64,000 nt of DNA from Thiosulfativibrio zosterae (GTDB lineage: Bacteria > Pseudomonadota > Gammaproteobacteria > Thiomicrospirales > Thiomicrospiraceae), in contig NZ_AP021888.1 of assembly GCF_011398155.1 (NCBI RefSeq), positions 2,454,001 through 2,518,000 on the forward strand, written 5' to 3'. Under the pieces are notes generated by a model that saw nothing but the letters and a program-made list of their open reading frames with translations, had not been told where the DNA came from and did no database searches. Shown here piece after piece: positions 1-64,000 of this stretch. A program made the translations under genes and the position numbers. Within the stretch, counting starts at the first letter, position 1; the number at the start of each line of letters is the position of its first letter.

Positions 1-879
1 ATCTTGCCAGTTTAAATATAAACTGGCGCCCACCAGGCGGTTTTGCTTTAAATCCATCTGAGGGTTGGCTTGAATGCCAAACGAACCCTGCGCCATGGCG
101 ACTTCAAACAAGGTTGCAATATTGGCTTGTTGAGAGGCTGAGTCTGAAAGGATTGGCTCAAAAAAACGAAAGGTTTTCTTACCCTCACTTTTTGAGATAT
201 ATAAGGCTTGGTCGGCTTTTTCTATCAGCTCGGTGGTGGTTTTGGCATCCCTCGGAAAACGCGCAATACCAATACTACTAGAGGTAATCACCGCTTGACG
301 ATTGATACAATAAGGACGCGCAATTTCATAAATAATACGCTCACAAACTCGTTCGATGATTTCAACGCTATCGGTATCCGTGAGCAAAGCAACAAACTCA
401 TCGCCCCCTAAACGGCTCACAATATCGCCTTCTCGCACTGAAGACAAAAGTCGAGCGCTCACATGGCGCAGCAACTCGTCCCCTATGCCGTGACCCAAGT
501 TATCATTGACGCCTTTAAAACCATCCAAGTCTAAAAACAACAAGGAAAATGGGTGCTGAAATTCGTCATGACGCCGCACCAACTGGTCAAGGGTTTCTTG
601 TAAGTGGGCACGGTTCGGTAAATGGGTTAGGGCATCAAAATGCGCTTTGCGATAGAGTTCGGCAGTGCGGCTTTGCACTTGCGCTTCGATGAGATCACTG
701 ACATCGTGCGCTTGTGAAAAACGGTTTTGTAATTTGTTAAACAGCGTTTTCAGGTTAAATTTGGGTTGCCGACGATTGCGCTGAATTTCTGCTTGGCGAA
801 ACTTTTCAACGGCTGAAAGTGTTGGGCGCTCCGAGCGCTCAGCAACCGTAGCGGTTTCTGTTTTTGCGAGTTCAATCAT
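1..879 (-). CDS. Diguanylate cyclase with degenerate EAL start (C-terminus beyond window)
   Basis: The frame is open from ATG at 879 to the window edge, giving 293 codons without a stop. AGGAG lies 8 bases before the ATG. Residues about 1-75 are polar and without membrane segments. A GGDEF domain follows, with the LTHLPNR entry motif, the metal-binding LFLDLDGF strand and an intact RLGGDEF signature, so c-di-GMP synthesis from two GTP is expected. After it comes the beginning of an EAL-like domain, in which the position of the catalytic E-A-L-L-R-W motif reads S-L-Y-L-N-W. The catalytic Glu is missing, so this second domain is probably not a phosphodiesterase. Cytoplasmic. Nothing can be said about the C-terminus. 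Confidence 0.9.
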   Translation of the reverse strand, partial: MIELAKTETATVAERSERPTLSAVEKFRQAEIQRNRRQPKFNLKTLFNKLQNRFSQAHDVSDLIEAQVQSRTAELYRKAHFDALTHLPNRAHLQETLDQLVRRHDEFQHPFSLLFLDLDGFKGVNDNLGHGIGDELLRHVSARLLSSVREGDIVSRLGGDEFVALLTDTDSVEIIERVCERIIYEIARPYCINRQAVITSSSIGIARFPRDAKTTTELIEKADQALYISKSEGKKTFRFFEPILSDSASQQANIATLFEVAMAQGSFGIQANPQMDLKQNRLVGASLYLNWQD

Positions 880-1146
880 CTTGTGGCTCCTTTAACCCAG
901 GCTATTTTTAAAATATGGGTCAAAACTGTTAAAGATTTTTTATGGCTTGCCGTTACATTAAGCAATTTTGTTAAAAACGAACAAAGCAAACTCAGTGCCA
1001 AGCAGCAAGCCACCTTTTTTTGCTAAACACGCCCTACACCCCAAAATTCTCTGCCAATCATGATTAAGGGCAACTTATAACCCTTGCGCTTATTGAAACT
1101 CTCAGCAAAACTCGCTATATTGAAATTCCATGCTTTGGAGAAGCCC

Positions 1147-2055
1147 ATGAACCAAAAACTGTTAGACCTTTTGAGTCGTAACTCACTGATTTTTGTCATC
1201 AGTCTGAGCTTTGCTCTCTTAAGCATGAGTGCCACTCAAGCCGCAGAATCTGAATTGCGCATTTCCCCCCAGGCTTTGCAAAAACAGCTAGACCAGTTTG
1301 TTATTTTAGACGCTCGGCCCGCCAGCGATTACCTAGTCAGCCATATACCAGGTGCATTAAACTTTCCGGTTGCAGACACCTATGCCCATAAAGCCACGAA
1401 TGGCAAAATCATCGAACCCCAAGCCATGCAAGCCAAGCTCAGAAGTTTGGGGATTAGCGTCAATCAACCGGTGGTGGTCTATGACCAAGGCCAATTATTA
1501 GATGCGGCGCGCTTGTTTTGGGCATTAGAAGTTTACGGACTCAATCAGGTTAAATTATTAAACCAAGGGTTTGCCGGTTGGCAAAAAGCACAATTGGCCA
1601 CCGATGCCACCTTGCCAAAGGTAACGCCTAGTGATTATGTGACCAACATTCAATCAAACCGCTTGGCCACACGATTTACCACCCTATTAGCCAGCAAAAA
1701 CCCCAACCAAATTATTATTGATGCCCGCCCAGAAGACGCCTATTTAGGCAAGGTATCTTCGGCCAAACGCTATGGTCACATTTTAAGTGCCATCAATATT
1801 CCAGCGTCGCACAATCTGACCCAGGATAATGACTTGTCTAATTTGCAATCCTTAGCAGAATTAAAGTCACTTTACCAAGCCATTCCGCACACCAGCAAAG
1901 TGATTATTTATTGTGCAATCGGCAGAATTTCGTCCACTAACTATTTGGCTTTGCGAGAATTGGGCTATGATGTTGCCAACTACGATGCGTCTTGGAATGA
2001 ATGGGGCAATGACGACCTTTTACCCATTACCAGCTATGCCAACCTGGCGCCTTAA
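1147..2055 (+). CDS. Exported two-domain rhodanese (sulfurtransferase)
   Basis: A 302-residue protein with an N-terminal signal peptide ending near the SATQA-AES stretch, so probably periplasmic. Two rhodanese domains follow. The first has D-A-R-P-A-S-D-Y and V-V-Y-D but no catalytic Cys. The second carries the active-site Cys at about residue 256 in Y-C-A-I-G-R-I. SseA/TST-type enzymes move sulfane sulfur from thiosulfate or mercaptopyruvate to an acceptor; the substrate here is unknown. The ATG at 1147 is chosen because GGAG lies 7 bases upstream and it begins a proper signal peptide; the longer frame from 1084 would put 21 residues in front of it. The GGDEF/EAL gene follows after 26 bp, which suggests cotranscription. 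A role in sulfur metabolism would suit a sulfur oxidiser, but that is inference. Confidence 0.88.
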   Translation: MNQKLLDLLSRNSLIFVISLSFALLSMSATQAAESELRISPQALQKQLDQFVILDARPASDYLVSHIPGALNFPVADTYAHKATNGKIIEPQAMQAKLRSLGISVNQPVVVYDQGQLLDAARLFWALEVYGLNQVKLLNQGFAGWQKAQLATDATLPKVTPSDYVTNIQSNRLATRFTTLLASKNPNQIIIDARPEDAYLGKVSSAKRYGHILSAINIPASHNLTQDNDLSNLQSLAELKSLYQAIPHTSKVIIYCAIGRISSTNYLALRELGYDVANYDASWNEWGNDDLLPITSYANLAP

Positions 2056-2081
2056 CTTACAAAGAATTTGAGAACTCAATC

Positions 2082-4067
2082 ATGTGGAACTCACTTAGCA
2101 TACGCACCCAATTATCACTCCTGATTTCTGGCATGCTTTTGGTGGTTACTTCGGTCACCCTACTACAAGCCAGTTGGTTAGATACTAAAGAACGCCAAGT
2201 GTTGGCGGTTGAAATGTCGCATGCACTCAATAAAGCCATGAGCCAGGATATGCTCAAAGCCATGCTGCTTAATGAGTCGGATTTACTATCTGACTTATCG
2301 TTTCGTTTTTCACAATTTGACTCGCTCGACGATGTGCTTTTGACCAATACCGAAGGCCAAAAAATATTTGAATTTAACCGTAAACAGCATAAGTACGACC
2401 ATTTAATCAAAGCAGCGACCAGCCAACCGCAATTTGAAGGCGAAGACCTCTATGTTAAATTACCGCTAGAAGCCGACGGTCATCTGTTTGGCAATGTGAC
2501 CTATGTGATCGACATGCAAAGCATCACCACTCAACTCAATGAACACTTCACCACCCTGGCGATTATTTTTCCGATAGAAATCATCTTGGGTTTGATTCTC
2601 GCCACTTGGATCGGCCACCACCAAACTCAGCCATTCAAAAAACTGGCCTTAGCGATGGTTGAAAGTGACCCTACGGTAAAAGCGGCCACGCCTTTAATGA
2701 CGCGCGCTAAAAACGAGATTAAAGCCCTGTTTGATGGCTACAATCAAATGATGTCGCAAATTTATCAAGCCACCCAAAAAATGCGTTATCAAGCTGAACG
2801 CGATCAACTTACCGGCTTGTATAATCGCTACTTTATGGAATCTGAAATTCGCCAAGCCCTTAAAAGTGAAGCCGATATGCCCTTTGTGCTGATGGGCATA
2901 GACCTTGACCAATTTAAGTTGATTAACGATTCCGCCGGACATGTGGCGGGCGACGAGCTGCTTAAGATGATTGCCTTACAAGCACAAAACACCCTGCCCA
3001 AAAATGCGTTGATGGCCAGGCTGGGTGGCGATGACTTTTTTATTTTGCTGAAAAACACCACCGAAGCCGATGCTTTAAGTTTTGCCAAACAAAAGCTAGA
3101 GCAGCTCAAAGATTTCCGTTTTTCATGGGAAAATAGAACCTATTCTGTTTCCGCCTGTATCGGAATGGTGGCCTTTAAGCCTAATCAATACACCCCCGAA
3201 GAACTGACCAAAGCCATCGACAATGCTTTTTATACTGCAAAATCTCAAGGCAGAAATAAACTTCATGTCTATCAACCTAACGACAATCAAACACAACGCT
3301 TTAACCAAGAAGTCATTACCGCTGGTTTTATAAAAGAAGCCTTGGCCGAAGGTCCTGCGCGCTTTGAATTATTTGCCCAAGCCATCGTACATTTACAAAA
3401 AGAAACCGACTTGGTGAGCTATGAAATTTTATTGCGCCTCTGGGATTCGCAAGGTCACTTTGTGGCGCCAGATAACTTTTTACCCACCGCCGAACGCTAT
3501 CAAATGATGGCTGAAATCGATGGGTTTGTCCTCTGGCAATACCTAACTCAGGCCACACAAAACCCCAGCCACATTCAAAAATTAGAAACCGTTCATATCA
3601 ATCTGGCCGGCTCATCACTCAACAACAGCGACTTTCAAGCTAAGGTTAAACAGGCTATTATTCACTTTAATTTTCCGTGGCAAAAGCTGGAACTGGAAAT
3701 CACCGAAACCTCTGCTGTCGGCAACTTTAGCCAAGCCCAGGCGTTTATTGCTTGGCTTAAAAATGTCGGCATCGGTTTGGCCTTAGATGATTTTGGAACA
3801 GGTATGTCGTCATTTGAATATCTCAAAAGCTTACCCTTTGATGTGGTCAAAATAGATGGCAGTTTTGTCAAAGACATGCATAAAGACCCATCCGATAAGG
3901 CGGTCATTCGTTATATTCACGAAATCAGCGAACTGCGCGGCCAAAAAACCGTTGCCGAATATGTAGAAACCCAAGCCGATGTGGATGTACTCACCGCCAT
4001 CGGCATTACCTATGGTCAAGGCTACTTCTTAGGCAAACCCAAACCCTTAACCGATTGGCTGGTTTAA
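2082..4067 (+). CDS. Membrane GGDEF/EAL c-di-GMP protein
   Basis: A 661-residue inner-membrane protein. One transmembrane helix lies at about 10-30, then a periplasmic sensor region, and a second helix at about 160-180. A GGDEF domain follows with the signature GGDDF at 315-319, where Asp replaces the usual Glu. The C-terminal EAL domain has E-I-L-L-R-L (Glu448) in place of EALLRW, plus INLAGSS, ITETS, DDFGTG, KIDGSF and GQGYFLGKP, so the metal-binding residues look complete. It is most likely a phosphodiesterase with a cyclase-like domain of uncertain activity. The stop overlaps the ATG of the CAP-domain gene (TAATG), so the two should be translationally coupled. Confidence 0.9.
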   Translation: MWNSLSIRTQLSLLISGMLLVVTSVTLLQASWLDTKERQVLAVEMSHALNKAMSQDMLKAMLLNESDLLSDLSFRFSQFDSLDDVLLTNTEGQKIFEFNRKQHKYDHLIKAATSQPQFEGEDLYVKLPLEADGHLFGNVTYVIDMQSITTQLNEHFTTLAIIFPIEIILGLILATWIGHHQTQPFKKLALAMVESDPTVKAATPLMTRAKNEIKALFDGYNQMMSQIYQATQKMRYQAERDQLTGLYNRYFMESEIRQALKSEADMPFVLMGIDLDQFKLINDSAGHVAGDELLKMIALQAQNTLPKNALMARLGGDDFFILLKNTTEADALSFAKQKLEQLKDFRFSWENRTYSVSACIGMVAFKPNQYTPEELTKAIDNAFYTAKSQGRNKLHVYQPNDNQTQRFNQEVITAGFIKEALAEGPARFELFAQAIVHLQKETDLVSYEILLRLWDSQGHFVAPDNFLPTAERYQMMAEIDGFVLWQYLTQATQNPSHIQKLETVHINLAGSSLNNSDFQAKVKQAIIHFNFPWQKLELEITETSAVGNFSQAQAFIAWLKNVGIGLALDDFGTGMSSFEYLKSLPFDVVKIDGSFVKDMHKDPSDKAVIRYIHEISELRGQKTVAEYVETQADVDVLTAIGITYGQGYFLGKPKPLTDWLV

Positions 4068-5353
4068 TGAAGCGCACCCTGCTTAAAGGCTTATTTTTAA
4101 GCCTTTTTTTGCTCACGATTAACCCGGCTTTATCGGCAACCCAAAGCAGATCAACGACGGGCACTTTTGAAGATGCCGAAGGCGCAAAATCGGCTTTCAA
4201 TTATGTCAATCATCTGCGCCAAGAGCTCAAACTAGCGCCTCTAGCTTGGAACCCTCAGTTGCAAACCAGCGCCCAAAGCCACGCTTATTACGAAGTTCTC
4301 AATGACCAACAAGGTCACCAACAAGCCCCAAATATGCGTGCCTTTGCAGGCAAAACCCCCAATGATAGAGCCTTTGCGGTGGGTTATCGTAGCCAAGTGT
4401 CTGAAGTGATTAGCTACAACGCCGCGCATCCCCAAAAGTACATCGACGACCTTATGTCGGCCATTTACCACCGCTTGGGCTTGCTGGACATGACCAAAGA
4501 TGAAATGGGTATCAGCCTGGCAGAAGATTCAAAAGGCTGGGTAAAAGGTGCCTTAGTGGCAAACCTTGGCAATCAAAACCTTAATCAAGCCTGTGGGCGA
4601 GAAAACCGTTTTGCAAATGGCACGGTGTTATATGGCGGGCTTTGCAAAAATGATGTGCGCTTGGCCAAAACCACCTTTGAGCAAATTCAAAAACAAACAG
4701 CTGCCAGTAGCCCTAAATTAATTTTCTGGCCCAAGTCTGGCGCCACGGTACCGCCAGTTTTTTATGAAGAAAGCCCAGACCCTTTGCCACAATGTAATGT
4801 GTCTGGCTATCCGGTTCACCTGCAAATCAATCCGAATTTTTGGGGGAAAATACAATTTATTCCCTCATCTTTTACCCTAACCAACTTAACCACCGGCACA
4901 GCCATCAAACCCGCCGCCATTTTTAATAATCTGACCGACCCACAACACCACGAAGCGCAAGCCACCGAAGAACGCTGGCTGGCTTTTTTTCCTGAGCAGC
5001 GTTTAAACTGGAACAGCCGTTACCAAGCGCAAGTGCAATGGCAAGAAAACGGCACTCTCAAAACCACACGCTGGGCATTTTTTACCCCAACATTGCAAAA
5101 TCTCCACATTATTCAGCAAAGACAACAAACCCTGAGCGCCAAGTCAGGCGAAACGCTTTATTTTTACTTTCCCCCGAAAGGCTGCCAAGCACCACAACAA
5201 GCCAATCTGGCTGCCAAGCACACCCCTAGCCTGACTTTTGAAACCGAATTTGTCGACACCCAAACCCTTAAGGTGGTTTTAGGCAAACAAACCGGCAAGA
5301 TTGTATTAACCTATCTCCCCACCCAAACCGAAGTGACCATCGAGGTTAGATAG
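4067..5353 (+). CDS. Secreted CAP-domain (SCP/PR-1) protein
   Basis: A 428-residue protein with a clear signal peptide (M-K-R-T-L-L-K then a hydrophobic stretch ending at A-L-S-A). Residues about 45-165 form a CAP domain: V-N-H-L-R, L-A-P-L-A-W, the A-Q-S-H-A motif and a later G-H. The remaining C-terminal part has several Cys residues and beta-rich character that I do not recognise. Bacterial CAP proteins are poorly understood; roles in cell-surface binding or peptidase-like activity have been proposed. The start overlaps the stop of the GGDEF/EAL gene by one base (TAATG). tmcA begins immediately after the stop codon. This fixes the start better than the in-frame ATG 12 bases earlier, which lacks signal-peptide logic. 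Confidence 0.82.
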   Translation: MKRTLLKGLFLSLFLLTINPALSATQSRSTTGTFEDAEGAKSAFNYVNHLRQELKLAPLAWNPQLQTSAQSHAYYEVLNDQQGHQQAPNMRAFAGKTPNDRAFAVGYRSQVSEVISYNAAHPQKYIDDLMSAIYHRLGLLDMTKDEMGISLAEDSKGWVKGALVANLGNQNLNQACGRENRFANGTVLYGGLCKNDVRLAKTTFEQIQKQTAASSPKLIFWPKSGATVPPVFYEESPDPLPQCNVSGYPVHLQINPNFWGKIQFIPSSFTLTNLTTGTAIKPAAIFNNLTDPQHHEAQATEERWLAFFPEQRLNWNSRYQAQVQWQENGTLKTTRWAFFTPTLQNLHIIQQRQQTLSAKSGETLYFYFPPKGCQAPQQANLAAKHTPSLTFETEFVDTQTLKVVLGKQTGKIVLTYLPTQTEVTIEVR

Positions 5354-7429
5354 ATGCTGTCTGCGCAAGTGAAGGCGTTAAAAACCCTCAGTGAAAAACT
5401 GCTTAAGGCGCAGATTCGTGCCTGCCTATTGCTCAGTGGAGAAACTGCCTGGCAAGAAGCACTTTGCCAAGCGTTTCTGGCGCAAACGCCTCTCAAACAA
5501 GGCTTGTGGGTAGGTGAACACTCGCCTTTTACCCAAGCAAAAGCTATTCATCCCAAAGCGGCTTCCTTGCTGTTGGGACAAGAAACCGACTTTGTGATTT
5601 TTTCGGCAACCGAAGGCATCGACCCCAATACACTGGGTATTTTAAGTGGCATGATTAAAGCCGGCGGTTGGTGCATTATTTTGCTACCAGAGCACCAGGC
5701 CTGGTTAAATTTACCCAATAAATCCTGTGAAAAACACCTGTCTTTTCCGTTGAAAGCCAAAGACACCCTCAGAGGGTTTAATGCGTTTCTGTGGCAACAA
5801 CTCACCCAGCATGCCATTCATTTAACCCAACACCAAGACCCTAAAGATCTAGAAGCTTGGTTTAATCAATTTCCTTTAAACCAAACCGCACCCTGTCAAA
5901 CCCTACCCACTCCAGACCAACTGGCAGCGGTCAAGCTCATTCAAAAAGTCGCGCTCGGGCATCGCAAGCGTCCGTTATTAATCACCGCTGACAGAGGTCG
6001 CGGCAAATCTTCTACGTTAGGTTTGGCGGCAGTGGCCTTAATGGAAGCCGGTAAACGCCACATTACTTTAACCGCCGCTCGACCCGACCAGGTTAAAAGT
6101 GCGCTACAGATTGTAGAAGATGCCGGACTGACTGAGTTCATCACTTTTAAAGCGCCAGACGAACTCATCGCAAACCCCATCCAAACTGATCTGCTGTTAG
6201 TTGACGAAGCGGCACATTTACCACTGCCGATGTTGCAAACCCTGATACAAACCTATCACCGTTTGGTGTTGGCCAGTACCTCGCAAGGTTATGAGGGATC
6301 GGGGCGTGGCTTTGAGCTTAAACTCAGTGCCTTTTTAGACAGCGCAACGCCCGGCTGGAAACGCTTGGAATTGCACACGCCTATCCGCTGGCGAGCCGGC
6401 GACTGGCTGGAAAACACCCTTAATCAAACGCTACTCTTAACGCCCTGTAAAGCTTTCAACAGCCAAGAAAATAATGCCCCAATCGTTTATCAAACACTCA
6501 GCGTGGCAAGGCTTTTGGATAACCCGCAACAGCTGCATGAGTTATTTCAATTATTGGTATCGGCGCACTACCAAACCTCGCCAAACGATTTGATGCAACT
6601 CTTAGAAGCGCCCAATCTCACCATTTTTGCAGCCATGCAAAACGAGCACCTATTGGGTGCGCTCATTGCCATCTCAGAAGGTGACTTACCGCTACCCGAC
6701 CCAAAAAAACCTAGAAGATTACAAGGTCATTTGTTTCCGCAAAAACTTTACCAACAAACGGGCAACCCAGACTGGCTAAGGTTAAAAGGATTGCGCGTAA
6801 TGCGCATTGCGGTTCAAGACGCGTGGCAAAACCAACAATTAGGCAGCCACTTACTTCAACACCTAACCCCGTTTGCCAAGCAACAACAATTCGATTATGT
6901 CGCCAGTAGTTTTGGGGTGACTGCGCAGTTATTAAACTTTTGGACGCAAAACGACTTTAAAACCCTCGGATTAGGGCTTAAAAAAGACCACGCCAGCGGC
7001 ACTTATTCGATTAACCTCTGTCAGCCTTTATCCCAAAGCGCCCAAGACTTGGTAAAAATCACCCAGCAAATGGTGACCCCACAATGGGTTTATTGTTTGC
7101 AAACGCATTATCAAGATTTAGAAATACCCACGCTCTTGGCGATTTTAAAAACCCTGCCTTTTAAAGCAGCGCCTTTTCCTTTAGGCTATTTGCAACAGCA
7201 ACCTTATGAGAGCGTTTCTTTAGCGCTGCGAGATTGGACTTTGGGTGAGTTAGACTTTTTAAGCACTCAAGCGGATGCTCAGCTACAAACACTATTTAGC
7301 CGTAAACTGCTGCTCAATGACGCTTGGGAAAATTTGGTGACCTCACAACTGAACAGTCGTAAGCAATTAGAAGCCAAACTGCAAAACAGTTTGGCGGAAT
7401 ATCTAGACAAAAATAGATTAGAAAATTAA
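5354..7429 (+). CDS. tmcA: tRNA(Met) cytidine acetyltransferase TmcA
   Basis: A 691-residue protein, close to the usual length of TmcA (E. coli about 670). It uses acetyl-CoA and ATP to make N4-acetylcytidine at the wobble base of elongator tRNA(Met). The order of parts is an N-terminal DUF1726-like domain, a helicase-type ATPase with Walker A D-R-G-R-G-K-S-S (Lys218) and Walker B L-L-V-D-E-A-A-H-L-P, a GNAT acetyltransferase region (L-R-V-M-R-I-A-V and Q-L-G-S-H-L-L), and a C-terminal tRNA-binding tail. The ATG follows the CAP gene stop directly, so translation is probably coupled. The gene ends by overlapping purU tail to tail by a few bases. One copy of the 12-bp palindrome ACCAGGCCTGGT lies inside the gene. 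Confidence 0.95.
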   Translation: MLSAQVKALKTLSEKLLKAQIRACLLLSGETAWQEALCQAFLAQTPLKQGLWVGEHSPFTQAKAIHPKAASLLLGQETDFVIFSATEGIDPNTLGILSGMIKAGGWCIILLPEHQAWLNLPNKSCEKHLSFPLKAKDTLRGFNAFLWQQLTQHAIHLTQHQDPKDLEAWFNQFPLNQTAPCQTLPTPDQLAAVKLIQKVALGHRKRPLLITADRGRGKSSTLGLAAVALMEAGKRHITLTAARPDQVKSALQIVEDAGLTEFITFKAPDELIANPIQTDLLLVDEAAHLPLPMLQTLIQTYHRLVLASTSQGYEGSGRGFELKLSAFLDSATPGWKRLELHTPIRWRAGDWLENTLNQTLLLTPCKAFNSQENNAPIVYQTLSVARLLDNPQQLHELFQLLVSAHYQTSPNDLMQLLEAPNLTIFAAMQNEHLLGALIAISEGDLPLPDPKKPRRLQGHLFPQKLYQQTGNPDWLRLKGLRVMRIAVQDAWQNQQLGSHLLQHLTPFAKQQQFDYVASSFGVTAQLLNFWTQNDFKTLGLGLKKDHASGTYSINLCQPLSQSAQDLVKITQQMVTPQWVYCLQTHYQDLEIPTLLAILKTLPFKAAPFPLGYLQQQPYESVSLALRDWTLGELDFLSTQADAQLQTLFSRKLLLNDAWENLVTSQLNSRKQLEAKLQNSLAEYLDKNRLEN
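5694..5705. repeat. Dispersed 12-bp palindrome ACCAGGCCTGGT, copy 1
   Basis: Perfect palindrome inside tmcA, read there as codons for H-Q-A-W. It is followed by TAAATT. Confidence 0.9.
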
Positions 7430-8283
7430 GCGTTAAACACCACGGTTTTATTGCCTAAAATCAAAACGCGGTCTTCAAGATGCGCTCTTAAACCTTTAGA
7501 CAGAACATTTTTTTCAACATCTCTGCCTAAGCGTTTTAAATCTTCAACGGTTTGAGAATGACTGACACGCACCACATCCTGCTCAATGATTGGACCTGCA
7601 TCGAGTTCTTCAGTCACATAATGGCAAGTCGCCCCAATCAATTTCACACCGCGCTCAAAGGCTTGATGATAAGGTTTTGCACCCACAAAGGACGGCAAGA
7701 AACTGTGATGAATGTTAATCACACGACCGGCATAATCTGCACACAAATTAGGCGGTAAAATTTGCATATAACGCGCCAAAACAATTACTTCTGCTTGATA
7801 ATCGGCCACAATTTTTTCAGCCTCAGCAAAAGCTGCGGGCTTGGTATCGGGCGTGACAGGCACATAATGGAAAGGCACACCATACCATTCTGCCATAGAG
7901 CGTAAATCTTCATGGTTGGCAATCACACAGGCCACTTGTCCGGGTAAATCTTGCTCATGCCAACGGTAGAGTAAATCCGCCAAACAGTGTGATTCTTTAC
8001 TGGCAAACAGAGCAATCTTTTTGGGTGACGCAGAATCGTTGACTTGCCATTGCATATTAAACTCAGTCGCTATGGCCGAAAACTGGGTTTTAAAGCCTTC
8101 TAGATCATTGCCTAAAGAACTGGCTAAAATCTCATAGCGCATGAAAAACCATTGGTTTTCAGAGTCGGTATGGTGATTGGCTTCAACAATCGAGCCGCCC
8201 AATTGGGCAATAAATCCTGACACTCTTGCCACAATACCGTTACGGTCAGGACAAGAAATGACTAAACGAAATACTCTATTCAT
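7426..8283 (-). CDS. purU: Formyltetrahydrofolate deformylase
   Basis: A 285-residue enzyme that hydrolyses 10-formyl-tetrahydrofolate to tetrahydrofolate and formate, balancing one-carbon pools and feeding formate to purine synthesis. The N-terminal ACT domain (about 3-80, with C-P-D-R-N-G-I-V) is the usual regulatory part. The C-terminal formyltransferase fold carries the Asn-His-Asp set in I-N-I-H-H-S-F-L-P-S-F and in L-D-A-G-P-I-I. The ATG at 8283 is preferred over the upstream TTG at 8307 because it has GAGAAG in a suitable place and matches the family's usual beginning. The stop codon overlaps that of tmcA, so the two genes converge with no room for a separate terminator. Confidence 0.95.
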   Translation of the reverse strand: MNRVFRLVISCPDRNGIVARVSGFIAQLGGSIVEANHHTDSENQWFFMRYEILASSLGNDLEGFKTQFSAIATEFNMQWQVNDSASPKKIALFASKESHCLADLLYRWHEQDLPGQVACVIANHEDLRSMAEWYGVPFHYVPVTPDTKPAAFAEAEKIVADYQAEVIVLARYMQILPPNLCADYAGRVINIHHSFLPSFVGAKPYHQAFERGVKLIGATCHYVTEELDAGPIIEQDVVRVSHSQTVEDLKRLGRDVEKNVLSKGLRAHLEDRVLILGNKTVVFNA

Positions 8284-8611
8284 AAAATGACACTTCTCTA
8301 GATTCAACTAAAATAAATCCTAGATATTAGCAGAAAATCTTAGTTTTGCACGAACTTAGCCAAAATTAAGCCATTTTTTTGAATAAAAATTCTTGATTTT
8401 GCAAAAAATGTTTGTAAATGCACTTTTAATAATGTAATAATTACAAAAATTTAAAGTTTTTCATGAAGTGCTTGGTGCAAATAAAAGCGTCGATTCTTGT
8501 TCCAACCACATCAAATGTCTGTTCTGACGAATTTTCAATCCGAATTTTCACTGCTTGTCTTTTGACAAGTGCGGTTAGATGCAACAAAAATAATAATAGG
8601 AGTTACTAACA
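8284..8611. other. Divergent intergenic region between purU and trxA
   Basis: 328 bp of very AT-rich DNA that must hold the promoters of both genes. A perfect 6-bp inverted repeat, CTTGTC / GACAAG with a TTTT loop, lies at 8554-8569, about 40 bases before the trxA start, and could fold in the trxA leader. AAGTGCGGT follows it at 8567-8575. I see no convincing pair of -35 and -10 boxes and no small gene. Confidence 0.6.
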
Positions 8612-8938
8612 ATGAGTGACAACATGATTGCAACAAGTGATGCAACCTTTGAAACTGAAGTTTTAAAATCTGATATGCCCGTTCTAGTTGATTTTTGGGC
8701 AGAATGGTGTGGTCCTTGCAAAATGATTACCCCTATCCTAGATGAAGTTGCTGGTGAATATGCAGGCAAAATCAAAGTGGCTAAGTTGAACATTGATGAA
8801 AACCCATCTACACCACCAAAATACGGTGTGCGTGGCATCCCAACTTTGGTTTTATTCAAAAATGGTGAAGTCGATGCAACTCAAGTAGGTGCTTTGTCTA
8901 AATCACAATTGTGCGCATTTTTAGACGGTAACCTATAA
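8612..8938 (+). CDS. trxA: Thioredoxin 1
   Basis: A 108-residue cytoplasmic thioredoxin, the standard length. The redox site W-C-G-P-C has Cys33 and Cys36, the buried Asp is in V-D-F-W-A, and the cis-proline loop is G-I-P-T. It reduces disulfides in ribonucleotide reductase, PAPS reductase and other targets, using thioredoxin reductase. A third Cys lies near the C-terminus in S-Q-L-C-A. A good ribosome-binding site, AGGAG, is 11 bases before the ATG. It is followed by a strong stem-loop and then rho. The trxA-rho order is common in gammaproteobacteria. Confidence 0.97.
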
Positions 8939-8952
8939 TCCGCTAAAACGCT

Positions 8953-8985
8953 CAATGCTAGGCTAAGCTTCTTAGCCTGGCATTG
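8953..8985 (+). terminator. Long stem-loop after trxA
   Basis: A 15-bp stem (8953-8967 with 8971-8985) closed by a 3-base loop, broken only by one T-G wobble pair. It starts 14 bases after the trxA stop. No T-run follows, so it may act as an mRNA-stabilising or Rho-associated 3' structure rather than a classical intrinsic terminator. Confidence 0.6.
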
Positions 8986-9141
8986 AAACCCAATTCCTTT
9001 CAAGCACCATTCAAATTTACCTTTTCAAACACTTTTAAAGTTCAAAACCAAATAAAATTTGTTTTAAAGCCTTTTAAAAACCAACCCAAATTGACCATGA
9101 AATCAATTTTCCATAGATATTAAAAAAGATAGAAACTACTT

Positions 9142-10404
9142 ATGCATTTAAGCGATTTAAAAAAAATGTCTGTTTCCAAACTGCTCGAAATTGCCGCTGA
9201 AAAAGGCTTAGAAGACAGTTTAGCCAGACTTAAAAAACAAGAAATCATTTTTGCCATCCTCAAAGCACACGCCAAAAGCGGTGAAGATATCTATGGTGAA
9301 GGTGTTTTAGAAGTCCTACCCGATGGATTTGGATTTTTACGCTCAGAAGATGGCTCTTACCTAGCGGGACCCGATGACTTATATGTATCGCCCAGCCAGA
9401 TTCGCCGTTTTGGTTTACGCAAAGGGGACTCCATTTCAGGCAAAATTCGCCCACCTAAAGAAGGTGAGCGTTATTTTGCACTGCTAAAAGTGGGCAAAAT
9501 CAACTTTGAAGAACCTGAAATTGCGCGTAAGAAAATTGCGTTTGAAAACTTAACGCCATTACACGCTCAAGAGCGTTTGAAAATGGAATTGGGTAACGGC
9601 AGCACCGAAGACATTACCGCAAAAATCATCGATATTGCCTCGCCATTTGGTAAAGGGCAGCGTGGTTTGATTGTTGCACCGCCAAAATCAGGTAAGACCA
9701 TGATTTTGCAGAACATCGCCCAGTCGATTGCCGAAAACCATCCGGATTGTTATTTAATTGTATTGCTGATTGATGAGCGTCCTGAAGAGGTGACTGAAAT
9801 GATGCGCACCGTGAAAGGTGAAGTGATTTCTTCTACCTTTGATGAACCCGCAACTCGCCATGTTCAGGTTGCCGAAATGGTTATCGAAAAAGCCAAACGC
9901 TTGGTTGAACACAAAAAAGATGTCATCATCCTGCTTGATTCAATTACCCGTTTAGCGCGTGCTTACAACACAGTAACCCCATCATCCGGCAAAATTTTGT
10001 CTGGGGGTGTGGACGCCAATGCTTTACACCGCCCCAAACGCTTTTTTGGTGCGGCGCGTAATATCGAAGAAGGGGGTTCTTTAACGATTATCGCGACTGC
10101 GTTGATTGATACAGGTTCTAAAATGGACGAGGTCATCTTTGAAGAATTCAAAGGGACCGGTAACATGGAACTTCACCTATCGCGTAACTTGGCTGAGAAG
10201 CGTATTTTCCCTGCGATTAACATTGAGAAATCGGGCACGCGTAAAGAAGAATTGTTAACGACTGAAGACGAATTGAAAAATATTTGGATTATCCGTCGCT
10301 TCTTACAAAGTATGAACAATGAAATTGAATCGACTGAAACGCTGATTAATCAAATGAAAAACACCAAAACCAACGCTGAGTTGTTTGTGGCAATGAAGCG
10401 TTAG
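9142..10404 (+). CDS. rho: Transcription termination factor Rho
   Basis: A 420-residue RNA-dependent ATPase of the usual length, forming a hexamer that ends transcription. The N-terminal helix bundle begins M-H-L-S-D-L-K-K. The RNA-binding cold-shock-like domain has G-F-G-F-L-R and [12 protein letters not shown]. The ATPase domain has the Walker A P-P-K-S-G-K-T, the [10 protein letters not shown] strand and the Q-loop region. The ribosome-binding site is weak. The AT-rich leader of about 150 bp after the trxA stem-loop is where Rho autoregulation would act, by analogy with other bacteria. Confidence 0.97.
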
Positions 10405-10471
10405 GCAAGCATTTAACACCACAAAAAACCGCAAGCGGCTTAAATTTCATTAACTTATTTAATTTAAGTGC

Positions 10472-10499
10472 TTGCATTTACTAAAATTTTAATTATAAT
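10472..10499 (+). promoter_or_regulatory. Predicted sigma-70 promoter of rpmE2
   Basis: A TTGCAT box at 10472-10477 and a perfect TATAAT at 10494-10499 are separated by 16 bp. The L31 start codon lies 33 bases after the -10 box. Confidence 0.6.
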
Positions 10500-10532
10500 T
10501 CTCGTTTTTGAATTATCAAATGGACCGTCATC

Positions 10533-10781
10533 ATGCAACCAGGCATTCATCCAGAATATAACGAAGTCGTTTTCCAAGATATCTCGACTGGCGAAACTTA
10601 TGTAACTCGTTCAACGATTAAACCTAAGAAAGCTGAAACCATTACGCTAGACGGTAAAGATTATCCTTTAGTCCGCGTAGAAGTTTCTAGCGCATCTCAC
10701 CCTTTCTATACTGGCAAGCAATCTCTTGTCGATACTGAAGGTCGTGTTGAGAAATTCCGTCAGAAGTATGGTCGCAAGTAA
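10533..10781 (+). CDS. rpmE2: 50S ribosomal protein L31, type B (zinc-independent)
   Basis: An 82-residue protein beginning M-Q-P-G-I-H-P-E-Y with [18 protein letters not shown] and G-R-V-E-K-F. It has no Cys at all, whereas type A L31 binds zinc through four Cys. In many bacteria the Cys-free form is made under zinc limitation under Zur control. Here it has its own promoter with a perfect TATAAT box, and I see no obvious Zur palindrome, so it may be the constitutive form. A strong intrinsic terminator follows. Confidence 0.95.
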
Positions 10782-10801
10782 GACTCGATTATTCTTTTCT
10801 A

Positions 10802-10828
10802 AAAGGTCGCATTGCGACCTTTTTTTTT
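10802..10828 (+). terminator. Intrinsic terminator after rpmE2
   Basis: AAAGGTCGC and GCGACCTTT pair around an ATT loop and run into at least eight T residues, a textbook Rho-independent terminator. Confidence 0.93.
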
Positions 10829-10926
10829 ACTTGCTCTAAGATCATCGGCAATCCAATTCCAAACCAGTTCGCTATTCTGGTCTAAGCCTTGCTTTAAGCT
10901 GTTCATCTTGATTAAAATGAGTGCTT

Positions 10927-11772
10927 ATGAAAACATTATCGATTTTTCAGCCCCGCCTTTTAATGCTCTTAAGCCTAATCAGCCTGAGCTTTTGGACGCC
11001 CGTTGCGCAAAGCGCAGACACAGATGAATGCAAAATGCCTGAAATTGATAATTGGGCCAAGGCAACTTTTGCCACGCGTGGTGACACCTTAATTGTGCAA
11101 GGCCAACTGATTCGCTTAATTGGGGTGGTTGCGCCCGAAATCGAAAAAAAGCAAAAACTCCTGCAACCTGGTCAACCCCTCGCACAAGTTTCGCAAACTT
11201 TCTTAAACAAACTGATTGCCAATAATGAGATGGAAGTGGGTTTGGTTTACGACGAACAAAAACGCGACAATGCGGGGCGCACCCTAGCCCATGTCTTTTT
11301 TAAAGATGGTAGCAACGCCACCACCCGAATTTTAGAGGCCGGTCTAGGCATTGCCGATGCCACTCCGCCCAATACCCAGTTTATCAATTGCTACTTTGCC
11401 GCAGAACAAACCGCTCGCAATAAAGACATAGCACTCTGGGGACTCGCCAAAAAAATGCCGCAACTCCATTACCCCATCGCAGAATCCACCACGCTTTATC
11501 CCAACGACATTGGCTATCGCATTATCAAAGGCAAAGTGGTTAAGGTGGATAAAAGCAGTACCAATATGATTATCAATATGGACACCACAGGCATTCGTGT
11601 GCCCAAAAAATATTGGAAATACTTTGATTATGGTGACATTCAAGATTTAATGGATAAAACCATTGAAGTCAGAGGCTATGCCTTTCAATATCGCCGCGCC
11701 ATGTTTATGAGCATTGAATCTCCAGATGACATAGATCTGCTGAGAAAAGCCCGCAAAACCAACGAAAAATAA
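10927..11772 (+). CDS. Exported thermonuclease-like (SNase fold) protein
   Basis: A 281-residue protein with a signal peptide ending near V-A-Q-S-A, so periplasmic or secreted. Residues about 45-180 match the staphylococcal nuclease fold: D-T-L-I-V-Q-G-Q, I-R-L-I-G-V-V-A-P-E, then Y-D-E-Q-K-R-D-N-A-G-R-T-L-A-H-V-F, which carries the Arg/Glu region of the active site. A C-terminal domain of about 90 residues (around V-P-K-K-Y-W-K-Y-F-D) is extra and unrecognised. Whether it is an active nuclease cannot be judged, because the calcium-binding residues are not all clear. The ATG at 10927 is preferred to GTG at 10921. The stop codon abuts a copy of the ACCAGGCCTGGT palindrome. Confidence 0.75.
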   Translation: MKTLSIFQPRLLMLLSLISLSFWTPVAQSADTDECKMPEIDNWAKATFATRGDTLIVQGQLIRLIGVVAPEIEKKQKLLQPGQPLAQVSQTFLNKLIANNEMEVGLVYDEQKRDNAGRTLAHVFFKDGSNATTRILEAGLGIADATPPNTQFINCYFAAEQTARNKDIALWGLAKKMPQLHYPIAESTTLYPNDIGYRIIKGKVVKVDKSSTNMIINMDTTGIRVPKKYWKYFDYGDIQDLMDKTIEVRGYAFQYRRAMFMSIESPDDIDLLRKARKTNEK

Positions 11773-11783
11773 CCAGGCCTGGT
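11772..11783. repeat. Dispersed 12-bp palindrome ACCAGGCCTGGT, copy 2
   Basis: Intergenic copy starting at the last base of the nuclease stop codon and followed by CATTTTT. Confidence 0.9.
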
Positions 11784-11835
11784 CATTTTTGGTTAAAATA
11801 ACGCCCTTTTAAGACATAAATTCAAAGGGTTTCCC

Positions 11836-12900
11836 ATGGCAGACTTACAAAACGACCGCTTTCTCAAAGCACTTTTAAGAGAACCAGTTGATCGCACGCC
11901 CGTTTGGATGATGCGCCAAGCCGGTCGTTATCTGCCAGAGTATCGTGCCACACGCGCTCAAGCGGGTTCTTTCATGGACCTATGCCGCAACAAAGAGCTG
12001 GCTTGCGAAGTGACGCTACAACCGCTTGAACGCTATCCTTTAGATGCTGCCATTCTGTTTTCTGACATACTCACCATTCCAGATGCCATGGGATTAGGCT
12101 TGCGTTTTGCGCAAGGTGAAGGCCCGGTGTTTGACAAACCTTTGCGCACGCAAGCGGATGTTGATAAATTGTATGTGCCAGACATGGGCTCAGATTTAGG
12201 CTATGTGATGGATGCCGTCAGCACCATTCGCACCGCCTTAAACGGCAAAGTGCCATTAATCGGCTTCTCAGGTAGCCCTTGGACTTTGGCCACTTACATG
12301 GTTGAAGGCGGCTCGAGCAAAACTTTCGCTATCATCAAAGCCATGATGTTTGACGAACCAAAAATGCTGCACCAGATTTTAGATGTGCTTGCAGATTCGG
12401 TCATTGCCTACCTAAACGCCCAAATTCAAGCCGGCGCGCAAGCTGTGCAAATTTTTGATACTTGGGGTGGCGTACTCACGCCTCGCGACTACAATGAATT
12501 TTCATTGCGTTATATGGCGAAAATTGTCGATGGCTTAATCAAAGAATACGATGGTCGCAAGGTGCCTTGCATTCTCTTCACCAAAGGTGGCGGACAATGG
12601 TTAGAAGCCATGGCGGATACCGGTGCTGATGCCTTAGGACTTGACTGGACAATGAACATTGATGAAGCGCGTGCGCGCGTAGGCAATCGTGTTGCTTTAC
12701 AAGGCAATATGGACCCAGCAGTTCTGTATGCCTCACCCGAGCGCATTCGCCAAGAAGTGGGCAGCATTTTAGCCGCTTACGGCAAAGGCACCGGTCATAT
12801 CTTTAACCTAGGCCATGGCATTCACCCAGAAATCAAACCTGAGCACGCCGAAGCCTTTATCAAGGCCGTGGTTGAACTTAGCCCTCAATATCACTCATAA
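11836..12900 (+). CDS. hemE: Uroporphyrinogen decarboxylase
   Basis: A 354-residue enzyme, the usual length. It removes four acetate carboxyl groups from uroporphyrinogen III to give coproporphyrinogen III in cytoplasmic haem synthesis. The signature [13 protein letters not shown] is intact near residue 25, as are [10 protein letters not shown] and G-L-D-W-T. The AAAGGG before the ATG is a reasonable ribosome-binding site. The last 10 bases overlap the convergent rnhA gene. Confidence 0.97.
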
Positions 12901-13412
12901 GACGACAAGCCAGGTGAGCAGACAGCTTGCCTGGCTTGAGTTGCCAAGCTGTCCACCCGTTCGTTCATTGGGTGGTTTGCATGTCCTTTTACCCATTTGG
13001 CTTTTACCGGATTGGGGATTTGACCCAACAACTGCCAAAGTGCTTGCCACATAGCCACACACTTTAAAGTGCGGTTCTTTTTCTTTTGCCAGTCATTCTC
13101 AGACCAAAACTGCAAATCATGATTAATGGCATCCACCACGATTTTAGAATCTGACACAATCAAAATGGTTTGATGACGATTTTCACAGTCTAGCCAGGTT
13201 AAGGCTTCAACCACGGCTCGCACTTCCATTTGCAAAGATGGGGCTTCTAGTTGCTGAGTTTGCAACACTGAACCGGACAGGGAGAATGACTCTTGTTGCT
13301 GAGCGCTGCGATTTGATAACAAACTTTCATCAGCTTCTGCCACAAACGCCCAACTGCCTATATGGGTTTTAGGGTCGTAGCCGCCATCGGTATAAATTGT
13401 TATCAAACGCAC
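12891..13412 (-). CDS. rnhA: Ribonuclease HI
   Basis: A 173-residue RNase H fold that cuts RNA in RNA-DNA hybrids. The four acidic catalytic residues are visible: Asp in Y-T-D-G-G, Glu in Q-M-E-V-R-A, Asp in V-S-D-S-K and Asp in N-E-R-V-D. The helper His is in K-G-H-A-N-H. It is about 20 residues longer than E. coli RnhA because of an insertion at 35-55 rich in Ser and Gln, and it is divergent. The start is GTG, with GGGGAG at a good distance. It overlaps hemE tail to tail by 10 bases and lies downstream of the sucrose operon on the same strand. Confidence 0.88.
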
Positions 13413-13449
13413 CCTCCACTCCCCTTGTGCTGCTTTGCTGTTATTGTAA

Positions 13450-15405
13450 CTACATTTCGGTTAGCCAATAAAACCCAAACCCTGGAATCACCAAAGTATT
13501 GTTGTAAATCTCTGGGCTTTGACGAGTATGCACATCCATTAATTGCCCATTGCGATAGCGCCCCCAACTACCAACATCTTCAATATTGAGCTTTTGCGGC
13601 TTGTTGTTGAAATTGGCGACCACCAACACTCGGTCATTTGCATTTTGGGTGTTATAACGCCCAAACACAAATAAATTGGGATTTTGCACATCAATTAATT
13701 CACGGTTATTAAAGTCGGCAAACACATCAATTTCTTTGCGTGCCGCAATCATTCTTTTCAAACCGTTAAAAATCGCAAACTCAGGTGTTCCTTGTAGATG
13801 GCGTTTTTCAGCTTTTTCCCAGTTAATGGCAGGTCGATGCACCCAGCGATTGTCGTCCATTTTGTAAGGGTCTTCTAAATAAGCGTCATCATTGAGTGTT
13901 CCTATCTCATCACCGTAATACAACAACGCAATTCCGCCAAATGCCAAAATCATACTGTGCAACAGCAATATCAATTTAATGGCATCTTGCTCTGCAGCCA
14001 AATCACCCGACTTTAAGGCATACTCCAACCCAACCAAAGACGCTAAAGACCCAGACACTCTGGCATCGCCTGTTTTGAGGTTTTCGGCAAATGGCAAACC
14101 ACGAGAATGAGATTCGGGAAATTTACCGGTTAAATACTGAATCAAAAATCGTCGATGCGAATGAGGCTCATAACCGGCGCGAATAATGTCGCGGTCATCA
14201 AACCCCAAACCGATATCATCATGACAACGCACATAGTTTAACCAAGTGGCTCTTTCTAATTTTACCGGCAAACTTTTAATACCTTGCGTCAGCAAATTCG
14301 CATTTTTGGTGGCAACCGCATCCCACATTAAGGCCATAAAGGTGGCGTTGTAGGCAATTTCACATTCTTTAGCAATAATGGCATCTTCGCCAAAATATTT
14401 GGTGACCTCATTCGGCGCAACAATGGCCTCGGCAATAAACAGCACGCCTGGCGCGGTGACTTGGCAACAGTCTTTTAATAGCTGTAAGATTAAATGGGCT
14501 TCACGTTCGTTTTGACAATTACTGCCGATTTTTTTCCATAAAAATGCCACCGCATCCAAGCGCAAAATATCCGCGCCCTGATTGGCCCAAAACAAAATGA
14601 CATCCAGCATTTCAATAAACACGGCAGGATTGTTGTAGTTTAAATCCCACTGATATTGATTAAACACGGTCATTACCCAGCGTTGCATTTGCTCGTCCCA
14701 GGTAAAGTTACCAGGCGCGGTTTCTGGAAAAATTTCACTCATATTCTCTTCAAACATATCGGGAATATTGCGAGTAGGAAAAGTGTAGTAATAATCTTGG
14801 TATTTAGTCTCGCCGGCACGGGCTTTTTGCGCCCATTCATGCTCGTCAGAGGTATGATTTAACACCACATCCAACGCCAGTAATTGCCCACGATGTTTCA
14901 TGCTTGTGCTCAGTGCATTTAAGTCATCTAAAGTGCCAACGCGCTCATCAATTTCTCTAAAATCGCTCACCGCATAGCCGCCATCACTACTGCCATCAGG
15001 GCAACGCATAATCGGCATAATGTGAATCAGGTTAACGCCCAACTCCGAAAAATACCCCAAGCGTTGTTGCATGTCTTTAAGGTCTTTGGCAAACCCATTG
15101 GCATAGAGCGCCATGCCCACCCATTGTTGACTTAAAAACCAATTAAAGTCTTTTTCACGCTCGATATCTAAGTCTTTTAGCGCGTCGGAACGCTTAATAT
15201 ATTGGCGCGCCATGGTTTCTACCAACTTAAGCATTTGTTGGTCAAAATCGGCTCGTTTGCCATAGAGTTTATTAAAGAGGTCGTGAATGGCATAAAAATT
15301 TGCACCCAAACGGGTATAAAAATGCCTTAGGTCTTGCTTGGAAATCTCGGGTTTGATTTGATTGAGGATTTCATTGAGTAACGAATGGGAAAGTTGTTCA
15401 TACAT
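13450..15405 (-). CDS. ams: Amylosucrase (GH13)
   Basis: A 651-residue GH13 enzyme, near the length of Neisseria amylosucrase. That family splits sucrose and either transfers glucose to a growing alpha-glucan or hydrolyses it, releasing fructose. The N-terminal helical domain (about 1-90) is typical. The barrel holds the nucleophile Asp284 in I-L-R-L-D-A-V-A-F and the acid/base Glu326 in I-A-E-A-I-V. The D-V-V-L-N-H-T and R-C-H-D-D-I motifs are also present. It is last in the sucrose operon, 11 bp after fructokinase, which would phosphorylate the released fructose. No signal peptide is present, so it acts in the cytoplasm on sucrose made by the cell. Confidence 0.93.
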   Translation of the reverse strand: MYEQLSHSLLNEILNQIKPEISKQDLRHFYTRLGANFYAIHDLFNKLYGKRADFDQQMLKLVETMARQYIKRSDALKDLDIEREKDFNWFLSQQWVGMALYANGFAKDLKDMQQRLGYFSELGVNLIHIMPIMRCPDGSSDGGYAVSDFREIDERVGTLDDLNALSTSMKHRGQLLALDVVLNHTSDEHEWAQKARAGETKYQDYYYTFPTRNIPDMFEENMSEIFPETAPGNFTWDEQMQRWVMTVFNQYQWDLNYNNPAVFIEMLDVILFWANQGADILRLDAVAFLWKKIGSNCQNEREAHLILQLLKDCCQVTAPGVLFIAEAIVAPNEVTKYFGEDAIIAKECEIAYNATFMALMWDAVATKNANLLTQGIKSLPVKLERATWLNYVRCHDDIGLGFDDRDIIRAGYEPHSHRRFLIQYLTGKFPESHSRGLPFAENLKTGDARVSGSLASLVGLEYALKSGDLAAEQDAIKLILLLHSMILAFGGIALLYYGDEIGTLNDDAYLEDPYKMDDNRWVHRPAINWEKAEKRHLQGTPEFAIFNGLKRMIAARKEIDVFADFNNRELIDVQNPNLFVFGRYNTQNANDRVLVVANFNNKPQKLNIEDVGSWGRYRNGQLMDVHTRQSPEIYNNTLVIPGFGFYWLTEM

Positions 15406-15416
15406 AAAATGAGCCT

Positions 15417-16313
15417 TTAATTAAGGGCTGAGTTGCGTAAAGCGTGCAAAAATGGCGTATAAAACGCCTGATCCGTGGTGGTGGCGCCACGCAGGCCAAT
15501 CACTTGCCCCGCAAAGGTTTGTGCCGTTTGCAAAATGCGCTCAACCGGCCAGTTGGCTAAGAGCCCATGCAAATAAACTGCGGTAAAGGCATCGCCTGCC
15601 CCAACGGTGTCTACAAACTGCGCTATAGCTTGAGGTTGATGGGAAAACACTTGTCCATCCGCTTGTAAAACCATAGCGCCTTCTGCTCCGCGCGTGACGA
15701 TAAGTTGGGTTAAGCCATATTGGGATAAACACTGTGACATAGCTTCTTGTAAATTTGGTTGATCAAAGCCCAGTAAGCGTAATTCGTCAACATTTAATTT
15801 GACCCAAGTTGCCCCCTGACACCAATGGTCGATATCGGACTTTTGCCACCAAGGACTGCGTAAATTCACATCCACAAAACGCTTTAGATTAGGTGTTTGG
15901 CACAAGGCTTCAAAAGTTGCTCGGCTTGCAGGATGTCTTAATGCCAAACTGCCGTGATACAGCAAACTCCCCTCGGGTATGAGCTTGGGGGATTGAATGT
16001 GGTCATAGGCAACTTCGGGGGTGATTTGATAATGAGGTTCATTGTCGACCAAAGTGACCGCCACCTGACCGGTGGGATAATCGGGCGTAACTTGAATGTT
16101 TTGAGTATCTAAACCCCACAATTGCGCCGCATCTAAAATGCTTTGCCCCAAAGCATCATCCCCCACACTAGAGATAAACTGAGGTTCGTCACCAAAGGCT
16201 TGGCAATGCCAAGCAATATTAAAGGGCGCACCGCCCAAGATGTTTTGTCCGTCTTCAAAGCAATCAAACAAAACCTCGCCAAAGATGATGAGTTTGCGGG
16301 TTGTTTTTTTCAT
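15417..16313 (-). CDS. Fructokinase (PfkB family)
   Basis: A 298-residue PfkB-type sugar kinase. It has G-E-V-L-F-D-C-F near the start, G-G-A-P-F-N-I-A-W in the sugar-binding region and the ATP/anion-hole motif D-T-V-G-A-G-D-A-F with the catalytic Asp. Fructose to fructose-6-phosphate is the likely reaction, because the gene lies between sucrose-phosphate phosphatase and amylosucrase. The ATG overlaps the previous stop by 4 bases, so translation is coupled. It would return fructose from sucrose cleavage to fructose-6-phosphate, which is also the acceptor for sucrose-phosphate synthase, closing a cycle. Confidence 0.92.
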   Translation of the reverse strand: MKKTTRKLIIFGEVLFDCFEDGQNILGGAPFNIAWHCQAFGDEPQFISSVGDDALGQSILDAAQLWGLDTQNIQVTPDYPTGQVAVTLVDNEPHYQITPEVAYDHIQSPKLIPEGSLLYHGSLALRHPASRATFEALCQTPNLKRFVDVNLRSPWWQKSDIDHWCQGATWVKLNVDELRLLGFDQPNLQEAMSQCLSQYGLTQLIVTRGAEGAMVLQADGQVFSHQPQAIAQFVDTVGAGDAFTAVYLHGLLANWPVERILQTAQTFAGQVIGLRGATTTDQAFYTPFLHALRNSALN

Positions 16314-17197
16314 GCGCTCTCGCTTATTTGCTGAACCATCTTAGCCAAAATGGCTTGATACTGGGGGTGATAAAATGCCAAACCTTGCAAAATGCCCGCC
16401 GCATAGTTACCGCTGGCATCTTGCTCGAAATTCTGCGCCAGATACAAGGCAGCTTGATGATGTTGCTGGGCACTCAAGGCCAAGGCTTGTTGTTTAAGTT
16501 CGTCACTGGCATTGGCAACCAAAATGGCAGGGATAGCGCTAATCAACACCGGTAAATCATTACCACTGTCGCCGGCAAAGACCACTTGATTTTGTGCTAA
16601 ATTCAGTCTTGCTTGCAAAAATTCTATTGCATGTAATTTGGTGGCATGGCGCGGTAACACATCCAATAAACCAATATGATTTGGCTCGTCCAAACTCCAA
16701 ATCAAACTGGCTTGAATACCCGCTTGCGCCAACAAGGCTTCTGCCTGATCAATCAACGGAGCAGGGTTTAAATCCATCGGGCAATAAAAACTCAACTTGT
16801 GGGTATTTTGTTTATCATCTTCTTGTAGCACCATATTGGGCGTGACGGCAATCAAAGGGCTTAACAAAGCCAGTAAATCTTGGCGCGATAAATTCAACCA
16901 ATCTTTGGCAATATGTGCCTCCCACGCCTCCAAAACTGACCAGGCCTGGTTAAAATTAGGCTCAAATTGATAGATTTTGGTGCCTACATCGGTAATGGCA
17001 AAATCAGGCGTAGGCAGTTGATATTCTTCAATGGCTTCTAGCACCAAGCCCAAGTGACGACCGGTGACATAAGCCAACTGTATCTCAGGGCGCGCGCAAA
17101 TTTCACTAAACATTTTTCTTGCCCCAGGTGCTTCGGGCGAAGCACCATTGGGAATCAAGGTGCGATCCATATCAGTACATAATAAAAGTTTACTCAT
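16310..17197 (-). CDS. spp: Sucrose-6-phosphate phosphatase (HAD)
   Basis: A 295-residue HAD hydrolase of the sucrose-phosphatase type. The catalytic C-T-D-M-D-R-T-L-I-P motif is at residues 7-16. The A-Y-V-T-G-R-H motif II and F-A-G-D-S-G-N-D motif IV follow. It dephosphorylates sucrose-6-phosphate to sucrose. The ATG at 17197 is chosen because it starts the conserved M-S-K-L-L-L-C-T-D and overlaps the end of sps by 8 bases; the upstream TTG/ATG candidates would add an unrelated head. It contains one copy of the ACCAGGCCTGGT palindrome. Confidence 0.93.
   Translation of the reverse strand: MSKLLLCTDMDRTLIPNGASPEAPGARKMFSEICARPEIQLAYVTGRHLGLVLEAIEEYQLPTPDFAITDVGTKIYQFEPNFNQAWSVLEAWEAHIAKDWLNLSRQDLLALLSPLIAVTPNMVLQEDDKQNTHKLSFYCPMDLNPAPLIDQAEALLAQAGIQASLIWSLDEPNHIGLLDVLPRHATKLHAIEFLQARLNLAQNQVVFAGDSGNDLPVLISAIPAILVANASDELKQQALALSAQQHHQAALYLAQNFEQDASGNYAAGILQGLAFYHPQYQAILAKMVQQISESA
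16939..16950. repeat. Dispersed 12-bp palindrome ACCAGGCCTGGT, copy 3
   Basis: Inside spp, where the minus strand reads N-Q-A-W. The flank TGACCAGGCCTGGTTAAAAT resembles those of copies 2 and 7. Confidence 0.9.
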
Positions 17198-19373
17198 GTA
17201 AGACCGCCTCTGGTGCTTTGCACTCTCCAAAAAAGTCGTAATACTCTAAGGCCTCTAAAATACCGGCTTCGTGCGGTAAGGATGCAAAATAAATCCGTTC
17301 GTTATCAACCAACTGCGAAAGTTCCTCTTGGTGTCTATTGGCCACCACGGTTGCCAGCGTATTGCCGCGCATCATGTCTTCATCCGAACCCGACCCGCCA
17401 GCGACAAATACTTTTTCAAGCGGAATTTGCCAACGGTCTGCGACATAACGCAAGGCAGAGCCTTTGGAGGCGCGAATCGGCAAAATATCTAAATACTGCC
17501 CAAACGACAACTGCACATTCACCGATTGTTCTTCTTGATGTAAAAGGCGTTTAATCGCCTCCACATCAGCAATATTGGGGTCAATTAGGTAACTCAACTT
17601 AAAGCCAGTTTGCTCGCTTTTGGGTTGTTTCACTAAACCGGGATAGTCCTTTAGAATAAGTCGAACTTGGTGCGGCGCCCATTGATAATCTATGTGCTTA
17701 GTCCAAGCACTGTCTTTGGTTAATTTAGAGGCATAATGAATGGCTGTGCCGCTACTGCTGATTAAAATATCTGGCTGTGGAATGCCATATTTTTTCATCA
17801 AACGCAAAGCCGATTCCAAACTTCGGCCTGTTGCAATCACAAATAAGGTAGAGGTTTTATGAGCGCTCAATTTTTTGATTAAGTCTTGCAACGCTTTTTC
17901 ATCACCCACAATATTGTGATCCAAACTGCTCACAAACATACGGTCACGATACAAGGCATTGCGGCGAGTCACCACTTTTGGAATTAAGGGCTCGGCATCA
18001 CGCACCAAACAAGAGATTAACCTGAGATAGCGCTCAGCATGCGCCGCCCAAGCATAATGCTCTTTAACGCCCTGCAAGCCATTTTGAGAAAACTCAGTCC
18101 ATTGCTTGGGTGACTTTAGAATGGTTAACAATGCTTGGCTTATCGACTGCGACTCTAAAGGGTCAATCAAAATGCCATTATGGCAATTGGCGACGATATC
18201 TCTTGGCCCGCCATCTTCGGTGGCAACAATCGGCAGCCCCGATGCCGCCGCTTCAATCAGCGTCAACCCAAAGGGCTCGGTTAAGGCAGGGTTCACAAAC
18301 ACGCCATGCGTGGCTGCGGCGATACGATAAATGTCCGCCACTTCGTGGCGCTGATGATGTTTGGGCAGAGTGACCTTGCCATATAAATCATAACGGTCTA
18401 CTGCAAATAACAACTCCTGAAAAACCTCTTGAGCGCCCTCTTCTAAATCCTCAATGTCATCACGATTACCCGCAATAATCACTAAATTAGCCAGAGCTTG
18501 GCATTCGGCGCATTGACCATAGGCCTCAATCAGCGCTTTAATGTTTTTGCGTTTGTCGGGACGAGATAAGGCCAAAATAATCGGTTTTTGAGGATCAGAT
18601 AAATGCTGTGTTAAGCGCATAAACAAATCAGATGAACGCTCTGCATTTTTTTCAAGCTGATCTAACTCAAGGTGCAAGGGTGGTTTAAACAATTTTAAAT
18701 CGGTACCCGGTGGCAAAATACGCATATGCTCAGGTTGGTAGTAATCATACAGCTCGTATTGCTTTTCGATTTCTTGCGAAGTGCTCGTGATCACCCGCTG
18801 AGCAATCGCCAACACATTCTCTTCGGCTTCAATACGACGGCTGATTTGATATAAATCTTCAATTTGCTGCGAATTTAATCCGCTGGCCAATAAACGGCTG
18901 CGTTTCACTCGACCCAAAGAATGGCCGGTAAACAATAACGGAATCGCCGTTTGATTGGCCAAATGCGTGCCCACATAACCTGCATCGGCATAATGACTGT
19001 GCAATAAATCTGGAAAGCGTTCTTGCTCTCTGAAAAACGCCATCATATTATCGCTAAACATATCCAGCACATCCCAAAGCTGCTCTTTAGGCAAATAACT
19101 CTCAGGGCCTGCTTCTATACGAATAATATTAAGTTTATCCGTCACAACCTCGCAAGGTTCTGCATAATCGGAAGACACCGCAGCATCTATGACTCGCCGA
19201 GTAAATAAATCAACCCGGGCAACGGAGGGATGGTTGGCTAGAGCGTGCGCAAGCTCTAAAGCATAAAGCGTTTGACCGCCAGTATCGGCATCTCTGCCAA
19301 GTTCAAGGTCGTGTCCGCGGATGAGCCCGTGCACACTGATTAAAGCCAAATAAAGGCCGGGGTTGGGTGACAT
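17190..19373 (-). CDS. sps: Sucrose-phosphate synthase with C-terminal phosphatase-like domain
   Basis: A 727-residue two-domain protein. The N-terminal GT4 part (about 1-450) begins with I-S-V-H-G-L-I-R-G and R-D-A-D-T-G-G-Q, typical of sucrose-phosphate synthases, and has the E-P-F-G-L-T-L-I-E-A nucleotide-sugar motif. It joins UDP- or ADP-glucose to fructose-6-phosphate. The C-terminal part (about 480-720) is an HAD fold related to sucrose phosphatase; at its motif I it reads S-L-D-H-N instead of D-x-D, so it is probably not catalytic, as in plant enzymes. It is first in a four-gene operon with the phosphatase, fructokinase and amylosucrase. Sucrose is a known compatible solute in halophilic and sulfur-oxidising proteobacteria. 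Confidence 0.94.
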   Translation of the reverse strand: MSPNPGLYLALISVHGLIRGHDLELGRDADTGGQTLYALELAHALANHPSVARVDLFTRRVIDAAVSSDYAEPCEVVTDKLNIIRIEAGPESYLPKEQLWDVLDMFSDNMMAFFREQERFPDLLHSHYADAGYVGTHLANQTAIPLLFTGHSLGRVKRSRLLASGLNSQQIEDLYQISRRIEAEENVLAIAQRVITSTSQEIEKQYELYDYYQPEHMRILPPGTDLKLFKPPLHLELDQLEKNAERSSDLFMRLTQHLSDPQKPIILALSRPDKRKNIKALIEAYGQCAECQALANLVIIAGNRDDIEDLEEGAQEVFQELLFAVDRYDLYGKVTLPKHHQRHEVADIYRIAAATHGVFVNPALTEPFGLTLIEAAASGLPIVATEDGGPRDIVANCHNGILIDPLESQSISQALLTILKSPKQWTEFSQNGLQGVKEHYAWAAHAERYLRLISCLVRDAEPLIPKVVTRRNALYRDRMFVSSLDHNIVGDEKALQDLIKKLSAHKTSTLFVIATGRSLESALRLMKKYGIPQPDILISSSGTAIHYASKLTKDSAWTKHIDYQWAPHQVRLILKDYPGLVKQPKSEQTGFKLSYLIDPNIADVEAIKRLLHQEEQSVNVQLSFGQYLDILPIRASKGSALRYVADRWQIPLEKVFVAGGSGSDEDMMRGNTLATVVANRHQEELSQLVDNERIYFASLPHEAGILEALEYYDFFGECKAPEAVLHE

Positions 19374-19758
19374 AAATCCTTCTTTTTGGTTGCACTGTGC
19401 TTTTTATTGTACAAACATGGCGGGATAACACAACCTAAAAACATAAATAAAACCTAAATGCGTTTCTGTTCTCAACCCCCCATTGATTTAACAAAAAATT
19501 ACCATAACACTTGAAATGCAAATTTAAAATCGAGCAAAAAAACCAATGAATGCCACATAAAAAATTAACAAAAAAGACAACGCAAGCTATTAAAATAATT
19601 AAATAAATATTGATATGCAATTTAATAGCCTCTATAATAAGAATACATGACATTACCCTTTTATTACAAGGCAGACATCGAAGTATGTTTAATACAGGGC
19701 TAATTAGGGTGTAGATTAACCCCTATAAACAAATTTTATATTTATTAGGAGCATAAAA
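19374..19758. other. Divergent intergenic region between the sucrose operon and the exopolysaccharide locus
   Basis: 385 bp, strongly AT-rich. It holds the forward exopolysaccharide promoter at 19610-19638, listed separately, and must also hold the promoter for sps on the minus strand, which I could not pin down. No small gene is evident. Confidence 0.7.
19610..19638 (+). promoter_or_regulatory. Strong sigma-70-like promoter of the exopolysaccharide locus
   Basis: TTGATA at 19610-19615 and a perfect TATAAT at 19633-19638 are spaced by exactly 17 bp. The implied start is near 19645, giving an untranslated leader of about 110 bases before the ATG at 19759. Confidence 0.75.
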
Positions 19759-20232
19759 ATGCGCAAATTAGTTATTACCTCGGCAATTGCCTTAGCTTTA
19801 TCAGTCACTTCTGCTAACGCAGACGTAGATACTTTAAATGCCCTGAAAGCAGCAGGGATTATTTTGACAACTGAGCAAGCCGCCAGCATTGAAAACGCAA
19901 CCTGTTCTGCTACAGACTGTCAAGCCTTGACTGATGAAATTGCTGCCTTAGTCGTTGCAAATTCTGATAATGAAGCTGCCGTTCAAACAATTCTTAGCAC
20001 AGCCTCTCAAGTTCACCCTGCACAGTCATTAGCATTTGGTGACGCAGCAGTGGCAGCGGCACCTGCGTTAGCCGCTACAATTTTAGCTGCAACAACTCAA
20101 GCGGCACCGACTGCCGCGGGTGGTGACATTGGAGGGTTTACTGGTCCTACAGGAACTAATCAAAACCAAAACGCCTCTATTCCTTCCGCTCCTGCAAGTG
20201 GTGGCGCTGCCGGCTCTAGCAGCCCTAACTAA
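19759..20232 (+). CDS. Small exported Ala-rich protein heading the exopolysaccharide locus
   Basis: A 157-residue protein with a clean signal peptide (M-R-K-L-V-I-T-S-A then S-A-N-A-D). The mature part starts with a helical segment containing two Cys (C-S-A-T-D-C), continues into Ala/Thr-rich sequence and ends in a Gly/Pro/Ser/Asn-rich, probably disordered tail. No family was recognised. TTAGGAG gives a strong ribosome-binding site. It is the first gene after the strong promoter and is separated from the outer-membrane gene by an intrinsic terminator. It should therefore be made in excess over the rest of the cluster, which fits a secreted or structural component. Function unknown. Confidence 0.8.
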   Translation: MRKLVITSAIALALSVTSANADVDTLNALKAAGIILTTEQAASIENATCSATDCQALTDEIAALVVANSDNEAAVQTILSTASQVHPAQSLAFGDAAVAAAPALAATILAATTQAAPTAAGGDIGGFTGPTGTNQNQNASIPSAPASGGAAGSSSPN

Positions 20233-20247
20233 TCCTTTATATTAATT

Positions 20248-20282
20248 AGCCCTTATACGAGATCAGTCTCGTAGGGCTTTTT
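20248..20282 (+). terminator. Internal terminator in the exopolysaccharide locus
   Basis: Stem AGCCCT/AGGGCT plus ACGAGA/TCTCGT, with a 3-base bulge and a TCAG loop, runs into five T residues. It lies between the first gene and the outer-membrane gene, so the downstream genes depend on read-through or another promoter. Confidence 0.85.
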
Positions 20283-20296
20283 ACAGGTAAAAAATT

Positions 20297-21445
20297 ATGA
20301 ATTCTTATAAAAAAGTAAACCTAGCGGTTATACTTGCCATGTCAAGTACAACCGCTTTTGCATTAGAACCTGCACCCATTTCCTATTCAATCGCTGACGT
20401 AGTTCCCACGCTAGAAGTGTCTGAATCCTATGATGACAACTATCTGTTAACCAATGCAGAAACTGCATCTTGGGTAACCAGCGTAACGCCAAGTGTAGGC
20501 GTAACCATCTACGGTGAAAAAACAACTTATCAAATTGACTATGCACTTAACTACCAAGCATTTGATGCAAAAAACGCTGATAACCTGGTAAATCATTATT
20601 TAAGCGCCAGCACCGAACTTGAGTTTGACGTAAGAAACAAACTGGCTATCCAAACGGGCTACAACAAAACTCAAAGTTCTGCAGCAGCCTTAACACCAGG
20701 TGTTTTAAACAGCTTTAATACTTTTAACGCTGGTGGAAATTACACCTACGGCACAGACACTTCAACTGGCAATGTAGAGATTGGTGCCAACCACGTTCAA
20801 AAACGCTCTGACAATGGTGCTAACTTAGACCAAGAAAACGACTCAACCGTCATCAGCACCGCATTTATCTATCGTGTAACGGATAAATCTCGACTACTTG
20901 CTGAAATCAAAGCAACTGATTTTAAATATATCAGTAACACTAATCTAAACAGTAAAAACATTGCATATTTAGTTGGGGCGCGCTGGGAAGCAACGGCTAA
21001 GACTACCGGAAACTTCAAAATCGGTATCGAAACCAAAGATTTCAGCGACTCCAGCAGAAAAGATACCGACCTAACCTCTTGGGAAGGAAATATTGAATGG
21101 AGTCCTTTGACCTACTCTACCGTTACCTTAACAACCAGCCAAAAGATTGAAGAAGGTAGCTATACATCTAACTACACCAACTCCAGAAACAGCATAGTTA
21201 ACTGGGCTCATGATTGGGGTAGCGGATATACATCAAACTTAAACTACACAAATACAGACAAAGAATATGCATCAACAATAGCGCGTAAAGACACCATTGA
21301 TGCCTATGGCGTTGGTGTTAAATATGCATTCCGTCGCTGGATGGATATAGGCTTTGACTACCAAGCAAGCAATCAACGTTCGACCGATGCAACTTATGAC
21401 TATAATCGTAATCTTTACAAGCTTAGCGTTAATATAAGCTTATAA
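20297..21445 (+). CDS. Outer-membrane beta-barrel protein of the exopolysaccharide locus
   Basis: A 382-residue protein with a signal peptide ending at T-T-A-F-A. The rest is made of alternating beta strands with many aromatic, Asn and Thr residues, and ends in the barrel-closing pattern K-L-S-V-N-I-S-L. It resembles the EpsL/BBP2-type barrel proteins often found beside wza- and wzc-like genes, for example E-V-S-E-S-Y-D-D-N near the start of the mature protein. A role in polymer passage or anchoring at the outer membrane is inferred from this context. It starts 14 bases after the internal terminator and is followed by the Wza-like gene after 36 bp. Confidence 0.82.
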   Translation: MNSYKKVNLAVILAMSSTTAFALEPAPISYSIADVVPTLEVSESYDDNYLLTNAETASWVTSVTPSVGVTIYGEKTTYQIDYALNYQAFDAKNADNLVNHYLSASTELEFDVRNKLAIQTGYNKTQSSAAALTPGVLNSFNTFNAGGNYTYGTDTSTGNVEIGANHVQKRSDNGANLDQENDSTVISTAFIYRVTDKSRLLAEIKATDFKYISNTNLNSKNIAYLVGARWEATAKTTGNFKIGIETKDFSDSSRKDTDLTSWEGNIEWSPLTYSTVTLTTSQKIEEGSYTSNYTNSRNSIVNWAHDWGSGYTSNLNYTNTDKEYASTIARKDTIDAYGVGVKYAFRRWMDIGFDYQASNQRSTDATYDYNRNLYKLSVNISL

Positions 21446-21481
21446 TTAAATTATTATTAATTCATTTGGAGTGCTTGTTGC

Positions 21482-22018
21482 ATGAAGTTTTATGCTCGTC
21501 TTTCTCTTATATTTATAATTGCTATGTTTGCAAACATTTCAATTGCAAACACTAATACAGAGTATCAACTCTCGTCAGGTGATGTTATTTCAATCACTGT
21601 TTTTGCAGAACCTGACTTGAGCCTAGAGAAAATTAAACTTAATGAAACAGGCAGCTTCTCCTATCCATTTATTGGTGAGGTCAAAGCTGAAGGCCTCTCC
21701 TCAACAGAATTACAAACTAAAATCACTAACGAACTTTCAGGAAAATATTTAGTTAATCCCAAAGTAACTGTTAGCATCATCGAATACCGCCAATTTTATA
21801 TTAGCGGAGAAGTTAAAAACCCAGATGGTTATCCATTTCAACCTGGTCTAACCGTTCGTCGGGCAATTGCGTTAGCCGGTGGACTTTCAGAACGCGCTTC
21901 TGAAAATCGTATGACCGTCATCCGAGAAAAAGACCCCACTAAAACACCAGAAAAAGTAACCATGGAAGACTTGGTTATGCCTGGTGATACCCTTACTATA
22001 GACCAAGGTTTCTTTTAA
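21482..22018 (+). CDS. Polysaccharide export protein (Wza-like, SLBB)
   Basis: A 178-residue protein with a signal peptide, a Poly_export domain (Y-Q-L-S-S-G-D-V-I-S-I-T-V-F) and an SLBB domain (Y-I-S-G-E-V-K-N-P-D-G-Y-P and L-A-G-G-L-S-E-R-A). It is half the length of E. coli Wza and lacks the lipobox Cys, so it would be a periplasmic adapter rather than a full outer-membrane channel. The barrel protein encoded just upstream may supply the pore; this is inference. Its stop overlaps the ATG of the kinase gene (TAATG). Confidence 0.92.
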   Translation: MKFYARLSLIFIIAMFANISIANTNTEYQLSSGDVISITVFAEPDLSLEKIKLNETGSFSYPFIGEVKAEGLSSTELQTKITNELSGKYLVNPKVTVSIIEYRQFYISGEVKNPDGYPFQPGLTVRRAIALAGGLSERASENRMTVIREKDPTKTPEKVTMEDLVMPGDTLTIDQGFF

Positions 22019-24282
22019 TGGATCACACCTCCCAAATTCAAAACAACAACAATCTTCCAACACAAATCAATCACAACGCATCTAATAATAGCGATGTCAT
22101 TGATTTACTTCCGCTTTTCCAGACAGTCTGGCGCAGAAAATGGAGCATTGTCACCATTGTATTTATCGTAATGCTTTTAACCACCTTAGTGGTTATGAGC
22201 ATTATCCCAACCTATCGTGCCTCAACCACCATGCAAATTGAACAACAAGAAGCCAAAGTTGTTTCGATTGAACAGGTATACGGCATTGATAACAGTAGCG
22301 AATACCTTCAAACACAGTTTGAGCTTTTAAAATCTCGCGCCCTCGCTGAAAAAGTGGTCAAGCTTTTAAACCTTACAAAACATAAAGAGTTTGACCCCGC
22401 ACAACAAAAACCGCCTTTAATAGATATTAAAGGTTCAATTCGCAGTTTACAACTTAGCCAAATGCTACCAGGCCTGGTTCCAGAAAGTTTTGACAATCCT
22501 GCCCCACCCACTGAAGAAGAGATTCTTGATAGCGTGGTTAAAGCCTTTATGGAAAGAATCTCTATTCAGCCAATCAAAAAGAGCCAATTAGTCATTATCA
22601 ACGTTGACATGCAAGATGCTAAAATGGCCACAAAAGCAGCCAATATGCTGGGTGAAACCTTCATCAACAGCCAATTAGACGCTTCTATGGAAGCCACTTT
22701 TACGGCCTCTAAATGGATGAACTCTCGTCTTTCCGAATTACGCGAAACGCTTCAAGCCTCAGAAAACAAACTGCAAGCCTTTAAAGACCAAGAAGGATTA
22801 ATTGATGTCGATGGTGGCATTACCAGTGTATCTACCAATGAATTAACGGCCATCAACCAACGCCTTGTCGACGCAAGAAGTAAACGCGCCGAAGCAGAAA
22901 GCCAATACCGTCAAGTAAAAGGTATTAAAAAAGATGATTGGCAAAAACTTGCCGCCATACCTGCTGTTTTAAGCCATCCACTTATTCAAACCTTCAAAAC
23001 AGAAGAAGCACGCGCCAAAGCAAAAGTTAATGAACTCTCAAAACGTTACGGGCAAAGCCACCCATCCATGCAAACCGCTCTAAGCGACCTAAACGCCGCT
23101 CAAGCCAGTTTAAAAGCCCAGGTTTTACAAATTGTGGCGGGTATTGAAACCCAATATCAGATTGCGGCAGCCAATGAATATTCGCTTAACAAATCAGTCA
23201 AAGAAAACAAGCAACAAATCAAAGATATCTCTAAAAACGAATTCAAACTTCGCGAACTGCAGCGTGAAGTCGACTCCAACCGGGCCATATTTGACACCTT
23301 CATGACGCGACTCAAAGAAACCACAGCGACTTCTGACTTACAAACCACTAATGCTAGAATTGTAGACCCTGCTGTTATACCCACAGAACCCATCAAGCCC
23401 AAAAAGGGTTTAATCATTATCATAGCGGGTTTCCTGGCGGGTCTTTTCGCGGTATTTTTAACGCTTTTATCTAATGCACTAAACAACACCTTTAAATCTG
23501 CAGATGAGATTGAATCCAAGCTCAACATACCCGTACTTGGTGTTTTACCGCTTATTAAAAACATCAAAAAAGATCAAAAAATTGCGTTAAGTTTCCATAA
23601 AAACATCGACAAAATTTTCTCCGAATGTGTCAGAACCGTGCGCACCAGTGTCATGCTATCGTCTATAGATACCACACACAAAGTTGTTATAGTCACCTCG
23701 TCTATTCCAGGTGAAGGTAAAAGTACAACCTCAATCAACTTAGCCGACGCCATAGGCCAGCTTGAAAAAACATTGTTGATTGAAGCCGATATGCGCCGCC
23801 CAACCATGTCCAAAATATTAGGCTTACAACCTGGTACACCCGGCCTGGCAAACTTAATTGCGGGTAGCAATTCAATTGAAGAATGTATAAAATCGCTTTA
23901 CGGCGGCATGGACATCATTGTTGCAGGTATTGTACCGCCAAATCCGTTAGAGTTGCTTTCGTCTGAAAGGTTTAAAGACCTAATAGACGAGCTCTCTGAG
24001 ACCTATGAAAGAATCATTATCGACTGCCCTCCCGTGCAAGCCGTAAGTGACGCGATTGTTTTATCCGGCTTTGCTGACTCCGTTATCTATGTTATAAAAT
24101 CAGACTCAACAAACAAACAAACGGTCATGCATGGTGTTGGCAAACTATTACAAAACAAAGCGCCCATCAGAGGCATTATTCTTAACCAAGTCGATATCAA
24201 AAAAGCCAAGCAACAAGGTTATTCTTACGAAGGTTATTATGACTATTACGGCTACAGCAGCGATAATGCCAAGGCAACTTAA
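22018..24282 (+). CDS. Wzc-like chain-length regulator and tyrosine autokinase
   Basis: A 754-residue inner-membrane BY-kinase. It has a Wzz domain between two transmembrane helices (about 41-63 and 461-483) with a long periplasmic coiled coil and the GNVR-like region between. The cytoplasmic kinase domain has Walker A S-I-P-G-E-G-K-S, Walker A' L-L-I-E-A-D-M-R-R-P and Walker B I-I-I-D-C-P-P. The C-terminus holds a tyrosine cluster (Y-S-Y-E-G-Y-Y-D-Y-Y-G-Y) for autophosphorylation. It controls polymer length and export together with the Wza-like protein and the PHP phosphatase encoded next. It contains palindrome copy 4. Confidence 0.95.
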   Translation: MDHTSQIQNNNNLPTQINHNASNNSDVIDLLPLFQTVWRRKWSIVTIVFIVMLLTTLVVMSIIPTYRASTTMQIEQQEAKVVSIEQVYGIDNSSEYLQTQFELLKSRALAEKVVKLLNLTKHKEFDPAQQKPPLIDIKGSIRSLQLSQMLPGLVPESFDNPAPPTEEEILDSVVKAFMERISIQPIKKSQLVIINVDMQDAKMATKAANMLGETFINSQLDASMEATFTASKWMNSRLSELRETLQASENKLQAFKDQEGLIDVDGGITSVSTNELTAINQRLVDARSKRAEAESQYRQVKGIKKDDWQKLAAIPAVLSHPLIQTFKTEEARAKAKVNELSKRYGQSHPSMQTALSDLNAAQASLKAQVLQIVAGIETQYQIAAANEYSLNKSVKENKQQIKDISKNEFKLRELQREVDSNRAIFDTFMTRLKETTATSDLQTTNARIVDPAVIPTEPIKPKKGLIIIIAGFLAGLFAVFLTLLSNALNNTFKSADEIESKLNIPVLGVLPLIKNIKKDQKIALSFHKNIDKIFSECVRTVRTSVMLSSIDTTHKVVIVTSSIPGEGKSTTSINLADAIGQLEKTLLIEADMRRPTMSKILGLQPGTPGLANLIAGSNSIEECIKSLYGGMDIIVAGIVPPNPLELLSSERFKDLIDELSETYERIIIDCPPVQAVSDAIVLSGFADSVIYVIKSDSTNKQTVMHGVGKLLQNKAPIRGIILNQVDIKKAKQQGYSYEGYYDYYGYSSDNAKAT
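22467..22478. repeat. Dispersed 12-bp palindrome ACCAGGCCTGGT, copy 4
   Basis: Inside the wzc-like gene, read as codons for L-P-G-L-V, a different frame from copies 1 and 3. Confidence 0.9.
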
Positions 24283-24321
24283 TCGCCGCATCAGACTGAT
24301 TAACTGATTGACTGATTAATT

Positions 24322-25047
24322 ATGTATGACCTCCACAACCATCTTTTGCCAGGTATTGATGACGGATCCCCAGACATCAATACCTCACTAGAACTTGCCA
24401 AGATTGCCATCTCGCAAGGCATCACCCACATGGTTTGCACACCACACATTCATCCTGGGCGCTATGACAACACCCTCGCATCCATCGCCACTGCTCTCAA
24501 TAGTTTTAAAGAAGCCCTAGTACAACATAACCTAAACTTAATTGTCTCTGCTGCTGCAGAAGTAAGAATTGGCCCCGAAATACTGTCAGCAATCAAACTC
24601 AATACTCTACCTTTCTTAGGCACCTGGAATAACCAACAAGTTTTACTGATCGAGTTTCCAAGCAACATGATACCTATAGGCAGTGAAAAACTCACTCAAT
24701 GGCTAATAGCACAAAACATAATCCCCATGATTGCCCATCCAGAGCGCAATCAAGCGATCATAGACAACCCCAACAGGCTCCGAACCTTTCTAGACCAAGG
24801 TTGCTTAACCCAGATAACGGCCGGGGCTATAACCGGTAATTTTGGCCAAAAACCACAAAAAACTGCCGAAATACTGCTCCTAGAAGACAAGGTTACCATC
24901 CTAGCGACCGATGCCCATAACCTTAGCTATCGCCCACCTGTTATCCAAGAAAGCTTGCAAAAAGTTACTCAACTCATAGGTGAAACCCGAGCCAAAAAAC
25001 TCGTTTTAGACAACCCAATGGAAATTGCAATCAACAAATGGCACTGA
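24322..25047 (+). CDS. PHP-type protein tyrosine phosphatase (CpsB/YwqE-like)
   Basis: A 241-residue metal-dependent phosphatase. The PHP motifs D-L-H-N-H-L-L-P-G-I-D-D-G at the start, C-T-P-H-I-H in the middle, A-H-P-E-R-N and A-T-D-A-H-N supply the metal ligands. CpsB-type enzymes remove phosphate from the tyrosine cluster of the partner BY-kinase, here encoded 39 bp upstream. They replace the low-molecular-weight Wzb phosphatase used in enteric capsule loci. Confidence 0.93.
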   Translation: MYDLHNHLLPGIDDGSPDINTSLELAKIAISQGITHMVCTPHIHPGRYDNTLASIATALNSFKEALVQHNLNLIVSAAAEVRIGPEILSAIKLNTLPFLGTWNNQQVLLIEFPSNMIPIGSEKLTQWLIAQNIIPMIAHPERNQAIIDNPNRLRTFLDQGCLTQITAGAITGNFGQKPQKTAEILLLEDKVTILATDAHNLSYRPPVIQESLQKVTQLIGETRAKKLVLDNPMEIAINKWH

Positions 25048-25083
25048 TTTTTAATTGTCCCCAAAATAAGGCAAGTCATTAAA

Positions 25084-25803
25084 ATGACAAACATGAAAAT
25101 AAGCATCAACACAAAAGCAAAATCCATCAGCTTAATTTTAATAGCAGGCCTGGTCATTTTTATCAGCGTACACATGTTTATATCTAGCCTTTATGCCATA
25201 CAAGCCAACTTATTTTTAAAAGACTGGCAAAATAAAGCCAGCACCCAGAAAGAAATTGTCTTTATCCCAACTGAGCAAGCCTGGTTAAACGCAAATCAAG
25301 CCAGTCAAAAGGCCATTAACAATGCCCCAGTCAAAGACGCTTTTTTAGAAGAACAAGCCGCCAAAATTTACCAATGGAAAACCTACGCCGAGCCGTTTGG
25401 AGACTCAATCAGTCAAAGCAATCGTGCGCTTGCCTTACAAGGCTACAGATCGCAAACCAAAATCACCCCACTATGGCCTGCCGCTTGGTTAAATTTAGTC
25501 TCTATAAAAATCGAACTGTCAGAGTATGATCAAGAATTTTATAATGCATTTAGCATGGCCGAACAAACTGCCAACCAAAACCCAGAAGTTAGCTCAAGAA
25601 TAACCATCTTAGGTGTTCAAGCCTGGAAAAACCTTGATAACCCCACCAAAACTAAAGTCCTTAAAAACATTATCACCGAAGCAGGTCTTAGCAAAAAAAA
25701 TAGCCAAGACTTAAAGCCACTTTTACAAGCCTACAAAATGTTAGACATTAGCTGTTTTTACGCCAAAGCCATCAAAGCAAATACCTTTGAACTCTGTAAA
25801 TAA
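25084..25803 (+). CDS. VpsP-like polysaccharide biosynthesis protein
   Basis: A 239-residue protein with one N-terminal membrane helix (about 12-35). The rest is helical, with Trp-containing repeats such as T-E-Q-A-W-L, L-W-P-A-A-W-L-N-L and V-Q-A-W-K-N-L, suggesting a TPR-like fold facing the periplasm. Position and pattern match VpsP-family proteins of exopolysaccharide clusters; the exact role is unknown. It is the last gene of the export block before the decayed region. It contains a partial copy of the palindrome at 25145-25154. Confidence 0.65.
   Translation: MTNMKISINTKAKSISLILIAGLVIFISVHMFISSLYAIQANLFLKDWQNKASTQKEIVFIPTEQAWLNANQASQKAINNAPVKDAFLEEQAAKIYQWKTYAEPFGDSISQSNRALALQGYRSQTKITPLWPAAWLNLVSIKIELSEYDQEFYNAFSMAEQTANQNPEVSSRITILGVQAWKNLDNPTKTKVLKNIITEAGLSKKNSQDLKPLLQAYKMLDISCFYAKAIKANTFELCK
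25145..25154. repeat. Partial copy of the dispersed palindrome (CAGGCCTGGT)
   Basis: Ten of twelve bases of the repeat, preceded by G instead of C and followed by CATTTTT, the same right flank as copy 2. Confidence 0.7.
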
Positions 25804-26590
25804 AAATATAACTTAACAAGATAGATAATGTCCCTTGTTCTTTCGTCTTAAGAAACATTGACACCCTACTCATACCTTGTATTGACGCTAATACTATCAA
25901 AATTTAATTAGAGAACCTAAACAGGCAAACGCAGCCTAACCATGTAGCACAAACCACTAACCCAATACGGCTCAATATGATTTAGCGTCTACACAAAATT
26001 TTAAAAATAATTGAAACACTAATCACCAATATTAATGTCAATTCACTCATAATTTAAAGATAATTTATTTGCCTTAACCCACTTAATGTGTAAAATAAAG
26101 TAAAAATATTTATAAGGTATTTCTAATGAAAATCGCAGTCGCTGGAACCGGATATGTAGGTTTATCTTTAGCTGTTCTATTAGCCAAACATCATGAAGTG
26201 GTTGCACTCGATATTGTGCCCGAAAAAATAGACCTGCTTAAAAGTAGAAAAATACGGTAGTGTCTTCCATAGTATTCGAAAAGTAATTCAAAACTACACA
26301 ACAATGACTTTTGAATACGAGTATTACGGCGACGGCTAAATGGCTACAGTGAAACATGCCCAGCAAAACTAACACTAGAGCGTTTGCTATAACAGTTCAA
26401 AGACCAAAGCAAAATTGAATTTCGTGGCGCATCAAAAGCGGGAGTTATTTCATAAGATGAACAAAGTAATCTTAATGGAAAATAGTATCTTTGCCAACAG
26501 TCGTTCTGAGCCTTTACAATCCCATTCAAAATTAAAAGTCATAAATGGTGCTTTCCCCGTTTATATACTAGGTATAAATAAGAACAAACA
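25804..26590. other. Decayed, mostly non-coding stretch inside the exopolysaccharide locus
   Basis: 787 bp without an intact gene. 25804-26125 is AT-rich with nothing recognised. 26126-26260 is a fragment of a UDP-sugar dehydrogenase, listed separately. 26261-26590 shows short broken frames separated by stops (for example G-Y-S-E-T-C-P-A-K and I-E-F-R-G-A-S-K-A-G-V-I), which look like remains of one or more genes, possibly a transposase; I cannot name them. The flippase gene starts at 26591. Confidence 0.7.
26126..26260 (+). pseudogene. 5' fragment of UDP-glucose 6-dehydrogenase
   Basis: Forty-four codons starting [14 protein letters not shown], the Rossmann start of UDP-glucose/GDP-mannose dehydrogenases, followed by [10 protein letters not shown]. 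The frame ends at TAG and nothing of the other 340 or so residues follows. The intact enzyme would oxidise UDP-glucose to UDP-glucuronate. Its loss suggests that the present polymer no longer contains glucuronate made here. Confidence 0.85.
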
Positions 26591-27814
26591 ATGAAAAAAC
26601 TTGTACTGTTAGAACAAGCAACAATAAGCTTTTCAAATTTCTTGCTTGCAATTGTACTGGCAAGACTTCTTGGTATAGAAGCATTTGGTATATTTGCAAC
26701 AATTTGGCTAATAGTTTTGTTTATCAACAGCATACACCAGGCTTCGATCATCTTTCCAATGATGTCAATAAACCCTCTGATTTTAAATAACAAGACATAT
26801 AGGGGTGGCTTAAACTCACTCCAATTAATATTTATAGCAGTAGCTTCAATTCTTTTCATAACGTTATTTCAATTACTGTCATTGTTTATAACTTTTGATT
26901 CCAATCTGTTACTACCTGCATTTTTAGCAATGCTTAGCTACCATATGCAGGATTACTTAAGAAGATTATTTTTTGTTGATAGTAATCAGTACCTGGTTTT
27001 TTTGTCCACTATAACTAGCTACCTCTCGCGTTTTGTATTCATAGCCATATTTATATACCTAGGCAACTCACTAACTCTAGAAGACACCTTTTACATTTTG
27101 GCTCTCTCTTATTTTATTGGCAGTCTATTTGGCTTTAATAAACTAAAAACATTATTTGGCAAAAAAGCTTTGATCTATTCAAGCAAAAAACATTTAAAAA
27201 CGGCTAAATGGCTTATTCCATCAGGTGTACTACAATGGTTTTCAGTTAACTTTTTCATGATACTGGCCGCGGTCATATTATCTCCAATTGCTGTTGGCGC
27301 AATAAGAATTGGGCAAAATATTGCACAATTAATCAATGTAATTTTGTTAGCCGCCGAAAACTATATACCTCGCACAGCTGCAAAAATTTATAAGGCTGGT
27401 GGTATAAATAAATTAAAAGTTTACTTAGTAAAATCCACCTTATATCTGTTTGCACCAGCACTGGCTTTAATACCATTAACTTTATTGTATTCAGACTTTA
27501 TTATCGATTTAGTTTATGGCAACGAATTTACAGAGTTTTCTTTTGTCCTAGTATGGTTTGCGTTTATGACAACGTCATTAGTACTAATGACGGGATTACG
27601 CACTTATCTTAGAGTCTTAGAACAAACAAAACCTTGGTTTCTAGGTTATTTAATTTCTTCACTATTCTCACTAGTTTTTGCCTACCCATTAGAAATCACT
27701 TTTGGTTTGAACGGTGCATTGTTTGGAATGACTGCAGCACAACTTATACTAATCTTAAGCGCATTAATATATGCAAAAAAACTAGGGCTTTTTAATGAAA
27801 ATCTGCAAGCTTGA
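26591..27814 (+). CDS. wzx: Polysaccharide flippase (Wzx-like)
   Basis: A 407-residue integral membrane protein with about 12 hydrophobic helices and the usual N-terminus of the PST/MVF family (L-L-E-Q-A-T-I-S-F-S-N-F and A-R-L-L-G-I-E-A-F-G-I-F). It would flip undecaprenyl-linked repeat units across the inner membrane. AT-rich, like the genes to its right, as is usual for exchangeable serotype genes. Its end overlaps the start of the next gene by 20 bases. Confidence 0.88.
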   Translation: MKKLVLLEQATISFSNFLLAIVLARLLGIEAFGIFATIWLIVLFINSIHQASIIFPMMSINPLILNNKTYRGGLNSLQLIFIAVASILFITLFQLLSLFITFDSNLLLPAFLAMLSYHMQDYLRRLFFVDSNQYLVFLSTITSYLSRFVFIAIFIYLGNSLTLEDTFYILALSYFIGSLFGFNKLKTLFGKKALIYSSKKHLKTAKWLIPSGVLQWFSVNFFMILAAVILSPIAVGAIRIGQNIAQLINVILLAAENYIPRTAAKIYKAGGINKLKVYLVKSTLYLFAPALALIPLTLLYSDFIIDLVYGNEFTEFSFVLVWFAFMTTSLVLMTGLRTYLRVLEQTKPWFLGYLISSLFSLVFAYPLEITFGLNGALFGMTAAQLILILSALIYAKKLGLFNENLQA

Positions 27815-29243
27815 ACTAAATTTAAACTCAAACTTAAAAAATCAAATGGACGAAAAAGACTATATACAAATTTCAGCTGATGCTAAGGAACTATTAAGTT
27901 CTAATAGATTTGATTTAGCTGCAAAACTCCTTTTTTTAAGGTTTTATGAAAATGGTTTTCCAAATGGTTTTGGTAGAGAAGTTTATATTGAACATCAAAA
28001 AGCAATGAATGGACTTTACGAAGCTGACGGTTCTAATAAAATTGGAGAAGAACAATTTATAAAAGCTTTTATTGAAGTGTTTAACTCAATAAAAGACAGT
28101 GGTTTTAATCAAGAAAATATTGTACCCACTGCTAAAGATAAAACCATATTGGATGGCGCACATAGAATAGCCTCTAGCATCTACACAGGTAAAGATGTTG
28201 TTTATGTGGATACAGGACTAGACTCATTAAACCTCAATTATCAGTTTTTTAAAGATAGAGGTCTGGCAACGGTTTATCTTGATGCAATGGCCAATGAATA
28301 CATTACTTACAAAAAAGAAATTTATCTCGCGATTGTATGGCCTACGGCAGGCCAAGAAAACAATCAAGCGCTTAAAGAATTACTCTCTAGTAATGGTTCT
28401 ATTGTTTATAACAAAACAATCCACTTAACACGGAATGGCTCCCTATTGTTAGTAAAAGAAGCTTATTCAGAAGAAGCTTGGTTAGGCAACTATGCAGACG
28501 GTTTTCAAGGCGCGCAAAATAAATCTAGTTGGTGCTTTAATAAAGAAGGGCCAGTACAAATCTATTTATATGAAACATCACAAGATTTGATTGAACTTAA
28601 AGATAAAATTAGAGCTATTTATGGTGAAGGCAAACACTCTATTCATATGACTGACAATAAAGAAGAAACAGTTAAACTTGCAAACCTATTATTTAATGAC
28701 AATGGTATACATTGGTTAAACAACGCAGGCCTACGTGATTTTACATGGTTCAGAGAGCTATTATCTAATTACAAATCGTTTTTAAAAACAAACAACCATA
28801 AAAATCAAGACTTCTGCCTTGATGGCAGTAGCGTACTTGCCGCTTATGCCATAAGAGAACCAAGAGATCTCGACTTTATTCATAACGGTCAAAATGAAAT
28901 TGATACAGGGTACAAAGAAATTGGTGACCATAACTCTGAACTTACTTACCACCCGCTACCTAAAGATTCACTAATAAATGATCCACGAAATTTTTTCTAC
29001 TATGATGACGTAAAAGTATTAGCCTTACATGTTATTCAATCCCAGAAAAAGAAAAGAAATGAAGATAAAGATATAGAAGATTTACGCTTAATAAAAATGA
29101 TGATTGATAAAGGCGTCATCAACTACAGCTTCAAAGAAAGCATTAACATTTATAAAAGCCCTGCTTTTTGGAAAGGTCGAATTAAATTCTTTCTTTTAAA
29201 AACAAGGTATTTCTATACTAAAATTAAGTTGTCTATGAAATGA
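27795..29243 (+). CDS. Unrecognised two-part protein: ParB-like and nucleotidyltransferase-like
   Basis: A 482-residue soluble protein of no family I can name with confidence. Residues about 85-150 resemble a ParB/sulfiredoxin-type fold, with I-L-D-G-A-H-R-I-A-S-S. The C-terminal half holds D-F-C-L-D-G-S-S-V-L-A-A-Y and R-E-P-R-D-L-D-F-I, which look like the G-S and D-x-D elements of a minimal nucleotidyltransferase. It lies between the flippase and a glycosyltransferase, with overlaps on both sides (20 and 4 bases), so it is clearly part of the polymer operon. It could modify or transfer a phosphate-linked group, but no function is claimed. The start is uncertain: M at 27846 is an alternative that removes the overlap. 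Confidence 0.6.
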   Translation: MKICKLELNLNSNLKNQMDEKDYIQISADAKELLSSNRFDLAAKLLFLRFYENGFPNGFGREVYIEHQKAMNGLYEADGSNKIGEEQFIKAFIEVFNSIKDSGFNQENIVPTAKDKTILDGAHRIASSIYTGKDVVYVDTGLDSLNLNYQFFKDRGLATVYLDAMANEYITYKKEIYLAIVWPTAGQENNQALKELLSSNGSIVYNKTIHLTRNGSLLLVKEAYSEEAWLGNYADGFQGAQNKSSWCFNKEGPVQIYLYETSQDLIELKDKIRAIYGEGKHSIHMTDNKEETVKLANLLFNDNGIHWLNNAGLRDFTWFRELLSNYKSFLKTNNHKNQDFCLDGSSVLAAYAIREPRDLDFIHNGQNEIDTGYKEIGDHNSELTYHPLPKDSLINDPRNFFYYDDVKVLALHVIQSQKKKRNEDKDIEDLRLIKMMIDKGVINYSFKESINIYKSPAFWKGRIKFFLLKTRYFYTKIKLSMK

Positions 29244-30139
29244 AAAAAATTTCCGTTGTTATTTTAACTTTTAACGAAGAACAGCACATAGAGCGTTGTT
29301 TAAATTCTTTAAAAGAGGTTGTTGAACAAGTATTTATTGTGGATTCTTTCTCTACTGACAAAACAGTCGAACTGGCAGAAGCTTTAGGTGCAAAAGTTTA
29401 CCAAAACAAATGGGTAAACTATGCCAACCAATTTGAATGGGGCTTAGATAATTGCCCTATAGTAACGGAATGGGTCATGCGAATGGATGACGACGAGTAT
29501 CTTGAGCCGGAGCTATCTAATGAAATCAATGATAGCCTAAATACGTTAGATGATGAAATTACAGGCATCTACTTAAAACGTAAAGTCTTCTGTAAAGGTA
29601 AATGGATTAAATATGGCGGCTTTTACCCGCACATATTACTCAGAATATGGCGCAATGGTATAGGCCGGATAGAACAGCGTTGGATGGATGAAAATATCGT
29701 CTTATCTAAAGGTCAAATTGTGCAATTTAAAAATGATTTGGTAGACGATAACTTAAATGATATTACCTGGTGGGTAAACAATCATAACGCCTATGAAACA
29801 AGAGAAATGCTTGACCTTATGAATATAAAATATGGCCTATTCGAAAGTGATGATGCACTTCTAGAAACTAATGTCCCACAGGCAAAAAAGAAACGGTTGT
29901 TAAAAGGAAAAGTATACTCAAAAATACCAACGGGTTTAAGAGCATTTTTATATTTTGTATACCGTTATGTTTTTAAATTAGGTTTTTTAGATGGTTCAAA
30001 AGTGTTTGTGTTTCATTTCATGCAAAGCTGTTGGTACAGATTACTTGTCGATGTAAAGGTTGATGAGTTTGGACTACAAGTAAAGTCCAAAGGTATAGAT
30101 AAAACACTGGACATGTATCATGTTCTGAGAACACAATAA
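29240..30139 (+). CDS. Glycosyltransferase family 2 (WaaE-like)
   Basis: A 299-residue GT2 enzyme. It starts with S-V-V-I-L-T-F-N-E-E and has I-V-D-S-F-S-T-D-K-T, the D-D-D-E-Y metal-binding motif at about 90, and the W-M-D-E-N region seen in the WaaE/KdtX group. It would add one sugar to the lipid-linked repeat unit; donor and linkage are unknown. It overlaps the genes on both sides by a few bases (ATGA and TAATG types). It is clearly paralogous to the GT2 encoded at 31748-32686. Confidence 0.88.
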   Translation: MKKISVVILTFNEEQHIERCLNSLKEVVEQVFIVDSFSTDKTVELAEALGAKVYQNKWVNYANQFEWGLDNCPIVTEWVMRMDDDEYLEPELSNEINDSLNTLDDEITGIYLKRKVFCKGKWIKYGGFYPHILLRIWRNGIGRIEQRWMDENIVLSKGQIVQFKNDLVDDNLNDITWWVNNHNAYETREMLDLMNIKYGLFESDDALLETNVPQAKKKRLLKGKVYSKIPTGLRAFLYFVYRYVFKLGFLDGSKVFVFHFMQSCWYRLLVDVKVDEFGLQVKSKGIDKTLDMYHVLRTQ

Positions 30140-31278
30140 TGCTTCACTCCCCATATAATGATATGAATTTTCTTGCAAAAGCAGTTTTGCTTCTATTTAT
30201 AACTTTAGCTATTTACAGTTTTTTGTCCATCAATACAGCGTTAAACACTTCAAAATATTTTGAGCTTTTTCTTATTGTTTTGGCAGCCTTCTCGGCCTTG
30301 GAAGTACAAAAAGTAGCAATACCCTACATTACAGTTCTCGCAATTTATATCACTTTTTCTTTAATCTATGCACTACTATTAACAGATACATATTTTTTAG
30401 ATTTTCTTGTTGCATATAAACTTTTCTTCTACTTATTAATAGGTTTTCTATTTCTACACAAACAATACTTTGATAGTAGGTTTATAAAAAACCTATTTAA
30501 TCTATTGTTGTTTGTATTTTTTGTTAAGTATTCAATATCATTACTCGGTGGCTTCTCTCATAGACCAAGTGTATTCATTGAAAACAATTTTGAACTAATG
30601 TTTTTGTTATTGCTTGGTGTACTCTCATACCATATTCATGGCTTTAAAATAACAAGCTTTATAGTTCTTTCACTCATTTTTATCATGTCTGGTTCAAAGT
30701 CTGCAATTTTAGCTCTTGCTTTCGCAATACCCGTTTTATTAATTCAGCGTTTAACGCTTATCAGAATTTTATCAATAATTGTTTTTAGTATATTTTTACT
30801 AAGCGCTGTTTATTATGTATTCCTTACAAGGGGAGCTCTTTCACTAGAAAATATCGATCGTTTTTTATTCCTAAATGTATTTCTAAGTGAATACACTGCT
30901 TTCAATTGGGTAAATTTATTATTTGGTGCAGAAAGGCTAACTGAACTATCTAATCAATCCTGCTCATCGTTGGTTTATTACGAAAAATTATTTAGCTATA
31001 AAGACGCAAACAGTTGTTATTCCGTAGTTTTCCACTCTTACCACTTGAGAACCTTGTATGATCACGGATTGGTAGTTTATATTTTGGTTATTTTATTGGT
31101 TTATAAAACATTAAGATTAGCTGGTCATAATAATAGATTAATATTGATTGTTATTGGCGTCGCTTTAATAAATGGTCTTTCAGTATCATCTTTCAATAGC
31201 GTCTTTTTTGCATTATCTTTGTTTTTTTATCTAACCACTTACCAAAACGAAAGTTACCCGAGATTTAGAAAAAAATGA
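30139..31278 (+). CDS. wzy: Polysaccharide polymerase-like membrane protein (Wzy candidate)
   Basis: A 379-residue, very hydrophobic protein with about 10 membrane helices and a larger loop at about 225-300 that includes several Cys and Tyr. There is little sequence conservation, as usual for Wzy. The call rests on topology and on its place between two glycosyltransferases beside the flippase. It would polymerise repeat units on the periplasmic side. The first base of its ATG is the last base of the stop codon before it. A second ligase/polymerase candidate lies at 43536-44882. Confidence 0.72.
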   Translation: MLHSPYNDMNFLAKAVLLLFITLAIYSFLSINTALNTSKYFELFLIVLAAFSALEVQKVAIPYITVLAIYITFSLIYALLLTDTYFLDFLVAYKLFFYLLIGFLFLHKQYFDSRFIKNLFNLLLFVFFVKYSISLLGGFSHRPSVFIENNFELMFLLLLGVLSYHIHGFKITSFIVLSLIFIMSGSKSAILALAFAIPVLLIQRLTLIRILSIIVFSIFLLSAVYYVFLTRGALSLENIDRFLFLNVFLSEYTAFNWVNLLFGAERLTELSNQSCSSLVYYEKLFSYKDANSCYSVVFHSYHLRTLYDHGLVVYILVILLVYKTLRLAGHNNRLILIVIGVALINGLSVSSFNSVFFALSLFFYLTTYQNESYPRFRKK

Positions 31279-31679
31279 ATTGCCCTGATAATTTTAGAAG
31301 CCGTAGTGCTTTAACCGTACAAATTTGGTGGTTTGTTCAAAGTACCTTATTTGGTCTTTCACATCAATTTATGTTCCAGTGGCGTAATTTTTTATTACGT
31401 TTTTTTGGTGCAAAAATTGGTAACGGCGCCATTATCCGACCAACGTTTAAAATCACATACCCTAGGGAACTAACAACGCCCCCATTCCAAGGAGGCGACT
31501 TATTTTTTTTGAATACTTTATTGGAAAAAGACAATGAACTTAAAGATTTTGGGCTGCCTGCACAAGAAATCGCTTTGGCTTTATCACGATACATTTCAAG
31601 CCAAAATAGTACACCAGTTTGTTCGATGTTTTCACCAGAGCACATAAAGTCAAATGTAAAAGCAATGGAAAAAATATAA
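31275..31679 (+). pseudogene. Truncated WcaF-like acetyltransferase fused to a foreign tail
   Basis: The first 65 or so of 134 residues match the beginning of WcaF-type colanic acid acetyltransferases (W-W-F-V-Q-S-T-L-F-G-L-S, F-L-L-R-F-F-G-A-K-I-G and I-I-R-P-T-F-K-I-T-Y-P). The sequence then leaves the family abruptly at T-T-P-P-F-Q-G-G-D and continues for 65 residues that look like the end of some other protein (F-G-L-P-A-Q-E-I-A-L-A-L-S-R-Y). The hexapeptide-repeat part that forms the active site is missing. A deletion that joined two genes in frame is the simplest reading. The product is unlikely to be an acetyltransferase. Confidence 0.75.
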
Positions 31680-31747
31680 CCTTTAATTTAGTTACAACAT
31701 GCTGTTTATCGGGCGGCTTTAAGAAATAGATAAGATTGGATGACGTT

Positions 31748-32686
31748 ATGAAGCCAAAAATCACAGTTCAAATTTTAACCTTTAACGAAGAAAAACATCT
31801 TGCACGCTGTATTGATTCAGTTGCTTCTTTTGCAAGCCAAGTCGTCGTTATCGATTCTTTCTCTACTGATAGAACCGTTGAAATTGCCAAAGAAAAAGGT
31901 GCGTTAGTCTTGCAAAACAAATGGCTTAATAATTATGCCCATCAGTTCAACTGGGGTTTAGATAATGCAAATATTGAGAGCGATTGGATTATGCGTTTAG
32001 ATGCTGATGAATACATCACACCAGAACTCGCTGAAGAAATTGTAAATAAACTACCAGGCCTGGTCGATTCTGTCAGTGGTATTTATATGCGTAGACGTAT
32101 TTTCTTTTTAGGTCAGTGGATGAAACGAAGTGGTACCTACCCAATGTGGGTTTTACGCTTATGGCGTAATGGGCATGGTCGTTGTGAAAACCGTTGGATG
32201 GATGAACACATATTACTTTCTCAAGGTGAAAGTACTCGTTTTGAACATGATTTAGTGGATGATAATCTCAACGATCTGACTTGGTGGACCAATAAACATA
32301 ATCACTACGCAACTAGAGAAGCGGCTGACTTACTAAACCATAAATATCATTTCACACCATTTGACGAACGTGATGAAAGTGATGGTGAACAAGCTATGTT
32401 TAAACGCTGGTTAAAAGAAAAAGTCTATGCCAACATTCCTCTATTTGTACGCCCTTTTATCTACTTTTTATACCGTTACTTCATTCGTTTAGGTTTTTTA
32501 GATGGGCGAAGAGGATTTATGTGGAATATTCTGCAAGGTTTTTGGTATCGCTTTTTAGTCGATTCAAAAATGTTTGAAGCAGAAGAAATAATTAAACACG
32601 CAAGCAACAAAAAAGAAGCGGCACAGGATTTAGTTGAAGACCAATGGGGTTTAAAACCACCAACTAAAACAGCTAATAAAGGATAA
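31748..32686 (+). CDS. Glycosyltransferase family 2 (WaaE-like), second copy
   Basis: A 312-residue GT2 enzyme with I-L-T-F-N-E-E-K-H-L, V-I-D-S-F-S-T-D-R-T and D-A-D-E-Y, and the same W-M-D-E-H and V-D-D-N-L-N-D stretches as the GT2 at 29240-30139, so the two are paralogues. It has a longer charged C-terminus. The ATG at 31748 is used because the upstream in-frame TTG at 31736 would add only four residues and has no better ribosome-binding site. It contains a copy of the palindrome at 32053-32064. Confidence 0.88.
   Translation: MKPKITVQILTFNEEKHLARCIDSVASFASQVVVIDSFSTDRTVEIAKEKGALVLQNKWLNNYAHQFNWGLDNANIESDWIMRLDADEYITPELAEEIVNKLPGLVDSVSGIYMRRRIFFLGQWMKRSGTYPMWVLRLWRNGHGRCENRWMDEHILLSQGESTRFEHDLVDDNLNDLTWWTNKHNHYATREAADLLNHKYHFTPFDERDESDGEQAMFKRWLKEKVYANIPLFVRPFIYFLYRYFIRLGFLDGRRGFMWNILQGFWYRFLVDSKMFEAEEIIKHASNKKEAAQDLVEDQWGLKPPTKTANKG
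32053..32064. repeat. Dispersed 12-bp palindrome ACCAGGCCTGGT, copy 6
   Basis: Inside the second GT2 gene, read as L-P-G-L-V, the same frame as copy 4 but in an unrelated protein. Confidence 0.9.
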
Positions 32687-32690
32687 TCTG

Positions 32691-33908
32691 ATGAAAATCC
32701 TTTTAATCTCCACTAACTATTCACCAGAACTTACCGGTATTGGTAAATACTCTGGTGAAATGACTGAATGGTTAGCGAAACATGGGCATGATGTGCGGGT
32801 GATTTGTGCTCCACCTTATTACCCTGAATGGAAAGTGAGTGAGGATTATTCTGCGTGGAAATATCAAAAACAATCTTCTGAAAACCTAACGGTTTACCGC
32901 TGCCCTATTTGGGTGCCTGCTAAACCAAGCGGCTTAAAACGTTTGTTACATTTAGCCTCTTTTGCGTTAACCAGTTTGCCTGTTGTTTTACGCCATATTT
33001 TTTGGCGCGCAGACGTAATCATTTGTGTTGAACCGCCTTTGTTTAATAGTTTTGGCGCTATTTTAACGAGCAAATTATCGGGTGCTAAATCAATCTTACA
33101 TATTCAAGATTTTGAAGTGGATGCAGCTTTTGAATTAGGTATTGTAAAAGCCAATTGGTTAAAACGTTTTATCTACGGGGTTGAACGTTTTTTAATGCGT
33201 CGTTTTGATAAGGTCTCAACCATTTCTGAGGCGATGCTTAAAAAGCTGGATGAAAAAGACATTGCCAAAGACAAACAATTGTTTTTTCCTAACTGGGTAG
33301 ATACCAGCTTTATCCATCCTTTAAGCACTGTCTCTGAATATCGTTCTGAACTCAATATTCCATTAGATAAACCTGTGGTTTTGTATTCTGGCAACATGGG
33401 TGAAAAACAAGGATTGGAGATTGTGATTGAAGCAGCTAAAAACCTAGCGAATGACAATATTCAATTTATCATGTGTGGCTCAGGGGCGGCCTTAGATCGT
33501 TTGCAAACTTTAGCAAAAGGTTTAGATAATATTCTTTGGTTACCCTTACAGCCTTTTGAACGCTTAAATGAATTTTTAAACCTAGCAGATATTCACTTAT
33601 TACCTCAACAAGCCGGGGCAGCCGATTTGGTTATGCCGTCTAAACTCACGGGCATTTTATCGTCTGGTCGCCCCGTTGTGGCCACTGCACAGCAAGGCAC
33701 CCAAGTCGCTTGTGTGGTTGAGGGTAAAGGCATGGTAGTTGCACCTGCCGACAGTGAAGCGTTTAGTGCCGCTATTAAAACCCTGGCCAACAATCCAAAA
33801 TTACGCAATGAATTAGGAATAAACGCTAGAACCTATGCTGAAAATAACTTAGAATATAATTCAATTATGTCCAACTTAGAAACAGAATTAAAACTTTTAG
33901 CAAGGTGA
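32691..33908 (+). CDS. wcaI: WcaI-like glycosyltransferase (GT4)
   Basis: A 405-residue GT4 enzyme close to the colanic acid fucosyltransferase WcaI. It has [16 protein letters not shown] near the start, A-P-P-Y-Y-P-E-W, the middle [11 protein letters not shown], and the nucleotide-sugar region around [11 protein letters not shown]. It probably transfers fucose from the GDP-fucose made by gmd and fcl next to it. It begins 4 bases after the GT2 stop and ends overlapping the GTG alternative start of gmd. Confidence 0.9.
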
Positions 33909-33913
33909 ATAAA

Positions 33914-35032
33914 ATGAAGAAAAAAGCGCTTATTACCGGTGTTACTGGCCAAGATGGTTCCTATTTAGCCGAATTCTTATTAGAAAAAGGGTATGAAGTT
34001 CACGGTATTAAACGCCGAGCTTCTTCATTTAACACTCAGCGTGTTGACCATATTTACCAAGACCCGCATGTGGATAATAAAAATTTTATTCTGCATTATG
34101 GTGATTTAACCGATTCATCTAATCTAACGCGTATTTTGCAAGAAGTACAACCGGATGAAGTGTATAACCTAGGCGCACAATCTCATGTTGCGGTTTCGTT
34201 TGAATCACCTGAATATACCGCCGATGTAGATGGTATGGGAACTTTACGATTATTAGAAGCGATTCGTTTATTAGGCTTAGAAAAGAAAACCAAATTCTAC
34301 CAGGCCTCTACCTCTGAGTTGTACGGTAAGGTCCAAGAGATTCCACAAAAAGAAACCACGCCTTTTTACCCTAGATCACCTTATGCTGTTGCCAAAATGT
34401 ATGCTTATTGGATTGTGGTTAACTACCGTGAGTCTTATGGCATGTATGCCTGTAACGGCATTTTGTTTAACCACGAATCACCTCGCCGTGGTGAAACCTT
34501 TGTTACCCGTAAAATAACGCGTGGTTTAGCGAATATTGCCCAAGGATTAGAACAATGTTTATATATGGGTAATATCGATGCGTTACGTGACTGGGGACAT
34601 GCCAAAGACTATGTGCGTATGCAGTGGATGATGTTGCAACAAGATAAAGCCGAAGACTTTGTTATCGCAACGGGTGTGCAATACTCGGTTCGTCAGTTTA
34701 TCGCTTGGTCTGCTGAAGAGTTAGGCATTACTTTAGAGTTTACCGGTGAAGGTATTCATGAAATTGGAACCATTACCGCTATTGAAGGCGATAAAGCCCC
34801 TGCCTTAAAAGTGGGTGATGTGATTGTAAAAATCGACCCAAGATACTTCCGCCCTGCCGAAGTAGAAACTTTATTGGGTGATCCATCAAAAGCCAAAGCC
34901 AAACTCGGCTGGACACCCGAAATTACCGTACAAGAAATGTGTGCAGAAATGGTAGCAGTAGATTTAAAAATCGCACAACGCCATGCATTGCTGAAAGAAC
35001 ACGGGCACGATGTTCCGGTTTCTGTGGAGTAA
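33914..35032 (+). CDS. gmd: GDP-mannose 4,6-dehydratase
   Basis: A 372-residue short-chain dehydrogenase/reductase. It has the NADP site G-V-T-G-Q-D-G-S-Y, the R-R-A-S-S-F-N-T loop, and the catalytic S-T-S-E-L-Y-G with Y-A-V-A-K. It turns GDP-mannose into GDP-4-keto-6-deoxymannose, the first step to GDP-fucose. The ATG at 33914 is preferred to the GTG at 33905, which overlaps the previous gene. The next pathway gene, fcl, comes only after an insertion holding a repeat and a toxin-antitoxin pair. Confidence 0.97.
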
Positions 35033-35084
35033 TTTTATATTCAAGCATCTTGCGGTTTTATCCAGAGAAACCTAGCACCACGAC

Positions 35085-35190
35085 CATTGTGAGGAACGCA
35101 GCGAAGTGACAATCTAATTCGGCATAGCGTTTAGCCTTGGGAGATTCTTCACTTCGTTCAGAATGACAAGAGTGGCGTTTAGAATGACAA
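35085..35190. repeat. Imperfect inverted and direct repeat region after gmd
   Basis: Contains GAGGAACGCAGCGAAGTGAC on one side and a related stretch in opposite orientation (CACTTCGTTCAGAATGACA), followed by a second AGAATGACAA at 35181-35190. This looks like a small intergenic mobile repeat of the kind scattered in many proteobacterial genomes. Only one copy lies in the window. Confidence 0.55.
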
Positions 35191-35304
35191 AGTGGATGTA
35201 CAGATTACATGAGTTGTATTTAGATTGATTATAGTTATGATACATTTGCTCGTCCAAACGCAATAACGTACGATAACTTCAATCTGTATTAGGTGATTTG
35301 AATT

Positions 35305-35547
35305 ATGACAACATTAAACTCTACCGAGGCACGCTCAAACCTTTACGGCTTAATAGCTCAGGTGAATGAATCTCATGAGCCGGTAACCATTACCGGTAAA
35401 ACAGGTAATGCTATTTTAATTTCAGAAGATGACTGGAGCGCCATTAACGATACGTTAACGCTTTTGAATATTAAAGGCATGCGAGAATCGATTGTTGAAG
35501 GCATGCAAACCCCTCTTGATGAATGCAGCAAAGAACTTGATTGGTAA
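35305..35547 (+). CDS. yefM: Antitoxin of the YefM/Phd family
   Basis: An 80-residue antitoxin. It has the N-terminal DNA-binding fold (S-T-E-A-R-S-N-L-Y, I-T-G-K-T-G-N-A-I-L-I-S-E-D-D-W) and an acidic, flexible C-terminus that would wrap the toxin. YefM represses its own operon through palindromes at the promoter. The YoeB toxin gene follows after 5 bases. The pair lies between gmd and fcl, so it was inserted into the GDP-fucose gene order. Confidence 0.93.
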   Translation: MTTLNSTEARSNLYGLIAQVNESHEPVTITGKTGNAILISEDDWSAINDTLTLLNIKGMRESIVEGMQTPLDECSKELDW

Positions 35548-35552
35548 GCAAT

Positions 35553-35816
35553 ATGACTTGGACTTTGGTCTACACCAAACAAGCACAAAAAGACGCTAAA
35601 AAACTATCTGCTAGAGGTTTAAAGCCAAAGGCGCAAACATTGATGAGTATTTTTGAAAAAAACCCGTATGAGAATCCACCCCGTTTTGAAAAACTTGTTG
35701 GGGATTTAACCGGTGCTTATTCTAGACGAATTAATATACAACACCGCATCGTATACCAAGTTTTTGAAGAGCAGAATATGATTAAAGTTCTGCGCCTTTG
35801 GTCCCATTACGAATAA
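35553..35816 (+). CDS. yoeB: Ribosome-dependent mRNA interferase YoeB
   Basis: An 87-residue RelE-fold toxin with W-T-L-V-Y-T-K-Q-A near the start, the N-P-Y-E-N-P-P loop and the typical C-terminus R-R-I-N-I-Q-H-R-I-V-Y-Q-V with L-R-L-W-S-H-Y. The catalytic Glu, Arg and His of E. coli YoeB have counterparts in the E-K-L, H-R-I-V-Y and S-H-Y segments. It cuts mRNA in the ribosomal A site when free of YefM. The ATG at 35553 is used; the TTG at 35541 would overlap yefM. The gene looks intact. Confidence 0.93.
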   Translation: MTWTLVYTKQAQKDAKKLSARGLKPKAQTLMSIFEKNPYENPPRFEKLVGDLTGAYSRRINIQHRIVYQVFEEQNMIKVLRLWSHYE

Positions 35817-35831
35817 AACGAGTTTAAACAA

Positions 35832-36791
35832 ATGAAAAATATTTTTGTAGCAGGCCACAGAGGCATGGTAGGTTCGGCGATTGTTCGTCAATTAGAACAA
35901 GACAGCCATAACAAGGTTATTACCGCCACCCGTTCTGAATTGGATTTAATCAATCAATATGCGGTCAATGCCTTTTTTGCCAAAAACAATATTGACCAAG
36001 TCTATTTAGCGGCGGCTAAAGTGGGCGGTATTCATGCCAATAATGAATACCCTGCAGAATTCATTTATGAAAACCTGATGATTGAAGCCAATATTATCCA
36101 TGCCGCGCATCTAAACAATGTACAACAACTATTGTTTTTAGGCTCTTCTTGTATTTACCCAAAGCTAGCACCGCAACCAATGAAAGAAGATGCCCTATTA
36201 ACAGGCGAATTAGAATGCACCAATGAACCTTATGCGATTGCTAAGATTGCCGGGATTAAGTTATGTGAAAGTTATAATCGTCAATACGGGCGTGATTATC
36301 GCAGTGTGATGCCAACCAATTTGTATGGTGAAAACGATAACTTTCACCCAGAAAACTCGCATGTGATTCCTGCGTTATTAAGACGTTTTCATGAAGCGAA
36401 ACTCAATAATGACCCTGTTGTTATGGCTTGGGGTTCGGGCAAGCCCATGCGTGAGTTTTTGCATGTAGATGATATGGCCGAAGCCTCTATTTTTGTAATG
36501 AACCTAGATAATCAAACCTATCAACAAGAAACCTCGCCCATGTTATCTCATATTAATGTGGGCACCGGAGTGGATTGTACAATTCGTGAATTGGTAGAAA
36601 CCGTGGCTAAAGTGACGGGCTATAAGGGTAAGATTGAATTTGATGCAACAAAACCCGATGGTGCGCCAAGAAAGTTAATGGATGTATCACGCTTAGCGCG
36701 TTTAGGCTGGAAAGCTAAAACCAGTTTAGAAGACGGATTAGCCGCAACCTACGAATGGTTTTTAGCGCATCAAGATGACTACCGAAAGTAA
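35832..36791 (+). CDS. fcl: GDP-L-fucose synthase
   Basis: A 319-residue epimerase/reductase (WcaG type). It has [10 protein letters not shown] at the NADP site, S-S-C-I-Y-P-K-L-A, and Y-A-I-A-K at the catalytic Tyr and Lys. It converts the gmd product into GDP-L-fucose. The next gene, gmm, starts 17 bases before the stop, so translation is coupled. Together with manB, manC and gmd this gives the complete path from mannose-6-phosphate to GDP-fucose in one locus. Confidence 0.97.
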
Positions 36792-37257
36792 TCTGCTACC
36801 TTTAAAAGCCTTTAAACAAGTAGTGCAAAATGCACCGCTGTTTGCCATTGATTTGGTGGTGGTCAATGATAAAAATCAAATTTTGGTTGGCGAACGCTTA
36901 AATGCTCCCGCTAAAGGTGCTTTGTTTGTGCCAGGTGGCCGAGTTTACAAAAATGAATCTTTAGAAGATGCGTTTAAACGACTTTCTAAAGCCGAACTGG
37001 GTTGTGAATTAGAAAGACACCAAGCCTGTTTATTAGGTTTGTATGACCATTTTTACGATGATAGCTTTTTTAGTGCCAACATTTCGACCCACTACATCAA
37101 TGCAACGCATGCCATTCGGCTGTCAACGGAGTTGTTGAATTTACCAACAGAGCAGCACAATAAATATCTTTGGGTTGCGATTGATGAGTTAGCAAATGAC
37201 GAAACGGTTCATAAATTTAGTAAAGTTTTTTTGCCCGCTTTAATAAACTGGCTCTAA
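36775..37257 (+). CDS. gmm: GDP-mannose mannosyl hydrolase
   Basis: A 160-residue Nudix-fold enzyme of the Gmm/WcaH group. The Nudix box is the shortened kind of this family ([10 protein letters not shown] with R-L-S-K-A-E-L-G), lacking one of the usual Glu residues. It releases mannose from GDP-mannose by attack at the sugar and may set the balance between GDP-mannose and GDP-fucose. It lies between fcl and manC, the same neighbourhood as in colanic acid loci. Confidence 0.93.
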
Positions 37258-37308
37258 CCAAAAATTTTTCACGATGCAGCGATAAGAAAACACATTAAGG
37301 AAATTCTT

Positions 37309-38694
37309 ATGATTAACATTATTCTATGCGGCGGTTCTGGAACACGGCTTTGGCCTTTGAGCCGTACTATGTTACCTAAGCAGTTTGTGCGTTTATTTAA
37401 TAACCGCTCTTTGTTTCAAGATACGGTTTTAAGAAACCAGCCCGTGTGCTCTCATTCGATGATTGTTTCTAATAAAGAGCAGTATTTTTTGGCGGTTGAT
37501 CAGTTAAGCCAAATACATTCGCATAATGCCCAATTCTTATTAGAACCGGTTGGGCGCAACACCGCGCCCGCAATTGCTTTAGCTTGTATGGCGTTGGATG
37601 CTGATGATTTAGTGTTAGTGACCACTTCTGATCATTTAGTGAAAAACCAAGCGGCTTATGAAGCGGCTGTTTTAGAGGCTAAGGCGTTAGCTGAGCAAGG
37701 TAATCTGGTGACCTTTGGTATTAAACCGACTTACCCAGAAGTAGGCTTTGGGTATATTGAAGCGAATGGTCACGAGGTGTTATCTTTTAAAGAAAAACCC
37801 GATGTTAAAACAGCACAATCATACATTGACCAAGGCAATTATTATTGGAATTCTGGCATGTTCTGTTTTAAAGCGGGCGTGTTTTTAGATGAACTCAAAC
37901 ACTATGCGCCAGAAATGCACCAAGCCTGCTTAAATGCTATGCCAAAAGATGGTTTTAAGCTAGAGATACGTATTGAACTTGATACCATGAACGCAATTCC
38001 TGAGGACAGCATTGATTATGCGGTGATGGAAAAATCACGAAAGGTAAAAGTCGTTCCTTGTGATATGGGTTGGTCTGACTTGGGGAGTTTTGATGCATTA
38101 TTTGATGAGGTTAAACAACCAGGCCTTGAAAACGCGGTGTTATCGCGTTTAGACGATTCACCTGAACCGATTTGTATTGACTCTAGCAATAATTTAATTG
38201 TGGCACGCGAGCGCCAGATTGCTTTAGTGGATGTAGAAGATTTATTGGTTATAGATACTTCTGATGCCATTTTAATTTCTAAAAAAGGCAGTTCACAAAA
38301 AGTTAAAGCAGTGGTTGCTCAAATCAAAAAACAAGCGCCAGAATTAGCCGATATTCATCGCCTAGCGTTTCGTCCCTGGGGAACCTATGAAGTATTACAA
38401 GACTCCGAGCAATACAAGGTTAAACGCATTGTGGTTAAACCAGGCAGCAAGCTGTCGCTACAAAAACATTTTCATCGCAATGAACACTGGATTGTGGTCT
38501 CAGGTACTGCCACGGTGACTGTTGACCAAGATGTATTTTTGGTTAGACCCAATGAATCAACTTATATTCAAATGGGCCAACTACACCGCCTAGAAAATCA
38601 AGGCAAGATTGATTTGGTGATGATTGAGGTGCAAGTGGGTGAATACACTGGTGAAGATGATATTGTGCGAGTGGATGATATTTATGGGCGTTAA
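37309..38694 (+). CDS. manC: Mannose-1-phosphate guanylyltransferase / mannose-6-phosphate isomerase
   Basis: A 461-residue bifunctional enzyme. The N-terminal nucleotidyltransferase has C-G-G-S-G-T-R-L-W-P-L-S-R and V-G-F-G-Y-I-E. The C-terminal cupin isomerase has R-P-W-G-T-Y and S-L-Q-K-H-F-H-R-N-E-H-W. It supplies GDP-mannose for gmd. An AAGGAA ribosome-binding site precedes the ATG. A 7-bp hairpin overlaps the stop codon (38688-38704) but has no T-run. The repeat copy at 38757 lies in the gap to manB. Confidence 0.97.
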   Translation: MINIILCGGSGTRLWPLSRTMLPKQFVRLFNNRSLFQDTVLRNQPVCSHSMIVSNKEQYFLAVDQLSQIHSHNAQFLLEPVGRNTAPAIALACMALDADDLVLVTTSDHLVKNQAAYEAAVLEAKALAEQGNLVTFGIKPTYPEVGFGYIEANGHEVLSFKEKPDVKTAQSYIDQGNYYWNSGMFCFKAGVFLDELKHYAPEMHQACLNAMPKDGFKLEIRIELDTMNAIPEDSIDYAVMEKSRKVKVVPCDMGWSDLGSFDALFDEVKQPGLENAVLSRLDDSPEPICIDSSNNLIVARERQIALVDVEDLLVIDTSDAILISKKGSSQKVKAVVAQIKKQAPELADIHRLAFRPWGTYEVLQDSEQYKVKRIVVKPGSKLSLQKHFHRNEHWIVVSGTATVTVDQDVFLVRPNESTYIQMGQLHRLENQGKIDLVMIEVQVGEYTGEDDIVRVDDIYGR

Positions 38695-38756
38695 GCTTTA
38701 ACGCTTAATAGCCACATGACTTCAACAAAATAATACCTAAAATGGCTGTTATTTTG

Positions 38757-38768
38757 ACCAGGCCTGGT
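38757..38768. repeat. Dispersed 12-bp palindrome ACCAGGCCTGGT, copy 7
   Basis: Intergenic, between manC and manB, with the flanks TTTTG on the left and TGATTTTA on the right. It is the last copy seen in the window. Confidence 0.9.
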
Positions 38769-38824
38769 TGATTTTATGCAATTTTTAGCAAAATTTTTTA
38801 CATTAATTACGAGATTTCATCGAT

Positions 38825-40252
38825 ATGAAACTAAGCCACAATGTTATTAAAAACTCGGGCATTGAATTTGGAACAAGTGGCGCTCGTGGCCTGGTTGAGC
38901 AATTTACCAATGAAGTATGTGCTGCTTTTACCCTTGCCTTTTTATCAACATTAAAAGGCAGATTTGAGGTTAAATCCGTTTGCATTGGCATAGATAGAAG
39001 ACCCAGCAGCCCGCAGATTGCGGCCGCTTGTTGCTCTGCCGCCGCTACTTTTGGTGTAGAGGTGGAATATTGCGGGGTTTTACCCACGCCAGCATTGGCC
39101 TATAAGGCAATGCAAAATAATCAAGCGGCCATTATGATTACGGGCAGTCACATTCCATTTGATAGAAACGGCATTAAGTTTTACCGACCAGATGGTGAAA
39201 TTTCTAAAACGGATGAGCATTTAATTTTAAGCGCAGAACAAGTTATCCCCACAATTGACTATGCCGCTCTACCTTTAATTAAAAATGAAGCCGTTAATAT
39301 CTACTTAGAGAGATACTTAAAATTGGTGCCATTAGATTTCTTACACGGAAAACGTGTGGGAATTTATGAACATTCTTCCGCTGGAAGAGCTTTGTATGTT
39401 GATTTATTCACCCAATTAGGCGCAGAAGTGATTTCTTTAGGGCGGTCTGAAGAATTTGTGCCGATTGATACTGAAGCGGTTAGCCAAAAAGACGTTGAAC
39501 AAGGCATCGTTTGGGCAAACGAATTTCAATTAGATTTTTTATTTTCAACCGATGGTGATGGAGATCGTCCGTTGATTGCGGATGAGCATGGTCAATGGTT
39601 AAGAGGTGATATTGTTGGCTTGTTGAGCGCACAATATATTGGCATTAAAGCTTTAGCCGTTCCGGTCAGTTGTAATTCGGCAATTGAAAAATCGGGGCTT
39701 TTTGAGGTGGTTATTAGAACCAAAATAGGCTCACCTTATGTTATTGAATACATGGAAAATTTGATCCATGCCAATCAAACAGCTGTGGCAGGTTTTGAGG
39801 CAAATGGTGGGTTTTTGCTGGGATCTGACTTAACTATTAATCATCAAAGCCTTAAGGCTTTGCCTACCCGTGATGCTTTATTGCCGGTCATAGCTTTAAT
39901 CGCATTAAGTATCGAATCTCAAAAACCTTTATCTGTTTTGGTGGATGCGCTGCCCTGTCGTTATACCGCAAGTGACCGAATTCAAAACTTTGCAAAGGAA
40001 AAAAGCCAAAGATTAATTGCAGAATGGACAAAAAATCCGGAAGCTGCTTTGGCATTTTTTGCATTACAGACTCATCACATTCAATCAATCGACACTACAG
40101 ATGGCTTACGCATCACTTTAGATAACGACGACATTGTTCACTTTAGACCCTCTGGTAATGCACCAGAATTACGGTGTTATGCAGAGGCCGCGTCTTATAA
40201 AGCCGCACAAGCCTTAGTCTTTAACTGTTTGAAGCGCATTTCTGAATTTTGA
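38825..40252 (+). CDS. manB: Phosphomannomutase
   Basis: A 475-residue alpha-D-phosphohexomutase. The phosphoserine loop is T-G-S-H-I-P, the metal loop is D-G-D-G-D-R-P and the sugar-binding loop is G-F-E-A-N-G-G. The phosphate-binding region is R-P-S-G-N-A-P-E. It interconverts mannose-6-phosphate and mannose-1-phosphate, feeding manC. Its sequence is somewhat divergent from the CpsG type, so action on glucose phosphates cannot be excluded. Confidence 0.9.
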   Translation: MKLSHNVIKNSGIEFGTSGARGLVEQFTNEVCAAFTLAFLSTLKGRFEVKSVCIGIDRRPSSPQIAAACCSAAATFGVEVEYCGVLPTPALAYKAMQNNQAAIMITGSHIPFDRNGIKFYRPDGEISKTDEHLILSAEQVIPTIDYAALPLIKNEAVNIYLERYLKLVPLDFLHGKRVGIYEHSSAGRALYVDLFTQLGAEVISLGRSEEFVPIDTEAVSQKDVEQGIVWANEFQLDFLFSTDGDGDRPLIADEHGQWLRGDIVGLLSAQYIGIKALAVPVSCNSAIEKSGLFEVVIRTKIGSPYVIEYMENLIHANQTAVAGFEANGGFLLGSDLTINHQSLKALPTRDALLPVIALIALSIESQKPLSVLVDALPCRYTASDRIQNFAKEKSQRLIAEWTKNPEAALAFFALQTHHIQSIDTTDGLRITLDNDDIVHFRPSGNAPELRCYAEAASYKAAQALVFNCLKRISEF

Positions 40253-40461
40253 ACCCTTAGGATAACAAATACCTGGCTGTAGGTTATTGTTGTGGTTGTG
40301 AATGTTTAAAATAGGGTTGTTATCACTCAGCGTGAGTCATCTAAGCCTAGTAAAAATGTTAGTCTAATTTAAAAAACTCTACATTAGATCAGCGCTAGCA
40401 CTTACTAGCCCGAGAACATCGGTTAAGAATTTATTAAATATCTTTAATGAGAGGATATCCC

Positions 40462-41454
40462 ATGAAACTTTTAGTGGTTGGTGGTGCAGGCTATATTGGC
40501 TCTCACATGGTTAAAATGTTGGCTCAATCTGACCATGATGTTATCGTTTTGGATAACCTTTCAACGGGTTTTAGACAATCGGTTAAATATGGCAAATTGG
40601 TTGTGGGTGATTTGGCCGATATTCACTTGCTAGAAAACCTCTTCACAGAACATCACTTTGATGGCGTCATGCATTTCGCGGCAAACAGCCTTGTGGGTGA
40701 GTCGATGATTTTGCCATCAAAATACTACCGAAATAATGTTTCCAATACCTTAAATCTTCTTGATGTAATGGTTAGACATAATATTAAACACTTTATTTTT
40801 TCTTCAACTGCGGCGACTTTTGGTGAACCAGAATATTCTCCAATGAACGAACTTCATCCGCAAAACCCTATTAACCCCTATGGCGCTAGTAAATTGATGG
40901 TTGAGCACCTATTGAAAGATTATGCGACTGCCTATGGTTTGAATTCTGTTTGCTTAAGATATTTTAATGCCTGCGGCGCAGACCCAGAGGGCGAAATAGG
41001 CGAATTGCACGACCCAGAAACTCATTTGATTCCGCTGATTTTGCAAGCCGCTTCAGGTAGAAGAAAATCCATCACTGTTTTTGGGCGAGATTACGCAACT
41101 GCAGACGGTACTTGTATTCGTGACTACATTCATATCAACGATTTATGTTCGGCCCATGCCTTAGCGTTAGATTTTATTCAATCTGGCAAAGGTAAAGGCG
41201 CTTTGGCCTATAACTTGGGCAACGGACAAGGCTTCTCTGTACAGCAAGTTATTGATGCGGTGGTTAAGGTTGTGGCGGCAGATGGTTTTAGTTTAAAGAT
41301 TGAGAATGGAGAACGCCGAGCAGGTGACCCAGCAGTTTTAGTGGCCGATGCGACACAAGCAAAAACGCTGCTGGGGTGGAAACCTAGGTACCCTGACCTA
41401 GAAACCATCATTCAACACGCCTGGAATTGGGAAAAAAAACAAAGCATACCTTAA
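40462..41454 (+). CDS. galE: UDP-glucose 4-epimerase
   Basis: A 330-residue NAD-dependent epimerase with G-G-A-G-Y-I-G-S-H, S-S-T-A-A-T-F-G and Y-G-A-S-K. It makes UDP-galactose from UDP-glucose for the polymer. The ATG at 40462 is chosen because AGAGGA is placed correctly before it; the upstream in-frame ATG at 40447 overlaps that site. A 16-bp stem-loop overlaps the stop codon, ending this transcription block before wcaJ. Confidence 0.95.
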   Translation: MKLLVVGGAGYIGSHMVKMLAQSDHDVIVLDNLSTGFRQSVKYGKLVVGDLADIHLLENLFTEHHFDGVMHFAANSLVGESMILPSKYYRNNVSNTLNLLDVMVRHNIKHFIFSSTAATFGEPEYSPMNELHPQNPINPYGASKLMVEHLLKDYATAYGLNSVCLRYFNACGADPEGEIGELHDPETHLIPLILQAASGRRKSITVFGRDYATADGTCIRDYIHINDLCSAHALALDFIQSGKGKGALAYNLGNGQGFSVQQVIDAVVKVVAADGFSLKIENGERRAGDPAVLVADATQAKTLLGWKPRYPDLETIIQHAWNWEKKQSIP

Positions 41455-41472
41455 TGTTAAGGTGTGCTTTGT
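41439..41472 (+). terminator. Stem-loop overlapping the galE stop codon
   Basis: A 16-bp stem (41439-41454 with 41457-41472) with one T-G wobble and a 2-base loop. It includes the galE stop codon. Only a weak T-run follows, so its strength as a terminator is uncertain. Confidence 0.65.
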
Positions 41473-41690
41473 TGTCATAAAAAATTCAGCAAAAAAACAC
41501 AAAAAATAACAACTAGTTAAAATTCTAACCCCCTCTTTTTGCCATTCGTAAAAGAATTTATTTTATGTGTTTTTTATCTATCATTTAAACACTTCTATGC
41601 TAAAATCATTGTGCAAAGCAATGTATATTCCCCTCATTGCTGTCTTTCAGATTTATTTTTGTTTATTAAATAAGTTTAAGTGAGTGACCA

Positions 41691-43088
41691 ATGATTCAAG
41701 ACACTTCTCGACTTCGATCTGACAATAATGCGCCTTCGATATTTCGCATCATTGATATCACCATTTTAGTCTTTTCACTAATTGTGGCGATTGGTCTATA
41801 CGGCGTAGCATTCAACAAAGATTATTTGCTTTTATTGACTTTAACCTTGACCATTTTCTTTTTCTTAACTGAGGCGATGGGACTTTATCGCAAACTGCGT
41901 TTAGGAAAATTCGCCCAGCGAATAATGGTTATTTTCGCATCCACAACCTTAACGTTTTTGTTAGCGACTTTTGCTTTATTTTTATTTAAAGAAAGTGAAA
42001 CTTTTTCTCGCGTCGTGCATGTGATTTGGTTTGTCTTATCTTTGTTTGGCTTTATTATGTGGCGGGTTGCCTATAGACATACCAAAGAAAAATTATATAA
42101 AAATGGCATTAATTTAAGAAAAGTGGCCATTATTGGTCTTAACCCTGTCGGTAGAAATTTACTTGAGCAAATTAAGAAATATCCCGAGCTAGGGTTAGAT
42201 TTTATTGGCTTTTATGATGACCGCGAACCAGAGCGTTTAGAGGGTGATTTAAGCCCCCTTAAAGGTAAAGTAAATGATTTGCTAAAACTAGCTCAAGATG
42301 GCACCTTAGATAGTGTTTATATTTGTATACCTTTGGTTGCTGAAGCCCGTATTACAAAAATTATTCAAACATTAAGTGACTCTACGGTGAATGTTTTCAT
42401 GGTCCCTGACTTTTTATTAAGTACCTTGATACATGGAAATATTGGAAACTTAGGAAATGTAGATACAATTAGTGTTTTTGAAGAACCTATCTCAGGCAGT
42501 AAAGAATTTTACAAACGTTCATTTGATATTATTTTCAGTTTATTTGCCTTGGTCATTACCTCTCCTATTTTATTGGCAATTGCCATCGCTATCAAAACGA
42601 CATCGAAAGGACCTGTACTCTTTCGCCAATGCCGATATGGTCTAGATGGGCGAAAGATCGGCGTTCATAAGTTTCGTTCAATGAAAGTTATGGAAAATAG
42701 CGACACCGTTGTTCAAGCGACTAAAAATGATTCTCGAATCACGAAAGTAGGTGCTTTTTTACGCAAGACTTCTCTAGATGAACTACCACAATTTTTTGAT
42801 GTTTTAATTGGCAACATGTCAGTGGTTGGTCCACGCCCACATGCCGTTGCTCACAATGAAGAATACCGTAAACTAGTTAATTACTATATGCTTAGACACA
42901 AAGTTAAACCCGGGATTACTGGTTGGGCTCAAATCAATGGATGGAGAGGTGAAACGGATACGCTTGAAAAAATGGAAAAGCGTGTTGAATATGATTTGCA
43001 ATATATTCGAAACTGGTCATTATGGTGGGATATTAAAATCGTATTTTTAACGGTGTTTAAAGGTTTTATTCACAAAAACGCTTATTGA
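41691..43088 (+). CDS. wcaJ: Undecaprenyl-phosphate sugar phosphotransferase (WcaJ-like)
   Basis: A 465-residue membrane enzyme that starts repeat-unit assembly by moving a hexose-1-phosphate, probably glucose, to undecaprenyl phosphate. It has four N-terminal helices, a Rossmann-like CoA-binding domain ([12 protein letters not shown]), a fifth helix at about 270-295, and the catalytic domain with K-F-R-S-M, D-E-L-P-Q-F-F and V-G-P-R-P-H. Its length matches the WcaJ family. A 236-bp AT-rich gap separates it from galE, so it probably has its own promoter. Confidence 0.95.
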
Positions 43089-43152
43089 TGCTTAACTTCA
43101 ACTTCCAAAATGTCTTGATAAGACTTGATTCATTTATCCAAAAGGATTTAGA

Positions 43153-43515
43153 TTGAAAATTTTGTTTCGCATCCGCTATGTGCTTTTTATGGTTAGTTTA
43201 ACGATTTTGCTTTATGGGATTTTACGCCCAGAGTCACCACCTAATTTATTTAATCAATCCGATAAACTCATGCATGTCTTTGCATTTCTGGGGTTTAGCC
43301 TAATTACCCGTTTTGCATTTTGCTGTCGCAAATTTGTTTGGCTAGCATTGTTTCTAAGTGCACCTAGCCTTGAGTTTTTACAACACTATGTGCAAATCAC
43401 TCGCCAGTTTAGCTGGGCAGATGTCGCAGGAAACTTAAGCGGCCTGGTATGCGCTTTAGTTGTTTGGAAGATAATACTTAAAGAGAGTGTTGAAAAAAAT
43501 TTTAACAAAAATTGA
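43153..43515 (+). CDS. VanZ-like small membrane protein
   Basis: A 120-residue protein with three or four membrane helices and the VanZ-family features D-K-L-M-H-V-F-A-F-L-G and D-V-A-G-N-L-S-G. The start is TTG, supported by AAGGA 9 bases upstream and by the absence of a later suitable ATG. Such proteins often end exopolysaccharide clusters; the function is unknown. It converges with the ligase-like gene 21 bp downstream. Confidence 0.82.
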   Translation: MKILFRIRYVLFMVSLTILLYGILRPESPPNLFNQSDKLMHVFAFLGFSLITRFAFCCRKFVWLALFLSAPSLEFLQHYVQITRQFSWADVAGNLSGLVCALVVWKIILKESVEKNFNKN

Positions 43516-43535
43516 TTTAACAATAACGATGCTAC

Positions 43536-44882
43536 TCAAGAACTTCTTACCCTGCTGCGGTGCGTATTTGCCAATACAGCTATTGCCGCAACGACAACAA
43601 AGGTCATAGCATTGGCTGGAATTTGTAAGTTAAAGTCTGAAAATGAGTGAATGATGATGGCAATCATGGCCATCGCGGCTCCAAAACCTACACCACTTCT
43701 AAAATGCGATTCTTTATTGCTTAGTGCCCTGAACGCCTGATACAGTGCAATAAGCGTAAATAAAACTAAGGGTAGGCTACCAATAATGCCGTACTCTGCC
43801 CAAAATTGAATATAGTCATTGTGAGCATGGTCAAAATGACCGCCAAAATTTGGTCCTGCATGCCCCATAAATACCACTTCATAACTGCCAGCTCCGTGTC
43901 CGATGAAAGATTTTTCTTGGGCCATAGGGATGGAATTGGTAAAGGCAAGCCCACGTAAATCATTGATATCAAAAACGAGCTTGCCGCCAGCTTCTTGGGT
44001 AACACTCACTTCTGTGTTGACCAGCCGGTCTTTTAAACGCTCTAATCCGAAGTATTGACTGATAACAATCATATCGATAATGATAAAGCTCACAAGCAAC
44101 AAACTATTACGCAAGCGATGTTCTTTGGTTAGCAGAATAAATATAGCCCCCACAATCAATAAACTTGCGAAAAAACCAGCATTTCCCATTCTGGACTGAG
44201 TCATAACCAGCCCTATGACCATAATCACTAAGGCTAAACGAAGTTTAGTTTTCGGCCCTAGAAGCAAATCAATCACATTGCGCCAGCGAAATGACTTGCC
44301 ATCTCTTAAAGCGAGCATCAACCCTATACCCAAACCGATCGTCATCTCCAAGTATCCAGCCAAATGATTACGGTTTACAAAAGTTCCAGTGGCTTTGCCT
44401 AGATAATGTTCTTTTGGCACACCAAACAACCACTCAACACCAGACAAGACCATGGATGCACCCCAAAATGCTTGAAATGCGCCACTCGCAACTAAAACAC
44501 CGAGCAACAGCGTTAATCTCTTACGAGTATTGAATAGACTTATCATCATTAAAAACAGAAATGTGTAACCAATGCCTAGCATGAAATATTGAAAGCTTGC
44601 GCCAGGATTAGCTGTTAACCCAAACAACCATTGAATAGATACCCATAGCTGGGTCAATGACAATAAACCTAACATTGCTAGACCTGGTAGTTTCAGTTTT
44701 TTATCTGAATCTGGGCTTCTAAATAAATGATAACCCCACAACAGGGCTAGGAAACTAATCAAAATTATCAGTAAAGCCGCCGACCAGTCGCGATTACTGC
44801 CTAATGGAAGCGGAGCCCACACTATAGTTGCTAATAGCCCTGCTATGATAAAACCTTCTAAACGAGACTTATGATCTTCCAT
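43536..44882 (-). CDS. O-antigen ligase / polymerase family membrane protein
   Basis: A 448-residue protein with about 11 membrane helices. The Wzy_C-type region has T-F-V-N-R-N-H-L-A-G-Y-L-E and the large periplasmic loop ends with H-A-H-N-D-Y-I-Q-F-W-A-E-Y-G, the mark of the WaaL/Wzy ligase family. It could be the true polymerase of the cluster or a ligase that attaches the polymer. It runs against all other genes of the locus and closes it on the right. Confidence 0.9.
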   Translation of the reverse strand: MEDHKSRLEGFIIAGLLATIVWAPLPLGSNRDWSAALLIILISFLALLWGYHLFRSPDSDKKLKLPGLAMLGLLSLTQLWVSIQWLFGLTANPGASFQYFMLGIGYTFLFLMMISLFNTRKRLTLLLGVLVASGAFQAFWGASMVLSGVEWLFGVPKEHYLGKATGTFVNRNHLAGYLEMTIGLGIGLMLALRDGKSFRWRNVIDLLLGPKTKLRLALVIMVIGLVMTQSRMGNAGFFASLLIVGAIFILLTKEHRLRNSLLLVSFIIIDMIVISQYFGLERLKDRLVNTEVSVTQEAGGKLVFDINDLRGLAFTNSIPMAQEKSFIGHGAGSYEVVFMGHAGPNFGGHFDHAHNDYIQFWAEYGIIGSLPLVLFTLIALYQAFRALSNKESHFRSGVGFGAAMAMIAIIIHSFSDFNLQIPANAMTFVVVAAIAVLANTHRSRVRSS

Positions 44883-45362
44883 CGCCTTTCCAAATTAATG
44901 CTTACACTACTTAATGATTAAGTATCTCACATTATAATATGTTAATGCTGCTTAGTGAAATTGATGGCTGGTTTTCAAGCCTGTTCTTACGAATACCATA
45001 TCTTGGTTATCTTTAATTGCAATTGTGATTTTCTTCATGCAAACAATTAACTCTTAGCTTTACATAGTTACCGTTGGCGCATCAACAACTTTCCGTTAAG
45101 TACTTTTTGATATACAGCTAATAAAATTAAATCGTTTTTGCATGGCATTAAAACCTTATCAAACGAACAAAATTTCAAAAGACCATGACTTACTAATGAA
45201 AATTAAAAAACTTAAATGCGAAGATTATATTATAATCAAAATTCATTACAGCTTATTGAATTAACACATAAATTTAATTTTTTAAGGCTCCTGGTTTTTT
45301 ATGTTTTCTATTATATATTTTTTAAATAATTACCATTTAGAAATTTAAAGGTTATTAAAGTT
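44883..45362. other. AT-rich divergent intergenic region
   Basis: 480 bp between two genes that point away from each other. It is very AT-rich and must contain both promoters, but no box pair stands out. No RNA gene or small frame was recognised. A short CTCCTGG motif before T-runs near 45288 may belong to the leader of the next gene. Confidence 0.6.
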
Positions 45363-47147
45363 ATGACTTATTTTGGCAACAATAATCTTAATTCGGATTT
45401 TGATAAGGCTTACCATAAGCTTCTTGATGAAATAGTCAGTCAAACCTCAGTCGCTTTTTACGTTCTAAATCTAAAAAACCATTCAATTGAGTTTACGAAT
45501 AACGCATTCAACTCTCTATTTGCCTGCCAATCTGGTTATTTTCATAAAAAAGATTTTAGCCTTTTCAAAGACTTTTTAACCGAAGAAGATTATCTTTGTT
45601 TCTTTAAGATTCATTTTCAAAGTTACATTCGATTGACACGAGCGAAGCCTAATAAGACGGTTCAAGAAATTAATATATTGGATAAAAATCTTAAGCAAAG
45701 AACATTAAAAGTTTCAATATCTTCATTATCTCTTTCCCAAGATTGTAAACCTAGCCATGTCTTAGTTCAGTTAATAGATATTACAATTCAAAAGAACCGA
45801 GAGAAAGAACTTATAGAATCTGAAAAGATTTTACATTTCATATCACATCATGATGCCCTTACAGAATTACCCAATCGAAAATTGTTAATCCACTATTTGA
45901 ATGACAGTATTTTAGATTTTGAAAAAAAACAAGAAGGTTTTACAGTCATTTTCTTTGATATTGATAATTTTAAAAATATTAATGATAGCTATGGTCATAA
46001 AGTTGGAGATTCTGTTTTATTGGCTTTCAGCCAGCGTATAAAAGAAGTTATCTACCCAGGCGATATTTTAGGGCGCCTTGCCGGAGATGAGTTTGTACTG
46101 ATTGCTTTTAATGTGTCTACAGATCAGCAAATAGAAAGCCTTGCGAAAAAGATAATCTTACAATTTAAAAAAATGATTGAAATTGATGAATTAAAATTTT
46201 TAGTAACTTGCAGCTTAGGCATCAGCAAATTTCCAGATGATGGTAAGACTCCCGGCGACCTTATCAAAAATGCAGATATAGCCATGTATCATGCAAAAAG
46301 AAATGGCAAAAATTTTTATAAAACATACGAACCAAATATGACTCTGGAAATTTTTAAGCGACTTGAAACTGAAAGAGAGATGATGAATGCCATTAATGAG
46401 GAACAGTTCGAAGTATATTATCAGCCACAAGTAAATATAAATACGAATGAAGTCGTTGGACTAGAAGCATTAATCCGATGGAATCATCCAACAAAAGGAC
46501 TGATTAATCCAGACGACTTCATTCCCATCGCAGAAGAATTGCGTTTAATCATTCCCTTAGGTGAGTTTGTATTTCATCGGTCTTGCCAACAAGTACAAAC
46601 GCTCATAGATGAGAATCTTTTTAATGGATATCTCTCAATAAATGTTTCAGGCGTTCAAATAGAACGAGGGAATTTTGTTGAATTTGTTAAGGACTCATTA
46701 GGAAAAACCCTTTTTGAACCCACAAAAATTGAGTTAGAAATTACAGAATCTGTGATTATGAATGATACAAAAAGCTGGATTGACGTTTTGAATAATTTAA
46801 AGAGTATTGGATGTAAAGTTGCCATTGATGATTTTGGAAAAGGTTACTCTTCATTAACACATCTTTCTAATTTGCCCATCGATAAAATCAAAATTGATAA
46901 AGCATTTATTGATGACATATCAGAAACCCAGAATTCCAGATTAATCACTGAAATTGTTATGTTTTTAGCTAAAAAAATGGATTTAACGCCTTTCGCTGAA
47001 GGCGTTGAAAGTGAAGTTCAAAGAGATATTTTAATGTCATTAGGCTGTGAATTTGTTCAAGGCTACTTTTTCAGCAAACCAAAATCATTTAATGACATTA
47101 AAAACTGGCTCAAAAGTGTTAGAGATACTCAATGCCTAGAAAACTAG
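45363..47147 (+). CDS. PAS-GGDEF-EAL c-di-GMP protein
   Basis: A 594-residue cytoplasmic protein. A PAS-like sensor fills about 15-145, followed by a short coiled linker, a GGDEF domain whose signature is A-G-D-E-F at 240-244 (a variant known from active cyclases), and an EAL domain with E-A-L-I-R-W (Glu368), S-I-N-V-S-G, I-T-E-S, D-D-F-G-K-G, K-I-D-K-A-F and A-E-G-V-E. The EAL part looks fully competent. It stands alone to the right of the exopolysaccharide locus, so control of polymer production is plausible but not shown. Confidence 0.93.
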   Translation: MTYFGNNNLNSDFDKAYHKLLDEIVSQTSVAFYVLNLKNHSIEFTNNAFNSLFACQSGYFHKKDFSLFKDFLTEEDYLCFFKIHFQSYIRLTRAKPNKTVQEINILDKNLKQRTLKVSISSLSLSQDCKPSHVLVQLIDITIQKNREKELIESEKILHFISHHDALTELPNRKLLIHYLNDSILDFEKKQEGFTVIFFDIDNFKNINDSYGHKVGDSVLLAFSQRIKEVIYPGDILGRLAGDEFVLIAFNVSTDQQIESLAKKIILQFKKMIEIDELKFLVTCSLGISKFPDDGKTPGDLIKNADIAMYHAKRNGKNFYKTYEPNMTLEIFKRLETEREMMNAINEEQFEVYYQPQVNINTNEVVGLEALIRWNHPTKGLINPDDFIPIAEELRLIIPLGEFVFHRSCQQVQTLIDENLFNGYLSINVSGVQIERGNFVEFVKDSLGKTLFEPTKIELEITESVIMNDTKSWIDVLNNLKSIGCKVAIDDFGKGYSSLTHLSNLPIDKIKIDKAFIDDISETQNSRLITEIVMFLAKKMDLTPFAEGVESEVQRDILMSLGCEFVQGYFFSKPKSFNDIKNWLKSVRDTQCLEN

Positions 47148-47240
47148 TTTGTTCAGGTTTAATGTTATACAGGTATTTAACAATGCGTAATTTTAACGCA
47201 ATCACAATGTTATATTGTTATTATTTTTGTATAATCAAGC

Positions 47241-47507
47241 ATGAATGAAATAAACTGGACAACTAAAGCAATTAAGCAACTGCTGAAGATAGGTGTTTAG
47301 CCAATCAAACAACATATTAAAGATGCTGTCGAACAAGAATTGGCTGACTTTTCAAATTCACGCAACGTTAAAAAACTAAAGAATCATGATTATGATTAAC
47401 GTTTACGGGTAGGTCATTATCGAGTCTTGTTTAATTATTCTGTTAACGGTGTCGTAAATATTGTTACGGTAGAGGAGGTAAAAAAACGAGATGAACGCAC
47501 TTACTAA
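47241..47507 (+). pseudogene. RelE/ParE-like toxin with two in-frame stops
   Basis: The frame from ATG at 47241 gives a RelE-like sequence (M-N-E-I-N-W-T-T-K-A, K-K-L-K-N-H-D-Y, R-L-R-V-G-H-Y-R-V-L-F, V-T-V-E-E-V-K-K-R-D-E). It is broken by TAG at 47298 and TAA at 47397. The first could come from a CAG codon. The frame ends 17 bases inside the downstream antitoxin gene, as in intact toxin-antitoxin operons with toxin first. A perfect TATAAT at 47230-47235 lies just before it. Confidence 0.85.
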
Positions 47508-47835
47508 TGTACAAGTCATTCACCAAGGTGGGCAACCAGCTTTTGTGGTGATTCCTTATGAAGACTATATGAATAGCATTAAGTCTCGCCAAGGTGATGC
47601 GATTGTACCCCATGCCGTGGTTTCTTTAATGATTGACGAAGAAATGACCATTTTTAAAGCTTGGCGTACCTATAAAAAACTAACACAAGCACAGGTAGCG
47701 CAAGCCATGGGCATTGCTCAATCAGCCGTGGCTAGAATTGAATCTGGTAAGCATGAGCCTTCTCTAAGCACCTTAAAATCCTATGCTAAAGCGATTGGTG
47801 TACTACCTGAGCAATTGGATTTAAGCGACAATTGA
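47491..47835 (+). CDS. Xre-type antitoxin left beside a dead toxin
   Basis: A 114-residue protein. The N-terminal 40 residues resemble a Phd-like strand-helix start (Q-P-A-F-V-V-I-P-Y-E-D-Y). The C-terminal part is a helix-turn-helix of the Xre type (T-Q-A-Q-V-A-Q-A-M-G-I-A-Q-S-A-V-A-R-I-E-S-G). It overlaps the decayed toxin frame by 17 bases, the normal order for HigBA/RelBE-like pairs with toxin first. AGGAGG before the ATG is a strong ribosome-binding site. Intact, so it may still repress the operon or neutralise a related toxin elsewhere. Confidence 0.88.
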   Translation: MNALTNVQVIHQGGQPAFVVIPYEDYMNSIKSRQGDAIVPHAVVSLMIDEEMTIFKAWRTYKKLTQAQVAQAMGIAQSAVARIESGKHEPSLSTLKSYAKAIGVLPEQLDLSDN

Positions 47836-47947
47836 TGTTTTTATGATGTCATTGGCAGTGTAAAAATCCCCCCTAACGGCAACTGAAAATTGAACCCTTG
47901 AGTATCATAGCGGTCTTTTGGACCGCATAATTATGTTGACTCAGAAG

Positions 47948-48067
47948 ATGCCTGTGACAATCAATTTACTTTATAAACAAGGCATGGGCATTAAAGTTAT
48001 TGACCGTGGCTGTAAAACTGGGGTAAAAACCCAACAGGTTTTATGGTTTGATGTATCTCAACTTTAA
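47948..48067 (+). pseudogene. IS21-type IstA transposase start fragment
   Basis: Thirty-nine codons with V-T-I-N-L-L-Y-K-Q-G-M-G-I-K-V-I, the beginning of IS21-family IstA helix-turn-helix regions, then unrelated residues and a stop. The 80 bases before it contain G-A-A-A-A-T-T-G-A-A-C-C-C, which resembles IS21-family ends. A 6-bp inverted repeat, GCGGTC/GACCGC, lies at 47910-47926. This is a small remnant of an insertion sequence. Confidence 0.55.
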
Positions 48068-48540
48068 GAGCTAATCACTAACTCTTTTGTAATTAAACAC
48101 TTGCCTCCGATATCTTCAAACACTAAGGTTTTGATGACTGTATCTTGGTAAAGATTGCTTTTATAGTTTTGTTTGAATGTCACCTGGTATTGCTTAGCGT
48201 TGTTTGACCAGGTCTTGTTTTCTGCGCCTATCCAAATATAACCTTTCGGCGCATTAATCCTTTCAGCTCTGAGAGCCTTCCATGCTGCATGAGACATGTT
48301 TTCGGATGCAAAATCAGGTGCATATTGTGCAAGATAAAGATCAACTTTTTTGGTCATCCAAGCATATCGCCAAAAGTCAAAAGTAAGCTCTGCTTTTTGA
48401 CAGGCATTATTTGATCGGTAAGTTTGCGAAGCTATCATTGCATCCGCTACTTCTTTAGACACAGATGATTTCATTGATAGCATCGGTTTTGGACAACTCG
48501 CAAGTCGTTCATCACAACCAACTTTAACCAAGGAGGTCAC
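48064..48540 (-). CDS. NTF2-like lipoprotein, start region damaged
   Basis: A 158-residue frame from GTG at 48540. The C-terminal half (L-Y-L-A-Q-Y-A-P-D-F, R-I-N-A-P-K-G-Y-I-W-I and V-T-F-K-Q-N-Y-K-S) resembles NTF2-like domains found in envelope proteins. The frame is open for ten further codons upstream and reads S-C-T-N-T-Q-E-K-E-K, like the start of a mature lipoprotein after its lipobox. It then hits a TAG and has no signal peptide. The signal region may be frameshifted, so this may be a pseudogene. No partner gene is evident; it ends within the IS21 remnant. Confidence 0.55.
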   Translation of the reverse strand: MTSLVKVGCDERLASCPKPMLSMKSSVSKEVADAMIASQTYRSNNACQKAELTFDFWRYAWMTKKVDLYLAQYAPDFASENMSHAAWKALRAERINAPKGYIWIGAENKTWSNNAKQYQVTFKQNYKSNLYQDTVIKTLVFEDIGGKCLITKELVISS

Positions 48541-48835
48541 TTTTTCTTTTTCTTGAGTATTTGTACAAGACTATGATCTAAAACTAAAAGACTATCTAGA
48601 AAACAAGATTTCTACTTCTCAGGAACTCTTCTTCTGAATAAAGGATGCATTTAGCCATAATTTTTTCTTTTTATGATTAATGTAATTTTTACCATAAAAA
48701 GTGTCTAGTGTTTCTAGGCCTTACCACTAGATCCCCTCAATAAAAAATTAAATGGGTTTGCTTTTTAAAGCCTTTAAATTATGATGACTTTCACAATTGA
48801 AATATGAGATTCTAAAGAATTGAGGGCTCGCTAAA

Positions 48836-51800
48836 ATGTCTAGATATCTACAAATCCTATTGCTACTACTCATCCCATACAGCACCTCTTTTGCAAAAGA
48901 GGCTACCTCTAAAAATCTCATTACATTGACCAATGAAGAAAAAGTTTGGCTTGATGCTCACCCAGTTCTTAATGTAAGTAGTGAACCAGACTATGCTCCC
49001 TGGGATTTTATTGAGGATGGCGAGTCAAAGGGATATTCTGTTGACTACATGAACCTGTTAGCCGAAAAAATAGGGGTGAAGGTTCATTATGAACAAGACA
49101 ATTGGAATAACCTTGTTTCGAAACTTCAAGATGGCCAAATTGATATTGTTCACACCATTTTCAAAAACAATGTTCGAAAAAACGTGGTTTATTCAGAGCC
49201 ATATAAAAAAGTAACCGCCGCACTCTATATCAACACAAAAAGCACTAACCTTAAAAACACGTCTGATATATCAAAACTCGTTATTAGCATCCCTAGAGGT
49301 GACACGACTGCAGATGCATTGATAAAAAAATATCCTAACATTAAGTTGCGCTTGACCAATACCTATACCGAAGCTTTAAAAGATGTTGCCTTTAATAAAT
49401 CGGAGGCTGCTGTATTGGAGTTGGGCGTAGCTAATTACTTAATTAAAGAATTTAACATACCCAATATGAAGGCTATTAATGAGTTCAATGCTGAGGAGTT
49501 AGGATTGGATTATTCGCTTCATTTTGGTGTAGTGGAAAAAAATGCTGTTTTAGTTTCAATTCTGAACAAAGCAATGGATGCGGTTACTCACGAAGAACTC
49601 GCGACATTAGATAAGACTTGGTTATCTTTTGAAACAGAAATTGATTATTCGCTCATCTGGAAAATTCTAGTAGCAGTACTTTTCTTGATGTTAGTTTTCT
49701 CATTTTATAACTACAGACTACGCAATCTTGTCAAAGAAAAGACCAGTGAGCTTCAATCGCTTGTAGATTCTTTTGACCATAATGTCATAGCATCTCGCTC
49801 TGATATCCGAGGAACCATCACTTATGTGACGGAAGCGCTTTGCCAAATTAGCGGTTACTCAAAAGAAGAATTGCTTAATAAACCCCACAATATTTTAAGA
49901 CACCCTGACATGCCGCGTGAAACGTTTGCCGACTTGTGGAATACGATTCAATCGGGTAAAGAGTGGCGAGGCGAAATCAAAAACCGAAAAAAAGATGGCG
50001 GTTTCTATTGGACAGAAGCAATTGTTTCTCCAGAGTTTGACATAAATCAAAATATCGTTGGTTTCAAATCGATTCGCCATGACATTACCGCAAAAAAAGA
50101 AGTTGAAGAACTTACACATTCATTAGAAGAAAAAGTTCAAGAAAGAACTGCTGCTTTAAAACAAAATACCGACTTAATGAGTTATGTTTCTGAAAATGCC
50201 AATCTCGGATTTTGGAATTTCAATCCTCAAGTAGGTGATCTTTTAGTGAATGATGTGTTTGTTAAAATGCTTGGCTATGATCCTCAAGACGTACTCAAAG
50301 AAGATTCTGAAGGCGACATGTTTAAACCCTTTAAAGGTGGTTTAGCATTTTGGAATCAATTGCTTCACCCTGACGATGTTGAACATACTAATAAAGCACT
50401 GATAGGTCATATCAACGGAGAAATCCCTATTTATGATGTAACTTATCGAATGAAAAAAGCGGATGGCAATTACATGTGGTCAACCGCAATTGGACGTATC
50501 TCTAAATATGATCAAGATGGCAAACCCATTAAGTTTGACGGAGTTAACCTTGACATAGATGCCATGAAAAAGGCGCAAGATGAAATTGCACAATTAGAGG
50601 AGCGTAGTCGCTTAGTTCTTTCTGCCGTAGGTGATGGCATCGTAGGTCTGGATACACAAGGCAAAATGACCTTTGCGAACCCAGCAGCACCAAAACTCCT
50701 TGGATATGAGTTGGATGAACTACTTAATAAATCTATGCATGATTTAGTTCATCATACTTACCCTAATGGTAATCATTTCCCTAAAGAAAGCTGTTCAATG
50801 TATCTAACTACCAAAGACGGACAGGCTCGCACCGTTGATGATGAAGTACTGTGGTGCAAAGATGGCACTTCTCTTCCTGTTGAATATTCAACAATGCCTA
50901 TGTACAAAGGAAATGATCTGGTTGGAACAGTGGTGGTATTTAGAGATATCACTGAACGTAAAGCTATGCAACAAGCCATTCTTGCTGAACGCGAACAATT
51001 GCAAATGATTTTAGACACCAGCCCCGTTGGAGTCGCATTTACAGCGAATAGCATTTTTCACTTTACCAACCCTAAATTTGTTGAGATGTTTAATATTCAC
51101 ACCGGTGAGAAAGCACCAGACATTTATGTGAATCTAGAAGAGCGCGATGCAATGTTGCAAAGACTTGACGAAAATGGTCGTGTAGATAATTACGAACTAC
51201 AAATGTACACCCATAATAAAGAAATCCGAGATATGCTTGTGTCTTTCTTGCCTGTTAAATACAACAATGAAAAAGGCATTCTGGGCTGGGTACTTGATAT
51301 CACTGAACGCAAACAACAAGAACAGGCGTTGAAAGAGCATTCAACTTTCTTACAAGCTTTATTGGATACGATTCCTTATCCTGTTTTTTATAAAGATCAT
51401 AAGTCACGCTTTTTGGGTGTTAATCATGCTTATGCCCAAACATTTAATGTTGATCCAAAAGCACTCATAGGTAAAAGAGTACTAGATTTAGACTATTTAC
51501 CCGAGCAAGAACGAATTACCCTTCAAGCTGAGGATGAAGATGTGATTGCAACAGGAGGAGAGTTCAAAAAAGAGATTCAAATTCCTTTTTCAGACGGCCA
51601 ACTTCATGACACGATTCGTTATGTTAAAGCATTTAAAAAAGCGGATGATTCTCCGGGCGGCGTTGTTGGTACCTACACAGATATTACCCCGCTGGTAGAT
51701 GCACGTCGAGCAGCAGAGAATGCAACCAAGGCAAAATCTGACTTTTTGGCGAATATGTCGCATGAAATTCGCACGCCAATGAATGCCATTATCGGTATGT

Positions 51801-53926
51801 CACATCTTGCATTACAAACGGATTTAACTTCAAAACAACGAAATTACATAGACAAAGTTAATCGTGCCGCCGACTCCCTGTTAGGTATTATCAATGATAT
51901 CCTCGATTTCAGTAAAATCGAAGCAGGTAAGTTAGACATTGAAAAAGTCGATTTTAGACTAGAGGATGTCTTTGATAACTTAGCCAGTCTGGTTGGTATG
52001 AAAGCAGATGATAAGGGACTAGAGTTATTGTTTAATGCTAACACAAATATCCCAACAGCTTTGATTGGTGACTCATTACGACTTGGACAAATTATCATTA
52101 ACCTAGGCAATAATGCTGTTAAATTTACCGATGAAGGTGAAATCGTTATTGGTGTTGAAGAAGTCAGTCGCTCTCAAGATCAGGTAGAACTCCACTTTTG
52201 GGTCAAAGATTCTGGCATTGGCTTAACTCCAGAACAACAATCCAAGCTCTTCCAAAGCTTTTCTCAAGCCGATACTTCTACCACCCGAAAATATGGTGGA
52301 ACCGGTTTAGGTCTAGCGATTTCTAAACAACTTGTAGAAATGATGGGAGGCAAGATTTGGGTTGAATCAGAGGCAGGAGAAGGTGCTACCTTCAACTTTA
52401 CCGCCAAATTTGGTTTACAGAAAAATCCACAAGCGCGCCGAGCATACAAAGCAGATGAACTTAAAGGATTGCGTGTTTTAGTGGTTGACGACAATGCCAG
52501 TGCCAGAGAAATACTGTCAACCATGGCTCTCAGCTTTGGACTTGAGGTGGATGTTGCCTTTAATGGGCAACAGGCACTTAAATCCATTGAAGACTCAGAT
52601 AAAAAATCGATTCCATACGACCTCGTTCTTATGGACTGGCAAATGCCGATTATGAACGGTATTGAATGTGTTCACGAGATGCAAAAAATTGGAAACAGTC
52701 ATACTCCTGCCGTCATTATGGTCACCGCTTATGGCCGAGAAGATGCTATGAGCGAGGCCGAGCACCAAAGCGTTCACATTCAATCCGTACTGGCAAAACC
52801 CGTTACACCTTCATCATTGCTTGAAGCAATTGGTGAAGCTTTAGGCAAAGGCGTTGAAATAGGGACTGCAGAAGTTAAGCGCCAAGATACTGCACAAGAA
52901 ACGATGAAAAAACTAGCTGGTGCTAAAATTTTACTGGTTGAAGACAACGAAATGAACCAAGAACTTGCACTAGAGTTGCTCAGACAAGCTGGTATTGAAG
53001 TTACCTTAGCTGAAAATGGCCAAGAAGCACTTGATCGTCTGACTGAAATACACGATTTTGATGGTATTTTGATGGACTGCCAAATGCCCGTGATGGATGG
53101 TTACACCGCCACTAGGGAAATCAGAAAAAATGCCGTATTTACAAAATTGCCTATTATTGCAATGACGGCTAATGCCATGGTTGGTGATAAAGAAAAAGTC
53201 ATTGAAGCTGGAATGAATGATCATATTTCTAAACCTTTAAACGTAGAGGCCATGTTTGCGACGATTGCTCAATGGGTAACACCTGCAAATCCTAAGGAGT
53301 TAGTGACCCCAGAAACGTCTAAAATTTCAGCCCCCCAAGGCTCAATAAACGACCTACCAGGTATCGATACCAATAAAGGGCTTGCTATTTCAATGCAAAA
53401 TATCAAGCTATACACCAAACTCTTGGTTAAGTTTAGAGATGCACAAGCCAATTTTGAGGACAAGTTCAAGGCCGCACAACAAGATGCTGATCCAACTGCA
53501 GCAACTAGAGCTGCACATACCTTAAAAGGCGTTGCTGGAAATATTGGTGCTTTAAGCGTTCAAGCAGCAGCAGCGGAACTGGAAGAAGCATGCAAAAATG
53601 AAGCTGATTCGCTCGTGATTAATACATTACTGCAAAAAACACTAGAAGAACTCTCTCCAGTGATTGATGGATTAAAAGGTGTTGGTGATGAAGCTGTTGA
53701 AGTTCAAGAAAACAATACCGTAGTTGATCCGTCCCTAATAGAACCATTATTAGAAAAACTTAAAATGCTATTGGAAGATGATGATGCTGAAGCTTCTGAT
53801 GTGGTAGAAGAGCTCCTACCGCTAGTGAAAGGCACATCTATGGAAGCCACACTTCGTAAGGTCTCCAACTCTGTTTTAGACTATGAGTTTGAAGAAGCCT
53901 TAGAAGCAATCAATGCATTAGATTAA
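48836..53926 (+). CDS. BvgS-like hybrid sensor histidine kinase
   Basis: A 1696-residue multidomain sensor. A signal peptide is followed by a periplasmic family 3 solute-binding domain (about 30-265) and a membrane helix at about 275-293. Several PAS domains come next ([14 protein letters not shown] and others to about 955). The histidine kinase has phospho-acceptor His976 in [10 protein letters not shown] and the ATPase motifs G-I-G-L and G-G-T-G-L-G-L-A-I. Two receiver domains follow with Asp1267 and Asp1414. A C-terminal HPt domain has His1561 in A-A-H-T-L-K-G. A full four-step phosphorelay is therefore present in one chain. No output regulator is encoded beside it. The ligand is unknown. 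Confidence 0.95.
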
Positions 53927-53970
53927 AGAAGTTTTAAAACCTAAACCAAAACGAATTCTAAAAATGTCCC

Positions 53971-53987
53971 GCCACTTTTGAAGTGGC
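53971..53987. other. Perfect 7-bp hairpin after the hybrid kinase gene
   Basis: GCCACTT and AAGTGGC with a TTG loop, 45 bases after the kinase stop. No T-run follows on the plus strand, so it is a weak terminator or a structure at the edge of the accessory region. Confidence 0.5.
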
Positions 53988-54058
53988 AGGTGGAAGAAAT
54001 GGGGGTTAAAAGAAATTCAATGGCGCTTGTAAGGTTAGGAAGCGTGATTACCTTTATC

Positions 54059-54084
54059 TGTAAAAGTCACGACTTCATCTGACA
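54059..54084 (+). repeat. Left terminal inverted repeat of the IS481-family element
   Basis: 26 bp beginning TGT; it matches the right end in 21 of 26 positions, including 14 identical inner bases (GACTTCATCTGACA). Confidence 0.85.
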
Positions 54085-54158
54085 CTGCTCTTGAAAAAGA
54101 GCAAGTTTCCCGTTTTGATATTAGGTGTCTAATCAAAATCAAAACAAAGGAAACTCAC

Positions 54159-55193
54159 ATGATTAATACTAATCAAAAAATCATCAAACATAAAGTCGGA
54201 TTACTCAATCTTGCAGAAGAACTTGGCAATGTTTCAAAAGCCTGCAAAGTAATGGGCTTATCTCGAGATACTTTCTATCGTTATAAAGCTGCCGTTGATG
54301 ACGGTGGTGTTGATGCTCTAATCGATAAAACCCGCCGGAAACCCAACCTTAAAAACCGAGTAGATGAAGTAACTGAACAAGCCGTTATTCAATATGCGAT
54401 TGACTATCCTGCTTACGGTCAACTTAGAGCAAGCAATGAACTCAGAAAACTCGGTATATTCGTTTCATCTAGTGGCGTGCGCAGTATCTGGATCAGAAAT
54501 GAACTGGCTAACTTCAAAGACCGTTTAAAAGCTTTAGAAGACAAGGTTGCCAACGACGGCATTATTCTGACCGAAGCGCAGGTCGTAGCCCTTGAAAAGA
54601 AAAAGCATGACGATGAAGTCAGCGGTGAAATTGATACTGCCCATCCAGGGTACTTGGGTTCGCAAGATACCTTCTATGTTGGCACCTTAAAAGGTGTTGG
54701 CAGAATCTATCAACAAACCTTTGTCGATACCTACTCAAAAGTAGCGTTTGCTAAGCTTTATGCCACCAAAACACCGATAACAGCGGCAGATACCCTTAAT
54801 GATCGAGTGCTACCATTTTTTGAGCAACACGAACTGCCCATGCTCAGAATCCTGACTGACCGTGGCACTGAGTATTGTGGTAAAGCGGAGCAGCACGATT
54901 ATCAATTATACTTGGCGCTAAATGATATTGAGCACACTAAAACCAAAGTCAAATCACCGCAAACCAATGGCATTTGTGAGCGCTTTCACAAAACCATTTT
55001 GCAGGAGTTTTACCAAATCACTTTCCGCAAAAAGATTTACACATCAATTGAACAACTTCAAACGGACCTGGATGAGTGGATTCATTTTTACAACCATCAC
55101 AGAACTCATCAAGGTAAAATGTGTTGTGGAAGAACACCAATGGAAACATTGGAAGATGGCAAAAAGATATGGGCTGAAAAGTTCGTAGCTTAA
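54159..55193 (+). CDS. IS481-family transposase
   Basis: A 344-residue DDE transposase. The N-terminal helix-turn-helix has G-N-V-S-K-A-C-K-V-M-G-L-S-R-D-T-F-Y, followed by the L-I-D-K-T-R-R linker typical of the family. The catalytic core has Asp in F-V-D-T-Y-S-K, Asp in L-T-D-R-G-T-E-Y and Glu in N-G-I-C-E-R-F-H-K-T. No stop or frameshift is seen, so it may be active. GGAAAC upstream gives the ribosome-binding site. Confidence 0.95.
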   Translation: MINTNQKIIKHKVGLLNLAEELGNVSKACKVMGLSRDTFYRYKAAVDDGGVDALIDKTRRKPNLKNRVDEVTEQAVIQYAIDYPAYGQLRASNELRKLGIFVSSSGVRSIWIRNELANFKDRLKALEDKVANDGIILTEAQVVALEKKKHDDEVSGEIDTAHPGYLGSQDTFYVGTLKGVGRIYQQTFVDTYSKVAFAKLYATKTPITAADTLNDRVLPFFEQHELPMLRILTDRGTEYCGKAEQHDYQLYLALNDIEHTKTKVKSPQTNGICERFHKTILQEFYQITFRKKIYTSIEQLQTDLDEWIHFYNHHRTHQGKMCCGRTPMETLEDGKKIWAEKFVA

Positions 55194-55229
55194 ACTTAAA
55201 CTGACAGACACTCATAAAAAACGGGGAAC

Positions 55230-55255
55230 TGTCAGATGAAGTCTGAATTTCTACA
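55230..55255 (-). repeat. Right terminal inverted repeat of the IS481-family element
   Basis: Reverse complement of the left end with five mismatches, all in the outer half. Confidence 0.85.
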
Positions 55256-55257
55256 CA

Positions 55258-56817
55258 TTAGAAGCCTTTACTAATAAACTCAAATTAGAAAAACAATCCA
55301 TCCTTAATAACTGCTCTGCAGTTATTCAAATTTCGCTTAGTCTTTGTACCGGAAACAGTTTCAATAAAAATTATCGCATTCGATTAATTTCAAATGAAAC
55401 CGCGTTAATTAATAAAACGATCAACTTGAAAGCGGATTGCACGCAAGTTTACCTACCCTTAACATACAAATACCTAAGTGGACTTGATGAAAACCGTGGA
55501 CAAAACTATCGAACCGATGACTTTATCTGCCTCAACCTACCCCCAAGAATACAAGCCATACTTTTAAAAGCCACCAATATTTGGACCAGCGCTAAAGCTC
55601 AATATGAAGAAATCAATGGCGCTTTAATTGAATATAGTATTCATACGACTGATCAGCACTTAAAATCGTGTCTCAATAGTTTCAATTTGGACGCTAGATT
55701 AACTGCGGAGTTTTTACAACAAGCCATCCAAAATATTTTCTTTAAGGTTTCTAATGGCGACTTTTGGACCCTAGCAGTGCTATCCGGAAACCCTAGAGTG
55801 ATTGGCGCTACACAACTTCACTACACAACTCTCGCAAACCTAAAGCTTTTTGAAGACTACCAAAAAGGCATCAAAGTCATATTTAAAGAAGCCATTGAAC
55901 TACCCCAAAAAAATTCACCCAATCTCTTTATTGGTTATGGCAATCCAATCAGACCCATTAAATCAATTGTGCAAAAGGAACTAAATCACCTTTCAAGCTT
56001 TTTAGCAACTAGGGTTGGGCAAGATTCCATAAAGCTTTCTACTGAAGAACTGATAGAAACCCTAAATCTTGTCATGCTATTTGTAGAAACTTACTGCTCG
56101 TACTTTAACGCCATTCGTAATGTTACCAACCCTTATATTGGCCTTCAATCAATTGATCATGAAGGATTTTGCGCTATTGCAGACAAAATCATTCAGAATG
56201 GCTACAACACTCGCATCATTCCCGTCTTAAAACCTGTTGAAGAAACGCTCAGGCAATTTGAGGACTACATCCTCAGCTTAATGGATGTTTTTAGACGGAA
56301 AAAACTCGCCAAATGGTCTGACTTTTTTGCCGAGAAACTGCAACCAGAATTTAAATGGCGAGGACTGCTTGCACCAAACAGGAATTTTCCGGGTTATTTT
56401 TTGATCAGCCCTGAACTCAAATTAAAAGCGGGAAAGCGCCCAAAAGTAAAGTTTATTCCTTATACACGTAAAGCCGCTCTTAAATTTTATGAAGGAACTG
56501 AGCAATTCAAAAGCCCATTATTTTTGCAGCTAGCTCCAAATGCCAATCGTCATTTTTTGCGCTCGGCGCTTTTAGAGCGCGGAGTCAACCCAGAGTATAT
56601 TGATGAATTTATGGGGCATAGACACTTTGGAACTGAATCGTGGAATCATAACTCTATATTTGATCCTCAAGACTACCGCAAAACCATAAAAGCTGAACTA
56701 TATAAGGTATACGGTGACTTCAAGATTTCACTACCATTTAAACCGAATTCCAAGCAGGTTAGCGATAAGACTAATACTGAATGCCCCGATACAACTCAAC
56801 GTCATTCCAATAGTTAA
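55258..56817 (+). pseudogene. Tyrosine recombinase, start removed by IS481 (GmtY-like)
   Basis: The frame is open from the IS edge to 56817, 519 codons. It has no ATG near its beginning, and a TTG at 55426 is the first annotatable start. The codons before that TTG read like normal protein (L-E-A-F-T-N-K-L-K-L), so the gene once began further left. Arg287 lies in N-A-I-R-N-V. The C-terminal catalytic part has HxxR in N-R-H-F-L-R (His432, Arg435), His454 in M-G-H-R-H and the nucleophile Tyr473 in P-Q-D-Y. The next recombinase starts 3 bases after the stop. Order and size suggest GmtY of gamma-mobile-trio elements; this needs a profile search. It may still be translated from TTG. Confidence 0.75.
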
Positions 56818-56820
56818 AAT

Positions 56821-59800
56821 ATGCACTCATCAAATATAGATACCCTCAAAAAAAAATTAGTCATTCACGCCTTTTGGTCGCAACAAATGGCTGCCAGCTC
56901 AGATTATTATTGCGCGGCGACCACTGCTAAAAAACTGCTTTTAGATATCGCTGTCAATGGCAAGTATCAACGCCGAGAAGAAGATAAAGAAGCGCCTCCA
57001 ATTGCAATGATTTCGCAGTATTTATTGGGCATCTACACCCATGTTAAAGAAGCAAAAACGACACTTTCGCTTCGACCTAATCAAGAATCAAGCTCAGCGC
57101 CAGTAAAAGTTCCCAATAAAAACTTAAGTCCTGCAAGTTTTTACCAATTTCAGAAGGTGATTTTAGACAATGGTACAAGAAATCTGAATCAAACAACCCA
57201 AATACTGGAGTTTATAAATGTTTTGATAGACTTTGGCAATAGCAGCGCCCTATGGCACCTGCCACTCTTTGACACCCTAAAAAAGATTCCTAGACCCAGC
57301 AATCCTTTAGGCACTCAAGAAGACTGGCAAAACTATTTGTATGCCATCGAACTAAAAAATCTTCATTTGAATTTTGTCAGTGAAGCGCTTCAGGAAGCCA
57401 ATCAATTATCTGATGACGTTAAATTAGGCATTATCATCACGGATCTTCTTTTTCAGTCATTTGTGCTTAATGAAAAGCAGCTAATCATGCTGGTTAAACA
57501 GCTTCCAGATGAGGGCAATTATCACTATCAAAATCAACGGTTATTTTTCAATGTGCCAGTAGATGATTTTAATCCAAGCAGACGCGTGTTTATTTCACCC
57601 ATTACAGAGCTCTTAATTCATCGTCTTATTCCTAAAGATTTGATTACAGCCTTTGCTAAAAAAAAGGTTAAGAGCAATCGCTTTGAGAATAAATGCTCAT
57701 CAAAGACCATCCCGTCAAATAAAACGAACCATAAACTTTTTGCTGCTGCCTTGCTTAAGGCACTTGAAGCTTATACGAAGCAACTGGGTATTCCGCGCCA
57801 TTTGCTACCAACGTCTTTATTCGGCATCTGTCGATTCGCAGAAAAAGGACTTTTAGATACGCTTCCTCCAGTTCTGCTTTACAGCACAACTGGAACCTTA
57901 AAGTCGCACAGCTTAAAGCCAAGTGTTTTAGAAAAACTTTATGCTCTTTCTGCAATGAATACGACCATACCCAATGAGTATCAACCAGAAGTTAACAGTG
58001 AAAAATCGCAATATCGTAGTTATGGGCTCACATTGGTTCGCAAGGTTTTTAACCACCCTAGTCGCAAAGTAGATCCAAAAATTCTTCATGCCCAAATTCT
58101 GAATGAGGCACAGCAAATTTTTGGCTTAACACCCAACTTACAATACCTCTTAGACTGGGGGCTATCTCAAGTAAAAGTGTTGCTTGGTAAAAATCGTTTT
58201 GATGTCAGTCCTACTAAAATCCTAGGCAAGCTTGACTCGGTTGCCCGTCATATTTTGGCTGTTTTTCATGAAAGGGATTTACTGGGCGTGTCATCGGAAG
58301 ATCGAGCGAATCTATTTTTAGAGGTGATTGATCAAGCAATTTCAGATCGTAATCTAAATACCATTCAGTACAATCTGCGTGCCTTTAATGTATGGCTTGA
58401 AAAAGCTAAAAAAGCACCACCTATTTTTAATAAGTTAGAAGTGTTTGGTGACCCTAAACTCACGGATATGACGGTTAACAGCAACTTGGTGTCTTTTGAT
58501 GAATATGAAATGGTAAGAGCACACCTTAAAAAGTTGCAAACTGACACCCTGGATTCGCATCAGCAAAATCGTTATGCCATGATGGATTTAATGCTCATAC
58601 TCGGTTTTAAGTGCGGTCTGCGTTCCACTGAAGCTTTTAAGATCAAGGTGAATGACTATATCTATTGCAAAACATCTCCCATTTTAGTTATTCGTGAGAG
58701 TTATGACCGTGAACTTAAAACCACCTCTGCAAAGCGAAGCTTAGAACTGGCCAACCTGTTAACTGCGGATGAAATAGCCGTTATTAATGAGCGTTTTTCC
58801 AAAATCACTCAACAAATCGAAAAAGCAGGTATGCGAGAGCATCAAAAACTGAAAGAACGACTTTATCTGTTTGGTAAAGCATCAGACCTTTCTAAAACTC
58901 CGCCTATTCAGGGCATTAAAACAGAATTAATGAGCTTCTTGCATGAATCCGCTCAGGATCAGACATTGAACTTTCATCATTTAAGGCACTCATTTGCCTC
59001 GTGGCATTTTTTATCCGCCTGCATTGCCGAACTTGATTTGGAGTTAAAGGATACCTTCCAACCTTTTCCAAAAACTCACGAATGGTTAGCATTAGCACAA
59101 GAACGAAAGTTGGCTCTTTTACCAACCTCGTTGAAAAGTAAAAAATACCCCTTTTGGATTGCCATCAAAATGGGCCATGCCAATTTTAAAACGACATTCG
59201 AACACTACGTTCATACAGCAGATATAGTGAATATGCTATTTCAAGAAAAATTAGCACGCGGCTTTTCTTCAAGTTTTTGGGCAACCCTTTCCAAAACTAA
59301 CGACTCTTATCTTCGTAAAAAGAAAGCTGGCATGATTGCTTATGCCTGCCAATATGCAGCTCCTGAAAGTTTAAAACAAAAAATTCAACTTCAGTTAAAA
59401 CGCCATCAAGCTTATCAGTTTAAGGTTACGCAACCCCTGACATTGCCTCCTAAACTAGAAACCTTGTCTGCAGATTGGCATCAAAAAATGCAGGCTTATC
59501 AAGCTTTATTGGAATTGGAGAATCTTGAAAATCTATCAAGAAAAGTGCGTGCAACTGCGAACTATTTCATGGAAATGCCTAAATATCGTTTAAGGGGACT
59601 TAATAGGTCTGAAAGATTGGCGTTTGATCGTTTAGCAACAACATTGGAAGGGATTAATGGTAACGATTTATCTCAAAAGAGCGGATTAACTTTAGACATC
59701 AAAAATGCTCTCAAGGTTTTTGCCCAATGCTTAACCCCGGAATCTAATGACATAACAACCCTTACTTCACAAAGAAACTACCGACTTTTAACCACAGATT

Positions 59801-60096
59801 TGAACAATGCACTTTTGCTTACAAAGCTCATTGGGTGTTTAGCCTTGAAGTTTAAGATTCTAATTCACTTAAAAAAACCTAATACTGAATCAGATGAGGA
59901 CCGTAATCGAGAAGATGTCCATTATTGGGAAAAGCATTTAAATTTAAACCCGCTTCAAATTCATGAACAAGCCAGTTTTCACTCTCACACAGGAAGCCAT
60001 TCCAGAATTGAGATACGAGTGGTGAATGATAAGGACAGAAAGTGTCATTCCTTTTATTATTTAATGACGGCAATTTCAGCATTTTACGACTTTTAA
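56821..60096 (+). CDS. Very large tyrosine recombinase (GmtZ-like)
   Basis: A 1091-residue protein, three times the length of a typical phage integrase. The catalytic domain is in the middle: Arg601 in C-G-L-R-S-T-E-A-F, HxxR in H-H-L-R-H-S (His719, Arg722), His786 in M-G-H-A-N and Tyr796 in F-E-H-Y. All five expected residues seem present, including a Lys in the T-T-S-A-K-R hairpin. The first 550 residues and the last 290 are helical and unrecognised. It is encoded directly after the truncated recombinase and before a small third gene. This layout matches gamma-mobile-trio and, more distantly, Tn554 TnpABC modules. It would integrate or excise the element. Confidence 0.85.
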   Translation: MHSSNIDTLKKKLVIHAFWSQQMAASSDYYCAATTAKKLLLDIAVNGKYQRREEDKEAPPIAMISQYLLGIYTHVKEAKTTLSLRPNQESSSAPVKVPNKNLSPASFYQFQKVILDNGTRNLNQTTQILEFINVLIDFGNSSALWHLPLFDTLKKIPRPSNPLGTQEDWQNYLYAIELKNLHLNFVSEALQEANQLSDDVKLGIIITDLLFQSFVLNEKQLIMLVKQLPDEGNYHYQNQRLFFNVPVDDFNPSRRVFISPITELLIHRLIPKDLITAFAKKKVKSNRFENKCSSKTIPSNKTNHKLFAAALLKALEAYTKQLGIPRHLLPTSLFGICRFAEKGLLDTLPPVLLYSTTGTLKSHSLKPSVLEKLYALSAMNTTIPNEYQPEVNSEKSQYRSYGLTLVRKVFNHPSRKVDPKILHAQILNEAQQIFGLTPNLQYLLDWGLSQVKVLLGKNRFDVSPTKILGKLDSVARHILAVFHERDLLGVSSEDRANLFLEVIDQAISDRNLNTIQYNLRAFNVWLEKAKKAPPIFNKLEVFGDPKLTDMTVNSNLVSFDEYEMVRAHLKKLQTDTLDSHQQNRYAMMDLMLILGFKCGLRSTEAFKIKVNDYIYCKTSPILVIRESYDRELKTTSAKRSLELANLLTADEIAVINERFSKITQQIEKAGMREHQKLKERLYLFGKASDLSKTPPIQGIKTELMSFLHESAQDQTLNFHHLRHSFASWHFLSACIAELDLELKDTFQPFPKTHEWLALAQERKLALLPTSLKSKKYPFWIAIKMGHANFKTTFEHYVHTADIVNMLFQEKLARGFSSSFWATLSKTNDSYLRKKKAGMIAYACQYAAPESLKQKIQLQLKRHQAYQFKVTQPLTLPPKLETLSADWHQKMQAYQALLELENLENLSRKVRATANYFMEMPKYRLRGLNRSERLAFDRLATTLEGINGNDLSQKSGLTLDIKNALKVFAQCLTPESNDITTLTSQRNYRLLTTDLNNALLLTKLIGCLALKFKILIHLKKPNTESDEDRNREDVHYWEKHLNLNPLQIHEQASFHSHTGSHSRIEIRVVNDKDRKCHSFYYLMTAISAFYDF

Positions 60097-60273
60097 AAAA
60101 ACCGATCTCCTACCAAACCTTAAAGTACAACTTTAAGCTTTCACAGTTTCAAGTAATATTTTCATCAAAAAATCAAAAGTACCTAAATTTGAGACCACTT
60201 TAAAAAAGGTAAACAATTTCAAGTTGTATGATTTTCTTGAATCAAGCCAAAATTAAAAACAAGGAAAATCAAA

Positions 60274-60627
60274 ATGAACACCATCGATTACGGCCTAAAA
60301 CTTTTAGCAGAAGGCGCCTCAAGAACGCAAGATATCTTCTTCAGTGAAGTACCTTTCTTGGAGTATGCAAAACTCAACAGCAACACCTACACTTTTGTTG
60401 CAACACATGAGACTCAAAATGACGAATATCTTTCTTCTTTTGACTTTTCTAAGCAATTACTACAAATAATACTCGCTAAAATTAAGGCTGAGAAAAGCTT
60501 GCTTACCAATCAGTCAGGCCTCCCCTACACAATTTATTTAAACTTGCGAGTCAGGCTTGGTAAAGAACAACATGATTTAACTGGCGAACCGTTCATTCCA
60601 TTCGTCATTCAAGAAATCTTGGAGTGA
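60274..60627 (+). CDS. Small third protein of the recombinase trio (GmtX-like candidate)
   Basis: A 117-residue protein with no recognised domain, starting M-N-T-I-D-Y-G-L-K-L-L. It has a predicted mix of helices and strands, no Cys and no membrane segment. AAGGAAA before the ATG is a good ribosome-binding site. Its place as the third gene, 177 bp after the large recombinase, fits GmtX or TnpC, which are small partner proteins. The identity rests on position only. Confidence 0.6.
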   Translation: MNTIDYGLKLLAEGASRTQDIFFSEVPFLEYAKLNSNTYTFVATHETQNDEYLSSFDFSKQLLQIILAKIKAEKSLLTNQSGLPYTIYLNLRVRLGKEQHDLTGEPFIPFVIQEILE

Positions 60628-60878
60628 TCGAAAACAGGCTCTAAAATGATTCTGTAAATTAAAGTGTAGATTTTTATCTTCAATTTTGCTTCGATAGTAC
60701 CGCACGCCGGCCCCAAAACTGCATGTTTTTTCTAACCGCCAAACCTTTAATTTAAAAAGCTTATCTTTTATGCCTAAGTACATTAACAAAAATCCTCGTA
60801 AACGCCCTCTTTTCTAAAGTCTGCGGTATAGATAAGAGTTCAATTTTGGTTAAGATAGGTGATTTGCATACTTTTTCC
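60628..60878. other. Convergent gap between recombinase trio and minus-strand operon
   Basis: 251 bp with no clear gene. A minus-strand frame crosses it (60577-60789) but overlaps the small trio gene and has no support. One side of the mobile element or its cargo boundary could lie here; no repeat pair was found to prove it. Confidence 0.5.
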
Positions 60879-61451
60879 TTAATTCTCTTTTATTAACTTA
60901 GTCAAAATCTCTTTATTCTCTTGCGTTAGCCGCTCACTGTCGAGCAACGCATAGTGCGTTATGCTTCTTTGAAGAATATCAGTCAAGGTCTCTGCCGTTT
61001 CGGGCATAAGCCTTAATAGTCGGCTCTTTATCACGGGTAATAGCAGTTTTAAATACGAATTAATGGATAATACATCTATACCCTCCAACGCCATTATTTC
61101 TAAGCTGGTCACTAAACAGCCATGCGTCAGTTCCGCATCCAGAGGATAGCGTGTGAGCAGGTGTAAGGTCATGGCGCTGATGGCTGAAAATAATCGAGGG
61201 TGGTCATCATCAACAATGCCATAACGAAATTCACTTTGCCAATGGATAATCTGAGCGATTGCATTCTCTTGGCTAACCTTTATCGTGTCTTTTGGTGATA
61301 TAGATAAAAACCACAACAAGACATCTTCCGGATTAGTCTGTTGAAAGCAGTTAACCAACTCATCAAACTTGTGGCGAAGGTGTGCTAAAAAGTCATCCAG
61401 ATTCAGATGTTGTTGCTCAATATCCTGTTGCAGTTCAGCCAGCACTGCCAA
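60879..61451 (-). CDS. Unknown protein, probably the displaced C-terminus of the membrane protein before it
   Basis: A 190-residue, mainly helical frame with no recognised domain. Its only start is a TTG at 61451 without a ribosome-binding site, and an in-frame stop lies just upstream. It overlaps the 576-residue gene by 49 bases in another frame. A one-base slip at the T-run of G-C-T-T-T-T-T-G-G would join the two as P-A-F-L-A-V-L-A-E-L without a break. It is therefore more likely the last part of a protein of about 760 residues, separated by a frameshift, than an independent gene. Confidence 0.6.
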   Translation of the reverse strand: MAVLAELQQDIEQQHLNLDDFLAHLRHKFDELVNCFQQTNPEDVLLWFLSISPKDTIKVSQENAIAQIIHWQSEFRYGIVDDDHPRLFSAISAMTLHLLTRYPLDAELTHGCLVTSLEIMALEGIDVLSINSYLKLLLPVIKSRLLRLMPETAETLTDILQRSITHYALLDSERLTQENKEILTKLIKEN

Positions 61452-63133
61452 AAAGCAGGTTGGACTTCATTGACTTTTTGATACAAAGCTTGGTTTAATC
61501 GTTGTTCTATGTCGTATTCGTAACGATCAACCTCATTGATGTAATTACTCTCAAAAACATCCCTTTCCACAGCTGTCAAGGCTTCTTCATAAGACTCAAC
61601 CGCTAAGACGATACGGGTTAAATGATGCAATGCTGTGACTTGTTTGACTAAATCTGGTTCGTTGGCTTCCTCTTTGTACTGGTCGTAAAGCGCTTGTAAC
61701 TTATCAATATGGACAATCTTCTCACAAGCTTTCCAAAAAACTTGCTGTGTGGTTTCATCAGCAATCGCTAAAGCAATTGCCATAGCAAAATCAGAGGCGT
61801 GGCGAACAATTAATCTCAGTTGAATCTCAGGCCGCTCGCTAATATCGGCCAAAAGCCATGTAAGCGAATGCATATAGTGCTCATCTTGGGCAGGAGAAAG
61901 TTGTTGCAAAGCATTTTGCACTCGCTCGTTTCGCTCCATTAGACTTTCTCGATAGTCGTCAATTTTATCTTCGGGAATACCCATTAAATGCTCGCCAAAG
62001 TGACGAAGCGCATTTTTGTAGAGTGATTTAGCATTCGCCAAATAGCCATGTTGCCGTTCGTCTTTATTTGCAACAATGGTTTCAATCATCCATGCAAAAC
62101 TGTTTTGCTGAAACAGATTCATGTCAGTGTCATCAGCAAGTCTAAAACAGGCATACACGCTTAATTCCATGTCATCGGTATGCAGTTCGGCTGGCTGTTC
62201 CAACAGGCGCTTTAGAAGCGTCAGGTGAAAGTCCAATAGCTGGTCAACTCCTACCTTCCCTTTTTTATCACAGGCAAGCAACCCACTTTTGAGCCAAATA
62301 ATGCTCAAATTACTAGACATCCCCTCTAATGTTGCTGTTTCTAAATAACGCTTTACCCAATTGAGTTTGCGTTGAATATCGTCATCAACCGGATGATAGG
62401 TTTCTATAAACCAACGGGTATTGTCGGGTAGCTCGCTAGTCTTCACACGAAAAGATAAAGCGGCAAACACAGGTAAAAAGTGCTGTACAAAATCATTTAA
62501 AAAACTTTCAAAATCTCGTGCGTCACGTCTGTTTTTTGAATTGTTAATGCTTTGAGTTATCTCTTTTAAATCCCCTAATAAGTTTTCAACAACTACGGGG
62601 AAATCTGAGTGCGGCCTCATGGATAAAGCTTCAAAATAGTGCGTGGTCGATACCATCTGCGCTGTAATGTACGGACTAGTACCACCATGCCATTTGTCTT
62701 GAATGACTTGCAAAGATCGGGGTAAATAAATAACGCTGACCGCTACCAATATCAACACCATGCCCAAGACCGCCATCCATGCGAAAGGCAACAGGGTAAC
62801 TAGGGCTAAAGGCATCGCAAATCCTAAAAACATGAGGATTAACCAACCCAGTTTCGCAAACTTATCCGATAAGCGTAGCATTACTAATGCCCAGCCTATC
62901 AGCAAAGGATAAGTCATCGCAAACCACAACCACTCGGTTTTATCTTGATTGTCATCGGGTGATAACCAAACGCCCAATTGATTACTCATCCATAACCCAA
63001 AAAAGAAAATGGCGGGTAATAGCCTTAACAACCCGAAGGCTAAAGGCTTGATATTTTTCCACTGCCAAAACCGCTCACGGTTGGTAACGGTGGGTAGAAT
63101 AAGTTGCGCATTTTGTTGGATGGGGTTTTCCAT
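61403..63133 (-). CDS. Unknown membrane protein with four N-terminal helices
   Basis: A 576-residue protein. Four hydrophobic helices lie in the first 150 residues or so (around L-L-R-L-L-P-A-I-F-F-F-G, Y-P-L-L-I-G-W-A-L-V-M, L-I-L-M-F-L-G-F-A-M-P and M-V-L-I-L-V-A-V-S-V). A long, acidic, helical cytoplasmic region without recognised motifs follows. A good AAAGGAAA site precedes the ATG. It may be shortened by a frameshift near its 3' end (see the 190-residue frame). It follows a 61-codon frame and a larger unknown gene on the same strand, so the group looks like one operon. Next to a recombinase trio such genes are often cargo, for example defence or competition functions; that is inference. 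Confidence 0.75.
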   Translation of the reverse strand: MENPIQQNAQLILPTVTNRERFWQWKNIKPLAFGLLRLLPAIFFFGLWMSNQLGVWLSPDDNQDKTEWLWFAMTYPLLIGWALVMLRLSDKFAKLGWLILMFLGFAMPLALVTLLPFAWMAVLGMVLILVAVSVIYLPRSLQVIQDKWHGGTSPYITAQMVSTTHYFEALSMRPHSDFPVVVENLLGDLKEITQSINNSKNRRDARDFESFLNDFVQHFLPVFAALSFRVKTSELPDNTRWFIETYHPVDDDIQRKLNWVKRYLETATLEGMSSNLSIIWLKSGLLACDKKGKVGVDQLLDFHLTLLKRLLEQPAELHTDDMELSVYACFRLADDTDMNLFQQNSFAWMIETIVANKDERQHGYLANAKSLYKNALRHFGEHLMGIPEDKIDDYRESLMERNERVQNALQQLSPAQDEHYMHSLTWLLADISERPEIQLRLIVRHASDFAMAIALAIADETTQQVFWKACEKIVHIDKLQALYDQYKEEANEPDLVKQVTALHHLTRIVLAVESYEEALTAVERDVFESNYINEVDRYEYDIEQRLNQALYQKVNEVQPAFWQCWLNCNRILSNNI

Positions 63134-63154
63134 AGTTTCCTTTGGTGCGTTCTA

Positions 63155-63340
63155 TCATTTGCGCAGCGTTTTGTACTGCTCCATAAAGGTTTCAGGTTGT
63201 TGCACGGCGAGTTGTTTGGCTGCGATTAGTTCTTGTTTAAACCAGTCTTGGGTTCGTTGATTTAGCTGATTGATAAATAATCGAGTAAGTCGAGGCTGGC
63301 GTTGGGCCAGTGGCTCTAATGCCACACGCCCCATTAACAT
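63155..63340 (-). CDS. Short frame following an in-frame stop, possibly the tail of the upstream gene
   Basis: Sixty-one codons in exactly the same frame as the preceding gene, separated from it only by TAA (63353-63355) and four codons. No ribosome-binding site precedes its ATG. The sequence looks like protein (R-L-F-I-N-Q-L-N-Q-R-T-Q-D-W-F). It may be read-through sequence of a gene broken by a nonsense change, or the remnant of a local duplication, because it shares the 16-bp repeat coding V-Q-Q-P-E with the upstream gene. Confidence 0.4.
   Translation of the reverse strand: MLMGRVALEPLAQRQPRLTRLFINQLNQRTQDWFKQELIAAKQLAVQQPETFMEQYKTLRK
63190..63205. repeat. 16-bp direct repeat TTTCAGGTTGTTGCAC, copy 1
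   Basis: Codes V-Q-Q-P-E on the minus strand within the 61-codon frame. The second copy is 283 bp to the right in the same reading frame phase. Confidence 0.8.
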
Positions 63341-63352
63341 TAAATTTTTGCA

Positions 63353-64000
63353 TTACAACACACTTAATAAACGTTGTTTGAATGCTTCATATTCCTCGCC
63401 ATACTCACGGTTGTTTTTAAATAACTGTGTTTTCAAATCTGCGATTTCTTTATCAATGTCCATTTCAGGTTGTTGCACAAGAAAGGCGTGATAATCACTT
63501 ATATCCTTAAAAAGATTTTCTTCAAAAGCAGACCATCGAATCACCTGATAGGTGATTAATGCTTGAAAGTAGCGATTCGCCAAGTCTGGATTGCTCTCAT
63601 TTTGTGCTTCAGTAATCAGGTTCTTAAAAACATCTCTTTCAAAACCATCAAAAGGAACTTTTTTGCCACTACCGCCATCTAGTATATAAGCATAACTGGG
63701 TTGTTTTTGTGTGCGGTTAATTGTTCGAATCGCTAAACACGTTTGATAAGCTTCTTCAAGGGCATCTAAGTCGGCATAAGTGATTTCTGGCATAGGTTCT
63801 TCGCTGTACCAGTCCAACAATAATGTTGCCAACCGCTCATACAAGGGTAATTTCTGTTGGATGATAGCAATCGTGGTCGCTGTTATCTGTCGATGCGTGG
63901 CATCGGGTTCGATGATTGCGTTGCTTGGTGTTTGTGCTAATTGCTGTTCGGTAATGCTTGTTAATAGCTCAAAAACTTGGGGGTTGTGATAGGCAGACTC
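63353..64000 (-). CDS. Unknown soluble protein, N-terminus beyond the window
   Basis: The frame is open from the right edge to the stop at 63353, 215 codons, so the TTG at 63844 is not the true start. The sequence is helical and acidic, with a run of aromatic residues at L-L-L-D-W-Y-S-E-E and a middle segment containing L-D-G-G-S-G-K-K-V-P-F-D-G-F. I recognise no family. It precedes the 61-codon frame and the membrane protein on the same strand, with gaps that suggest one transcript. Its codon use does not stand out from the neighbours by eye. Confidence 0.7.
   Translation of the reverse strand, partial: ESAYHNPQVFELLTSITEQQLAQTPSNAIIEPDATHRQITATTIAIIQQKLPLYERLATLLLDWYSEEPMPEITYADLDALEEAYQTCLAIRTINRTQKQPSYAYILDGGSGKKVPFDGFERDVFKNLITEAQNESNPDLANRYFQALITYQVIRWSAFEENLFKDISDYHAFLVQQPEMDIDKEIADLKTQLFKNNREYGEEYEAFKQRLLSVL
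63473..63488. repeat. 16-bp direct repeat TTTCAGGTTGTTGCAC, copy 2
   Basis: Lies in the gene at the right edge and also codes V-Q-Q-P-E on the minus strand. Confidence 0.8.

Follow-up and report, generated by a model that had tools for sequence, protein, structure and literature searches.

The recombinase genes of the locus

The window (the whole stretch of 64,000 nucleotides of Thiosulfativibrio zosterae which we analysed) contains at 55258-60627 two adjoining genes for recombinase or recombinase-like proteins, the second of 1091 aa, followed by a small third gene; both the coordinates and the gene content of the initial annotation were borne out. We call these genes Y, Z and X, all three on the forward strand. 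An IS481-family insertion sequence of 1197 bp on the same strand (54059-55255, NF033577 E 3.4e-86) has taken the place of the left end of an island described below, and an island cargo starts at 60879-64000 on the reverse strand, its genes pointing toward Y-Z, and continues beyond the window to the equivalent of window coordinate ~89000. Part of this cargo is defence-like.

Y (55258-56817) is the remnant of a degenerate tyrosine-recombinase-like gene, an open frame running from the edge of the IS481 element, where its first ~379 codons were lost. Its counterpart in Hydrogenovibrio sp. SC-1 is intact, with 890 aa; the two share 69% identity over the C-terminal part of the latter and align only from its residue 380, which confirms that IS481 destroyed the start of the first gene. 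Residues R665, K688 and H832 (SC-1 numbering) are kept in 26/26 aligned proteins of the Y family, but there is no conserved tyrosine: the aligned position 840 is a tryptophan in 15 of the 26 and a tyrosine in two, and positions 841-842 are never tyrosine. Hence, the "near-complete" catalytic set initially attributed to both recombinases is doubtful for Y, while for Z it is in fact complete. According to this alignment Y has no conserved nucleophile, and it is apparently inactive. At position 851, 19 residues past the last histidine, one can notice a tyrosine in 11/26 proteins, the Y of the window included; an unusual nucleophile is possible there. No NCBIfam profile matched Y at E<=1, and a plasmid search with the Y of the window returned no record.

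Z (56821-60096) encodes a large, catalytically complete tyrosine recombinase of 1091 aa which is 69-70% identical to the SC-1 protein over its full length. Residues R601, K633, R722, H786 and Y796 are found in 25/25 aligned homologues and H719 in 23 of them. The protein is recognised by general integrase profiles, with phrog_1 of PHROGs (integrase) at E 1e-9 and PF00589 at E 5.2e-5, the latter under the Pfam cut-off; the only NCBIfam matches were XerC (0.0074) and Gins23 (0.029), and phmmer found nothing in PDB at E<=1. Two weak records came out of a plasmid search with Z. The AlphaFold models of Y and Z, built from three-row alignments, were unusable (mean pLDDT 39 and 36). In two related genomes (G043 and G047), Y and Z form one fused protein of ~1800 aa.

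X (60274-60627, 117 aa) shows 35% identity to the 124-aa gene that occupies this position in SC-1. Its best Pfam and PHROGs matches are weak and not credible (E 0.0076 and 0.024), and none was found in NCBIfam (E<=1) or PADLOC. As SC-1 alone among the loci compared has a match to X, this gene does not look like a core member of the trio. Three distant relatives have a small gene preceding Y which appears ParB-like by eye (a weak PF02195 match, E 0.02, in 1/5 only); X has no similarity to it.

The two ends of the island

The ends of the island could be located at tRNA-Phe in related genomes. In eight of them (Y being a remnant in one), a displaced 5' half of tRNA-Phe lies upstream of Y on the same strand, at a distance of 174-218 bp in seven genomes and of 590 bp in G044. 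In the five islands contained in one contig (G044, G036, G028, G043 and G024), the intact tRNA-Phe is found 17.1-60.6 kb downstream, so that these relatives carry the signature of a tRNA island, with the whole tRNA gene on one side and a same-strand fragment of it on the other. Only the end with the intact tRNA-Phe survives in the copy of the window. In G047, a fragment beside Y resembles by eye the 5' half of tRNA-Arg(CCG); we left it uncounted, as the joined flanks gave no tRNA with ARAGORN.

The comparison of G036 with its close relative G038, the pair on which a clean statement about an empty site can be based, shows which side of the gene belongs to the host. The sequence upstream of the displaced half in G036 is identical at 50/51 positions to the sequence upstream of the native tRNA-Phe of G038, whereas upstream of the intact tRNA-Phe of G036 only 38/54 positions match; the two genomes also have the flanking genes in common (98% and 84%). 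The comparison shows that the host tRNA-Phe gene has been divided in two, and that the new promoter and 5' part arrived with the island. In most islands the sequence from the -10 box to the tRNA is the same at the two ends, something that one crossover within the anticodon loop would not predict.

Four of the 12 sites without an island (G040, G045, G037 and G046) carry the right-end repeats of the element, in part or as a whole, and are therefore not virgin sites. The last of them, which bears the scar of a right end, has upstream of its tRNA-Phe genes matching, in the same order, those of the window at 40447-44882 (62-87%). The flank gene at 61403-63133 is of no use for finding an empty site since, among 58 family genomes, it occurs in the genome of the window and in one other only (24-27%). 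The 62 family genomes include no other member of the genus of the window, and the empty-site evidence comes from outside that genus.

At the right end, a module of three genes, int, xis and HTH, directly precedes the intact tRNA-Phe in 9/10 right ends, among them that of the genome of the window, where module and tRNA lie at G000:C1:2543073-2546644 (equivalent to 89073-92644 in window coordinates). The exception is G003, which has no int within the ~1.4 kb of sequence available before its tRNA-Phe. The int gene of the genome of the window (2544460-2545791; PF12167 E 1.6e-20, PF00589 E 5.7e-18) carries Arm-DNA-bind_2, and its integrase domains are complete. A gene for an HD protein was found at seven of the ten right ends and not at the other three; a relaxase is what would mark an integrative mobilizable element, and this protein of 344 aa matches TraI_2 (E 4.7e-7) and MobH (E 5.6e-10, 38.7 of 200 bits) over the HD region only. 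Int and Y-Z are convergent in 9/9 islands for which one contig allowed the two ends to be assigned, a count leaving out contig C20 of SC-1. The only int of this contig sits next to the displaced tRNA-Phe half and points away from Y-Z, and we read it as belonging to a tandem neighbour.

In the genome of the window the right end is still present, 37 kb from IS481, and the left end has been lost. The ends of the insertion sequence (54059 and 55255) were set by four other identical copies in the same genome, which thus has five in all. A 7-bp target duplication flanks 4/4 of these other copies and is absent from that of the window (CTTTATC / CATTAGA), which points to an insertion accompanied by an adjacent deletion. 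This event took away the displaced tRNA fragment, the promoter of Y and its first ~379 codons, and left the right end intact. Since the entire left end is gone, and with it one attachment site, excision of the island is probably no longer possible; the earlier suggestion that it is locked in place holds as a probability.

A recombination module or a cargo

We consider it probable that Y-Z, with X, is the left-end recombination module of an integrative island of ~37 kb inserted in the essential tRNA-Phe gene. A module of a mobile island had already been proposed for the locus, and the displaced tRNA-Phe halves, the int gene and the empty site found in relatives support it. The initial annotation had also named, as evidence against it, the presence of these genes in close relatives as a core segment at this location: diverged versions do occur at the same tRNA-Phe site, but within variable islands and not as a core segment.

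In the relatives, the island is bounded on one side by the displaced promoter and 5' part of the host tRNA-Phe, directly before Y, and on the other by a rebuilt, intact tRNA-Phe with a promoter and 5' part that were carried in by the island; at this other end lie, convergent with Y-Z, int (with Arm-DNA-bind_2), xis, HTH and usually the HD protein, which resembles MobH relaxases. Int/Xis would recombine tRNA-Phe with the attachment site of the element, and the integrated Y-Z would be transcribed from the captured promoter of the host tRNA-Phe. As for the role of Y-Z beside an ordinary Int, we infer that Z is the active recombinase and Y an inactive partner, and that their complex may serve to recombine or process the element itself.

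It is unlikely, though deserving of consideration, that Y-Z is instead a cargo or a separate transposon situated near the left end, doing something else, for instance excluding other elements from the site, while Int/Xis alone moves the island. The complete integrase domains of Int and its Xis/HTH partners are what one would expect in this case, and of the 16 loci examined outside the family just six have an int near Y-Z (the flanks retrieved for the other ten, some of them on short contigs, have none); in one of these genomes, G536, two inverted Y-Z modules ~33 kb apart have no int in the flanks examined. Against this stands the position of Y: in each of the eight genomes that have a displaced tRNA half, Y lies at the edge of the island, and 174-590 bp separate it from that half. 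Moreover, int and Z are each present in 12/62 family genomes, 11 of which are common to both (Fisher p 2.8e-10), and the convergent arrangement recurs in every island assigned.

Relation to known systems

We think it very improbable that Y-Z-X belongs to one of the known groups of elements in which several recombinases are accompanied by a small auxiliary protein (SE, GInt, Tn554). There is a likeness to the first two: an apparently inactive large partner beside an active large recombinase recalls Tfp+IntB or GinC+GinB, and SEs have, according to PMC10214605, a recombinase-fold protein without the catalytic set beside a large active one, overlapping genes and a small auxiliary gene. But IntA-Tfp-IntB-Srap lie together at one end of SEs, which use other target sites (PMC10214605), whereas here the order and number of genes differ and a normal Int is at the opposite end. 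Comparison of the Y, Z and X profiles with IntA, Tfp, IntB and Srap of SE-6945, by BLAST, HMM and HHalign, gave no match (best full-sequence E 0.014, 1.6 bits). SEs have besides criteria of their own, strand-biased circularization, no empty site and a 6-bp footprint.

GInt and Tn554 were set apart by description. GInts have an operon, ginABCD, with three recombinases and one small protein, in which GinC is without the first catalytic arginine; their reported sites are in a gene for an ABC transporter, the repeats being of 10-11 nt (PMC5385486). The elements studied here also have several recombinase-like proteins in an operon, but two recombinases lie together and the third is convergent at the opposite end. 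Tn554 carries side by side two recombinases and a protein of only ~120 aa, and TnpABC is in this respect similar to Y-Z-X by description. Our elements differ from it, again by description, in being islands of 17-61 kb at a tRNA gene and in having an X matched in SC-1 alone; furthermore, TnpA and TnpB, which accompany TnpC, are both catalytic according to the Fig. 1 legend of PMC10214605, and Y is without a conserved nucleophile.

The Gamma-mobile-trio consists of two recombinases plus a third gene. PMC12715929 describes this mobile element as carrying many defensive and offensive genes. The proposal that Y-Z-X is such a module (GmtY/GmtZ/GmtX), which would widen the range of the system, agrees with the two adjoining recombinases, the small third gene and the partly defence-like cargo, but is most improbable, as the recomb_GmtY profile (NF040693) has no match at E<=1 in the Y of the window, the intact Y of SC-1 or that of G036. 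The only match to this model in the genome lies elsewhere and, with 23.7 of 340 bits, falls far short of the cut-off; 11/14 control genomes were positive in this search too. We found no NCBIfam model named GmtX or GmtZ; of the two neighbouring accessions, NF040692 ("recomb_assoc") has no match anywhere, controls included, and NF040694 is unrelated. The GmtY profile has 441 positions, compared with 890 aa for an intact Y and 1091 aa for Z, and the present elements target tRNA-Phe and have Int at the opposite end. The identity with Gamma-mobile-trio or Tn554 given in the initial annotation is thus unsupported, and the relatives of Z define an element other than Gamma-mobile-trio.

A tRNA island with a giant recombinase pair

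The element is a 5'-fragment tRNA island, a known kind, with a giant recombinase pair at the other end as its new feature. The Islander islands of this kind (PMC4383910) share with it the split tRNA, the displaced 5' fragment, the rebuilt tRNA, the tyrosine integrase inside the island and the occurrence of tandem arrays. What differs here is the giant recombinase pair which abuts the displaced fragment, downstream of the displaced tRNA promoter. No description of the Y-Z element was present among the matches listed for Hydrogenovibrio and Thiomicrorhabdus islands, anticodon-loop islands and multi-recombinase elements, and it is in this sense that we call it undescribed. We suggest, tentatively and with less than even confidence, that these islands form a distinct undescribed class of gammaproteobacterial elements, with a conventional Int/Xis at one end, rebuilding a tRNA gene under a new promoter, and at the other a giant Y-Z pair, one dead and one live, under a captured promoter, both being required for movement.

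Exact island ends are now given for Hydrogenovibrio and relatives. Few islands leave a displaced 5' fragment, so that their tRNA gene is rebuilt with a new 5' side: Islander has 159 among 3919 (PMC4383910). At tRNA-Phe an entire family of islands does this, and retains a giant recombinase pair behind the promoter that it displaces. One can now ask, and test, whether pairs of a large inactive and a large active recombinase, such as those of SEs and GInts, may be a general second engine of integrative elements.

Recombinase genes and their relatives

Three genes lie on one strand of the window between 55258 and 60627: Y, a tyrosine-recombinase-like remnant whose open frame runs on the + strand from the edge of an insertion sequence (55258) to 56817; Z (56821-60096, + strand), a large tyrosine recombinase of 1091 aa; and X (60274-60627, + strand), of 117 aa. 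The PF00589 matches of Y (E 0.034) and Z (E 5.2e-5) are weak, both under the Pfam cut-off. An IS481-family transposase gene directly precedes Y; the ends of this IS copy, set by four other identical copies in the genome, are 54059 and 55255. A 7-bp target duplication flanks all four other copies and is missing from the window copy, which means that a deletion adjoining the IS occurred, during or after insertion. The initial annotation, which took these genes for a Gamma-mobile-trio-like (GmtY/GmtZ/GmtX) module with an IS-damaged first gene, was right about the recombinases and the damage; the family name was wrong. Window Y begins at residue 380 of Y from Hydrogenovibrio sp. SC-1 (whose numbering we use for Y).

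Z matches (E<=1e-5) were found in 10 of 93 compared genomes (G-numbers below; G000 is the own genome, included here). The nearest relative is in SC-1, where Y is intact at 890 aa, Z has 1083 aa and X has 124 aa; a RhuM-family fragment of 130 aa lies between Y and Z (locus L017, 8986-9378; PF13310, E 3.6e-16). The Y and Z genes abut or overlap in other relatives and form a single protein of ~1800 aa in G043 and G047. The G095 match carries three stop codons, and the G003 Z ends at a contig end. At E<=1e-20, the Z profile matched 7/369 class genomes and 16/398 phylum genomes, the own genome being counted in both. In distant relatives (loci L150, L184, L185, L186, L190) a gene of 158-180 aa, ParB-like by eye, precedes Y; one of the five matches PF02195 (E 0.02), and three of these small genes, compared to X, show no similarity to it.

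Five residues, R601, K633, R722, H786 and Y796, are the same in all 25 Z proteins compared, and 23 of these proteins also keep H719. All 26 Y proteins have R665, K688 and H832, with H810 in 21 and R813 in 19, while aligned position 840 holds Trp in 15, Phe in 4, Tyr in 2 and other residues in 5, and Tyr occurs at positions 841-842 in none of the 26. Judging from these alignments, we read Y as a catalytically inactive partner of Z, and the natural Y-Z fusions support a Y-Z complex. Against an inactive Y counts the Tyr at position 851, present in 11 of the 26, window Y and SC-1 among them (elsewhere Phe, Val and others).

A split tRNA-Phe gene at the left end

We searched 62 family genomes for tRNA-Phe with an exact pattern, strict enough that 26/62 gave no match at all. 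Eight gave more than one (G003, G019, G024, G028, G036, G043, G044, G095), and in 8/8 the extra copy is a displaced half that lies upstream of Y or, in G024, of a Y remnant; the distance is 174-218 bp in seven genomes and 590 bp in G044. In SC-1, G036, G028 and G003, the sequence upstream of Y comprises a tRNA promoter followed by tRNA-Phe from its 5' end to the anticodon arm. The intact gene follows downstream on the same strand, at 17.1 kb in G044, 28.2 kb in G036, 35.2 kb in G028, 40.6 kb in G043 and 60.6 kb in G024; the remaining islands of these eight genomes have their two ends on separate contigs. ARAGORN confirmed the intact tRNA-Phe in G000, G036, G044, G028, G003, G019 and G032. No match falls within the 64-kb window; the single match of G000, intact, lies at C1:2546569-2546644, ~32 kb right of X and 37 kb from the IS.

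An empty site is provided by the genome G038, which has no match to Z or int and shares flanking genes with G036 (684 aa at 98%, 116 aa at 84%). The 51 bp before the G036 displaced half agree at 50/51 positions with those before the native tRNA-Phe of G038, and at 38/54 with those before the intact G036 copy. Hence, insertion split the host tRNA-Phe, and the island supplied the working copy with its promoter and 5' part. The left flank is not simply contiguous, as ~6 kb of other genes separate the 684-aa gene from the displaced half in G036. Four consecutive window genes (40447-44882) match, in order and at 62-87%, genes upstream of the G046 tRNA-Phe. As other genes (45363-53926) lie between this block and the IS, and as the G046 site still shows a partial scar of the right end, the match is evidence for the locus rather than for a virgin site.

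The right end and its pairing with Y-Z

Directly before the intact tRNA-Phe, int, xis and a divergent HTH gene are found at 9/10 right ends (G000, G036, G024, G028, G044, G043, G095, G019 C28, G032); they were not found in the ~1.4 kb before tRNA-Phe in G003. An HD-domain gene is present at 7/10, being absent from G036, G024 and G003. The module of the own genome spans 2543073-2546426. In profile searches its int has Arm-DNA-bind_2 and Phage_integrase matches, its HTH protein matches PF13443, and its HD protein matches TraI_2, the MobH match of the latter being far under cut-off. Three short direct repeats precede the promoter, by eye, in 9/9 right ends compared, script pattern counts being lower for some; they resemble, and may be, arm-type integrase sites. 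Of 12 island-free sites, eight lack them and four retain them as complete or partial scars. Full or partial repeats with no int beside the tRNA stand upstream of tRNA-Phe at loci L091, L097, L098 and L101; these are apparently scars, retained as carriers of the present promoter.

Among the 62 family genomes, int (E<=1e-30) and Z (E<=1e-10) each occur in 12, and together in 11 (p 2.8e-10, optimistic as the genomes are related). Two genomes depart from this: G003 (85% complete, 290 contigs) has Z without int, with xis and HTH at a contig end upstream of the displaced half, and G024 has int without a Z match, the displaced half and the Y remnant, then transposase-like ORFs (named by eye); G040 has an additional int with no Z nearby. 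The two modules are convergent in 9/9 islands with ends assignable on one contig (G000, G024, G028, G036, G040, G043, G044, G047, G019 C4); SC-1 C20 was left out because its int adjoins the displaced half and was read as a tandem neighbour's. In SC-1 C20 and G003 the repeats of the int end immediately precede the displaced half, which suggests tandem elements. A 159-bp direct repeat (95.6%) flanks the related element of G019 C4; judged by eye, the repeat begins within the anticodon loop of tRNA-Arg(TCT), and here too the intact tRNA-Arg is on the int side. Outside the family, we compared 16 loci (6/6 class genomes, eight phylum-search loci, two plasmids); int is near Y-Z at six (G082, G115, G172, G304, G519, G802a), some contigs being short; it converges with Y-Z at five of these and shares its strand in G519.

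A 36551-bp SC-1 contig (L031/L032) holds an exact tandem duplication of period 19,093 bp (1-11403 = 19094-30496), with the tRNA-Phe -10 region fused to a truncated second Y gene at one junction; it could be a real amplification or an assembly effect. G536 (L184, L185) has two Y-Z modules that point in opposite directions and lie ~33 kb apart; in both, a small gene stands ahead of Y, and no int was found in the 20 kb examined.

The window island carries, over G000:C1 ~2517000-2543000 (L033, L049), TPR-CHAT and CHAT proteins, CHASE2, a secretin, ankyrin and LRR proteins and an AAA-ATPase with PDDEXK_9, and its cargo includes an IetA-like ATPase (PADLOC, E 7.8e-35). Other Y-Z elements (L025 in G019 C29, L124 in G047, L022 in G036, L052 in G028) have, by eye, BREX-type and copper/heavy-metal resistance-like genes as neighbours or cargo.

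Proposed mechanism

These islands split the tRNA gene, exchange its promoter and 5' part and carry paired end modules, and the window copy has lost its left end. Int/Xis would carry out the tRNA reaction, and Y-Z, transcribed from the tRNA promoter, would assist or perform a further step. Two features are not explained by this mechanism: the leader between -10 box and tRNA is (nearly) identical at both ends in most islands, G036 excepted, and several displaced halves have in common a deletion in the anticodon stem, on its 5' strand (1 nt in G019, G024 and G036, 3 nt in G028 and G044). Crossing-over may take place on the 5' side of the anticodon loop, or gene conversion may be at work. The window copy is probably unable to excise, because its left attachment site is missing.

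The matches listed in the literature searched include no published description of this tRNA-Phe Y-Z element. A better reading than the Gamma mobile trio is a 5'-fragment tRNA island, which is a known kind, that carries a second, unusual pair of recombinases.
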